From an uncultured Lachnospiraceae bacterium (GTDB taxonomy: Bacteria; Bacillota; Clostridia; Lachnospirales; Lachnospiraceae): a stretch of DNA of 39,978 nucleotides. This document shows positions 1 through 39,978 of this stretch, in pieces. Every line of letters begins with the position of its first letter. Position 1 is the stretch's first letter. The stretch covers positions 1-39,978 of the forward strand of contig CANRGB010000015.1 of NCBI GenBank assembly GCA_947630005.1, in the 5' to 3' direction. The notes beneath the pieces are model-generated. The model searched no databases, was not told the DNA's origin, and saw only the letters and a program-made list of their open reading frames with translations. The translations under genes were made by a program, and so were the position numbers.

Positions 1-74
1 TGAAGCGCGACGCCGTCCGCGAGACGCTGTCCGATTGTACCATAACCTGCAACTCCTACCTTAATCTTAGCCAT
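1..74 (-). CDS. Type II glyceraldehyde-3-phosphate dehydrogenase-like protein, N-terminal fragment
   Basis: Only the first 24 codons are inside the window; the gene continues past the left edge. The start at 74 is fixed by an AAGGAGG ribosome site a few bases upstream. The visible peptide carries a dinucleotide-binding loop GYGTIGQR followed by LADGVAL, the pattern at the start of archaeal-type (type II) phosphorylating GAPDH. It follows iolB by 53 bp on the same strand, so it is probably the third gene of the iolD-iolB unit. Inference: it may handle the triose phosphate, or a semialdehyde, made at the end of the inositol pathway. With so few residues, another Rossmann-fold dehydrogenase cannot be excluded. 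Confidence 0.6.
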   Translation of the reverse strand, partial: MAKIKVGVAGYGTIGQRLADGVAL

Positions 75-127
75 TTTTGTTTCCTCCTTAAAATATATTT
101 ATTAATTTTTATATCCATTAGAATTTC

Positions 128-916
128 TCAAAACTTTGCGTCATGCAGCCAGAGGTACCTCTCGTCCTCGCAGCGGTCTGTCTGCAGCCAGGGATTGCCG
201 TCCAGGTGACGGATCATCCAGCAGGTGTACATCTCGAATCCGGGCGCCACGGCCTGCGGATGAAGCTCCCCGCCGGGAATTGCCGAGAAACTGTTGTTCA
301 CGCTCTTGAATACGCGGTCGCCCACGAAGCTCGCGCCGAAGCCTTCCGGCCTGTCAAATTTGAACAGGTAGGTCTCCGGCTGCGGATGTCTGTGCGGCAG
401 ATATCCGGACCAGTTGCCTCTGTCGTTGAGTACCTCGCCGAGCACCATATTGGAATCCGGATTGATGTCGTGATCGAAGATCGTGTTCACGCGGCGGTTT
501 GCCACATCACCGAATTTTCCTTTTGCCCCGGAGTAGATCCACGGAGCGTCCTCAGGCGCGTACAGGCGGCTCTCAAACGCTTTCTCATTCTTTGTGCACT
601 GCACCAGAATCTCGGATTCGGTCTCCGCCTTCACACTCACCGTCTTGCCGCCGCTCACATGCACGCACCACGGACCTTCCGTAAATACGTCCTTTCTGCT
701 GACGGTCTCGCTCTTGCCGTCCCACGCGTAAGTAATCTTTCCGGACAGGAGAAGAACCGCGATCTCCTCGCCCTCTCTGCAGAATGTGCGCTCCTCGCCG
801 GCTTTCATGGCGTACATGCGGATGTCCATCATCATGGCCGCATAGTCATTGTCATAAGTGGTGAGTATCATTTCGCCGTTCGCGTCATACTGCGGATACC
901 CAAAAACCTCTGCCAT
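128..916 (-). CDS. iolB: 5-deoxy-glucuronate isomerase IolB
   Basis: IolB converts 5-deoxy-D-glucuronate to 2-deoxy-5-keto-D-gluconate, the step after ring opening by IolD in cytosolic myo-inositol breakdown. The 262-residue protein has the expected family length and the bicupin signature HRHPQPETYLFKFDRPEGFG near residues 177-196, whose histidines and glutamate hold the metal. The C-terminal region ends in YLWLHDAKF. The start at 916 is preceded by AAGGAGGACTGTAAA; this ribosome site overlaps the iolD stop codon 14 bp upstream, so the two genes are translationally linked. Kinase (IolC) and aldolase (IolJ) genes are not seen and may lie beyond the left edge. Confidence 0.95.
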   Translation of the reverse strand: MAEVFGYPQYDANGEMILTTYDNDYAAMMMDIRMYAMKAGEERTFCREGEEIAVLLLSGKITYAWDGKSETVSRKDVFTEGPWCVHVSGGKTVSVKAETESEILVQCTKNEKAFESRLYAPEDAPWIYSGAKGKFGDVANRRVNTIFDHDINPDSNMVLGEVLNDRGNWSGYLPHRHPQPETYLFKFDRPEGFGASFVGDRVFKSVNNSFSAIPGGELHPQAVAPGFEMYTCWMIRHLDGNPWLQTDRCEDERYLWLHDAKF

Positions 917-929
917 TTTACAGTCCTCC

Positions 930-2861
930 TTAATATTTTCTTGCTATCTCTCTGCCTTCCTTGACTTCCTCCCATGCCTTGCGCACGGATTCCTTCTCAG
1001 AAGTTGTTGCCATTCCAACGTTCCACCAGGACTCATAGCCGTCCGTCATGGTCTTCGGGATAACCTTCAGATCAAACAGGCAGGCAACCGTCTGCTTCTT
1101 CGCGTCCTCAAGAGCCGCCTCAAGCTCCGCGATCGTATGGCAGGTATAGGTCTTCATGCCGAAGCCCTCGCCGATCTTCGCGTAGCTGACCGGAATCAGA
1201 TCCAGGCACGGTTTCTTTCCGTCTGTGTAGCGGAACTCTGTCGCCAGGCTGCCGATGCCGTGCGTCATCTCCAGGTTGTTGATGCAGCCGAATCCGCAGT
1301 TGTCAAACACGAGGATGTTGACCTTCGCGCGCTCCTGCATGATCGTTCCCATCTCGCTGCTGAGCATCTGGAAGCTGGAATCTCCGACTACGCAGTACAC
1401 TTCGTTGTCCGGCTCCGCAAACTTTACGCCGAGCGTAGCGCCGATCTCGTAGCCCATGCAGGAGTAGCCGTACTCTGCGTGATAGCCGCCGCGCTTGTCC
1501 GTCGTCCACATTCTCTGCATGCAGCTCGGAAGGGAACCGCCGGCCGTGATGATCGTCGCGTCCGCGTCGATCACTCTGCGGATTGCCGCCAGAGCAGCCG
1601 TCTGCGTGATCTTGCCCTGCGTCATCTTCACGAACTCCGGAATTGTTCTCGGATCTCTCGCCTTTATAATCGGTTCGAAATCATCTCCTGTATATTCGAT
1701 GCCTGCCAGACGGACCATCTCCTCGTCCCACGCCTTCTTCGCGGTCTGGATCTCATCCGTGTAGGCAGATACGTAATTTCTCTCTCTCAGTTTCTTCGTG
1801 AGCGCTTCCACCGTAACCTTCGCGTCGCCGACTGCCTTCACCGCGTCCATCTTGTACGCGTGGAATCTGCAGTTGTTGATCGTGACGTACTTCACATCCT
1901 CATTCTTGAACAGCCACTTGGAGCTGGTGGTGAAATCGGACATTCTGGAACCGATCGCGATTACGACGTCCGCGTCTCTCGCGATGACATTCGCAGCCAG
2001 TGTGCCGGTCACGCCGATACCGCCCAGGCAGTACGGATGGCTGGATACGCAGGCGCTCTTTCCTCCCTGTGTCTCGCCGAACGGAATCTTGAACTCCTCG
2101 CAGAATTTCTCAACGACTTCGCCTGCCTCTGAGAAGCGGACGCCGCCGCCCACGATCACGAGCGGTTTCTTCGCGGACGCGATCACCTCTGCGATATCCT
2201 CCAGCTCTTCCTCGACAGCCACCGGTCTTGTGATCCTGTGGACACGTTTCTGGAAGAAGTACTCCGGGAAATCGAAGGACTCACCTTCCACATCCTGCGG
2301 AAGAGCGATGCAGCATGCGCCGGTCTCCGCCGGATCCGTGAGAACTCTCATGGCGTTAATGAGCGCGGTCATGATCATCTCCGGTCTTGTGATGCGGTCC
2401 CAGTATTTGCATACCGGCTTGAACGCATCGTTCGTCGTCACTGCAAGGCTGCTGCTCTGCTCAAGCTGCTGAAGCACCGGGTCCGGCTGTCTGGAAGCGA
2501 AGGTGTCCGCCGGGAATACCAGAAGCGGAATATTGTTTACCGTCGCCGTCGCGCAGGCCGTCACCATATTGGCGGCTCCCGGTCCTACAGAGGATGCGCA
2601 CGCGATGATCTTTTTACGGTTGCTCTGCTTTGCGAAGGCGATGGAAGTATGGCACATGCCCTGCTCATTCCTTCCCTGCATTACCTTGAGTCCGCCCGGA
2701 TTGGTATCCAGCGCCTCGCCCAGGCCGACCGCGATTCCATGTCCGAAAATCGTGAAAAAGCCTTCCACAAACTTCGTCTCCACACCGTCCATGGATACGT
2801 ACTGATTATCCAGGAATTTCACGATTGCCTGAGCCGTTGTCATTTTGATTGTTTTTGCCAC
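930..2861 (-). CDS. iolD: 3D-(3,5/4)-trihydroxycyclohexane-1,2-dione hydrolase IolD
   Basis: IolD is the thiamine-diphosphate enzyme that hydrolyses the inositol-derived diketone ring to 5-deoxy-glucuronate. The protein has acetolactate-synthase-like architecture: an N-terminal Pyr domain with conserved Glu in VGLGEALD, a central domain, and a PP domain with the ThDP motif GDSSFQMLSSEMGT. I chose the GTG at 2861, giving 643 residues (M)AKTIKMTTAQAIVKFLD, because AAAGGAGA lies about 10 bases upstream and the length matches the family. A longer reading from 3005 would add 48 unconserved residues inside the likely promoter. It overlaps the iolB ribosome site and is preceded by the LacI-family gene and a region with LacI-like half-sites. 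Confidence 0.95.
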   Translation of the reverse strand: MAKTIKMTTAQAIVKFLDNQYVSMDGVETKFVEGFFTIFGHGIAVGLGEALDTNPGGLKVMQGRNEQGMCHTSIAFAKQSNRKKIIACASSVGPGAANMVTACATATVNNIPLLVFPADTFASRQPDPVLQQLEQSSSLAVTTNDAFKPVCKYWDRITRPEMIMTALINAMRVLTDPAETGACCIALPQDVEGESFDFPEYFFQKRVHRITRPVAVEEELEDIAEVIASAKKPLVIVGGGVRFSEAGEVVEKFCEEFKIPFGETQGGKSACVSSHPYCLGGIGVTGTLAANVIARDADVVIAIGSRMSDFTTSSKWLFKNEDVKYVTINNCRFHAYKMDAVKAVGDAKVTVEALTKKLRERNYVSAYTDEIQTAKKAWDEEMVRLAGIEYTGDDFEPIIKARDPRTIPEFVKMTQGKITQTAALAAIRRVIDADATIITAGGSLPSCMQRMWTTDKRGGYHAEYGYSCMGYEIGATLGVKFAEPDNEVYCVVGDSSFQMLSSEMGTIMQERAKVNILVFDNCGFGCINNLEMTHGIGSLATEFRYTDGKKPCLDLIPVSYAKIGEGFGMKTYTCHTIAELEAALEDAKKQTVACLFDLKVIPKTMTDGYESWWNVGMATTSEKESVRKAWEEVKEGREIARKY

Positions 2862-2950
2862 AGTTTTCAGTCTCCTTTCCTTTTTCCTTGCATTGATGAT
2901 ATCAGGGTCAAGAGATATTCTCACCCTGTAATACAGGTTCTTTCCTCTTT

Positions 2951-3007
2951 CTTTGTGTGCTTTGTGCGTGCTGTATAAAAATTCCAAAAAGTACTGTTTG
3001 CACACAA
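2951..3007 (-). promoter_or_regulatory. Probable iolD promoter region with paired half-sites
   Basis: Between the lacI stop and iolD lies an AT-rich stretch with a possible -10 TATACA on the minus strand. It is flanked by TTGTGTGC (2953-2960) and its exact inverse GCACACAA (3000-3007), with a further TTTGTGCGTGC at 2961-2971. These resemble the GCGTG/CACGC half-sites found before lacI and the URO-D gene, so a LacI-family repressor may bind on both sides of the promoter. The -35 element is not clear. Confidence 0.45.
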
Positions 3008-3032
3008 TTTTATTCTGTTTTGCCCGCCAAGT

Positions 3033-4052
3033 TCAGATATTGTACTTCGTTTTGATATTAATATCCGTATAGCGGTATTCTTTCCCCGCCGGCTGCTTCT
3101 TTACCAGCATATCCGCCAGAATGCAGGGCGGCTCATATCCCTGGACATATCCGTCCTGATCGATCAGGAAATCCGCAATATCCGTCTCAAGAGCCGCTTT
3201 GTTCCGCGGTGTGAGATCATAAATGATAACGTACGGCCGCTTCTGGATCTGCAGCTTCCCGAAGGCTCTGGCGATCCCCGCCTGCCCGGCGGAAACCACG
3301 AGGATCCCGCTCAGATCCGGCACGCTCTGCATCGTATTTACGATGGCTTTCTCCACCTCATCCGCGTCGTCATAGCTGCCCTGCACGCCGACCGGTTCCA
3401 GCCCCGGATAAGACTTCTTGATCTCATCCAGGAAGCCGTCCACGCGCCGGTTGTCCACGTTATTGGTGAAAAAGCCCGTGATTACAAGGATTTTCCCCAC
3501 GCCTCCCGTCAGCATCGCCATGAGTCCGGCTGCGGTCCGGCCGCTTTTCTGATTGTCCATCCCGACGAAGCAGCATCGTCTGGTCCCCACAATATCCGAA
3601 TTAAACGTCACAATCAGGATCCCTGATTCGTCAGCCAGCCGGTTCAGCTTCTCCCTTATCTTCTCGCTGTCCACCGGCATGATCGCAAGTCCGCGGATCC
3701 CCTTCTGTACAAGCGCGTCGATCGCTTTCAGCTGCTCATCCTCGTCTACGGAAACACCCTCCTCAACAAAAACCTCGACGCCCCGGTCCTGCAGCTCCGC
3801 CTTTGCCTGCGCGATTCCCCGGTTGATTTCCAGCATGAAGGAAGATCCCGCGAGCTGGGTGACAATCCCTATCTTAACCTGTCTGACGTCCCGTTTCTTC
3901 CGCTCCTTCTGCACATATCCCATCTCATCGGCGATGCGGAAGATTCTCTCCGCCACTTCAGCCTTGATACGCCCCCGATGGTTCAGCGCTCTGTCGACCG
4001 TTCCGCGGGATACGCCGGCACGCTCCGCAATCTGCTGTATTGTTACTGCCAT
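3033..4052 (-). CDS. LacI-family transcriptional regulator of the inositol cluster
   Basis: A 339-residue repressor-type protein. Residues 3-22 form the LacI helix-turn-helix (TIQQIAERAGVSRGTVDRAL), followed by the hinge region and a periplasmic-binding-protein-like sensor domain from about residue 62. The GVSRGTVDRALN variety belongs to LacI members with the sugar-type ligand fold. It sits between the IolG-like gene and iolD on the same strand, so it most likely senses an inositol or inositol derivative and controls this cluster. The start at 4052 has only a weak upstream site (GGGGCGATGG). Its own promoter has TTGCGTG/CACGCAA arms overlapping the -35, suggesting autoregulation. It is not the DeoR-type IolR of Bacillus subtilis. 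Confidence 0.88.
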   Translation of the reverse strand: MAVTIQQIAERAGVSRGTVDRALNHRGRIKAEVAERIFRIADEMGYVQKERKKRDVRQVKIGIVTQLAGSSFMLEINRGIAQAKAELQDRGVEVFVEEGVSVDEDEQLKAIDALVQKGIRGLAIMPVDSEKIREKLNRLADESGILIVTFNSDIVGTRRCCFVGMDNQKSGRTAAGLMAMLTGGVGKILVITGFFTNNVDNRRVDGFLDEIKKSYPGLEPVGVQGSYDDADEVEKAIVNTMQSVPDLSGILVVSAGQAGIARAFGKLQIQKRPYVIIYDLTPRNKAALETDIADFLIDQDGYVQGYEPPCILADMLVKKQPAGKEYRYTDINIKTKYNI

Positions 4053-4070
4053 TCATTCCATCGCCCCTTT

Positions 4071-4082
4071 GATCACGTGATC
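4071..4082. promoter_or_regulatory. Perfect 12-bp palindrome in the lacI leader
   Basis: GATCACGTGATC is a perfect palindrome 19 bp upstream of the lacI start and about 27 bp downstream of its -10 box. A related TGATCACGC occurs at 4233-4241. Position and symmetry fit an operator for autoregulation, but no binding protein can be named from sequence. Confidence 0.4.
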
Positions 4083-4108
4083 GCCACAGCTTTCTGTGCC
4101 ACAAGGAT

Positions 4109-4151
4109 AATATAGCATATTTTTTATAAACACGCAATACATTTTTGCGTG
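4109..4151 (-). promoter_or_regulatory. lacI promoter with overlapping inverted-repeat operator
   Basis: On the minus strand a -35 TTGCGT (4132-4137) and -10 TATATT (4109-4114) are separated by exactly 17 bp. The -35 lies inside an inverted repeat, CACGCAA (4131-4137) and TTGCGTG (4145-4151), spacer 7. More half-sites TTGCGTG follow at 4208-4224. A protein on this site would block polymerase, consistent with autorepression. Confidence 0.6.
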
Positions 4152-4180
4152 CTTTTACGAATTTTTTCTTATTTTCCTTT

Positions 4181-4200
4181 AAAAACCCATGGGTATTTTA
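4181..4200. other. AT-flanked palindrome downstream of the IolG-like gene
   Basis: ACCCATGGGT (4185-4194) is a perfect 10-bp palindrome flanked by an A-run and a T-rich run, so it could be a weak terminator after the dehydrogenase gene or another protein-binding site. The stem is short. Confidence 0.3.
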
Positions 4201-4261
4201 CAGTATTTTGCGTGTTGTTTGCGTGCTTTATTGTGATCACGCACAAATCTCTCTCCCGTTT

Positions 4262-5278
4262 TCAGTCAGCCTTCAGCATCTCGCCAGACAGGAACGATTC
4301 TCTGCACCAGAACGCGATCGTCGTGGATCTTGTGCCGTCGTATACATTCGGACTTGCCTTGCGCTCCTGCGCAACGCAGTCACAGAATGTTTCCATCTCC
4401 GTGATATACGCGTCATGCCAGCGGGTGATGAAATCCTGATAGCATTCGCGGCAGACGCCATGCTCGTTCATGACCTCCACCAGAGAGTCGGCCGGAACTC
4501 CCGCGATGCGCAGCGTCCCGCGCGTACCGATAATCTCCGTTTCGACATGGGCGCCGTGCGCGGCCGCTCTTCCCGCGAAGAGAAACGCCATGGCGTCGTT
4601 TTCGCACTGCATCAGGCAGGAGACGTTGTCCCCGTCGTCCCAGTCCTTATACTGTTTGAATTCAAAACAGCCGCCGATCGCCCAGAGTTTTTTCGGCTCG
4701 GAACCGGTCAGCCAGCGGATCAGATCGATATCGTGGATGGACATGTCGATAAACTGTCCTCCCGAACGGGGAGCGTACTCCAGCGTCCCCTGGATGATCG
4801 AAATCGGATCCTGCGAATAGCAGCGCACCAGAATCACGTCGCCGATCTCGCCGCGCTCCATTTTCTGTTTCGCTATGCGGTAAGAGTGGTCATAGCGGCG
4901 CATGAAGCCAAGCATGAATACGAGCTCCGGATGCGCCTCCACGATTTTTTCCGTCTCTTTGCACTTCTCCGGGGTATCCGCAAGCGGCTTTTCACAGAAC
5001 ACATGCTTCCCCGCCTCCATCGCGATGCGGATCATCTCCGGATGGGACGCCGTGTTCGTGACGACCGCGACGGCCTCCACCTCCGGATCCGCGCACAGCT
5101 GCACCGGATCGCTGTAGACGCGGTCAACGTTCAGTTCCTCCGCGACTTCCTTTGCGCGCGCAAGATTGCCGTCGCAGATTGCGGTAAGCGCCGCTCCGGG
5201 CACGCGGTTTGCGATATTGCACGCATGCTCATAACCAAGACGGCCGACGCCGATGATTCCGATTTTCAGTTTTTTCAT
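4262..5278 (-). CDS. Gfo/Idh/MocA-family oxidoreductase, IolG-like inositol dehydrogenase
   Basis: A 338-residue NAD-dependent sugar/inositol dehydrogenase. The Rossmann loop is GVGRLG at residues 10-15. Lys97 in EKPLA, Asp178 and His182 in the block DMSIHDIDLIRWL match the catalytic Lys, Asp and His of IolG in order and spacing. It probably oxidises a ring hydroxyl of myo-, scyllo- or a modified inositol to an inosose, feeding the IolD/IolB steps downstream. The start at 5278 follows AAGGAGAGTTCATT. It lies between the URO-D-family gene (218 bp upstream) and the LacI gene (209 bp downstream). I leave the symbol blank because several isomer-specific paralogues share these motifs. Confidence 0.85.
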   Translation of the reverse strand: MKKLKIGIIGVGRLGYEHACNIANRVPGAALTAICDGNLARAKEVAEELNVDRVYSDPVQLCADPEVEAVAVVTNTASHPEMIRIAMEAGKHVFCEKPLADTPEKCKETEKIVEAHPELVFMLGFMRRYDHSYRIAKQKMERGEIGDVILVRCYSQDPISIIQGTLEYAPRSGGQFIDMSIHDIDLIRWLTGSEPKKLWAIGGCFEFKQYKDWDDGDNVSCLMQCENDAMAFLFAGRAAAHGAHVETEIIGTRGTLRIAGVPADSLVEVMNEHGVCRECYQDFITRWHDAYITEMETFCDCVAQERKASPNVYDGTRSTTIAFWCRESFLSGEMLKAD

Positions 5279-5451
5279 AATGAACTCTCCTTATCGTCTC
5301 TTCTAATAATAATCCCAAACCGGGCCGGAACAGGCAGGCCCTCTTCCTTTCCGCCTTTCGGATCTGTGCAGCGCCGCATCATCCGTCCGCCGGCCGCATT
5401 TTTTGCCAACAGCCATTTTTCCTGCATGGGCCTGCGCGTAAAGGGCACAGC

Positions 5452-5482
5452 GGCGCCGGCCCCTCTGACAGGAACCGGCGCC
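5452..5482 (-). terminator. Strong stem-loop after the URO-D-family gene
   Basis: GGCGCCGG (5452-5459) and CCGGCGCC (5475-5482) pair over 8 bp with a 15-base loop, about 14 bases past the URO-D stop. No T-run follows on the minus strand, so it is more likely an RNA-stability or partial-termination element than a classical terminator. It could lower expression of the dehydrogenase and later genes relative to the URO-D gene. Confidence 0.45.
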
Positions 5483-5496
5483 ATACCTCATTTTGT

Positions 5497-6753
5497 TTAT
5501 TTGTCTCCGTTAAATTCCTTGATCGCATCCACCATCGCCACGATATTCGGGATCGGCGTGTTCGCCTGGATGTTGTGGATAGTATTGCACACGTATCCGC
5601 CGTCCTTCGAGAAAATATCCAGTCTCTCGAGAACCTGCTCGCGTACCTCTGCCGGCGTTCCGAACGGAAGAACCTTCTGCGTGTCCACGCCGCCGCCCCA
5701 GAACACGATGTCCTTGCCGTAGGTATCTTTCAGCCTCTGAGGATCCATGCCTTCCGCGGAGCACTGTACCGGATTCACCGCGTCAAAGCCGCCCTCGATC
5801 AGATACGGGAGAATCGGGAAAATTCCGCCGCAGCAATGCTTCAGCGTCACCCACGTCGTGTTCTGATGGATCCAGTCGTTCATCTTCTTATAATAAGGCA
5901 TGTAGAATTCCTTGAACACCTTCGGATCAATCATCGGTCCTCTCTGGGTTCCGAAATCCGCGCCGCAGATGAACATGATATCAATGTCCGATCCGAACGC
6001 TTCCCAGTATTTCTTGAAGTTCTCGATCGCGATATCCGTGCCGCGTTCAAACACTTCCTTTACATAATCCGGGTAAAGGAGCGGAGCCATGTACCATTCG
6101 GAAATATCGCGGATTCCCTTCGGATGCTTGAGGTTCGGACCCGGAATATTGTTGGCGTCGCCAAGGCCCATGTAAGCGGGAGCAACCTGAATCGCGCGGC
6201 CGCCGTCTTTCACTTCCGCCAGAACCTTCTTATGGAATGCGATCTGCTCGTCGCTGACCAGCATGTAATCCTCCACATTGTCCGCGGGATCCGCCTCGTC
6301 CTCGTCAAACTCCGGCGTACGGGTCAGATTGTCGAAATAATAGCCGCCTGCCGGCATATGTCCGCTCGGAGCTACCGTGGTGTCTCCTTCCGGATACACA
6401 TAATAGCCGCCCTTGCCGTCGTCCGTGACCGTGCAGTTGGAAGGAATCAGCACCGAAATGCCGCGGTATTCCCACTCTTTCCAGTCCGTGTTGATGTGGC
6501 CGTACGTATCGCCGTAATTATAAAGCTGCTGTACGTCGCATCCCATGCAGTCCGCCAGATCCGGCTCGACAAAAGCCGTCATCGTGGACATGTCGTTGAT
6601 CTTCGGAAGGCGCTTCTCAAGTCCGTAATAGTCTCTGAGGTCCTTCATCACGGTCGCGTTGATCATGGAACAGCTCATTCCGCCGAAATCCACCGCAACT
6701 TTGTCCGGCTGTTTGTGCGCAAAGGTAGTTCTGATTCTCTCTTTGGATGTCAT
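5497..6753 (-). CDS. Uroporphyrinogen decarboxylase (URO-D)-family protein, methyltransferase-like
   Basis: A 418-residue TIM-barrel protein of the URO-D superfamily, clearly not HemE: the N-terminal region differs and heme genes are absent nearby. Family landmarks are HCCGGIFPILPYLIEGG at residues 306-322, NPVQ at 327-330 and HNIQANTP near 393-400. His306, Cys308 and Cys389 match the H-x-C...C arrangement, with about 80 residues between the cysteines, that binds catalytic zinc in the corrinoid methyltransferases MtaA and MtbA. As first gene of an inositol cluster it could demethylate O-methyl inositols, but no corrinoid protein is visible, so this is inference. The start at 6753 follows AAAGGAGAGGACACT. 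Its promoter carries a LacI-type operator. Confidence 0.85.
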   Translation of the reverse strand: MTSKERIRTTFAHKQPDKVAVDFGGMSCSMINATVMKDLRDYYGLEKRLPKINDMSTMTAFVEPDLADCMGCDVQQLYNYGDTYGHINTDWKEWEYRGISVLIPSNCTVTDDGKGGYYVYPEGDTTVAPSGHMPAGGYYFDNLTRTPEFDEDEADPADNVEDYMLVSDEQIAFHKKVLAEVKDGGRAIQVAPAYMGLGDANNIPGPNLKHPKGIRDISEWYMAPLLYPDYVKEVFERGTDIAIENFKKYWEAFGSDIDIMFICGADFGTQRGPMIDPKVFKEFYMPYYKKMNDWIHQNTTWVTLKHCCGGIFPILPYLIEGGFDAVNPVQCSAEGMDPQRLKDTYGKDIVFWGGGVDTQKVLPFGTPAEVREQVLERLDIFSKDGGYVCNTIHNIQANTPIPNIVAMVDAIKEFNGDK

Positions 6754-6881
6754 AGTGTCCTCTCCTTTATTTATTTTTATTTTTTATTTTCTGTTCAGGA
6801 TCCGTCTGTAAATTCCGGATCGGCCCTAAAAAGCATCTCCGCCAGGCACATATCCGGCGAGAATTGCCCGCAGGTATTTTC

Positions 6882-6897
6882 TGCGTTCCTGCACGCA
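6882..6897. promoter_or_regulatory. Secondary LacI-type operator in the URO-D leader
   Basis: TGCGT (6882-6886) and ACGCA (6893-6897) form an inverted repeat with a 6-bp spacer, and the right arm extends to GCACGCAA. It lies about 40 bp downstream of the main operator and shares its half-site sequence. Confidence 0.4.
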
Positions 6898-6925
6898 ACA
6901 TGTCGTCCGCTCAGGTGCAAATTAT

Positions 6926-6986
6926 TCGCGTGTGCGTGCACGCGATTCAATGGTGATATCATAGCATATTGTTTCCGATTTTACAA
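6926..6986 (-). promoter_or_regulatory. Promoter and main operator of the URO-D/inositol gene cluster
   Basis: On the minus strand, -35 TTGTAA (6981-6986) and -10 TATGAT (6958-6963) are 17 bp apart. Just past the expected start point lies a near-perfect LacI-type operator: TCGCGTG (6926-6932), spacer TGCGTG, CACGCGA (6939-6945). Repression by the cluster's LacI-family protein and release by an inositol-related inducer is the natural reading. Confidence 0.65.
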
Positions 6987-7085
6987 TCCTTTTTTTATTT
7001 TTTGTACGATTTTTTTCAAAATAAAATCAGGGCCGCAAGATCTTCCGTCGTTTTTATGAAAGTATGCCGGTCCTGCCATATTTTT

Positions 7086-7103
7086 CGCGTGTCTTGCACG
7101 CAA
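7086..7103. promoter_or_regulatory. Upstream LacI-type operator
   Basis: GCGTG (7087-7091) and CACGC (7097-7101) form an inverted repeat with a 5-bp spacer, about 150 bp upstream of the main operator. TTACACACGC at 7115-7124 is a further half-site. Sites this far apart in a LacI system often act by DNA looping. Confidence 0.4.
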
Positions 7104-7104
7104 A

Positions 7105-7432
7105 ATTCCTGTCTTACACACGCTTATATGCCCTTCGATTCGTCCCGGCAACTTTTAGCCCGCAATTTTCTTTGAGCAAAGCGATTTCCAAAGTTCACGT
7201 CGAATTTGCGTCGCATACGACGTAACTTTGTCGTCAACGATGCCGATAAACGGATTTATATTCAATCTGCTTTCCGTATGTTCTATACTTACACGGGCCT
7301 GCGCATAAAAGTGCCAAAGGCACATTCTCGCGCCGAGCGCGGCTGCGAAAGCAGCATTTCCCACGCACGCGCTCGTGCGCATCCTGCCGGAGGCTTTTTG
7401 TGTCGCAGGACGAAATTTCCTGTGACACAAAA
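7105..7432. other. Structured noncoding element between the inositol cluster and glyA
   Basis: About 330 bp without a credible gene but with a chain of short inverted repeats: CTTTG/CAAAG (7171-7182), CGTCG/CGACG (7209-7222), GTGCC/GGCAC (7311-7323), CGCGC/GCGCG (7329-7341), GCTGC/GCAGC with a GAAA loop (7342-7355), GCACG/CGTGC (about 7365-7378) and a long imperfect hairpin whose 15-bp arms are 7396-7410 and 7418-7432 (14 of 15 matching). The density suggests a folded RNA or a dispersed intergenic repeat read from glyA. Only one copy is in the window and I cannot name a family. Confidence 0.45.
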
Positions 7433-7458
7433 CAGGCTGTGTGATTTCTCACACAGCC
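7425..7458 (-). terminator. Rho-independent terminator of glyA
   Basis: On the minus strand, GGCTGTGTGA, loop GAAA, TCACACAGCC (7435-7458) forms a perfect 10-bp stem starting 7 bases after the glyA stop and followed by the T-rich TGTTTTGTGT. It is a textbook terminator with a stable tetraloop. Confidence 0.9.
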
Positions 7459-7465
7459 CATCTCG

Positions 7466-8710
7466 CTAAATCAGCGGATATTTATCTGTCAGCCCTTTCA
7501 CCAGTTCTTTTGCCCTCGCCTTCGCGCTCTCGGTGTCTCCCTCTTTGAGCATCAGCGCAATCGCCTCAGCGATCACTTCCATATCCTCTTCTTTTAATCC
7601 GCGGGAGGTCACGGCCGGAGTTCCGAGGCGGACGCCGCTCGTCACGAACGCGGACTGCGGATCGTTCGGGATTGTGTTTTTATTGCATGTGATATTGACC
7701 GAATCAAGCAGCTTCTCCACTTCTTTTCCCGTCTTTCCCACGCTTGTCAGATCCACCAGCATCAGATGATTGTCCGTGCCGCCGGACACGATGCTGATTC
7801 CGCGGTCCATCAGGCCTTTGCACAGGGTCTTCGCGTTCCTGGCGACATTTTGCTGATATTCCTTGTATTCCGGCTGCATCGCCTCCTTCAGACAGACGGC
7901 CTTTGCCGCGATCACATGCATCAGAGGACCGCCCTGCGTGCCCGGGAAAACCGCTTTGTCAAAATTCACCTTCTTCGCGAACTCCGCGTCGGAAAGGATC
8001 ATGCCTCCGCGCGGTCCGCGCAGCGTCTTGTGCGTCGTCGTCGTGACCACATGCGCGTAGGGAATCGGGCTCGGATGCACGCCTGCGGCCACAAGACCGG
8101 CGATGTGCGCCATATCCACCATCAGATAAGCTCCCACTTCATCCGCGATTTCGCGGAACCGTTTAAAATCGATGATGCGCGCGTAGGCGCTCGCGCCGGC
8201 CACGATCAGCTTCGGCCGGCAGGAAAGCGCGATTTCGCGCACCTTGTCATAATCGATCACTCCATTGTCATTCACCCCATACGGGACAACCTTAAAATAC
8301 GTGCCGGAAAAATTAGCCGGACTTCCGTGAGTCAGATGGCCGCCGTGCGCAAGATTCATTCCCATCACGGTATCCCCCGCTTTCAGCAGGGCAAAAAATA
8401 CCGCCATATTTGCCTGCGCGCCGGAATGCGGCTGTACATTCGCGTAGGTGCAGCCGAAAAGCTCCTTTGCCCTTTCTCTGGCCAGATGTTCGACCACATC
8501 CACACACTCGCAGCCTCCGTAAAATCTCCTGCCAGGATATCCTTCCGCGTATTTGTTTGTCAGAGGACTTCCCATCGCCGCCATCACTGCCTTTGATACC
8601 CAGTTTTCAGATGCGATCAGCTCAATATGGCTGTTCTGCCTCTCCTGCTCAGAAACGATCGCCTCCGCGATCTCAGGATCAACGGCCCTTACTTCTTCCA
8701 GAGTATACAT
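7466..8710 (-). CDS. glyA: Serine hydroxymethyltransferase
   Basis: PLP-dependent cytosolic enzyme that interconverts serine and glycine while loading one-carbon units onto tetrahydrofolate. The 414-residue protein is full length. The PLP lysine is Lys228 in [14 protein letters not shown], the cofactor-binding Asp199/His202 lie in MVDMAHIAG, and the N-terminal SENWVSKAV and [15 protein letters not shown] blocks are typical. The start at 8710 follows GGAGGAGAGACT. It is a single-gene unit with its own consensus-like promoter at 8771-8799 and terminator at 7435-7458, and diverges from the DUF1294 fusion gene. Confidence 0.97.
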
Positions 8711-8770
8711 AGTCTCTCCTCCAGTTCATTTGCCTTTTCATTCTTTTCCTTTTATAACACTGCATCTGCC

Positions 8771-8799
8771 ATCATACTTTGCTTCCGTATAAAAGTCAA
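8771..8799 (-). promoter_or_regulatory. glyA promoter
   Basis: On the minus strand, -35 TTGACT (8794-8799) and -10 TATGAT (8771-8776) with a 17-bp spacer give a near-consensus sigma-A promoter about 60 bp upstream of glyA. Confidence 0.8.
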
Positions 8800-8867
8800 G
8801 CGAAAAGTCAGCTCTTCGGTTTATATTATCCAAACTGTCGTTTTATAACATTTTATGTCCCATCATG

Positions 8868-8898
8868 TCACTCACAAAAAAATTTTTATATCACTCAC
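8868..8898. repeat. Direct repeat TCACTCAC in the glyA/DUF1294 divergent region
   Basis: The octamer TCACTCAC occurs at 8868-8875 and 8891-8898, 23 bp apart and separated by an A/T run, just upstream of the rightward promoter. It may be a paired regulator site; chance cannot be excluded. Confidence 0.3.
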
Positions 8899-8905
8899 GC
8901 AATAT

Positions 8906-8934
8906 TTGACATTTCGTACACTTTCATATAGAAT
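8906..8934 (+). promoter_or_regulatory. Promoter of the DUF1294 fusion gene
   Basis: TTGACA (8906-8911) and TAGAAT (8929-8934) are 17 bp apart, a near-perfect sigma-A promoter 46 bp before the start at 8981. Confidence 0.85.
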
Positions 8935-8980
8935 AGTAGTATGTTTTAAATCATATGGTATGCATCCGGGAGGTCTTTTT

Positions 8981-10273
8981 ATGAATATCATTTTGATATG
9001 CTATGTGATTATCAGCAATTTAATCGGTTTTCTGTTGATGGGGATTGATAAGTTGAAGGCGAAACGCCGCAGATACCGGATTCCGGAAAAGACCCTGTTT
9101 ATGACCGCCCTCCTGGGAGGGAGCATCGGAATACTCGTCGGAATGTACCTGTTCCGGCACAAGACGCGGCATCGCTCTTTTGTGCTTGGCATACCTCTGA
9201 TCCTGGTCGTCCAGCTTATCCTGGGGGGAAGTGCGCTCTCATTAAACCGCAGGCACATGGAAAGCCCCGCGCAGGCCGTCAGATATGAGCTGGAACGGAT
9301 CCGGAAACTGGACGAGAATGCCATACAGTCATTCATATCCTACAAGAGCCTTACCAGCGCGCAGATAATCCCGGGGGAGGCGGGACCTGAGGCGGCGCAG
9401 GTCATCCAGCTCTTTTTCAAAAATTTTAAATACAAAATTCTTGAAGAAACGATCACCGATGACCAGGCCGAGGTCCGGGCCAGCATCACCAATCTCAACA
9501 CCGCCGCCCTCGCGCGCGACCTCCGCATGAAAATCCTGCGGCAGTCCGTCAGCATCTACCCGGATTCCGCCGCGCTCACCACCACCGGGGACTACTACCG
9601 GCTTCTTCTCGACACCCTGGAGCAGAATGACTACGGAAAGTCCGAGACGACGGCCTGTTTCCATCTGAAAAAGGAAGAGAGCGGATGGACGATCCTCGCG
9701 GACGATCAGCTGGAAGACGAGCTGGTAAGCAGATTTATCACCCATATCAACGATCCCTACCTGCTCTCCCCGCGCACAGTGCTCGAAGCGTATCTCGACG
9801 CGTTCGGCGCGCTCAGCGGGGCGCAGTGGAAGGATTTTCTCAGCATCAGCGACGTTTTTGCCACCTATAACGCAGAATACAGTCCTCTGATCGACGAAGA
9901 GTATACCGACCAGATCGCGGACTGCTTTGCCTACGAGATCCTTCAGTGCCGCAAGGACGGCAGCACGGTCCTCGCGGACGTGCGCGTCACGAGCCTGGAT
10001 CTTAGCTCTGTTCTCGGGATCTACCGAAGTTCCCTGCTCAGCTACGCGGACACGCTCCAGTCCGTCAAGGACGACAAAACGGAAGCTTCCAATGAAATGT
10101 CCCGCCTTCTGCTGGAAGCGCTGCGGCAGAACAATAAAACGGCTTCCACCGACGTCACTCTGACAATGACAAACGATGGAAGCACCTGGAACGTCACCTT
10201 TGGCGAGGAATTTACAAACGCGCTGATGGGAAACGCCTCGGACGCGATCGATCTTTTTGCCTCCGCCGGCTGA
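8981..10273 (+). CDS. DUF1294 membrane domain fused to a large C-terminal extracytoplasmic domain
   Basis: I chose the ATG at 8981 (430 residues) because GGGAGG lies 7 bases upstream and the promoter at 8906-8934 precedes it; an earlier in-frame ATG at 8855 lies upstream of that promoter. Residues 1-85 are a DUF1294 (YsdA-like) domain: two hydrophobic segments around the motif MGIDKLKAK...RIPE, then GGSIGILVGMYLFRHKTRH and GIP. Stand-alone DUF1294 proteins are about 90 residues. The remaining 340 residues, after a third hydrophobic stretch, are soluble and look like two related alpha/beta units similar to NTF2-like lipoprotein domains of gut Firmicutes. Its function is unknown. It converges on the HD-GYP gene with a 7-bp gap. 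Confidence 0.75.
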   Translation: MNIILICYVIISNLIGFLLMGIDKLKAKRRRYRIPEKTLFMTALLGGSIGILVGMYLFRHKTRHRSFVLGIPLILVVQLILGGSALSLNRRHMESPAQAVRYELERIRKLDENAIQSFISYKSLTSAQIIPGEAGPEAAQVIQLFFKNFKYKILEETITDDQAEVRASITNLNTAALARDLRMKILRQSVSIYPDSAALTTTGDYYRLLLDTLEQNDYGKSETTACFHLKKEESGWTILADDQLEDELVSRFITHINDPYLLSPRTVLEAYLDAFGALSGAQWKDFLSISDVFATYNAEYSPLIDEEYTDQIADCFAYEILQCRKDGSTVLADVRVTSLDLSSVLGIYRSSLLSYADTLQSVKDDKTEASNEMSRLLLEALRQNNKTASTDVTLTMTNDGSTWNVTFGEEFTNALMGNASDAIDLFASAG

Positions 10274-10280
10274 GGCCGCC

Positions 10281-10925
10281 TCACCCCTGAAGCAGCGACG
10301 ACACATCCGGATAGTGCCGGTCCACAATCTCCTCGAGATCCTGCACGTTCATGATCTTCTCGAGATCGCCGCTGTGGACGACCCGCATAAACGCCAGAAA
10401 CACCCGCACGTCAAAATCTTTTGACTCTTCGATCATCAGATCCACCGCCGTATCCACATCGAAAGACTGCCGGTACGGACGGTTTGAAGTCAGAGCGGCA
10501 AATACGTCGCAGACCCGCAGGATCCGCGCCCCGAACGGAATCTCGTCCCGCGTGAGATTTTTCGGATAGCCGGAGCCGTCACAGTTCTCGTGATGATGCC
10601 GCACCATCTCCACGATCTTCTGCGGATAGCCCTCTTTTTCCAGAATATCCGCGCCAAAGCTCGCGTGCCATCGGACGTACCGCATCTCCTCGACCGTCAG
10701 GGTCTCCTCCTCATGTCCATATACATATTTCGCAAGCTCCAGTTTCCCGATATCGTGCAGGAACCCGGCCACGGCCAGCTCATGGCATTCTTCCTGGGAA
10801 AGGCCCAGCTCCTGCGCGACCCGGTACGCCAGATTGCTGACGCAGATACTGTGCGAAATCTCCTTTGCCACGTTGATCCGTATGATGGGATACTTTTTCC
10901 TGTATTCCTGAATCGCCTCACTCAT
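10281..10925 (-). CDS. HD-GYP domain phosphohydrolase
   Basis: A 214-residue single-domain HD-GYP protein. It carries HDIGK at residues 57-61, His87, the diagnostic HHENCDGSGYP at 111-121, and ARILRVCDVFAALTSNRPYR at 133-152. These metal ligands predict cyclic-di-GMP or related cyclic-nucleotide phosphodiesterase activity, though some family members act on other substrates. No receiver, GAF or membrane segment is present, so the input signal is unknown. I prefer the ATG at 10925, which overlaps the hemZ stop by 8 bp and follows GGGGACTGC; an in-frame ATG at 10949 would lie deeper inside hemZ. It is the last gene of the apt-rel-MBL-hemZ unit. Confidence 0.85.
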   Translation of the reverse strand: MSEAIQEYRKKYPIIRINVAKEISHSICVSNLAYRVAQELGLSQEECHELAVAGFLHDIGKLELAKYVYGHEEETLTVEEMRYVRWHASFGADILEKEGYPQKIVEMVRHHHENCDGSGYPKNLTRDEIPFGARILRVCDVFAALTSNRPYRQSFDVDTAVDLMIEESKDFDVRVFLAFMRVVHSGDLEKIMNVQDLEEIVDRHYPDVSSLLQG

Positions 10926-12435
10926 GCAGTCCCCGTCTTTTCCTTTCAATCATTTCATCAATCCGTTCAATATAATTTTTGATATCCTTCACATTCTCGA
11001 TCCGCTCGATCCTGTCTTTCTCCCACACCAGTTTCGTGGAGCCCCCGGCGCCCAGCGCCAGAATGCTCTGTACTTCCTCCATGATCAGAATATTATAAAT
11101 GCCCGCCTTCCCTTCTTTCGCGTAGCCGACGTTCTCAAAATTTCCGGCCATGTTTTTCTGGCGGTACAGATAATACGGGCTGTGGCCGCCCGACGCCGCG
11201 AGAAAGGCCATCATATCCATGATCTCCCGGTTGTTCGTAAAGGTCATCTCCCTGTGCTCATCCTTGAACAGGCGCAGCCTGGCCGCACGCTTAACCGCGA
11301 GGGAATGTACCGTGATGCTGTCCGGATCAAGCGCGAGCACCTCACGCATCGTGTGCTCCATCTCCGCCTTCCCCTCTCCCGGAAGGCCGACGATCAGGTC
11401 CATATTGATGTTGTCGAACCCGAGCCGGCGCGCCAGGGCAAACGCCTCTTTCGTCTCCTCGACCGTATGCTTTCGCCCGATAAAATCAAGCGTCTTCTGG
11501 TTCATCGTCTGCGGATTGATCGAGATACGGCTTACCTTATGCCTGCGGAGGACTTCCAGCTTTTCCCGCGTGATGCTGTCCGGCCTGCCGGCCTCCACCG
11601 TGAACTCCAGCAGATGGCTGTAGTCAAAATGTTCCTCAAGTGTCGTAAGCAGGCGCTCCAGCTGATACGGCTCCAGCGTCGTCGGCGTCCCTCCTCCGAT
11701 GTAGACCGTATTCAGCGTCTTGTGCGCGAACTCCTCCGACGCGTACGCGATCTCCCGGCAGAGCGCGTCCAGATAGGTATCCACCCGGTCCTTCCAGAGA
11801 TACAGAGGGCTTGAGCTGAACGAGCAGTACAGGCAGATGCTCGGGCAGAACGGAATCCCGACATACAGGCTGTAGCCGTTCTCATAGTCGATGTCCTTCA
11901 GGATATGCCGCTCACGGTTCGCGATCGCGATCGCAAGCGCGGTCTTCTCATTGCTCGTGTAATAGGTCTCGCGCATATAACGCGCGATATCCACATTCCT
12001 CCAGCCCTCCTCGAGAAGGCTCATCGGTATCTTTGTCGGCCTGATCCCCGTCAGGTTCCCCCAGGGAAGCTCCTGGCCCGTGTACGCGCTCAGAAGGCGG
12101 TAAAGCATCTGCTTCAGGACCTTCTTGACTTCTCTGCGGTCCTTCCGCTCATCCGTCAGCGGGCCGCAGATCCTGGTCTCCTCCCCGGCAGTACTTCCGC
12201 CGGCCGTTATTAACTGTATGGAAAGTGCTGTTGACCCGCTGTTCTCCTCTGCGCCGGAGCCGTCATCCGGCCTTTGCGGCGCAAAAAGAACGATCACTGT
12301 CAGCAGCACTTCTTCTTCCGGCATCCGCTCCGGAAGCGTTTCAAAGACCTGAACCGTCTCTTCCGGATAAAATGCCTTGATCAGAGTATATACGTCATAC
12401 TCGAAATTCTGTCTGTCTAACTGTACCTTTATCAT
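10918..12435 (-). CDS. hemZ: HemZ, radical SAM coproporphyrinogen III oxidase-like protein
   Basis: A 505-residue radical SAM protein of the anaerobic coproporphyrinogen dehydrogenase family. Cys197, Cys201 and Cys204 in PFCPSICLYC bind the 4Fe-4S cluster; YIGGGTPTTL and INMDLIVGLPGEG are the usual downstream blocks. The first 180 residues are the extension specific to HemZ rather than HemN. In Bacillus HemZ is linked to anaerobic heme synthesis; in anaerobes that lack heme its substrate is uncertain. The start at 12435 comes one base after the MBL stop (TGATATG), with GAGGTATAAT in the MBL coding end as ribosome site, so the two are coupled. Confidence 0.93.
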   Translation of the reverse strand: MIKVQLDRQNFEYDVYTLIKAFYPEETVQVFETLPERMPEEEVLLTVIVLFAPQRPDDGSGAEENSGSTALSIQLITAGGSTAGEETRICGPLTDERKDRREVKKVLKQMLYRLLSAYTGQELPWGNLTGIRPTKIPMSLLEEGWRNVDIARYMRETYYTSNEKTALAIAIANRERHILKDIDYENGYSLYVGIPFCPSICLYCSFSSSPLYLWKDRVDTYLDALCREIAYASEEFAHKTLNTVYIGGGTPTTLEPYQLERLLTTLEEHFDYSHLLEFTVEAGRPDSITREKLEVLRRHKVSRISINPQTMNQKTLDFIGRKHTVEETKEAFALARRLGFDNINMDLIVGLPGEGKAEMEHTMREVLALDPDSITVHSLAVKRAARLRLFKDEHREMTFTNNREIMDMMAFLAASGGHSPYYLYRQKNMAGNFENVGYAKEGKAGIYNILIMEEVQSILALGAGGSTKLVWEKDRIERIENVKDIKNYIERIDEMIERKRRGLHE

Positions 12436-12436
12436 A

Positions 12437-13066
12437 TCAGTATGGATTATACCTCTTTTCGTATCCGATGCTTGTCGTCACGTCATGCCCCGGATACACC
12501 TTAACATCCTCCGGCAGCACAAACAGCTTCTCATGAATCGACGCGCGCAGTTCTCCCATGCTTCCGGTCGGCAGATCGGTCCTCCCGACCGAACAGCAGA
12601 ACAGCGTATCGCCCGAGAACAGCGCCTTTTCCTCTTCGATGTAGTAGCAGACTCCTCCTGCCGTATGGCCCGGCGTATGTATGACCTGAATGTCAAAGCC
12701 GGCCAGGCTGAGCGTTTCGCCGTCCCGGACCACATGATCAGCGGAAGCGGAAACGCCTCTGCCGATCAGGAGAAGAGAGGCGTTCAGCCGTTCGTCCCGC
12801 ATGAGCTCCCGGTCCGCGGTATGGATAAAGACCGGTATTTTATAGCGGGACGCCAGTCCGTCCACCGCCCCGATGTGATCAAAGTGGCCGTGCGTCAGCA
12901 GGATCGCCGAGGGAGAGGCCCCCAGCTCCTCAATCCTGCGGACGATGCGCGCGCCCTCGCCGGCAGGGTCAATGATCAGCAGCTCTTTGCTCTCGCGGTT
13001 CAGCGCGAAATAGCAGTTCGTCTCCGCGATTCCAAGTACAAGCATTTCCACCTGAAGTTTTCCCAT
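12437..13066 (-). CDS. MBL-fold metallo-hydrolase (glyoxalase II-like)
   Basis: A 209-residue stand-alone metallo-beta-lactamase fold protein. The dinuclear metal motif THGHFDH is at residues 58-64, followed by HTPGHTAGG, the bridging Asp in FSGDTLF, and the last His in YPGHD. This is the compact YcbL-like group of glyoxalase II relatives that hydrolyse thioesters such as acylglutathione or acylated thiols; the native substrate here is not known. It lies between rel and hemZ, a position found commonly in Lachnospiraceae, and is translationally coupled to hemZ. Confidence 0.9.
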   Translation of the reverse strand: MGKLQVEMLVLGIAETNCYFALNRESKELLIIDPAGEGARIVRRIEELGASPSAILLTHGHFDHIGAVDGLASRYKIPVFIHTADRELMRDERLNASLLLIGRGVSASADHVVRDGETLSLAGFDIQVIHTPGHTAGGVCYYIEEEKALFSGDTLFCCSVGRTDLPTGSMGELRASIHEKLFVLPEDVKVYPGHDVTTSIGYEKRYNPY

Positions 13067-13120
13067 TGTCCCGTCATTCCTTTCTGTCCGCCGCAGAAAA
13101 CGGACGCCGTTCCCGCGGGC

Positions 13121-15424
13121 TTACCCCGCCGTTCTCTCAATATCGATCACGCTGTCCACCTGGCGTATCTTTTCGATCAGATAGTTCAGCACATTCTTGT
13201 CCGTCACATTGAAAGACATGGAGATCGTCGCGATCCCCTGCCTGCTTGTGCGCGTATTGACCGACATCACATCGATCCTGCGCTCCGTGAAGATCTTCGT
13301 GATATCGACGAGCAGGCCGATCCGGTTGTTCCCGTAGATCACGATCTCCGCGAGGTACAGTCCCTTGCCGTTTCCGACCGCTTCCTTCTGCCACTCCGCC
13401 TCGATCAGGCGCTCCCTCTCAATCTCCGGGAGATTGATCACGTTCACGCAGTCCGTGCGGTGAACGGTGACGCCGCGCCCTCTCGTGACAAAACCGACGA
13501 TCTCATCGCCCGGAATCGGGCTGCAGCATTTCGCGAAGCGGACCGAGACGTCGTCGATCCCGCGGACCGTAATGCCGCCCGCCGACTTCGTCATCATCAC
13601 CGGGGAAGCTTCCTTCGCGTTCTGGAAAGCCTCCGCGATCTCCTCATCCGTGATCTCCTTGCGGTGATCGCGCTCATAACCCTCAAGAAGCTTGTTGACG
13701 ACCTGCCCTTCCTTGAGACCGCCGTGTCCGACCGCCGCGAGCGCGGAATCCCAGTCCCGGAAGCCGTACTTTGTGAGCACGCGCTCCATGTACTCCGGCT
13801 TCATCAGGTCCGAAAGCACAAGGCCCTTTGAACGGCAGTAGGATGCGATCATTTCCTTCCCTTTTACGATGTTGTCTTCCTTGAGCTCCTGCTTGAACCA
13901 CTGGTTGATCTTGCTGCGCGCCTGCGCGCTCTTGACGATCTTCAGCCAGTCGCGGCTCGGTCCTCTGGAATTCTGGGAGGTAATGACCTCGATGCGGTCC
14001 CCGTTCTGGATCACGTAATCGATCGTCACAAGCTTGCCGTTGACGCGGGCCCCGATCATCCGGTTCCCCACGGCGCTGTGGATGCTGTAGGCGAAATCGA
14101 TCGGCGTGGAACCGTTCGGAAGGTTCTTGACATCGCCGGCCGGCGTAAAGCAGTAGACGCTCTCCTGGAAGACGTCGAGGTCGCTCTTTAAGAGGCTGAT
14201 AAACTCCCTGTTGTCCGACATCTGCCAGTCAAGCACCTGTCTCAGCCAGCTCAGCTTCTCCTCTTCCTTCTTGTCCACGCTCTTCTTGCCGTCCGCGGAC
14301 TCCTTGTATTTCCAGTGCGCCGCGATTCCGTATTCCGCCGTGCGGTGCATCTCGAACGTGCGGATCTGGATCTCGAACGGCTGGCCGTTCGGGCCGATCA
14401 GCGTCGTGTGCAGCGACTGGTACATGTTCTGTTTCGGCATCGCGATATAATCCTTGAAGCGGCCCGGAATCGGCTTATACATCTCATGGATCACGCCGAG
14501 CGCCGCGTAACAGTCTTTCACCGTGTCCACGATGATGCGCACCGCGAACAGGTCGTAAATCTGATCCAGCGTTTTCTGCTGGTTTACCATTTTCTTGTAA
14601 ATGCTGAAGAAATGCTTCACGCGCCCGTCGATCTGAGCGCGGATGCCGGCGGCCTCGATATGGTGCCGGACTTCCTCCACGATCCCGTTGACAAACGCCT
14701 GGCGCGCGTCCTTTTTGATCGCGATCTTCTCGACCAGGTCGTAATAGACCTCCGGCTCGAGGTATTTGAGCGACAGATCGTCCAGCTCCACCTTGATCTT
14801 GGAGATACCGAGGCGGTGCGCGATCGGCGCGTAGATATCCATCGTCTCGCGTGCCTTCTCTTTCTGCTTCTCGGGACGCATGTATTTCAGCGTGCGCATA
14901 TTGTGCAGGCGGTCCGCCAGCTTGATCAGGATCACGCGGATGTCCTTCGCCATCGCGAGGAACATCTTTCTCAGGTTTTCGGCCTGCACCTCCACCTTGT
15001 CGGCTGAATAGGACAGCTGGCCCAGCTTTGTGACGCCGTCCACGAGAAGCTCCACCTCGCTGCCGAACTCCTGCCGGAGTTCCTCCGATGTCATGACCGT
15101 ATCTTCCACCACATCGTGCAGCAGTCCTGCCACGATCGTCTCCTTGTCAAGCTCAAGATCCGCCAGAATGATCGCAACGCACAGCGGATGGATGATATAA
15201 GGCTCTCCCGACTTCCTGAGCTGTCCATCGTGCGCTTCATAGGCGATCCGGTACGCTTTCTCGATCATGGATATATCATCGGACGGATGGTATTTCCTGA
15301 CACCTGCGATCAACTCATCATACAGGACATCAGGACTCGTAAAGTCCTTCATCGTCTTTACATTTGCATCCACTTTCTTGATTTCATCGATTTGTTCCTG
15401 TTCTGTCTTCGTATCCAAAGGCAT
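13121..15424 (-). CDS. relA: Bifunctional (p)ppGpp synthetase/hydrolase RelA/SpoT
   Basis: The stringent-response alarmone enzyme. The 767 residues hold, in order, an HD hydrolase domain (HP at about 81 and HDVVEDT near 105, with ADRLHNMRTL), a synthetase domain (KDYIAMPKQNMYQSLHT and EIQIRTFEMH), a TGS domain starting near FTPAGDVKNLPNGSTPIDFAYSIH, a zinc-finger-like conserved segment with CCSPIPGD, and a C-terminal ACT domain. Both catalytic domains keep their key motifs, so it should make and degrade (p)ppGpp. The start at 15424 follows GGTGGTGATC. apt is 39 bp upstream, the usual Firmicute apt-rel pair, linking purine salvage to alarmone supply. Confidence 0.96.
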   Translation of the reverse strand: MPLDTKTEQEQIDEIKKVDANVKTMKDFTSPDVLYDELIAGVRKYHPSDDISMIEKAYRIAYEAHDGQLRKSGEPYIIHPLCVAIILADLELDKETIVAGLLHDVVEDTVMTSEELRQEFGSEVELLVDGVTKLGQLSYSADKVEVQAENLRKMFLAMAKDIRVILIKLADRLHNMRTLKYMRPEKQKEKARETMDIYAPIAHRLGISKIKVELDDLSLKYLEPEVYYDLVEKIAIKKDARQAFVNGIVEEVRHHIEAAGIRAQIDGRVKHFFSIYKKMVNQQKTLDQIYDLFAVRIIVDTVKDCYAALGVIHEMYKPIPGRFKDYIAMPKQNMYQSLHTTLIGPNGQPFEIQIRTFEMHRTAEYGIAAHWKYKESADGKKSVDKKEEEKLSWLRQVLDWQMSDNREFISLLKSDLDVFQESVYCFTPAGDVKNLPNGSTPIDFAYSIHSAVGNRMIGARVNGKLVTIDYVIQNGDRIEVITSQNSRGPSRDWLKIVKSAQARSKINQWFKQELKEDNIVKGKEMIASYCRSKGLVLSDLMKPEYMERVLTKYGFRDWDSALAAVGHGGLKEGQVVNKLLEGYERDHRKEITDEEIAEAFQNAKEASPVMMTKSAGGITVRGIDDVSVRFAKCCSPIPGDEIVGFVTRGRGVTVHRTDCVNVINLPEIERERLIEAEWQKEAVGNGKGLYLAEIVIYGNNRIGLLVDITKIFTERRIDVMSVNTRTSRQGIATISMSFNVTDKNVLNYLIEKIRQVDSVIDIERTAG

Positions 15425-15463
15425 CTGATCACCACCCTTGCTTCCAGCAGGCTTTACGGCCTG

Positions 15464-15988
15464 CTACTTTCCTTCATAACAGATCACGGATTCCACATCG
15501 TAACCCGCGAGCTTCTCTCTGCCTTTAAGTCCCGCAAGCTCCATCAGAAATACGATCTTTACGACTTTCCCGCCAAGCTCCTCAACCAGCTGCGCGGCCG
15601 CTTCGATCGTCCCGCCTGTCGCGATCAGATCGTCGATCAGGACGACTCGCTGGCCAGGCTTTATGGCATCCTTATGCATCTCGATCGCCGCCGTCCCGTA
15701 TTCAAGCGCGTACTCCTTCGAAACGGTCTCGCAGGGCAGCTTTCCCTTCTTTCTGACGGGAACAAACGGCTTATGGAGATTATACGCTACCGGAACCCCG
15801 AAAATGAATCCTCGCGACTCCGTACCCGCCACCACGTCAAAGTCGAGGCCCTTCAGCTTCTCCTGAATCAGATCAATCGAGAGCTTCAGCCCGTCCGCAT
15901 CCTGCAGAATACTCGTTACATCTCTGAAAATAATCCCCGGTTCCGGAAAATCCGGTATACTTCTTACGTACTCTTCAATCTTTTTCAT
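15464..15988 (-). CDS. apt: Adenine phosphoribosyltransferase
   Basis: Purine-salvage enzyme making AMP from adenine and PRPP in the cytosol. I chose the ATG at 15988 (174 residues, MKKIEEYVRSIPDFPEPGI) because GGAGAGGGAAG lies just upstream and the length is typical; an upstream in-frame ATG would add an unconserved stretch. The PRPP-binding loop is VVLIDDLIATGGT near residues 118-130, and AGTESRGFIFG and VRKKGKLP are family blocks. It is the first gene of the rel operon, read from the promoter at 16170-16198. Confidence 0.95.
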   Translation of the reverse strand: MKKIEEYVRSIPDFPEPGIIFRDVTSILQDADGLKLSIDLIQEKLKGLDFDVVAGTESRGFIFGVPVAYNLHKPFVPVRKKGKLPCETVSKEYALEYGTAAIEMHKDAIKPGQRVVLIDDLIATGGTIEAAAQLVEELGGKVVKIVFLMELAGLKGREKLAGYDVESVICYEGK

Positions 15989-16169
15989 TCTTCCCTCTCC
16001 TTTGTTTTTCATACGGCCGCCGCGAAATCTGCCGGAAGCTTTCCATCCTGCGGACACGGCCTCCCGCCGGATCCGTCATCCCGCGGAACGCTTCATCCGG
16101 CCCGGAATGTACGCCGCCGGCGCACAGTGCAGGGCGCAAAAACTTTACGGTATCAAAAAAGTAACCTCA

Positions 16170-16198
16170 AGTATAACATCACCTGACATTTTTCGCAA
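16170..16198 (-). promoter_or_regulatory. Promoter of the apt-rel-hemZ operon
   Basis: On the minus strand, -35 TTGCGA (16193-16198) and -10 TATACT (16170-16175) with a 17-bp spacer, starting directly after the tdk stop codon. The leader to apt is about 175 bases and GC-rich; I see no named riboswitch in it. Confidence 0.7.
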
Positions 16199-16202
16199 GC
16201 CT

Positions 16203-16763
16203 TCATCCAAGTTTTTCTTCTTTATAATGCTTTCTGCACAGCGCCACATAGCTCTCATTGCCGCCGAGAAACAGCTGTTCCCCGTCTTTTACGATCTTTC
16301 CGCCGCAGATCCGCGTATTGCAGCTCGCCGCGCGGCCGCACCAGCAGACCGTTTTCAGCTCCTCGATCACGTCCGCCCAGGCCAGCAGCCACTTCGATCC
16401 CTCGAACAGATTTCTCTGAAAATCCGTCCGCAGCCCGTAGCAGATCACCGGAATATCCAGATCGTCCACGATATGCACAAAAAACTCAATATCACTCTTT
16501 TCGCAGAACTGTGCCTCGTCGACGATCACGCAGTCATATTCCGCGATCCGTTCATCCTCCATCCCGGTCAGCTCATCCACAAACCGGCACGCGTGCGAAA
16601 GCCCGATCCTGCTTTTGATGACCGACTCCCCGTCCCGCGTATCGATCCGCGGCTTCACAAGAAGCGCGCGCTTCCCGCGCTCCCGGTAATTATACTCCAC
16701 CATCAGGGCATTGGCCGTCTTGGAACTCCCCATCGCGCCATGCCTGAAATACAATCTGGCCAT
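16203..16763 (-). CDS. tdk: Thymidine kinase
   Basis: A type II (TK1-like) thymidine kinase of 186 residues. The P-loop is GAMGSSKT at 9-16, Walker B/catalytic DEAQF at 82-86, and GLRTDF at 110-115. Zinc ligands are Cys140, Cys142/Cys148 and the C-terminal CRKH, although the spacing of the first pair is slightly unusual. It phosphorylates thymidine for dTTP salvage, complementing ThyX encoded elsewhere in the window. The start at 16763 follows AGGGAGATACAGT. Confidence 0.94.
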   Translation of the reverse strand: MARLYFRHGAMGSSKTANALMVEYNYRERGKRALLVKPRIDTRDGESVIKSRIGLSHACRFVDELTGMEDERIAEYDCVIVDEAQFCEKSDIEFFVHIVDDLDIPVICYGLRTDFQRNLFEGSKWLLAWADVIEELKTVCWCGRAASCNTRICGGKIVKDGEQLFLGGNESYVALCRKHYKEEKLG

Positions 16764-16839
16764 ACTGTATCTCCCTATTTTTCAATACTTTTTCCGGAGA
16801 AAGTCCGGCTTCATTTTTCGCCGTTCCTTATCCGTGGTT

Positions 16840-16971
16840 CCGCTGCTTTGGCAGCAGACAACTCTCATTTTGCCAGCTTTTATCTGCGCATCGGCCGGTG
16901 ACAGACCGCCGCTTCGGCAGAAACCAGCTCTCCTTCTGCGGGTTCCTACCTGCGCGTCAGCCAGCGGTAAA
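16840..16971. repeat. Imperfect 66-bp tandem duplication at the 3' end of the DUF1700 gene
   Basis: Positions 16840-16905 and 16906-16971 align without gaps, 45 of 66 bases identical. The right copy covers the last codons of the DUF1700 gene and its stop; the left copy is noncoding. This looks like an old tandem duplication now decaying. GCTGC/GCAGC (16842-16855) adds a small hairpin that might act in 3' end formation. Confidence 0.6.
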
Positions 16972-17479
16972 CCGACACCGCGGCCCATCCGATCAGCAGA
17001 AACGGCAGCAGCTTCCAGAAGATCGTAAATACCATCCCAAGCACCGCGAACAGTACCGCCAGCACCACAATCAGCGCCAGCCATACCTTCCAGCCTGAGA
17101 GAAACAGCTGAAAGCCTCCCGGCCCTCCGCCGCTGTGCGGCCGGTCCCCGAAAGAATCCCAGCCGCCGAAGTCCTCCTCTGTCTGATAATCATCATAAAA
17201 CCCGCCGCCAAAATCTTTTTTTCCACGATATGCTTCATCCTCCGGTTCGGTGTAGACCGTGCCTCTCCCGGTGCGCCTCTCCCCCACATCGAGGATCGTA
17301 CGCGCGATCATGCGGGGATCGCCGAGCATCCCCAGCACCTGCTCCTCTGTCTTCCCCTGCCGCACAGCATCGTCTATGTATTCCCTATAGTAACGCACGT
17401 GATCCGCCACCTCGCCGGCGTCCAGTTCCCGCGCAAGCATTTTCTGAAGCTGTTCAAGAAATTCCCGTTTCGTCATCAT
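16946..17479 (-). CDS. DUF1700-family membrane protein
   Basis: A 177-residue protein. Residues 1-70 (MTKREFLEQLQKML... HVRYYREYIDDAVRQGKTEEQVLGMLGDPRMIA) form the DUF1700/HAAS-type helical domain, followed by a Gly/Asp/Tyr-rich linker (about 80-120) and two hydrophobic segments (about 131-170) that should span the membrane. DUF1700 genes often follow a PadR regulator, but none is adjacent here. Function unknown; a role in envelope signalling is inferred for the family. The start at 17479 follows AGGAGGAAACGC. Its 3' end lies in a 66-bp tandem duplication. Confidence 0.82.
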   Translation of the reverse strand: MMTKREFLEQLQKMLARELDAGEVADHVRYYREYIDDAVRQGKTEEQVLGMLGDPRMIARTILDVGERRTGRGTVYTEPEDEAYRGKKDFGGGFYDDYQTEEDFGGWDSFGDRPHSGGGPGGFQLFLSGWKVWLALIVVLAVLFAVLGMVFTIFWKLLPFLLIGWAAVSVYRWLTRR

Positions 17480-17558
17480 GCGTTTCCTCCTGACTCACTT
17501 TATTGTCCTTACTATACTCTAACAAACCTGTTTGCGCAAGAAAAAGAAAAGCCCGCGC

Positions 17559-17606
17559 AAAAAGACGCGGCCGTCCATACCGGATGATCCGCGTCTTTTT
17601 ACAATT
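17559..17606 (-). terminator. Terminator of cstA
   Basis: AAAAAGACGCGG (17559-17570) and CCGCGTCTTTTT (17589-17600) form a perfect 12-bp stem with an 18-base loop. The A- and T-runs make it work in both directions; on the minus strand it follows the cstA stop by about 37 bases. Confidence 0.85.
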
Positions 17607-17637
17607 ATTTTTATTTTTTCACGTCTGATGATTCCGC

Positions 17638-19350
17638 CTATTTGTTCTTGCCCTTCGTCAGCGTCTGTACGCCCTCGATCGCAAGTACGACCGCCAGAAC
17701 CACGAGCAGAGCGCCGATTCCGGAACGGATCCAGCACCACACGTCTCCGCCTGCCGTCGCGTTCTTAACGTTCGTCATAACGGTCTGGCACAGAGATACG
17801 ATCGTAACCACGAGCATGAACGCCATCGGGAGCAGGAACATCTTGTTGTTTCTGCCCATTGTTCCAAGCCATGCGGCAACAGCCAGAAGACCAAGCGCCG
17901 CAAGCAGCTGGTTCGCGGCTCCGAACAGCGGCCAGATCTTCGAGTACCCTGTCATGCCGAGCGCGATGCCGAGCACAACCGTGATGATCGTCGCCACATA
18001 CGGATTGGTCAGGGTCGCCTTGATGCCTTTGGCGTCTTTGTAGGTCTGTCCCGGCTCAAGCCAGAATTCCTGGAACATGTAGCGTGCAAGACGCGTCGCC
18101 GTATCCAGGGAGGTCAGACAGAACGCCGATACCGCAAGGATCAGCATGGAGTAGATTACGCTCTCAGCGCCGGCAAGGAACGGAATCTGCGCGCACATGC
18201 GGGAGATACCGGTCGCGAACACCGCCGTCGGGTTCGTCGTGCCGCCCGGAACATATTCTTTCCAGATGAAGCCGACCGCGCACAGAGAGATCAGCGCCAG
18301 CGCACACTCGATCAGCATGCCGCCGTAAGCGATCGGACGGGCGTCGGATTCTTTGTCAAGCTGCTTGGACGTCGTACCGGAACCTACCAGTGAATGGAAG
18401 CCGGAGATCGCGCCGCAGGCGATCGTGACGAACAGGGCCGGGAACAGGCTGCCAAGGGACGTGCCCGCGCCGTACTGCGCGCTGTCCACAAAGCCTGTGA
18501 AAGCCGGGATCTCAAGGGCCGGATGAGAACCTACGATACCCACAACCGCAACGATCATCATGCCGTAAAGCAGGAAGGAGCTCAGGTAATCACGCGGCTG
18601 AAGCAGAATCCATACCGGAGTGACGGAAGCGATCGCGATATAAACGCCCACGATGATCATCCAGGTATTGCTGCTTAAGTTGAGCGGATGCCAGTTGTAG
18701 CCGATTGCCATGCAGGCGATGATCGCGATCACGCCGACAACCGTGGAGACCGCCACGGAGGCGTTCCTTCTGTACACCATCATACCGAATACGATCGCGA
18801 CAACGATGAAGAGGATGGAGATCATGGCCGTACGTGCGTTTGCCACGCCGGCTGCCGTCAGCGCTCCGGTCTCATCATAGGTAACGCCGAACGTTCCCGC
18901 GACGATGGACGCAAACGCGGCGACAACGAGGATCAGGGTCAGATAGGAGAAGATCAGGAACAGCCTCTTCGCCCTTGCGCCGATGCTTACCGCGATAACT
19001 TCACCGATTGACTGGCCTTTGTTTCTGACAGACGCGAACAGCGCGCCAAAGTCATGAACCGCACCAAAGAAAATTCCGCCGATCAGCACCCACAGCATGA
19101 CCGGAACCCAGCCAAATACTGCCGCCTGAATCGGGCCGTTGATCGGGCCTGCGCCCGCGATGGATGAGAAATGATGTCCCATCAGTACCGGAGCCTTCGC
19201 CGGAACGTAGTCGTTTCCGTCTTCCAGCTCATGTGCCGGCGTCGTCCTGCTCGGATCGACACCCCACTGATCTGCCAGCCACTTGCCATAGGTCACGTAG
19301 CCGATCACAAGAACAGCGATACCTACAAGTAAAATTACTACCGCATTCAT
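17638..19350 (-). CDS. cstA: Carbon starvation protein CstA, peptide/pyruvate-type transporter
   Basis: A 570-residue polytopic membrane protein with about 15 hydrophobic segments. Family blocks include GHHFSSIAGAGPINGPIQA near 58-76, GAVHDFGALFASVRNKGQSIGEV, a VGSGTTSKQLDKESDARPIAYG stretch and the C-terminal AANQLLAALGLLAVAAWL. CstA/BtsT proteins import peptides or pyruvate and are induced on carbon limitation. In E. coli CstA works with the small protein YbdD, which is absent here; instead an uncharacterised 173-residue gene lies 23 bp upstream. The start at 19350 follows AAGGAGGATACTAAAAC. Confidence 0.93.
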   Translation of the reverse strand: MNAVVILLVGIAVLVIGYVTYGKWLADQWGVDPSRTTPAHELEDGNDYVPAKAPVLMGHHFSSIAGAGPINGPIQAAVFGWVPVMLWVLIGGIFFGAVHDFGALFASVRNKGQSIGEVIAVSIGARAKRLFLIFSYLTLILVVAAFASIVAGTFGVTYDETGALTAAGVANARTAMISILFIVVAIVFGMMVYRRNASVAVSTVVGVIAIIACMAIGYNWHPLNLSSNTWMIIVGVYIAIASVTPVWILLQPRDYLSSFLLYGMMIVAVVGIVGSHPALEIPAFTGFVDSAQYGAGTSLGSLFPALFVTIACGAISGFHSLVGSGTTSKQLDKESDARPIAYGGMLIECALALISLCAVGFIWKEYVPGGTTNPTAVFATGISRMCAQIPFLAGAESVIYSMLILAVSAFCLTSLDTATRLARYMFQEFWLEPGQTYKDAKGIKATLTNPYVATIITVVLGIALGMTGYSKIWPLFGAANQLLAALGLLAVAAWLGTMGRNNKMFLLPMAFMLVVTIVSLCQTVMTNVKNATAGGDVWCWIRSGIGALLVVLAVVLAIEGVQTLTKGKNK

Positions 19351-19373
19351 GTTTTAGTATCCTCCTTCTTTCC

Positions 19374-19895
19374 TCATGAACTTAGTATTTTTTTCATAAA
19401 TTTCGCATTTGCCCTGCCGCTGCGGTTCGTACAGACACAGGCCCCGTCCCGCATAAGAAGAGCCGTATGAAAGTCCATCCATCCATACAGCGAAAAATGA
19501 AAACTTTTGTATATCCGGCATTTCTGAAGCGCTTTCTTCGCGTCCGGATCACAGGTGTCACAGAGAAACACCGCCGTAATATAGCTGTACATATGCCCCG
19601 GCTTCGGATCCACCAGCTCCATGCCTTTTTCGTAAGCGTAATCCCGGCATTCTTCAAAGATCTGCTTTGTCAGATGCGGCACGCTGAACAGATAGACATA
19701 CTCATTGCAGTCCGCCTCCCACAGCTTGGCCTTGCGCACCAGAACATACTTCTCCGAATGAACATAGAACCGGCAGTGCGCGGCGAGCGGGAGCCCGTCC
19801 TTATGGCCGTCCTCATATTTTTCGACATCAAAGTATGCCGTATAACTTTCAAGAAGTTTTTCAAGAAGCTCCTCCCGTGTTCTCCGGGTTTCCAT
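19374..19895 (-). CDS. Conserved hypothetical protein upstream of cstA
   Basis: I do not recognise the family. The 173-residue protein is predicted cytosolic with no signal or membrane segment. It has seven cysteines, including CDTC near 122-125 and CVC near 158-160, and basic KFMKKILSS at its end. Its middle (AHCRFYVHSEKYVLVRKAKLWEADCNEYVYLF) reads like an alpha/beta sensor or nuclease-like fold without an identifiable motif. It lies 23 bp before cstA on the same strand and so is probably co-transcribed; a regulatory or partner role for CstA is possible. The start at 19895 follows TGGAGG. Confidence 0.7.
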   Translation of the reverse strand: METRRTREELLEKLLESYTAYFDVEKYEDGHKDGLPLAAHCRFYVHSEKYVLVRKAKLWEADCNEYVYLFSVPHLTKQIFEECRDYAYEKGMELVDPKPGHMYSYITAVFLCDTCDPDAKKALQKCRIYKSFHFSLYGWMDFHTALLMRDGACVCTNRSGRANAKFMKKILSS

Positions 19896-19926
19896 CCTCC
19901 ATCACTCCGTTCCGGTTCTTTTCCTT

Positions 19927-20019
19927 TCACTGACGCGGCTGCGTATTTTATCGGTTCAGCGTATTGCTTTAATTCACTGACGCGGCGCGCATTTTATCAG
20001 TTCAGCGTATTGCTTTAAT
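19927..20019. repeat. 47-bp tandem repeat upstream of the cstA gene pair
   Basis: Two copies, 19927-19973 and 19974-20019, differ by one deletion and a few substitutions and share TCACTGACGCGG, ATTTTATC and TTCAGCGTATTGCTTTAAT. Each carries a possible minus-strand -10 TAAAAT with TTAAAG 16 bp upstream, so the repeat may have duplicated a promoter or regulator site of the hypothetical-cstA operon. Confidence 0.65.
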
Positions 20020-20035
20020 AAAGTATCCGGCACCA

Positions 20036-20062
20036 AGAAAAACCGGCACACGGTGGTGCCGG
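20036..20062 (-). terminator. Terminator of the LCP-family gene
   Basis: On the minus strand CCGGCAC (20056-20062), a 6-base loop and GTGCCGG (20043-20049) are followed by TTTTTC. It lies 110 bases after the LCP stop; the AT-rich stretch between (20063-20172) shows no gene. Confidence 0.75.
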
Positions 20063-20172
20063 AATTCTTTTTATGCTGTGTTGAACCTTGCTGTCCGCCG
20101 TTATTTTTAAGAATGTATAAACTTGTGTTTAAATTTATAAAAATTTTCTTAAAAATTCTACCACCGGAGCAC

Positions 20173-21561
20173 TCAAAAAGCAAGCAGTTTTTCACAAAAG
20201 TTACTAAACGATCCCAAAACCGTCTGAGCCGACGAAGACAGGCCTCCCATGGCGGAATTTATGGCGTCCAGAGGCTCCGGTTTCTCCCCGGTTTCAGATT
20301 CCTCTTCCTGATCTTCGGATTCTTCCTCCTGATCTTCGGATTCCTCCTCCTGCGTTTCGGACTCTTCTTCCTGATCTTCGGATTCCTCCTCCTGCGTTTC
20401 GGACTCTTCCTCCTGGTCTTTTGCTTCTCCTTCATAGATCGTCGCGCGCAGTCTCTGGATTGTCTCCTCAAAATCCGGAATCAGCATCTCGTTCTGCGAG
20501 ACGAAAAGTCCGTCGTAGGGTACGCGCGACTCTTCAATCTCATACTTAAGATACTGCGGCAGTCCGCCGGCCAGCTTCAGGAGCTGAAACATGTCGATAT
20601 TATGCTCCACCAGCATCAGGGAGCTTCCAGCGATCTTCATCAGTTCCGCGGTGTCCAGATCCTTCATCTCGGCCAGAAGCGCCTGCAGCACGTCCCTCTG
20701 GCGCTGCGTGCGCTGATAGTCGTTATTCCCGACAAAGCGGATACGCATATAGGCCACCGCCTGCATGCCGTTCAGCTTGTACGTGCCGCCTTTTTCCAGA
20801 AAGTCCTTCTCGGACTTCATGCTGACCAGGTAGCCGTTCAGGATCGGGATCTCATCGTCGGTGACCGTGATCTCAACGCCTCCCACGATGTCGATCAGCT
20901 CCGACATTGTTTCAAAATCAACGACCGCGTAGTTGTCGATCTTAATATCGTAATTGGATTCGAGCGTGGCGGCCAGCGTTTCGGCCCCGCCCACCGCGTA
21001 GGCGTAATTCAGTTTGTGCACCCCGCGCTCCGGAATATCCGCGTACAAATCGCGCATGAACGAAGTCAGGATGATCTTTTTAGCCGCGGTATTGATCGTC
21101 GCCACGATCATAACGTCAGAATTGCCGTTCCAGCTCTCGTCACGCCGGTCCGTGCCGATCAGGAGGAGATTGTATACGGCATCTTCCCCGGCAAGAGGCC
21201 GGCCGCTCTGCCAGTCGTACGTTTCCTGCTCCGTCTCTGCCTCGGTCTCCGTTTCGGTCTCTGCTTCCGCTTCCGTTTCCGTTTCGGTCTCCGTCTCCGG
21301 TTCCGTTACCGCCTCGGTCTCCGGGGATCCGGACGGCGCGGCGCTGTTCTGCTCATTTTTCATCTGAGGGTCGTCCCATTCCTCGATGTCAAGGATAAAA
21401 TCTCCGGGATTCCCGATCTGAATATCTATATCCTGCTGAATCTCTATGGCCTCCGCCAAAACCGGTCCTTTCACGCCTGATGACAGCAGAAAGATCAGAG
21501 CTGCCGCGCTTCCTCTTACAAATAATCTGCCGTATGATCTGTTTGTGAATAATCCGCCCAT
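20173..21561 (-). CDS. LytR-CpsA-Psr (LCP) family cell-wall polymer ligase with acidic repeat tracts
   Basis: LCP enzymes attach teichoic acids or capsule to peptidoglycan outside the membrane. The 462-residue protein has an N-terminal signal-anchor (about 13-38), a Glu/Thr-rich tract (81-113), the LCP domain (about 128-340) and an acidic tail of 7-residue repeats (381-424). Catalytic-domain landmarks are NLLLIGTDRR (131-140), LTSFMRDLYADIP (165-177), NYAYAVGG and RIRFVGNNDYQRTQRQRDVL (273-292), with the arginines that bind the polyprenyl pyrophosphate. The start at 21561 has a somewhat distant AGGAGA. It has its own promoter and terminator. The polymer it attaches is unknown. Confidence 0.9.
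   Translation of the reverse strand: MGGLFTNRSYGRLFVRGSAAALIFLLSSGVKGPVLAEAIEIQQDIDIQIGNPGDFILDIEEWDDPQMKNEQNSAAPSGSPETEAVTEPETETETETEAEAETETETEAETEQETYDWQSGRPLAGEDAVYNLLLIGTDRRDESWNGNSDVMIVATINTAAKKIILTSFMRDLYADIPERGVHKLNYAYAVGGAETLAATLESNYDIKIDNYAVVDFETMSELIDIVGGVEITVTDDEIPILNGYLVSMKSEKDFLEKGGTYKLNGMQAVAYMRIRFVGNNDYQRTQRQRDVLQALLAEMKDLDTAELMKIAGSSLMLVEHNIDMFQLLKLAGGLPQYLKYEIEESRVPYDGLFVSQNEMLIPDFEETIQRLRATIYEGEAKDQEEESETQEEESEDQEEESETQEEESEDQEEESEDQEEESETGEKPEPLDAINSAMGGLSSSAQTVLGSFSNFCEKLLAF
20290..20421 (-). repeat. 21-bp repeat encoding acidic heptads in the LCP C-terminus
   Basis: Six copies of a 7-codon unit, SEDQEEE or SETQEEE, at residues 381-424. The DNA copies are close to identical, so copy number can change by slippage without losing frame. 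Confidence 0.85.
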
Positions 21562-21625
21562 CGCTGTTTTTACACGTCTCCTCTCAGCTTTCTAAAATAG
21601 ACTTCCCGATAACACCATGATTAGT

Positions 21626-21654
21626 ATTTTAGTACGCTTTCAGAAACAATGCAA
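21626..21654 (-). promoter_or_regulatory. Promoter of the LCP-family gene
   Basis: On the minus strand, -35 TTGCAT (21649-21654) and -10 TAAAAT (21626-21631), spacer 17 bp, 65 bases before the start. Confidence 0.65.
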
Positions 21655-21677
21655 TCCCAAATTTTTCCGGCCGCGCC

Positions 21678-23393
21678 TCAGAATGCGGCCTTATCCTGTC
21701 CGTCCGTCCGCTCCTCTTTCTCTTTCTGCTCCTTTTCTTTCTGCTCCTTCTCAAGCCTCTTCTGCCTGGCCTCTTCCACCAGGATATCCGCGCCCACCAC
21801 TTCCGCGATATTGGAAGCATGGTTTACGATCCTCGAAAAGCTGTTCAGCGACTCCACAAACGTAAGTCCCTGCGCGAACGTGCACTCCTTCAGCCTCAGC
21901 CGCTCCATATGATTGGACTGCGCCTTCGTCACGCGCTTGATCACTTTCCGTCCTTTCTTCCTGATCGCAATCCACTGTTCGATCGTGATATCCTGCACCA
22001 GGAACCGCTCCATAACGTCGCTGAGCAGTTCGACATCCAGCGAGCAGATCTCCCTCAGTTCTTCTTTTGCCTGCGCGGAGTACTCCTGCCCGTCCTCGCG
22101 GCACTGCTCCGCCTGCTCCAGGATCTTGACCGCGTGGTCCCCGATCTGCTCAAGATCGTTGATCACATGATAGGTACAGCCCATATATTTTGACACGCTC
22201 TCCGGGAGTTCCAGCGAGTTGACATTACTCAGGTAATCTGTGATCTCCGAAGTCAGATAATCGACGACCTGCTCATTTTCGCGGATCCGGGCCGCCAGCG
22301 GCAGTCCGTCCCCGATCAGCGCCTCGGAAGCGTTTTTCAGGTTGTCCCTGACAATCCCCGCCATACGCTGCACTTCTCTTGCCACCTGAAGCGTGATAAC
22401 CGCCGGGGAACCCACCATATTCGGATCAATGTACTCCAGCCTGTAGGCGCTCTCGTGCGCCTGCTTCGGTATGATCCGGTAGGTCATCTTAACCACCCAG
22501 TCTATGCACGGCAGAAGAATCACGCCGGTCACCAGCTTAAACAGAATATGGAACATCGAGATCTGGAAAACCGGACTTGGCGCCACCTTCTCGATCACGG
22601 AAGTGATCGGGGAAAACATGGCAAGCGGTATGAAGATCACCGCTCCGACAAGGTTGAAAATCAGATAGATGATCGCCGCCCGCTTGGCGTTGTTCTTCGC
22701 GTTGAACGCGGAGAGGATCGGCGGCGTCGAGGAACCGACGTTGATCCCGCAGACCAGATACGCGGCAAAATGCAGCGGCATCAGTCCCTGCATCGCGAGC
22801 GCCTGCAGCACGCCGACCGCGGCCGAGGAGCTCTGAATGACCGCGCACAGGATCACGCCGACGACAAAGCCGAGCACAGGGCTCTCCGCGTTTATAATAA
22901 ATTCCTGGAACGGCGCGTAGTCCTTCAGCGGAGACATTGCCCCGCTCATCGTGTGCAGCCCCTGGAACAAAAGTCCGAATCCCAGGATAACCTGTCCGAT
23001 ATAGCGGCTGCGTTTCTTCTTCGAGTACAGCATCATCACAGCGCCGATGCAGATACAGACCGGGGCGATCCCCGATACGTCAAGCGCGATCAGAACGCTC
23101 GTGATCGTCGTACCGATGTTGGCGCCGAATATAACGCCGGTCGCCTGCGCGAGGTCCATGATCCCCGCGTTGATAAAGCCCATGACCATGACGGTCGTGG
23201 CCGCCGAGGACTGAATGACGACAGTCACCAGCATACCCACAAGAAATCCGATGAAGCGGTTGCGCGTGAGTTTTTCCAGCAGCTCCTTCATCTTGGGACC
23301 CGCCGCGAGCTGAAGGCCTTCGCCCATGTAATTCATTCCGAATAAAAACAGCCCGAGACCACCCAGTAATAAAATAATACTGTTAATTCCCAT
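21678..23393 (-). CDS. Na+/phosphate cotransporter (NptA/PNaS type) with PhoU-like domain
   Basis: A 571-residue membrane protein. Residues 1-310 carry the two inverted Na/Pi cotransporter repeats, each with a QSSAATTV or QSSSAAVG signature, and GANIGTT / GINVGSS. Residues 350-540 are a helical PhoU-like domain and the end is a charged Lys/Glu-rich tail. It probably imports phosphate with sodium, or exports it. I start at 23393 (MGINSIILLLGGLGLFLFGM) because that is where the family begins; an ATG at 23501 would lie inside the Pho-box-like promoter. The only good ribosome site, GGGAGGA, is 30 bases upstream, separated by a 7-bp hairpin. A two-component system lies directly upstream. Confidence 0.9.
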   Translation of the reverse strand: MGINSIILLLGGLGLFLFGMNYMGEGLQLAAGPKMKELLEKLTRNRFIGFLVGMLVTVVIQSSAATTVMVMGFINAGIMDLAQATGVIFGANIGTTITSVLIALDVSGIAPVCICIGAVMMLYSKKKRSRYIGQVILGFGLLFQGLHTMSGAMSPLKDYAPFQEFIINAESPVLGFVVGVILCAVIQSSSAAVGVLQALAMQGLMPLHFAAYLVCGINVGSSTPPILSAFNAKNNAKRAAIIYLIFNLVGAVIFIPLAMFSPITSVIEKVAPSPVFQISMFHILFKLVTGVILLPCIDWVVKMTYRIIPKQAHESAYRLEYIDPNMVGSPAVITLQVAREVQRMAGIVRDNLKNASEALIGDGLPLAARIRENEQVVDYLTSEITDYLSNVNSLELPESVSKYMGCTYHVINDLEQIGDHAVKILEQAEQCREDGQEYSAQAKEELREICSLDVELLSDVMERFLVQDITIEQWIAIRKKGRKVIKRVTKAQSNHMERLRLKECTFAQGLTFVESLNSFSRIVNHASNIAEVVGADILVEEARQKRLEKEQKEKEQKEKEERTDGQDKAAF

Positions 23394-23404
23394 AAATAAT
23401 TTTC

Positions 23405-23429
23405 GCAGGATTCCTATCCTGCTCCTCCC
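23405..23429 (-). promoter_or_regulatory. Hairpin between Shine-Dalgarno and start of the Na/Pi cotransporter gene
   Basis: GCAGGAT (23405-23411), loop TCCT, ATCCTGC (23416-23422) forms a 7-bp stem. On the minus-strand RNA the GGGAGGA ribosome site (23423-23429) lies immediately 5' of it and the ATG 11 bases 3'. Folding would bring the distant ribosome site to normal distance; unfolding would separate them. Confidence 0.5.
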
Positions 23430-23472
23430 TTGTATGATTTGCAGTTTATCAGCAGCATGCATAATCCGTTTA

Positions 23473-23524
23473 AGCATACCACACTTTTTGTCAAAATACA
23501 AAGGGATTGTAAATTTTATGTAAA
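23473..23524 (-). promoter_or_regulatory. Pho-box-like promoter of the Na/Pi cotransporter gene
   Basis: Reading the minus strand, TTTACA (23519-23524), TTTACA (23508-23513) and TTTGTA (23497-23502) repeat at exactly 11 bp, the layout of PhoP-binding boxes in Bacillus. An extended -10, TGGTATGCT (23473-23481), lies about 15 bp downstream. No well-placed -35 is present, as expected for an activated promoter. Confidence 0.6.
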
Positions 23525-23541
23525 ATTATACAATTTTCCTG

Positions 23542-25137
23542 TCATTTACCGCATACTCCCCCGGTCTGTTCCCCGCTTCCCAGCAGCGGCAGCGTCAGCC
23601 AGAATTCCACGCCTTCGTCCATATTCCGCGCGCCGCACTCGCCGTGATGGATCTCCGCGATCTTCTTTACAAAGTAAAGACCAAGCCCCGCGTTCCGGAA
23701 CTCCCTCAGATTCGTCCGGCTGCTCCCGGATTCTTTATAAAAGCCTCTCCAGATCCGGCCCAGCTCCCCGGGCGGTATAGAAGAACCCTCGTTGTAAACG
23801 CACAGCTTCGCGCTGCCGTTCTCACGCGAAAGCGCAAGCCGGATCTTTTTCCCCTGCGGCGTATGCTGAAACGCGTTCATCATGTAATTGTTCACCGCCT
23901 GCTCCAGATACGGGCGGTTTCCATAGACAAGGCAGCCCTCCTCGATCTCAGTTTCCAGTGTAATCTGATTCCGCCGGAACAGCGCGTCGTATTTCTGCGC
24001 CATGTATTCTGCCATGCCGGAGAGATCCGTCTCGCCCAGTTCCATCTCCTCGATCTGATGCTCCATGATCGTCAGGTCGAGCAGATTGCCGACCAGCTTC
24101 GACATTTTGTCGATCTCTTCCCTTATGGATGTAAAATAATAGTCCTGGTCGATCCGGTCCCCCATCGACTGCAGCATTTCCATCTGCCCGGATATAACGG
24201 CAAGCGGAGTCTTCAGCTCATGCGAGACGCTCGCCACAAATTCTTCCCTGGCCTTCCGGTTCTGTTCGCCGCCTTCCTTCTTTTCATATTTCTCCGGCAG
24301 CGCCTCTCTTGCATCCCCGCCGGCTTCTCCCCCGACGTTTGGCATCTGTCCGGCGGAAAGCTGCCTGCTGCCGCCTGGTTCCTGTCCGCCGGGAAGCTGT
24401 CCGCCGCCCTGTATCTGTCCTCCGGGAAGCTGTCCGCTGCCGCCCGGCTCCTGTCCGCCGCCGTATTTCGCGCCGTACAGCTCCTTCTCATACGTCCGCA
24501 GCGGAACGAATATCAGCTTCAGCCCCCTGACGCGGAGCAGCAGATACCCCAGCAGAAACATAAGCCCGGCAGCCGCGCACAGATACTGCGTTGTATAATG
24601 AATCGCCGCGCCGATTGAACGGACCACCAGCCGGATATAAACATAGTAAATCCGCTTCGTTCCTCCCTGTTCCTGCGCCTCCGTCTCCAGATCCTCCCCC
24701 TGCACAAGAAGTCCGCGCAGGCGGATCGAGCGGAAATTTTTGTTTTTGCGTATATAAATATGAGGCTTTTCCTGAAAATCATCCTTGTACGGAGCCATAT
24801 ACCGCTCAATGATATGCTCCTGCTGAACCTGCGTTTCGCTTCTGTTTGTATAAACGGGATGAAATTCGTCGTCTGTGATCAGGATCTCAAACCGGCTGTC
24901 CTCCAGGCTCTGCAGAACCTCCTCGTCTTCTTCGTCCCCCTCGCTGATCTCTGCCAGATTCACCTCGGAAAACACCCGATACGCCTCTTTCATCTCTTTT
25001 ATTTTCATCGCGGTATAAAAGGGATACGCGAAGACAGCGTAAAACAGGATCACAAAAAATACGGCTGCCAGCAAAAACGCCGCGGGGCCCGGAAAGAATT
25101 TCCCGTCCCCGCCGCGTGACCGTCCAAATATTTTCAT
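23542..25137 (-). CDS. Sensor histidine kinase, PhoR-like
   Basis: A 531-residue membrane kinase. Transmembrane segments at about 17-40 and 184-203 enclose a 140-residue extracytoplasmic sensor. Instead of a recognisable HAMP domain the second segment leads into a Gly/Gln/Pro-rich repeat linker (226-273). The HisKA domain has the phospho-acceptor His306 in SVSHELKTPLA, and the ATPase domain has NYMMNAFQHTPQG and NAGLGLYFVKKI. It overlaps the response-regulator gene by 4 bp (ATGA), so they form one unit. The Pho-box-like repeats and Na/Pi symporter directly downstream suggest phosphate starvation as the signal, which is inference. Confidence 0.9.
   Translation of the reverse strand: MKIFGRSRGGDGKFFPGPAAFLLAAVFFVILFYAVFAYPFYTAMKIKEMKEAYRVFSEVNLAEISEGDEEDEEVLQSLEDSRFEILITDDEFHPVYTNRSETQVQQEHIIERYMAPYKDDFQEKPHIYIRKNKNFRSIRLRGLLVQGEDLETEAQEQGGTKRIYYVYIRLVVRSIGAAIHYTTQYLCAAAGLMFLLGYLLLRVRGLKLIFVPLRTYEKELYGAKYGGGQEPGGSGQLPGGQIQGGGQLPGGQEPGGSRQLSAGQMPNVGGEAGGDAREALPEKYEKKEGGEQNRKAREEFVASVSHELKTPLAVISGQMEMLQSMGDRIDQDYYFTSIREEIDKMSKLVGNLLDLTIMEHQIEEMELGETDLSGMAEYMAQKYDALFRRNQITLETEIEEGCLVYGNRPYLEQAVNNYMMNAFQHTPQGKKIRLALSRENGSAKLCVYNEGSSIPPGELGRIWRGFYKESGSSRTNLREFRNAGLGLYFVKKIAEIHHGECGARNMDEGVEFWLTLPLLGSGEQTGGVCGK
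24319..24462 (-). repeat. Gly/Gln/Pro repeat linker in the histidine kinase
   Basis: Residues 226-273 are built from imperfect copies of GGQ(E/L)PGGS and GQLPGGQ; the DNA repeats CCGGGAAGCTGTCC-type units. Such tracts vary easily in length. Confidence 0.7.
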
Positions 25138-25814
25138 ACCTCATCTCCTCCAAACAGATAACCCGCTCCGTACACGGAACGGATGTAGCCGCACTCTTCC
25201 CCGAGTTTCCGGCGGAGCTGCTTTACCATCGTATCCACAGTGCGGATATCCCCCACATAGTCGTATCCCCAGACGGCGTCCAGTATGGTTCCTCTGTTCA
25301 GGACAATGTTGCTGTGCTCTATGAAATAACAGAGAAGCTCGTATTCTTTGCGCGTCGTCTCCACATACCGGTCCTTCCAGTAAACCTTCTGGGCCTCCAG
25401 CTCCACTATGATATTTCCGAATTCCAGATATCTTCTGAGCTTCCCGGCTCGCTTCAGAAGCGCCTCGATGCGGAGCCTGACAAGCTCCAGCGTATAAGGC
25501 TTCGTGATGTAATCATCCGCTCCCCGCTCAAAACCGTTCATCTGATCCTCCACCGAAGACCGTGCCGTCAGCATGATCACCGGCGTGTCCAGCACTCTCC
25601 GCACTTCCCGCAGCACCTCATATCCGTCCAGATCCGGCAGCATGACGTCGAGAAGGATCAGATCGATCTTTCCCTGCGCCTGATAAAAAAGCTGAAGCGC
25701 CTCATGCCCGCTCTCCGCCGTCAAAGTCTCATAATCCTGAAGCCTCAGATAGTCTTCCAGCGTCCTCGACAGTTTTTTTTCATCCTCTACAATTAAGATC
25801 CTGTTTTTTTTCAT
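25134..25814 (-). CDS. OmpR/PhoB-family response regulator, PhoP-like
   Basis: A 226-residue DNA-binding regulator. The receiver domain has the acidic pair in VEDEKKL, phospho-acceptor Asp in LILLDVMLPDLDG, Thr in MLTARS and Lys in DYITKPY. The C-terminal winged helix (about 130-224) has RGTILDAVWGYDYVGDIRTVDTMVKQLRRKLG. I prefer the ATG at 25814 because AAGGAG lies upstream and MKKNRILIVEDE is where the family begins; an upstream in-frame ATG at 25874 adds unconserved residues. With the kinase it likely controls the Na/Pi symporter through the 11-bp repeats at 23497-23524. Confidence 0.93.
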   Translation of the reverse strand: MKKNRILIVEDEKKLSRTLEDYLRLQDYETLTAESGHEALQLFYQAQGKIDLILLDVMLPDLDGYEVLREVRRVLDTPVIMLTARSSVEDQMNGFERGADDYITKPYTLELVRLRIEALLKRAGKLRRYLEFGNIIVELEAQKVYWKDRYVETTRKEYELLCYFIEHSNIVLNRGTILDAVWGYDYVGDIRTVDTMVKQLRRKLGEECGYIRSVYGAGYLFGGDEV

Positions 25815-26125
25815 AGACTGCTCCTTCTGTTTCAACCGCGGCACCCTGGTATTTTTTACAATTCTCCTTCTCATACTAAACGGGAAATGTGATGAAATTA
25901 TGGAAATTTAATCATTTGGTAAACAGTTCAGTAATATTTTCGTAATATTTTTTATTTTTACGTAATTTTAATCCGCCCCATATTTCTCACATATTCCTCT
26001 GCTATGATAATAACCGTGTTCGATTCTGCGCGAAACGCACGTTCCCGTCCGGAGGAATGTTTCCTTTGGGCGGCGCGCAAAACGGCAGAATGGGGTATAT
26101 TAAAAATATATTAAAGGAGAACGGC
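25815..26125. promoter_or_regulatory. Divergent intergenic region between the regulator and sulfation operons
   Basis: This 311-bp AT-rich stretch holds no gene. Rightward, an extended -10 TGCTATGAT (26000-26008) precedes sulfotransferase 1. GTAATATTTT occurs at 25931-25940 and 25942-25951, 11 bp apart, with GTAATTTT at 25962; an 11-bp period suits an OmpR-type regulator. Leftward, only a weak -10 (TATGAG near 25875) is visible for the regulator gene. Confidence 0.5.
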
Positions 26126-27397
26126 ATGTCAACACTTTATCTGCATATAGGCCCCCCGAAAACGGGAACGACGACGATCCAGAATTTCCTCTGGGAAAAC
26201 CGGGAGGTTCTTGAAGCTCACGGCATCTGCTTTCCGGATCCAGGCTATCGCTACCCGGAAGCGGACTATCACCGCAACGGGCGCTTTCTGACGAAGCTCC
26301 GGCCTCTGGAAGGACAGGAGGTTTCCCATTTTGAAGAAGGCATTGACAAGCTCGGGGAACTTGCCGGCCGGTACGACTCGATCATTCTTTCCGATGAAGG
26401 AATCTGGAAAGACAGCATACGAAAGAAACGGCTCTGGCCCAGACTTGCCGCGAAACTGAAAGAAAAGCAGATAGACCTGCGCATCATCATGTATCTGCGC
26501 CGCCAGGATCTCTGGGCACAGTCTTACTGGGCGCAGAAAGTAAAAGTCGGAAAGACCACGCTCGGTTTCCGGGAATACCTGGAAGCCATGCAGGAAGCCG
26601 GCTATCCGCTGGACTACTGCGCCTATATGGACATGCTGGCCGGACTGTTCGGAAAGGACTCACTGATCATCCGGATCATGGAAAAGGAACAGTTCCGGGG
26701 AGCCGAACACTCTCTTCTGTCCGATTTTCTGGATATTTTCGGCCTGTCACTGTCCGACGGCTTCGCACAGCAGCAGGATGTCCTCAATCCGAAGCTTGGC
26801 GGCACTTATCTGGAGCTCAAGCGCACGCTGAACATGCTGCCCTGGCTCCAGGAAAACAGAAGCAATGTCTTTATCGGCTCGATCATGAAAATACAGGACC
26901 TGAATCCTTTCCGCTATGAGCTTAGCGGGCAGTCATTCTTCGATCCCGGAGAGCAGAAGCTGTTCCGCGATTCCTTCGCCGAATCCAACCGGCGTCTGGC
27001 CGAAGAATATCTCGGCCGCGAAGACGGCGTCCTTTTCCTGGAAGACGAAATTAATCTGCCGTCCGCGCCGGTAAAAGACAGCGATCTGCTTCACGATGTC
27101 ATTCTCGTCTACGGAACAATCCTCCAGACCATCATGCAGCACAACCGGGAGAGAACCGCGGAACAGAAGCAGACGGTCCGCGCAATCCGAAAAGACCTGA
27201 ATTCTCTCTCCCGTGAGGCCGGCAAACGTCAGAAAAGCCTGGATTCTTTTTCCAGGGAGATCGCGGAGATCCGGAAAAATATGGACTCTTTTTCCAAGGA
27301 GATCAAAGGAATCCGGAAAAGCATGGAGGCAAATTCTTTCCGTGGACGGATCCGAAGAGCCCGAAAGCGCCTGAAGGCGCCGCTCCATTCGTCCTGA
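26126..27397 (+). CDS. PAPS-dependent sulfotransferase-family protein 1 with repeat coiled-coil tail
   Basis: A 423-residue cytosolic protein. The N-terminus LYLHIGPPKTGTTTIQNFLW carries the phosphosulfate-binding loop PKTGTTT; MYLRRQDLWAQSYWAQ (about 141-156) carries Arg and Ser expected to bind the 3'-phosphate of PAPS. The core runs to about residue 330. The tail has three 14-residue repeats (358-399, such as LDSFSREIAEIRKN) predicted as coiled coil, then a basic end RGRIRRARKRLK that could contact membrane or nucleic acid. The ATG at 26126 follows AAAGGAGAACGGC. cysD and cysNC downstream make its donor. The acceptor is unknown; a surface glycan is the leading guess, a small steroid or lipid the alternative. 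Confidence 0.85.
   Translation: MSTLYLHIGPPKTGTTTIQNFLWENREVLEAHGICFPDPGYRYPEADYHRNGRFLTKLRPLEGQEVSHFEEGIDKLGELAGRYDSIILSDEGIWKDSIRKKRLWPRLAAKLKEKQIDLRIIMYLRRQDLWAQSYWAQKVKVGKTTLGFREYLEAMQEAGYPLDYCAYMDMLAGLFGKDSLIIRIMEKEQFRGAEHSLLSDFLDIFGLSLSDGFAQQQDVLNPKLGGTYLELKRTLNMLPWLQENRSNVFIGSIMKIQDLNPFRYELSGQSFFDPGEQKLFRDSFAESNRRLAEEYLGREDGVLFLEDEINLPSAPVKDSDLLHDVILVYGTILQTIMQHNRERTAEQKQTVRAIRKDLNSLSREAGKRQKSLDSFSREIAEIRKNMDSFSKEIKGIRKSMEANSFRGRIRRARKRLKAPLHSS
27197..27322 (+). repeat. 42-bp repeats encoding the coiled-coil tail of sulfotransferase 1
   Basis: Three in-frame 14-codon units (LNSLSREAGKRQKS, LDSFSREIAEIRKN, MDSFSKEIKGIRKS), the last two closest in sequence. The tail has grown by internal duplication. 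Confidence 0.8.
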
Positions 27398-27422
27398 CTT
27401 TCCGTTCTGCATTGTCCGCGGG

Positions 27423-27481
27423 CCGCGGGGCAGCGCGCCCCCCGTTTCCCGCGGCTTCTGGTCAAACGGGGGATTTCCCCC
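27423..27481 (+). terminator. GC-rich stem-loops after sulfotransferase 1
   Basis: CCGCGGG (27423-27429) pairs with CCCGCGG (27448-27454), and GGGGG/CCCCC with an ATTT loop lies at 27468-27481. There is no clear T-run, so they may only partly end transcription before the internal cysD promoter. Confidence 0.35.
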
Positions 27482-27510
27482 TTGCCTATCTGCATGATTT
27501 CAGTTATAAT
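27482..27510 (+). promoter_or_regulatory. cysD promoter
   Basis: TTGCCT (27482-27487) and TATAAT (27505-27510) are 17 bp apart, a strong promoter 165 bases before cysD. cysD, cysNC and sulfotransferase 2 can thus be expressed apart from sulfotransferase 1. Confidence 0.75.
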
Positions 27511-27581
27511 AGCGGGAGTTTCAGCCGCCTCCGGAAGCTGCGCGCGTATCTGCCCCAAACATGCTCCCGGACGGCGCGGCG

Positions 27582-27639
27582 GGCAGACAAATCAAAAACC
27601 GGTCTGCCGTTCACTACAAATATGCCGGATCAGGCAGAC
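27582..27639 (+). promoter_or_regulatory. Leader of cysD with mutually exclusive hairpins
   Basis: GTCTGCC (27602-27608) can pair with GGCAGAC either upstream (27582-27588) or downstream (27633-27639). The two stems exclude each other, as in attenuators and riboswitches. No T-run follows either stem; the second is 21 bases before the ribosome site. I see no S-box or T-box core. Confidence 0.4.
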
Positions 27640-27674
27640 ACACAATCCACGATATTTTATAAGGAGTACTTTGT

Positions 27675-28577
27675 ATGAGTAATATGACCCACCTTGACAA
27701 GCTGGAAGCGGAAGCCATTTACATCATGCGCGAAGTCGCCGCTGAATGTGAGAAGCCGGTGATGCTCTATTCCATCGGCAAGGATTCCTCCGTCATGCTT
27801 CATCTCGCCTTAAAGGCTTTCTATCCGGAAAAGCCGCCTTTTCCTTTTCTGCACGTAAATACAACCTGGAAATTCCGGGAAATGATCGAATTCCGGGACC
27901 GCATGGCGCAGAAGCACGGCATTGAGATACTGGAATACATCAATGAGGAAGGGCTGGCGCAGGGCATCAACCCGTTCGATCACGGCTCCGCCTACACGGA
28001 TATCATGAAAACGCAGGCCCTCAAACAGGCGCTCGACAAATACGGCTTTACCGCCGCTTTCGGAGGCGGCCGCCGCGACGAGGAAAAATCCCGCGCCAAG
28101 GAGCGCATCTTCTCGTTCCGCAACGCAAGCCACGCCTGGGATCCCAAGAACCAGCGTCCTGAAATGTGGAAGCTGTACAACACAAAAGTCAACCAGGGCG
28201 AGGAGATCCGCGTCTTTCCGATCTCAAACTGGACCGAGGCGGATATCTGGCAGTACATCCGCCAGGAGAATATCGAGATCGTTCCGCTCTACTTCGCCAA
28301 AGAACGCCCGTTTGTCCGCCGGAACGGCAACATCATCATGATCGACGACGACCGCATGAAGCTGCTGCCCGGTGAGAAGGTCGAGCACGGGAAGATCCGT
28401 TTCCGCACGCTCGGCTGTTATCCGCTGACCGGCGGGATCGAAAGCGAGGCGGATACGCTCGACGCGATCATCAGCGAAACCTTGGGGGCGGTGTCCTCCG
28501 AGAGGACCAGCCGCGTGATCGACAGCGACAGCGGCTCGGCGAGCATGGAAAAGAGAAAGAGGGAGGGATACTTTTAA
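27675..28577 (+). CDS. cysD: Sulfate adenylyltransferase subunit 2 (ATP sulfurylase small subunit)
   Basis: CysD forms APS from ATP and sulfate, driven by GTP hydrolysis in its partner CysN. The 300-residue protein is full length: the PP-loop [13 protein letters not shown] at about residues 34-46, [21 protein letters not shown] near 126-146, and the C-terminal [20 protein letters not shown], which is a close match to the family. The start follows AAGGAG. The cysNC start comes one base after its stop, so the two are coupled. No reductase gene (cysH, apr) is nearby. Confidence 0.96.
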
Positions 28578-28578
28578 T

Positions 28579-30414
28579 ATGAACAGTCTTCTCAAATTCA
28601 TCACCTGCGGAAGCGTGGACGACGGAAAATCCACGCTGATCGGCCACATGCTCTATGACGCCAAGCTTCTCTTCGCGGATCAGGAGCGCGCCCTTGAGCT
28701 TGACAGCCGCATGGGGTCCCGCGGCGGGGCGATCGACTATTCCCTGCTTCTTGACGGACTGATGGCGGAGCGCGAACAGGGCATCACGATCGACGTCGCC
28801 TACCGGTATTTCACCACGGAAAAACGCTCTTTCATCGTCGCGGATACCCCGGGCCATGAAGAATATACGCGCAATATGGCGGTCGGCGCCTCGTTTGCCG
28901 ACCTCGCGGTCATCCTCGTCGACGCCACGCACGGCGTACTCGTACAGACGCGGCGCCACACGCGCATCTGCTCCATGATGGGCATCGAGCACTTTGTCTT
29001 TGCCGTCAACAAGATGGATCTGGTCAACTACGACGAGAACCGCTTCCGCAAAATCTCAAAGGATATCCTGCGCATGGTGAAGGAATACGACTACCGGAGC
29101 CTGCAGATTCTCCCCGTCTCCGCGACGGAGGGCGACAACGTCACCAACCGCTCCACGCGCATGCCGTGGTTCCGCGGGGAGGCGCTGCTGGAATATCTTG
29201 AAAACATCAATACGGACAAGGTTTCCACGGAGGAAGGATTCTGCATGCCCGTGCAGAGAGTGTGCCGTCCCGACTATACGTTCCGCGGCTTTCAGGGAGA
29301 GATCGCGTCCGGCGTGATCCGCGTGGGAGACGAGATCACAACGCTCCCCTCCAATGAGAAAGCGGTCGTAAAGCGGATTCTCGACGCCGGAAAGGACGTG
29401 GAATCTTCCGATACCGGACATGCGGTCACCCTTGCGCTTGACCGGGAGGTGGATGTCTCCAGAGGCTGCGTCCTCACGAAAGACGCGCAGCTTACCGTCG
29501 GCAGCCTGTTCACCGCGCGGCTCCTCTGGATGGACGACTCCCATCTGGTCGCGGGCCGGAATTACTACCTCAAGCTCGGCACGAAGATGATCCCCGCCGT
29601 CGTGATGCATATCCACTGCAAGATCGACGTCAATACGGGCAGCGAGATTCCCGCCGACACCACCTACAAAAATGAGATCGTCGACTGCGATATTTCCGTC
29701 TCCGACCGGATCGTCTTTGACGAATTTCAGAACAACCACACGCTGGGATCTCTGATTCTGATCGACCGGATCACAAACATGACCTCCGCCTGCGGCATCA
29801 TCACAAACGTCCTGCGTCGCGCCGACAACCTGAGGTGGCAGGAGCACGACATCACGCGCGAACTGCGCGCGCAGCAGAAAGGCCAGAAGCCCGTGACGAT
29901 CTGGATGACCGGCCTTTCCGGATCCGGCAAATCCACGCTCGCCAATGAGCTGGAAAAGCGGCTCGTCGCGCTCGGCCGGCATACCATGCTTCTTGACGGA
30001 GATAATATCCGCATGGGACTGAACAAGAACCTCGGATTCCGCGAGACCGACCGGATCGAAAACATCCGGCGCATCGCCGAGGTCGCCAAGCTGATGAACG
30101 ACGCCGGACTGATCACGATCACCGCGTTCATCTCGCCCTATCTCCGCGACCGGCGCAGCGCCCGTGAGATCATCGGGGAGGACAGTTTTATCGAAGTTTA
30201 TGTCAGCACGCCTCTTGCGGAATGCGAGCGGCGCGACGTGAAAGGCCTTTACAAAAAAGCCCGCGCAGGCGAGATCTCTTACTTTACCGGCATTTCCAGC
30301 CCCTACGAGGTTCCGAAAAAGCCGGAGATCACCGTGGATACCAGCACGATGCCGCTCGACGACTGTGTCGACGCCATCCTGAAACTGCTCGGGGAAACGC
30401 AGGATACAAACTAA
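28579..30414 (+). CDS. cysNC: CysN-CysC fusion: ATP sulfurylase GTPase subunit and APS kinase
   Basis: A 611-residue bifunctional protein. Residues 1-430 are the CysN GTPase: P-loop GSVDDGKS (11-18), effector RMGSRGG region, EREQGITIDVAYRYF, DTPGHEEY and NKMD. Residues 437-611 are APS kinase: P-loop GLSGSGKS (445-452), LDGDNIRMGLNKNLGF and ISPYLRDRR with the active-site serine. With CysD it makes PAPS from sulfate and two nucleotides. The same NodQ-like fusion occurs in organisms that sulfate glycans. The gene begins 1 bp after cysD and ends 27 bp before sulfotransferase 2. Confidence 0.96.
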   Translation: MNSLLKFITCGSVDDGKSTLIGHMLYDAKLLFADQERALELDSRMGSRGGAIDYSLLLDGLMAEREQGITIDVAYRYFTTEKRSFIVADTPGHEEYTRNMAVGASFADLAVILVDATHGVLVQTRRHTRICSMMGIEHFVFAVNKMDLVNYDENRFRKISKDILRMVKEYDYRSLQILPVSATEGDNVTNRSTRMPWFRGEALLEYLENINTDKVSTEEGFCMPVQRVCRPDYTFRGFQGEIASGVIRVGDEITTLPSNEKAVVKRILDAGKDVESSDTGHAVTLALDREVDVSRGCVLTKDAQLTVGSLFTARLLWMDDSHLVAGRNYYLKLGTKMIPAVVMHIHCKIDVNTGSEIPADTTYKNEIVDCDISVSDRIVFDEFQNNHTLGSLILIDRITNMTSACGIITNVLRRADNLRWQEHDITRELRAQQKGQKPVTIWMTGLSGSGKSTLANELEKRLVALGRHTMLLDGDNIRMGLNKNLGFRETDRIENIRRIAEVAKLMNDAGLITITAFISPYLRDRRSAREIIGEDSFIEVYVSTPLAECERRDVKGLYKKARAGEISYFTGISSPYEVPKKPEITVDTSTMPLDDCVDAILKLLGETQDTN

Positions 30415-30441
30415 CGAAACAGAAAATCAAAGGAGGACGAT

Positions 30442-31722
30442 ATGGCAACCGTTTATCTGCATATAGGTCTCCCGAAAACCGGATCTACCTCGATCCAGTA
30501 TTTCGTATGGGATAACAGGGATGTTTTTGAGAAACTCGGCATCTGCTATCCGCTGTTCAGCTACAGGTATGAGATGGTATCCTTCCGGCGCAACGGGCAT
30601 TTTCTTTACGCCCCCTATATCAATGAGGACGGCAGCCGGAACAATACCATCCCCGCTCCCGAATACGAGGAAGGGCTGAACCAGCTGGAAGAGCTCGGCA
30701 AAAAATATGACCGGATCCTGCTCACGGACGAGGGGCTCTGGTGGGGCAGCCATCCCCGCAAAAATTTCTGGGAACAGCTGAAAGAAGATATGAACCGACG
30801 CGGTCTCGACGTCAAGATCATCGTCTATCTGCGCCGCCAGGATTCCTGGCTCGAATCGCACTGGGCGCAGAATATTAAGGACGGCCGGACCTGCCTGACC
30901 ATGCATGAATATATCGGCTACATGACAAAGCGGGGATATCCGCTCGACTACAACGCGTATATCAGCAAGCTCGCCGATCTGTTCGGAAAAGACTCCGTAT
31001 ACGTGCGGATCCTTGAGCGCGGACAGTTTAAGGGCGCGGAGCATACGCTTCAGTCCGATTTTCTCGATATTTTCGGACTGTCCCTGTCCGACGGCTTCAC
31101 TGTGAAGCAGGATGTGTACAACACAAAGTTCGAGGGCAATTATCTGGAAATAAAGCGCCTGATGAACCTTGTCCCCGAGCTTCGGACAAGGCAGCATATC
31201 CTCTTCCAGGGCATTTCGGAGATGGACGAACAGAATCCTTCCAAACGGGATTACAGCCGCTACTCTTTCTTCGCTCCGGAAGACCGGATGGATTTCCAGA
31301 AACAGTTTGAGGAATCCAACCGGCAGTTAGCCTCCGGGTTTCTGGGCCGTGAGGACGGGATTCTCTTCTATAACCAGCCGAAGGATCTGCCGGAACTGCT
31401 CATCAACGAGAACGATTTTCTGCGCGATTCGATCCTCCTCTGGGGGAAAATGTTCGATATTGTCCAGACGCAGCAGCAGACGCTGAAAGAACAGCTGTCC
31501 GAGGAGCGGCAGAATGCCAAGAAGCTGAGAAGCGAGCTCAAAGCCGAACAGCAGAAGCACAGCAAGGAGATCAAAGAGCTGAAAAAGGAACTCAAAGCCG
31601 AACAGCAGAAGCGCGGCGCGTCCGACAAGGAGCTGCGAAAAGATCTCAAGGCGCTCAGAGAAGACGTGTTCTTCTACCGTCTCAAGCGCAAGATCCGGCA
31701 CATCAGGGGCCTGGATCAGTAA
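30442..31722 (+). CDS. PAPS-dependent sulfotransferase-family protein 2 with coiled-coil tail
   Basis: A 426-residue paralogue of sulfotransferase 1. It shares LYLHIGLPKTGSTSIQYFVWDNR with the phosphosulfate loop PKTGSTS, VYLRRQDSWLESHWAQ for the 3'-phosphate, and SDFLDIFGLSLSDGF further on. The last 100 residues differ: a long Lys/Glu/Gln coiled coil with a duplicated KELKAEQQK unit, then a basic end. The start follows AAAGGAGGACGAT and lies 27 bp after cysNC, so it is in the same transcript. Different tails with a shared core suggest different acceptors or partners. The acceptor is not known. Confidence 0.85.
   Translation: MATVYLHIGLPKTGSTSIQYFVWDNRDVFEKLGICYPLFSYRYEMVSFRRNGHFLYAPYINEDGSRNNTIPAPEYEEGLNQLEELGKKYDRILLTDEGLWWGSHPRKNFWEQLKEDMNRRGLDVKIIVYLRRQDSWLESHWAQNIKDGRTCLTMHEYIGYMTKRGYPLDYNAYISKLADLFGKDSVYVRILERGQFKGAEHTLQSDFLDIFGLSLSDGFTVKQDVYNTKFEGNYLEIKRLMNLVPELRTRQHILFQGISEMDEQNPSKRDYSRYSFFAPEDRMDFQKQFEESNRQLASGFLGREDGILFYNQPKDLPELLINENDFLRDSILLWGKMFDIVQTQQQTLKEQLSEERQNAKKLRSELKAEQQKHSKEIKELKKELKAEQQKRGASDKELRKDLKALREDVFFYRLKRKIRHIRGLDQ
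31534..31612 (+). repeat. 54-bp repeat in the coiled-coil tail of sulfotransferase 2
   Basis: A 25-base segment starting GA(G/A)CTCAAAGCCGAACAG recurs at 31534-31558 and 31588-31612 with one difference, encoding ELKAEQQK twice. Confidence 0.8.
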
Positions 31723-31728
31723 AAACGG

Positions 31729-31760
31729 GCCGGATTCCCAAAAGAATCCGGCTTTTATTT
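31729..31760. terminator. Terminator of the sulfation operon
   Basis: GCCGGATTC (31729-31737), loop CCAAAA, GAATCCGGC (31744-31752), then TTTTATTTTATT. The perfect 9-bp stem ends the rightward operon; its second half abuts the stop codon of the small leftward gene, so it may serve both strands. Confidence 0.9.
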
Positions 31761-32113
31761 TATTCCTGCTCAACTGAATCCTGCGCTTTATTTTCATCCG
31801 GCTTTGCCGCCGTTCCGTTCGCGATCCCGAAAGCTACCAGAAGCGCCCAGACATACGGCGCTCCAAAAACGCTCAGGCTCTTCGGTCCTCTGACTTCGTC
31901 AGGACGCGCGCGGAGCTTTTCCAGCGCGTTCGCGAACGTGGCCCTGGTGATTGAGCGCGAACGCCTGTCCACAAACATCTCGCCGCCGCGGATCGTATAC
32001 CGAAACGGCAGATTCTTGGCCGTATAGAATGTCTCACCCTGCCTGGCCTCCATCGCTTTCCATAATTCTTCTGTCTTCTGTTCCACATCCGTCGCATGTT
32101 CTTTCGTATTCAT
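31760..32113 (-). CDS. Small conserved protein of unknown function
   Basis: A 117-residue soluble protein that I cannot assign. It has an N-terminal helix (ELWKAMEARQGETFYTAKNLPFRYTIRGGEMFVDRR), SITRATFANALEKL, then GPKSLSVFGAPYVWALLVAFGI. The pattern of a short beta-rich core with conserved GPKSL-x-VFGA suggests a small DNA- or nucleotide-binding fold, but no catalytic motif is visible. I chose the ATG at 32113 with AGGGGCGGCAGG upstream; an ATG at 32203 would overlap the metallopeptidase gene. It is the last gene of the leftward unit. Confidence 0.65.
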   Translation of the reverse strand: MNTKEHATDVEQKTEELWKAMEARQGETFYTAKNLPFRYTIRGGEMFVDRRSRSITRATFANALEKLRARPDEVRGPKSLSVFGAPYVWALLVAFGIANGTAAKPDENKAQDSVEQE

Positions 32114-32199
32114 CCTGCCGCCCCTTCTGACCTGCCGCTTTTCTTCCATTGTAACGTGCCTGGCGCGGGAAATCAAGCGGAATCGACATCTTCCGGATG

Positions 32200-32787
32200 T
32201 CATCCGCCGCCGCGGGCAGAATCGTAGTCAAGCGTAAGCAGCCACCCGTTCTCTTTGAGCCAGTTTCGGCGCTCCCGGTAATCCGGAAGGATCCGTTTCA
32301 CATGATTCCAGAACCGTTCGGAATGATTCATCTCAAGGCGGTGGCACAGCTCGTGGACGACCACGTAATCAAGCACTTCCGGCGGGGCAAGGATCAGCTT
32401 CCAGGTGAAATTAAGGTTCCCTTTGCTGCTGCAGCTGCCCCACCGGGTCTTCTGGTCGCGGATCGTGATCCTGCCGTAAGTCACGCCGAGAAGCGGCGCA
32501 AAGTACGCGGCCCGCTCCGCGATCCTCTCTCTGGCCGCCTCAATCCCGGCGCGCTTCTGCTCCTGCGTCACAGCGCCTGCCCTCTCCTGCATCTGCCTGC
32601 GCTGCTCCATCTTTGCCACACTCCGGCCAAGCCACGCCTTCTTCTCTTCCACAAACGCCCGGATCCTCTGTTCCGACATGCCGTGCGGAGCGCGGACCAG
32701 GACGCGGCCGTCCCGCGTCACCTCAAGGGACATCGTCTTTCGTGCGCTCCGGATGATTTCAACCGTAACCGGTTTTCCGTTTTCCAT
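32200..32787 (-). CDS. YgjP-like (DUF45) zinc metallopeptidase
   Basis: A 195-residue protein of the M48-like YgjP/DUF45 family. Zinc-site residues HELCH are at 145-149, with the downstream NHSERFW motif (154-160) supplying the rest; KTRWGSCSSKGNLNFTWKL precedes it as in the family. The N-terminal half is a beta domain plus a charged helix. It lies 36 bp after the MoxR ATPase gene with its own AAGGAGGATGAA ribosome site. Substrate unknown. Confidence 0.9.
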   Translation of the reverse strand: MENGKPVTVEIIRSARKTMSLEVTRDGRVLVRAPHGMSEQRIRAFVEEKKAWLGRSVAKMEQRRQMQERAGAVTQEQKRAGIEAARERIAERAAYFAPLLGVTYGRITIRDQKTRWGSCSSKGNLNFTWKLILAPPEVLDYVVVHELCHRLEMNHSERFWNHVKRILPDYRERRNWLKENGWLLTLDYDSARGGG

Positions 32788-32823
32788 TTCATCCTCCTTA
32801 CGCAGGGATCCGCGGCGGCTTTG

Positions 32824-34374
32824 TCACCCGACCGGTCCCATGCTCCGCAGCCGCGCCTCGATCTCCCGGCCCCGGTCCTCAAACAGAAGATTTCTGTTAT
32901 AAAGATAGTAGCGCTCACACTCATATTCCTGAAGAAAGCGGATGCTGTAATAATCGGCATTCAGCTCCGTGATAAAAATGACCATCTCCTGCCCTGTCCC
33001 GAACGCGGCCTCCAGAAAGTCAAACGCGTGCTCCAGCATCTGACCGGCATGGTCACGTCTGTCCTCAAGGCTGTCCTGCTGCCCGTCAAACCACTGTCTG
33101 AGCCACGCGAAAGCCTCTGTTCCATCCGAAAACCCCAGCTTTTTCAGCGCAAGCGACAGCTCCTCCAGCTTTCTTACCGCACCGCGGCAGATCTGCGCAT
33201 CCTGACGTGAAAGCAGCTCCGCTTTGCGCTGCCGCTCAAACTCCCCGGTAAATTTTTTCAGAACGCCGTCAAAAATTTCCTGCGGCGGGCATTTCTTTGC
33301 ATCCCCGGGATCTTTCTCCGAACCGCTTCCGACCCGCAGTCCGTCCCGGATCAGCTTTAATTGTTCGAACAGCAGCTTAAGCTCCCGCTCAGACCGCGCG
33401 ATCTGCACGAACTCCCCACGGCAGCGCGCAAGCAGGAGGCTCACGACACCAAGCCGCTCGTCGAAAGAAGCGTGGGCCGCCTTCTTCAGCAGGATATCGT
33501 CGATTGTGCCGTTCAGCACGGCGTCCAGCTGGTAATCCATCTGATATTTCTCATAAAGTTCAAGATAATTCGCGAAATCCTTCGCGATCTTCTCGTGCTG
33601 AATATACTGGACGACCACTTCCCGGTCCGCTTTCTTCCCAAGCTTTTCGTACACTTCGAGAAGCCGGGAAAGATCCTCCCAGCCGCGCGGCGTCGCGAAC
33701 TGCCTGCCGTCGACCGTCGTCTCCATGCGGTAGAAATACCCGGGCCGGGCCGTGAGATAGGAAGTGACCGCGGGATGGATCTGCTCCTTTGCCGCATACT
33801 CCTTCCAGACCTCAAAATCCGGTTCCACCTCGATCTTTTTTACGCGGTCCATCGTCACGACGTCAAACTCCCGGACCGATTTATTGTATTCCGGCGGATT
33901 GCCCGCGGCCACGATGATCCATCCTTCGGGAATCGCGTGACTGCCGAACGTCTTGTACTGCAAAAACTGCAGCATCGCCGGCGCCAGCGTCTCCGAGACA
34001 CAGTTGATCTCATCCAGGAACAGGATTCCCTCCGACAGTCCTGTTTTCTCCATCTTCTCATAAACCGCGGCCACGATCTCGCTCATCGTATAGCTGGTCA
34101 CATGGTATTCCTCTCCGTCGAATAATTTCTGTGAGATAAACGGCAGTCCGATCGCGCTCTGGCGCGTGTGGTGGGTGATCGTGTACGCCACAAGCCCGAT
34201 CCCGCATTCGCGGGCGATCTGCTCCATAATCTGCGTCTTCCCGATCCCAGGCGCTCCCAGCAGCAGCACCGGACGCTGACGGACTGTGGGAATCACATAA
34301 TCCCCGTCCTCATCTTTTAAGAGATACGATTCGATCGTATCCTTGATTTCTTCTTTTGCCCGTTTGATATTCAT
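32824..34374 (-). CDS. MoxR-type AAA+ ATPase
   Basis: A 516-residue ATPase. Walker A is GAPGIGKT (40-47), Walker B ILFLDE (117-122), sensor 1 the Asn in AAGNPPEYN (157-165), and an arginine-finger segment DVVTMDRVKK follows. After the AAA module, about 250 residues of helices form a partner-specific region. MoxR ATPases act with VWA proteins to mature or remodel protein complexes; here the partner is the DUF2201/VWA protein at 35856-37265, three genes upstream. The start at 34374 overlaps the thyX stop by 4 bp. The family includes RavA, CbbQ and NorQ relatives, but this branch is not one I can name. Confidence 0.9.
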   Translation of the reverse strand: MNIKRAKEEIKDTIESYLLKDEDGDYVIPTVRQRPVLLLGAPGIGKTQIMEQIARECGIGLVAYTITHHTRQSAIGLPFISQKLFDGEEYHVTSYTMSEIVAAVYEKMEKTGLSEGILFLDEINCVSETLAPAMLQFLQYKTFGSHAIPEGWIIVAAGNPPEYNKSVREFDVVTMDRVKKIEVEPDFEVWKEYAAKEQIHPAVTSYLTARPGYFYRMETTVDGRQFATPRGWEDLSRLLEVYEKLGKKADREVVVQYIQHEKIAKDFANYLELYEKYQMDYQLDAVLNGTIDDILLKKAAHASFDERLGVVSLLLARCRGEFVQIARSERELKLLFEQLKLIRDGLRVGSGSEKDPGDAKKCPPQEIFDGVLKKFTGEFERQRKAELLSRQDAQICRGAVRKLEELSLALKKLGFSDGTEAFAWLRQWFDGQQDSLEDRRDHAGQMLEHAFDFLEAAFGTGQEMVIFITELNADYYSIRFLQEYECERYYLYNRNLLFEDRGREIEARLRSMGPVG

Positions 34375-35012
34375 GTTCTGTCACTCTCTTCGGAAATTAT
34401 ATCATCAAAGATCACCGGGATCCGCTCCTTGAACTGATCCAGAAGGTTCTTCGCGAGCAGACGGATATCCGGATGCGCCGCCGCGTCGCCGCGCAGTTTC
34501 AGGAAATGCCTCCACTCGCGCAGATTCATCGTCACCATAATCTCCGTCTTCGTACAGGTCGGAAGCACAGATCGGGCCGTCTGCGGCTTGCAGCCGTCGG
34601 CAAGCAGCGCAAAGTAGTACTTTTCCGCGGCTTCCATCGCGCGGACCCAGTCCCGGTACTCCGGCGTGTCCTCCCTGATATCCACAGGGCAGACTACCGT
34701 GATCTCATTGCTGAATTTATCTTTGGAATAATTGCAGTACCGCGTGCTCTCCTGCGCGTAGCTCGCGATGCGGTGGCGCACGATCTCATGGGAGATTCCG
34801 CGGTCCGTCGTAAATTTCACCGTAATATTGTAATGCTCGATCACGGCCTCATGCCCGCGTCTGATAATGCCGGCGACAAACTTTTCCGCGGAATTTTCCG
34901 TGATATTATCCTCTGATTTGTAGCAGACCCTTCCCACCTTTTCAATATGCGCGAGAATTTCCTGCCCGTTAAGCGGAGTGATGATCTCCACATTCGGCTG
35001 AATTATTTTCAT
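34371..35012 (-). CDS. thyX: FAD-dependent thymidylate synthase
   Basis: ThyX makes dTMP from dUMP using FAD and methylene-tetrahydrofolate, without producing dihydrofolate. The 213-residue protein carries the signature RHRIASYAQESTR (79-91) with its conserved RHR, serines and arginine, plus LREWRHFLKLR near 163-173. Its presence suggests the organism may not rely on ThyA. It overlaps the MoxR gene by 4 bp (ATGA), which is an odd partner and may reflect only operon packing. Confidence 0.96.
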   Translation of the reverse strand: MKIIQPNVEIITPLNGQEILAHIEKVGRVCYKSEDNITENSAEKFVAGIIRRGHEAVIEHYNITVKFTTDRGISHEIVRHRIASYAQESTRYCNYSKDKFSNEITVVCPVDIREDTPEYRDWVRAMEAAEKYYFALLADGCKPQTARSVLPTCTKTEIMVTMNLREWRHFLKLRGDAAAHPDIRLLAKNLLDQFKERIPVIFDDIISEESDRT

Positions 35013-35070
35013 GATTTTCCTGTCCTTTCATCCGTGATGCGCCCCGCCTGCAGGGCATGAATGTCCTTCT

Positions 35071-35829
35071 TTAACGCTCCATCTCCAGCAAAAATTCCTT
35101 TACCGCCTCTGTCATTGCTTCCAGATGATAATCAAAGCAGTGCGTATCCCCGGGCACAATCACCAGCTTTGCGCTGGCGTAAAGCTCCTCTGCCCTTTTT
35201 GCGTATTCCAGCGGAACCGCCTCATCCCTGTCGCCCTGCACAATAAGCACCGAACCGCGGAAACGTTCTATCTCATCCTCCACATGAATCGTCTGAGCCG
35301 TCCGGATATAATTGCCGTTCAGCCGCAGATCATCCGTCTCCAGAAGATCCGGAATATGAACCGGGTCAAAGGATCTCCCCAGCAGATTCCCCTGCCTCGC
35401 TCCGTCCGGGATCATCCAGGCAGGCGAAAGAGGAATGAGCGCCTTCAGATCGTCCGCTTTCATACCGCCCGCAAGCATGGCAAGCAGGCCGCCCTGGGAG
35501 TGGCCGCAGAGATACAGACCGCTGACAAAATCCAGCGTCTTCGCATAGTCGATCACCGCCAGCGCGTTTGTCACCCATTTGTACAGCGTATGATCTTCAA
35601 ATCTGCCGCTGCTTTTGCCGTGACCGTACATCTCCGCCCTGAGAGCGGCAAAACCCGCCGCATTCGCGGCCTCGGCCGCCGCAATGATATGCCTCTCCTC
35701 CATATGTCCGGTAAACCCGTGAATCACGATCATCAGCGGACATTTCCCGGATTCATCCGGCATCTTTTCCGGCATATCCAGTTTTGCGTGAAGCCTGACC
35801 CCGTCGTTTTCAATAAAAAATTCCTTCAT
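35071..35829 (-). CDS. Alpha/beta hydrolase, cinnamoyl (feruloyl) esterase-like
   Basis: A 252-residue serine hydrolase. The nucleophile is Ser111 in GHSQGG, the acid Asp202 in GDRDEAVP and the base His230 in PGDTHCFDYH. HGFTGHMEERHI, RAEMYGHGKSSG and NYIRTAQTIHVED closely resemble Est1E, the feruloyl esterase of Butyrivibrio. It has no signal peptide, so it would release phenolic acids from imported plant oligosaccharides or esters inside the cell. The start at 35829 follows GAGGAGGAACCATCC. It sits between the VWA and thyX genes. Confidence 0.88.
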   Translation of the reverse strand: MKEFFIENDGVRLHAKLDMPEKMPDESGKCPLMIVIHGFTGHMEERHIIAAAEAANAAGFAALRAEMYGHGKSSGRFEDHTLYKWVTNALAVIDYAKTLDFVSGLYLCGHSQGGLLAMLAGGMKADDLKALIPLSPAWMIPDGARQGNLLGRSFDPVHIPDLLETDDLRLNGNYIRTAQTIHVEDEIERFRGSVLIVQGDRDEAVPLEYAKRAEELYASAKLVIVPGDTHCFDYHLEAMTEAVKEFLLEMER

Positions 35830-35855
35830 GGATGGTTCCTCCTCATTATATCTCT

Positions 35856-37265
35856 TCAGACCTCGTAATCCTCCGGATCGAGAATCAGTTTGATCGCCCA
35901 GGGCGGAACGTCGACATCCCGGTAATCCTCTTTCAAAAAGATAAATGCCGTCTCGTACCGCGGCTTTCGCAGCGGGAATATCCCATAGCCGTCCGTAAAA
36001 TAGAGCAGCCCGCGCAGCCGGGCAAAAGCCTGACGGCGCAGCAGTTCTTCCACGTACACAAACGCCGGCCGGAAATCGGTTCCGCCCAGCCCTTTTACCG
36101 TAAAATTTTCTATATAGCGCGCAAGCTCTCTCTTATCCGTGATGACCGCGTCTTCCCGCACCTTGTCGTCGCACTGGATAATATGGATGTTGATTTTGCG
36201 GAAAAAGCTCTCTGATTCCTGCAGGATGCCGCAGGTCTCCTCAAGGAAATGCTTTACCAGATCGCCTTTGCAGGACATGGAGGTATCGACCACGATGACA
36301 AAGTCCTCGATCTTTTTGACCTCCTTCGTCTCCAGCGGCTCAATCAGCGGCATATTCCCGTACAGACTCATCCCGTAATTGTAAAAAATATAATCAAACG
36401 AATCCGGATCGACCTGCATCTCCTCTTTCAGCACCGAAAATTTCCGGAGGAACTCACGGTAATCGTAGCGCTTCCTGTTCTCGATCTGTATCTGATCGGT
36501 CAGACTTTCCGCGTCCCCGGAGGCCTCCTTCGAGAAAGTCTCCATCTCCGTCTGCATCCGGTCGCGGATATCTTCCCACTTCCTCTGCTGCGGCTGCGGC
36601 CTGGAATTGTCCTCCTGCTGCCACAGCCGGTGGTCGTCCACGGCAAACTCCCGCGCAAGCCGGTCCAGATACGGCTGCGGAAAATGCTTCCGGCACAGAA
36701 TCCGGTAAATCCGCTCCGCGGTCGCCGTGAATCTTTTCTCATGCGCCATCCGAGAGCTCTGATTACTTATCCCATTTGCTCCGGACATTTCCGGCCGCCC
36801 GTCCGTATCCCTGTCGTGCTCCTCGCTGCTCCATCCCGAAATTTCCCGGTACACACTCCTTCGGAACGTGGATTTCGGCACATGCACGGCCTGTATCGCA
36901 AGATCGTCGATCACCCATTCCGCCGTGATATCGCATGCCAGATTCCAGTACTCCTCATCGCGCCCTTTCCGGTTCCAGAGATGGCAGAACAGACAGTGAA
37001 GAATGCTGTGCAGATACGCGCGATTCACCAGAACCCGGCTTTTGCGGAACAGCGAGGCAAGCTGTCCCGGATGAAAATACAGCGCGGTTCCGTCCGTCCC
37101 CGCAACTGTGATCTGCTGCTCAGGCACAAGCGCAAGAGAGGACAGCGCCACATCGAGGAAGCGCATGTTTAAATAAAGTTCATTTCGCGCGCTGCGCAGG
37201 ATATCCATCCCGATTTCCGCGAAAGCCGCTTCCCGTTCCCGCTGCGCAATGATCGGATTTTCCAT
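35856..37265 (-). CDS. DUF2201/VWA-domain protein, MoxR partner
   Basis: A 469-residue cytosolic protein. Residues 20-200 are a DUF2201-type putative metallopeptidase domain: His86, His90 and His95 in HSILHCLFCH, but a Ser stands where a catalytic Glu would be, so peptidase activity is doubtful. A low-complexity middle (about 143-265) leads to a C-terminal VWA-like domain with the metal site DTSMS (327-331), Thr396 in LGGTDFRP and Asp425 in YFTDGYG. VWA proteins of this type pair with MoxR ATPases such as the one at 32824-34374. The start at 37265 follows GGGAGGGGATGACAC. Confidence 0.9.
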   Translation of the reverse strand: MENPIIAQREREAAFAEIGMDILRSARNELYLNMRFLDVALSSLALVPEQQITVAGTDGTALYFHPGQLASLFRKSRVLVNRAYLHSILHCLFCHLWNRKGRDEEYWNLACDITAEWVIDDLAIQAVHVPKSTFRRSVYREISGWSSEEHDRDTDGRPEMSGANGISNQSSRMAHEKRFTATAERIYRILCRKHFPQPYLDRLAREFAVDDHRLWQQEDNSRPQPQQRKWEDIRDRMQTEMETFSKEASGDAESLTDQIQIENRKRYDYREFLRKFSVLKEEMQVDPDSFDYIFYNYGMSLYGNMPLIEPLETKEVKKIEDFVIVVDTSMSCKGDLVKHFLEETCGILQESESFFRKINIHIIQCDDKVREDAVITDKRELARYIENFTVKGLGGTDFRPAFVYVEELLRRQAFARLRGLLYFTDGYGIFPLRKPRYETAFIFLKEDYRDVDVPPWAIKLILDPEDYEV

Positions 37266-37302
37266 GTGTCATCCCCTCCCTGCTTTTTATTCGGCCATTT
37301 TG

Positions 37303-38751
37303 TTACAGTTCAAATCTGCGGCGGCGTGACGGCTTTGTTTCTGCTCTCTCCGTCTCCGGCTCCGGTTCCATCTGCCCTGGTTTCGGCTTCGGTTCTGCTC
37401 TCCCTGTCTCCGATCCCGGTTCCTCCTGCCCTGGTTTCGGCTTCATTTCTGTTCGCTCTGTCTTTGGTCCCGGTTCCGCCTGTTCTGGCTTCGGCTTCGC
37501 TTCCGCTTTCAGAGAACTTCCTTCCCCCAGAATTCTTCTTCTTTTATCTCTCTTCCCCGCTTTTCTCCGGTTCTCCATCAGGAAACTGACCGCCTCCACA
37601 AAGCGTTCCCTGCCCGCAAGCTCCGTCAGCACATCATAAAGATCCGGGTGCGCCGCTCCCGCAAGCTCCGTCAGAAAGCGGATCCCCCGCATATCACGCC
37701 TGCGGACAAACAGCCCCGCAAACTGCGCGCGCTCCGAAATCACATACGCCTCATACTGCCGGCGCGCCGACTCCGAAAGTCCGTGCGGAAACCACAGACG
37801 TCCCGTTACCAGACGCGCGGTGATCTCAAAATCCTCCCGCGCGACCGCATACGGGAGCAGACGGTCATACTGCTGAAAATCAAACACTTTATTTTGAAAA
37901 CAGTTCCGATACAGGATCCCGCTGCCGTGCACGTGCGTCTCCAGGATCCGGGCCGGCGTATTCTCGACGCCTTCCTCATAAAATTCCGGAAAGACCAGCC
38001 GCGCCATAAGAACAGATCCTTCTTCTCCATTCTTTTCCGTCTCCGCAAAATATAGCCTGTCCATCGCGCCCGAAGATCCTGACGGAACTCCCGCGCTGCT
38101 TTCCGGCCATCCCGGCCCCCGCGACAGAAATTCCACCTCCACCGCCTCCGGCACCTCGTCGAGCATCTGTTTCAGCGATGATTTTCCGTCCGCCCCAAGA
38201 CGCAGGCGGATCTTCTTTATATGATGACAGCCTGTGAAGACTCCGCTCCCCCAGTCCGAAAGAGCGCCGTCAAATTCCAGCCGTTCCAGGGCGTCACAGT
38301 TGTACAGGCAATATCGTCCGACGCGCCGGATACTGTCCGGAAATACCAGTTCTTTTAACTTATTTCCGCAGAGCGGCGGAATCAGACCTCCCGGCGTCTG
38401 TATCCCTTTTTCTGTCAGCAAACCCAAAAACGTGCCGCGGAACTTGTCCGGTTCCGCCCCGCAGGCAGCTTCTCCTTCCTCTTGCTTCTGCCCCGGAGAA
38501 AAACCGGCGCTCTCCTGAAAAATCAGAAGTTTTCCCGCCTCAAATTCTTTTCGGAACGCCTTTTCATCCATATGGGCGGAAAAACAGTAAGGCCCCGCTT
38601 CCGTCACCGGCAGGCCGCAGATCCGCTCCGGTATGACGATGCCTTCCTCACGGGAAAAACAGCGCCGGATCACCGCGCTGTCTCCCTTTTTCTCATACAC
38701 GAAAACCGGTCCCATGTCAGGACTGCTGTTCTGACTGAATTCCTCTCCCAT
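37303..38751 (-). CDS. Leucine-rich-repeat protein with Pro/Lys/Glu repeat tail
   Basis: A 482-residue protein without signal peptide or membrane segment. It has BspA-like leucine-rich repeats: an initial unit (GIVIPERICGLPVTEAGPYCFS) and LKELVFPDSIRRVGRYCLYNCDALERLEF near 132-160. The middle (about 245-400) is helical, similar to ankyrin-like or HEAT-like units, and residues 417-470 form three 18-residue repeats rich in KPKP and Glu. The gene ends 37 bp before the VWA gene, so it likely encodes a recognition or scaffold part of the MoxR-VWA set. The exact fold of the middle is uncertain. Confidence 0.75.
   Translation of the reverse strand: MGEEFSQNSSPDMGPVFVYEKKGDSAVIRRCFSREEGIVIPERICGLPVTEAGPYCFSAHMDEKAFRKEFEAGKLLIFQESAGFSPGQKQEEGEAACGAEPDKFRGTFLGLLTEKGIQTPGGLIPPLCGNKLKELVFPDSIRRVGRYCLYNCDALERLEFDGALSDWGSGVFTGCHHIKKIRLRLGADGKSSLKQMLDEVPEAVEVEFLSRGPGWPESSAGVPSGSSGAMDRLYFAETEKNGEEGSVLMARLVFPEFYEEGVENTPARILETHVHGSGILYRNCFQNKVFDFQQYDRLLPYAVAREDFEITARLVTGRLWFPHGLSESARRQYEAYVISERAQFAGLFVRRRDMRGIRFLTELAGAAHPDLYDVLTELAGRERFVEAVSFLMENRRKAGKRDKRRRILGEGSSLKAEAKPKPEQAEPGPKTERTEMKPKPGQEEPGSETGRAEPKPKPGQMEPEPETERAETKPSRRRRFEL
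37339..37503 (-). repeat. 54-bp repeats encoding the KPKP tail of the LRR protein
   Basis: Three 18-codon units at residues 417-470, of the type E-x-KPKP-x-Q-x-EP-x-x-ET-x-RA. Similar DNA copies indicate recent expansion. Confidence 0.8.
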
Positions 38752-38795
38752 AAATCCGCCTCTCTTCCTGCTGCCGGAAATTATTCCGCTTGGCT

Positions 38796-39521
38796 CTACC
38801 GGAAAACCTGCATGATCTCATACGCGACCGGCACGAGCAGCGCCGGCAGCATATTCCCGACACGGAATTTCTTCCCAAACGCGATGTTGACGCCCACACA
38901 GAAGATCAGCGCCGAGCCGATAAACGAAAGGTTCGCGATCAGCGTCTCTCCGATAAAGTTTCCGGCAAAATGCGCCAGCAGCGTCAGCGAGCCCTCATAG
39001 ACGAGGATCGCCAGCGCTGAGCACATGACGCCGACGCCGTAGGTGGACGCCAGCACGATCACAATCGCAAAGTCCAGCACTGCCTTCGCGGTCAGCATGG
39101 TCGCGTCGCCGGTAAGTCCGTCCTGGATCGAGCCGACGATCGCCATCGCGCCGACGCAGATGATCAGCGACGTGTTGACAAATCCCTCCACGAAACGCGC
39201 GTCCCGCTCCGCGTGAAACATCGCTTTTAATTTCTCTCCAAGCGTATCCATCCGCTTCTCGATATCAATCAGTTCCCCGAGCAGTCCGCCGAGCACCAGC
39301 GAAAAGATCAGCAGCATGCTGCCCTGTGTCTCAATCGATCCGTTCTCCACACGCAGCATTCCCTGCAGCGTTCCCGCGACCCCGATAAACATCGAAGCCA
39401 CGCCGCAGGCGCTCATCAGCGACTGTTCCATCTCTTTTTTCAGACCGCGGCGAAGAACCATTCCGATCGCGCTCCCCGCCACAACGCCCGCTGTATTGAT
39501 TAAAGTTCCAAGTCCAAACAT
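38796..39521 (-). CDS. DUF554-family membrane protein
   Basis: A 241-residue membrane protein with about seven hydrophobic segments. MFGLGTLINTAGVVAGSAIGMVL at the start, GGLLGELIDIEKRMDTLGEKLK near 78-99 and VNTSLIICVGAMAIVGSIQDGL near 114-135 are DUF554 (YdfK/YqgA) landmarks. Family members are thought to be transporters, but the substrate is not established. The start comes 3 bases after the thrS stop, so it is translated by coupling with AGGCGAG inside thrS. Confidence 0.9.
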   Translation of the reverse strand: MFGLGTLINTAGVVAGSAIGMVLRRGLKKEMEQSLMSACGVASMFIGVAGTLQGMLRVENGSIETQGSMLLIFSLVLGGLLGELIDIEKRMDTLGEKLKAMFHAERDARFVEGFVNTSLIICVGAMAIVGSIQDGLTGDATMLTAKAVLDFAIVIVLASTYGVGVMCSALAILVYEGSLTLLAHFAGNFIGETLIANLSFIGSALIFCVGVNIAFGKKFRVGNMLPALLVPVAYEIMQVFR

Positions 39522-39524
39522 AGA

Positions 39525-39978
39525 TTATTTGTTCTCGCCTTCCTGCACCGTCACCTCGCGCGCCACGCGGCCCTTGATCTCCTCCTTCACGGAAGCGATG
39601 AAGTCAGCAAGCGCTGTCTGACCCTCGTCGCCCGCGAAACGACTTCGAACGGATACGAGATTATTTTCCTCTTCTTTTGCGCCGACCACGAGCATGTACG
39701 GAACCTTCGCCAGACGCGCTTCGCGGATCTTGTAGCCGATCTTCTCCGCGCGGGTATCGACGCTTGAGCGGATACCTGCCTCTTTCAGTTCGGCGTCAAC
39801 CTTCGCCGCATAGTCCAGATACTTGTCGGAGATCGGAAGTACGCGCACCTGTTCCGGCGAGAGCCAGGTCGGGAATGCGCCCGCAAAATGCTCGATCAGG
39901 ATGCCGATGAAACGCTCGATGGAGCCGAACGCCACGCGGTGGATCATGATCGGGCGGTGTTTCTCACCGTCGGCTCCG
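39525..39978 (-). CDS. thrS: Threonyl-tRNA synthetase, C-terminal part
   Basis: The last 150 codons; the gene continues beyond the right edge. Visible are the end of the catalytic core (GADGEKHRPIMIHRVAFGSIERF, class II motif 3) and the anticodon-binding domain (AFPTWLSPEQVRVLPIS, LKEAGIRSSVD, KIGYKIREARLAKVPYMLVVG, FIASVKEEI). The enzyme charges tRNA-Thr. It is the first visible gene of the leftward string; any T-box leader would be outside the window. Confidence 0.96.
   Translation of the reverse strand, partial: GADGEKHRPIMIHRVAFGSIERFIGILIEHFAGAFPTWLSPEQVRVLPISDKYLDYAAKVDAELKEAGIRSSVDTRAEKIGYKIREARLAKVPYMLVVGAKEEENNLVSVRSRFAGDEGQTALADFIASVKEEIKGRVAREVTVQEGENK

Follow-up and report, generated by a model that had tools for sequence, protein, structure and literature searches.

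A PAPS synthesis operon flanked by two sulfotransferase-like genes

The stretch of DNA analyzed here (the window) is the entire contig G000:C15, 39,978 bases long, of an uncultured Lachnospiraceae genome whose assembly comprises 3.2 Mb in 222 contigs and is 82.8% complete. Judging from its family and from isolate names, the host probably comes from the gut. Reading of the open reading frames places four plus-strand genes between minus-strand genes: ST1 (26126..27397, 423 aa), which encodes a putative, divergent PAPS-type sulfotransferase (ST); cysD (27675..28577), the ATP sulfurylase small subunit gene, preceded by AAGGAG; a cysN-cysC fusion (28579..30414; cysNC) for the GTPase subunit of ATP sulfurylase and APS kinase; and ST2 (30442..31722, 426 aa), a paralogue of ST1. 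CysD matches TIGR02039 (E 2.9e-145), and the fusion protein matches NF004035 (E 4e-254) and, with residues 438-587 (about 29890-30339), the APS_kinase domain PF01583 (E 3.7e-67). As the CysD, CysN GTPase and APS kinase domains all exceed the curated cut-offs, the genes encode a CysD-CysNC complex for PAPS synthesis. The original prediction of cysD and a cysN-cysC fusion between two ST paralogues was thus borne out for all four genes, in position and in domain content. It had proposed looking for this gene order in relatives, and we found it at the same position in two sister genomes (L003 = L058; L056). The closest loci to the window, two in one contig scan, lie on contigs of uncultured Lachnospiraceae metagenome-assembled genomes.

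Only 1 base separates cysD from cysNC and 27 bases separate cysNC from ST2, while the gap between ST1 and cysD spans 277 bases. The cysD-cysNC-ST2 genes may form a transcript separate from that of ST1; a promoter-like site lies in this gap (27482..27510, +), such sites being at chance level in the region (4 found, 3.4 expected). Directly 3′ of ST2 is an intrinsic-terminator-like hairpin of 11 pairs (31727..31754, +), which is a candidate rather than a proven terminator because the region contains 14 such sites, where 7.3 would be expected. Rfam gave no match in the window.

Divergent from ST1 are the genes for an OmpR-type response regulator (25134..25874, -; PF00072 and PF00486) and its partner sensor histidine kinase (23542..25137, -; PF00512 and PF02518). 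In L055, where the cassette occupies a different chromosomal site, such a pair again adjoins it (75% identity for the regulator, 42% for the kinase), and another is found inside the cluster of L168 from another genus (48%, and 41% over 228 aa). Since a similar pair adjoins an aprA operon in L179 (42% and 36%) and matches elsewhere reach 20-35%, the link of the window pair to the cassette is only suggestive, and the response regulator is a possible regulator of the cassette. Elsewhere in the window, a myo-inositol catabolism cluster (128-6753, -) was recognized by eye from IolB-, IolD-, LacI- and Gfo/Idh-like genes, together with a UroD/methyltransferase-like gene.

Fold and motifs of ST1 and ST2

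Although a longer ST1 frame of 446 aa opens at 26057, the start at 26126 is right: AGGAG precedes it, and all sequences in an alignment of 24 STs, both window STs included, share the first Met. Over residues 1-317, ST1 and ST2 have 50% identity. Their N-terminal loops, PKTGTT in ST1 (26156-26173, +) and PKTGST in ST2 (30472-30489, +), which we take to be the 5′-phosphosulfate-binding loop, contain Lys12 and Thr13, both invariant in 24/24 sequences. The 3′-phosphate-binding motif is likewise present, with Arg131 and Ser139 eight residues apart and invariant throughout the alignment (YLRRQD...S loop of ST2, about 30826-30858, +); eight residues is also the spacing of this Arg and Ser in SULT enzymes. 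In 3rnl, the corresponding stretch aligns with the Arg131/Ser139 region, at a weak score. When the fold was predicted, sulfotransferases ranked first, 3rnl ahead of human heparan N-sulfotransferase, with a weak structure model (pLDDT 63).

No Pfam sulfotransferase model matched ST1 or ST2 even at E≤10 within HMMER's filters, no model in Pfam or NCBIfam exceeded its curated cut-off for either protein, and a phmmer search of ST2 against PDB sequences returned nothing useful. PF00685 was matched at E≤0.05 by five of the 24 ST-family sequences (best E 0.0041). With family-level matches absent, the kinship rests on fold and motifs, and motif, profile and fold evidence together support ST1 and ST2 as putative PAPS-type sulfotransferases. 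Both C-termini appear coiled-coil-like and basic, that of ST2 being predicted as a 100-residue helix with a basic end (residues 323-422), and they may hold the proteins at the membrane.

The CysNC fusion is associated with STs and separated from APS reductase

The original prediction had noted no reductase or sulfate transporter gene beside the cassette and had assigned its PAPS to sulfation of a product. Indeed, no gene for a PAPS/APS reductase, sulfite reductase or sulfate transporter was seen adjoining the cassette when the open reading frames of the window were read and ten proteins were scanned. We then compared genomes at two levels. Among 47 genomes of the genus, including the source, CysNC scored over the cut-off in 34 and the ST family was found in 33, with both in 31 (p 1.4e-6, Fisher test ignoring relatedness, as in all our 47-genome tests; overlap counted by hand from two listings). 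In a sample of 150 Lachnospiraceae genomes, one per genus and including the source, CysNC was over the cut-off in 15 and STs were present in 8, all eight within the 15 (p 1.2e-9); the ST family was absent from the remaining seven CysNC genera. In six of the seven other ST genera, CysNC has an ST no more than 6 kb away (in G109 by coordinates), the exception being G103. In a scan of the class, 3/391 genomes carried the ST family, the source genome among them.

The sulfate-reduction unit of Lachnospiraceae consists of SBP-CysT-CysW-CysA, aprA, a ferredoxin-like aprB, cysD, a kinase-less cysN and sulfite reductase. We found aprA within 6 kb of none of 48 fused CysNC loci, in contrast to 17 of 18 loci with CysN below the fusion cut-off, and none of these 17 aprA-adjoining CysN loci showed the APS-kinase signature. 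At L182, the sole aprA-less locus of the 18, cysC is a gene of its own and adjoins chrA. With the window counted, the first APS-kinase motif was present in 34/49 fused loci and the second in 46/49, as opposed to 1/18 of the others in each case. APS kinase, whose reaction directs APS irrevocably into PAPS, thus accompanies the STs rather than the reductase.

The 48 fused loci (33 from the genus and 15 from other genera, window excluded) are all places over the NF004035 cut-off plus G029:C21 (L175), which is cut by a contig end. Of the 18 comparison loci, 7 come from the genus and 11 from the family; L146, among the seven, was chosen for its aprA and is truncated by a contig end, so that its CysN may or may not be fused, and the count without it is 16/17. 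Outside this count are the genus places G166, G167 and G170, where by coordinates aprA is also near, and 5 of the 16 below-cut-off family places (G020, G021, G029:C2, G108 and G143:C15), among which G021 matches nearly the whole fusion model. L076, with a cut CysNC, and L143, the aprA contig of the source genome with neither cysD nor cysN on it, were also left out. Gene maps were drawn with a simple longest-frame picker and may contain antisense frames (e.g., L028 and L048); contig ends truncate many of the stretches. In three aprA operons (L074, L078 and L184), CysN carries a C-terminal extension of ~140-170 residues that matches no Pfam model.

The source genome does encode sulfate reduction. 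Contig C66 carries a sulfate ABC transporter and aprA, the latter at the contig end, where cysDN follows in relatives, and contig C166 carries a sulfite reductase. As had been suggested, we looked for cysH elsewhere: none was found in the source assembly, in which the cassette CysD is the sole match to PF01507 (PAPS reductase/CysD domain), and assimilation of PAPS through cysH was rejected on this ground. The reductase that was found is of the APS type; thus the reduction route of the source genome uses APS, and the observation that would have contradicted the sulfation reading, PAPS feeding a reductase encoded elsewhere, was not made. Across the genus, PF01507 matches occur in 38/47 genomes and comprise CysD and weaker matches of undefined specificity. 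PAPS_reduct-domain matches within frames of 589-824 aa occur in four congeners (G160:C61, G165:C53, G181:C105 and G187:C115) and not in the source genome.

One could suppose that cysDNC serves mainly sulfate assimilation and that the STs are incidental neighbors. The source assembly contains aprA but yielded no second cysD, so the cassette CysDN could also supply APS, and each of the 12 genomes in the genus that encode aprA also has a CysNC scoring over the cut-off (p 0.02). However, the contig with the aprA of the source genome ends exactly where relatives have cysDN, and the missing second cysD is most simply explained by the break of C66 there. Moreover, 22 of the 34 CysNC genomes of the genus lack aprA at the threshold used, and APS reductase requires no APS kinase. 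Together with the lack of cysH and the separation of fused from aprA loci, this makes the assimilatory explanation very improbable. That separation, the co-occurrence of STs with CysNC, the PAPS-ST fold and motifs and the failure to find cysH in the incomplete assembly instead support the claim that the PAPS of the cassette is meant for sulfation.

ChrA-family genes and a possible role in sulfate import

A ChrA-family gene (PF02417) lies within 6 kb of 15 of the 48 fused loci, 10/33 in the genus and 5/15 in other genera; the copy at L062, for example, matches with E 6e-37. Sulfate ABC genes (SBP, CysT and CysW) adjoin three fused loci (L027, L167 and L169), all three without ChrA. An NMT1-type ABC system is present at L023, and L173 combines ChrA with a lone ABC ATPase, of sugar type by eye. 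Of the 17 aprA loci, 12 have complete or partial ABC genes alongside and two have ChrA, with no locus having both. In L180 and L183, a ChrA-family gene adjoins aprA-cysDN, and the 6 kb around contain no sulfate ABC genes. Because ChrA and sulfate ABC genes replace each other at these loci, our data suggest that the ChrA branch of these cassettes imports sulfate, and this exchange opens a direct way to test what the ChrA family natively does.

The window cassette has no ChrA; the source genome carries a copy of the long kind on contig C54 (E 1e-35), with no ST adjoining. The description of the operon as self-contained was therefore too strong, as the cassettes of many relatives include ChrA and the copy of the source genome is on another contig.

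Copy number and divergence of the STs

Within 6 kb of cysD-cysNC, one to four STs were found in 19 of the 33 genus loci and none in 14. Of the ST-less loci, 11 belong to genomes with STs elsewhere, and in the other three (G157, G165 and G166) no ST was detected. An ST of the L071 array (3439-4733, +) is broken up into two frames, which looks like decay, and two of the four STs counted there are these pieces.

Against sister genomes, and with dS near saturation, dN/dS was 0.14-0.29 for the STs and 0.01-0.04 for CysD and CysNC. The neighboring histidine kinase gave 0.19-0.24 and other neighbors 0.05-0.22, again with dS near saturation. These values indicate that the STs are genuine genes on which purifying selection acts, more loosely than on the PAPS enzymes, though not uniquely so. 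As the ST values are no higher than those of the histidine kinase, the fast change of the STs says little in favor of a variable target.

Candidate acceptors

No glycan assembly or export gene lies beside the window cassette, and no acceptor pathway adjoins it within the window. In four congeners (G156, G159, G160 and G163), the STs lie apart from cysDNC in capsule-type clusters with glycosyltransferases and a flippase. For L131, Pfam confirmed a Wzx-type flippase, a UDP-sugar dehydrogenase and a pyruvyl transferase, and for L132 a Stealth protein; the remaining genes of these two loci and all of L130 and L133 were assigned by eye. Because of these capsule-type settings, gene context points to a surface glycan (polysaccharide) as the likeliest acceptor. 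About 4.5 kb from the window cassette is a gene for a LytR-CpsA-Psr protein (20173-21561, -; PF03816) with Glu-rich repeats, possibly a ligase of polymer to wall.

The same PAPS-ST chemistry might act on a small molecule or lipid, such as host or diet sterols or phenols, instead of a glycan. BT_0416 of gut Bacteroides, encoded with PAPS genes, is reported to sulfate cholesterol (PMC9417993), and some STs have no adjoining glycan gene: those of the window, those of L125, L127 and L129, which neighbor a LysR-type gene, and, judging from gene sizes, some in other congeners with the same LysR-type neighbor. We regard a small-molecule acceptor as unlikely.

A more specific alternative is a teichoic-acid-type glycerophosphate polymer. 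Teichoic-type genes (CDP-glycerol glycerophosphotransferase, TagD-like, LicD) occur within 6 kb of cysD-cysNC in 15 of the 33 genus loci; at two of these, L049 and L050, the genes reach only 27-31% identity to the reference. However, the teichoic marker gene is present in 34/47 genomes, in 24 of the 33 with ST and 10 of the 14 without (p 1, Fisher test ignoring relatedness), and the source genome has it on a contig other than that of the cassette, C41. A teichoic-type neighbor was therefore rejected as proof of the acceptor; as the marker gene occurs regardless of STs, its locus may simply be a common insertion site, and we consider this polymer quite unlikely as the specific acceptor.

In other genera with fused CysNC, a Pfam-positive ST adjoins the genes in L171 and L172, and a CysQ-like phosphatase is found at L167 (Pfam Inositol_P) and L169 (by eye). 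In L168 (G082:C13), a cluster of cysD-cysNC, ChrA, response regulator and histidine kinase ends with an arylsulfotransferase (3323-5299, -; PF05935), a family that is PAPS-independent.

A model for the cassette and comparison with known systems

We consider it probable that ST1-cysD-cysNC-ST2 is a biosynthetic sulfation cassette, most likely for a surface polysaccharide or wall polymer. Sulfate would enter through a transporter, in many relatives the ChrA-family protein of the same cassette; CysD-CysN would convert sulfate and ATP to APS, and the fused CysC would phosphorylate APS to PAPS. In the last step, ST1 and ST2 would transfer the sulfuryl group onto products of the cell itself. The likeliest targets are hydroxyl or amino groups on a polysaccharide of the surface, or on a polymer of the wall, that is built at the membrane, and the two STs might sulfate two positions or sugars. 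More tentatively, with somewhat less than an even chance in our judgment, Lachnospiraceae could possess a modular, movable cassette, composed of cysD-cysNC, an interchangeable importer that is often ChrA, sometimes a two-component regulator and one to four Pfam-invisible STs, which writes variable sulfation on capsule or wall polymers. If true, Clostridia would have surface glycans that are sulfated, and importing sulfate would be a native role of ChrA. A sulfated coat, if present, could mimic the sulfate of host mucin and glycosaminoglycans, bind cationic defence peptides and feed sulfatase-bearing neighbors.

In rhizobia, NodP and NodQ, a CysD and a CysN-CysC fusion, serve a single ST, NodH, which acts on a lipochito-oligosaccharide. 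The window shares the CysD and CysN-CysC fusion with an ST, but has two STs and no such acceptor pathway was seen. In Bacteroides thetaiotaomicron, BT_0412-BT_0416 are described as a putative sulfate importer and PAPS genes beside an ST, proposed to supply PAPS for sulfation (PMC9417993). PAPS genes adjoin an ST in both cases, whereas our host is a Firmicute, its STs are Pfam-negative and present in one to four copies in relatives, many relatives have a ChrA-type transporter, and the acceptor described for BT_0412-BT_0416 is cholesterol. The likeness to NodPQ-NodH and to gut Bacteroides that the original prediction drew thus stands as a shared logic.

A 2026 paper states that bacterial sulfated polysaccharides have been reported from cyanobacteria only (PMC13390465). 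The marine bacterium Cobetia marina is a counter-example: its capsule cluster is reported to join PAPS genes, a sulfate permease and STs to capsule genes, and the capsule structure was determined and is sulfated (PMC11766843). The cassette resembles this cluster in having PAPS genes with STs, but the Cobetia capsule is marine and ABC-exported and no capsule operon lies beside the window cassette. A search of open-licence literature by titles and abstract openings gave, among the matches listed, no gut-Firmicute sulfated polysaccharide and no such cassette. Among Gram-positives, the wps-1 polysaccharide cluster of Actinoplanes missouriensis also has predicted STs, with a sulfated product that is so far putative (PMC13390465). 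Unlike ST1 and ST2, which are Pfam-negative, these actinobacterial STs belong to two known families and lie inside a Wzx/Wzy cluster. Compared with these known systems, the distinguishing features of the Lachnospiraceae cassette are the host phylum, the Pfam-negative and multiplied STs and the ChrA partner.
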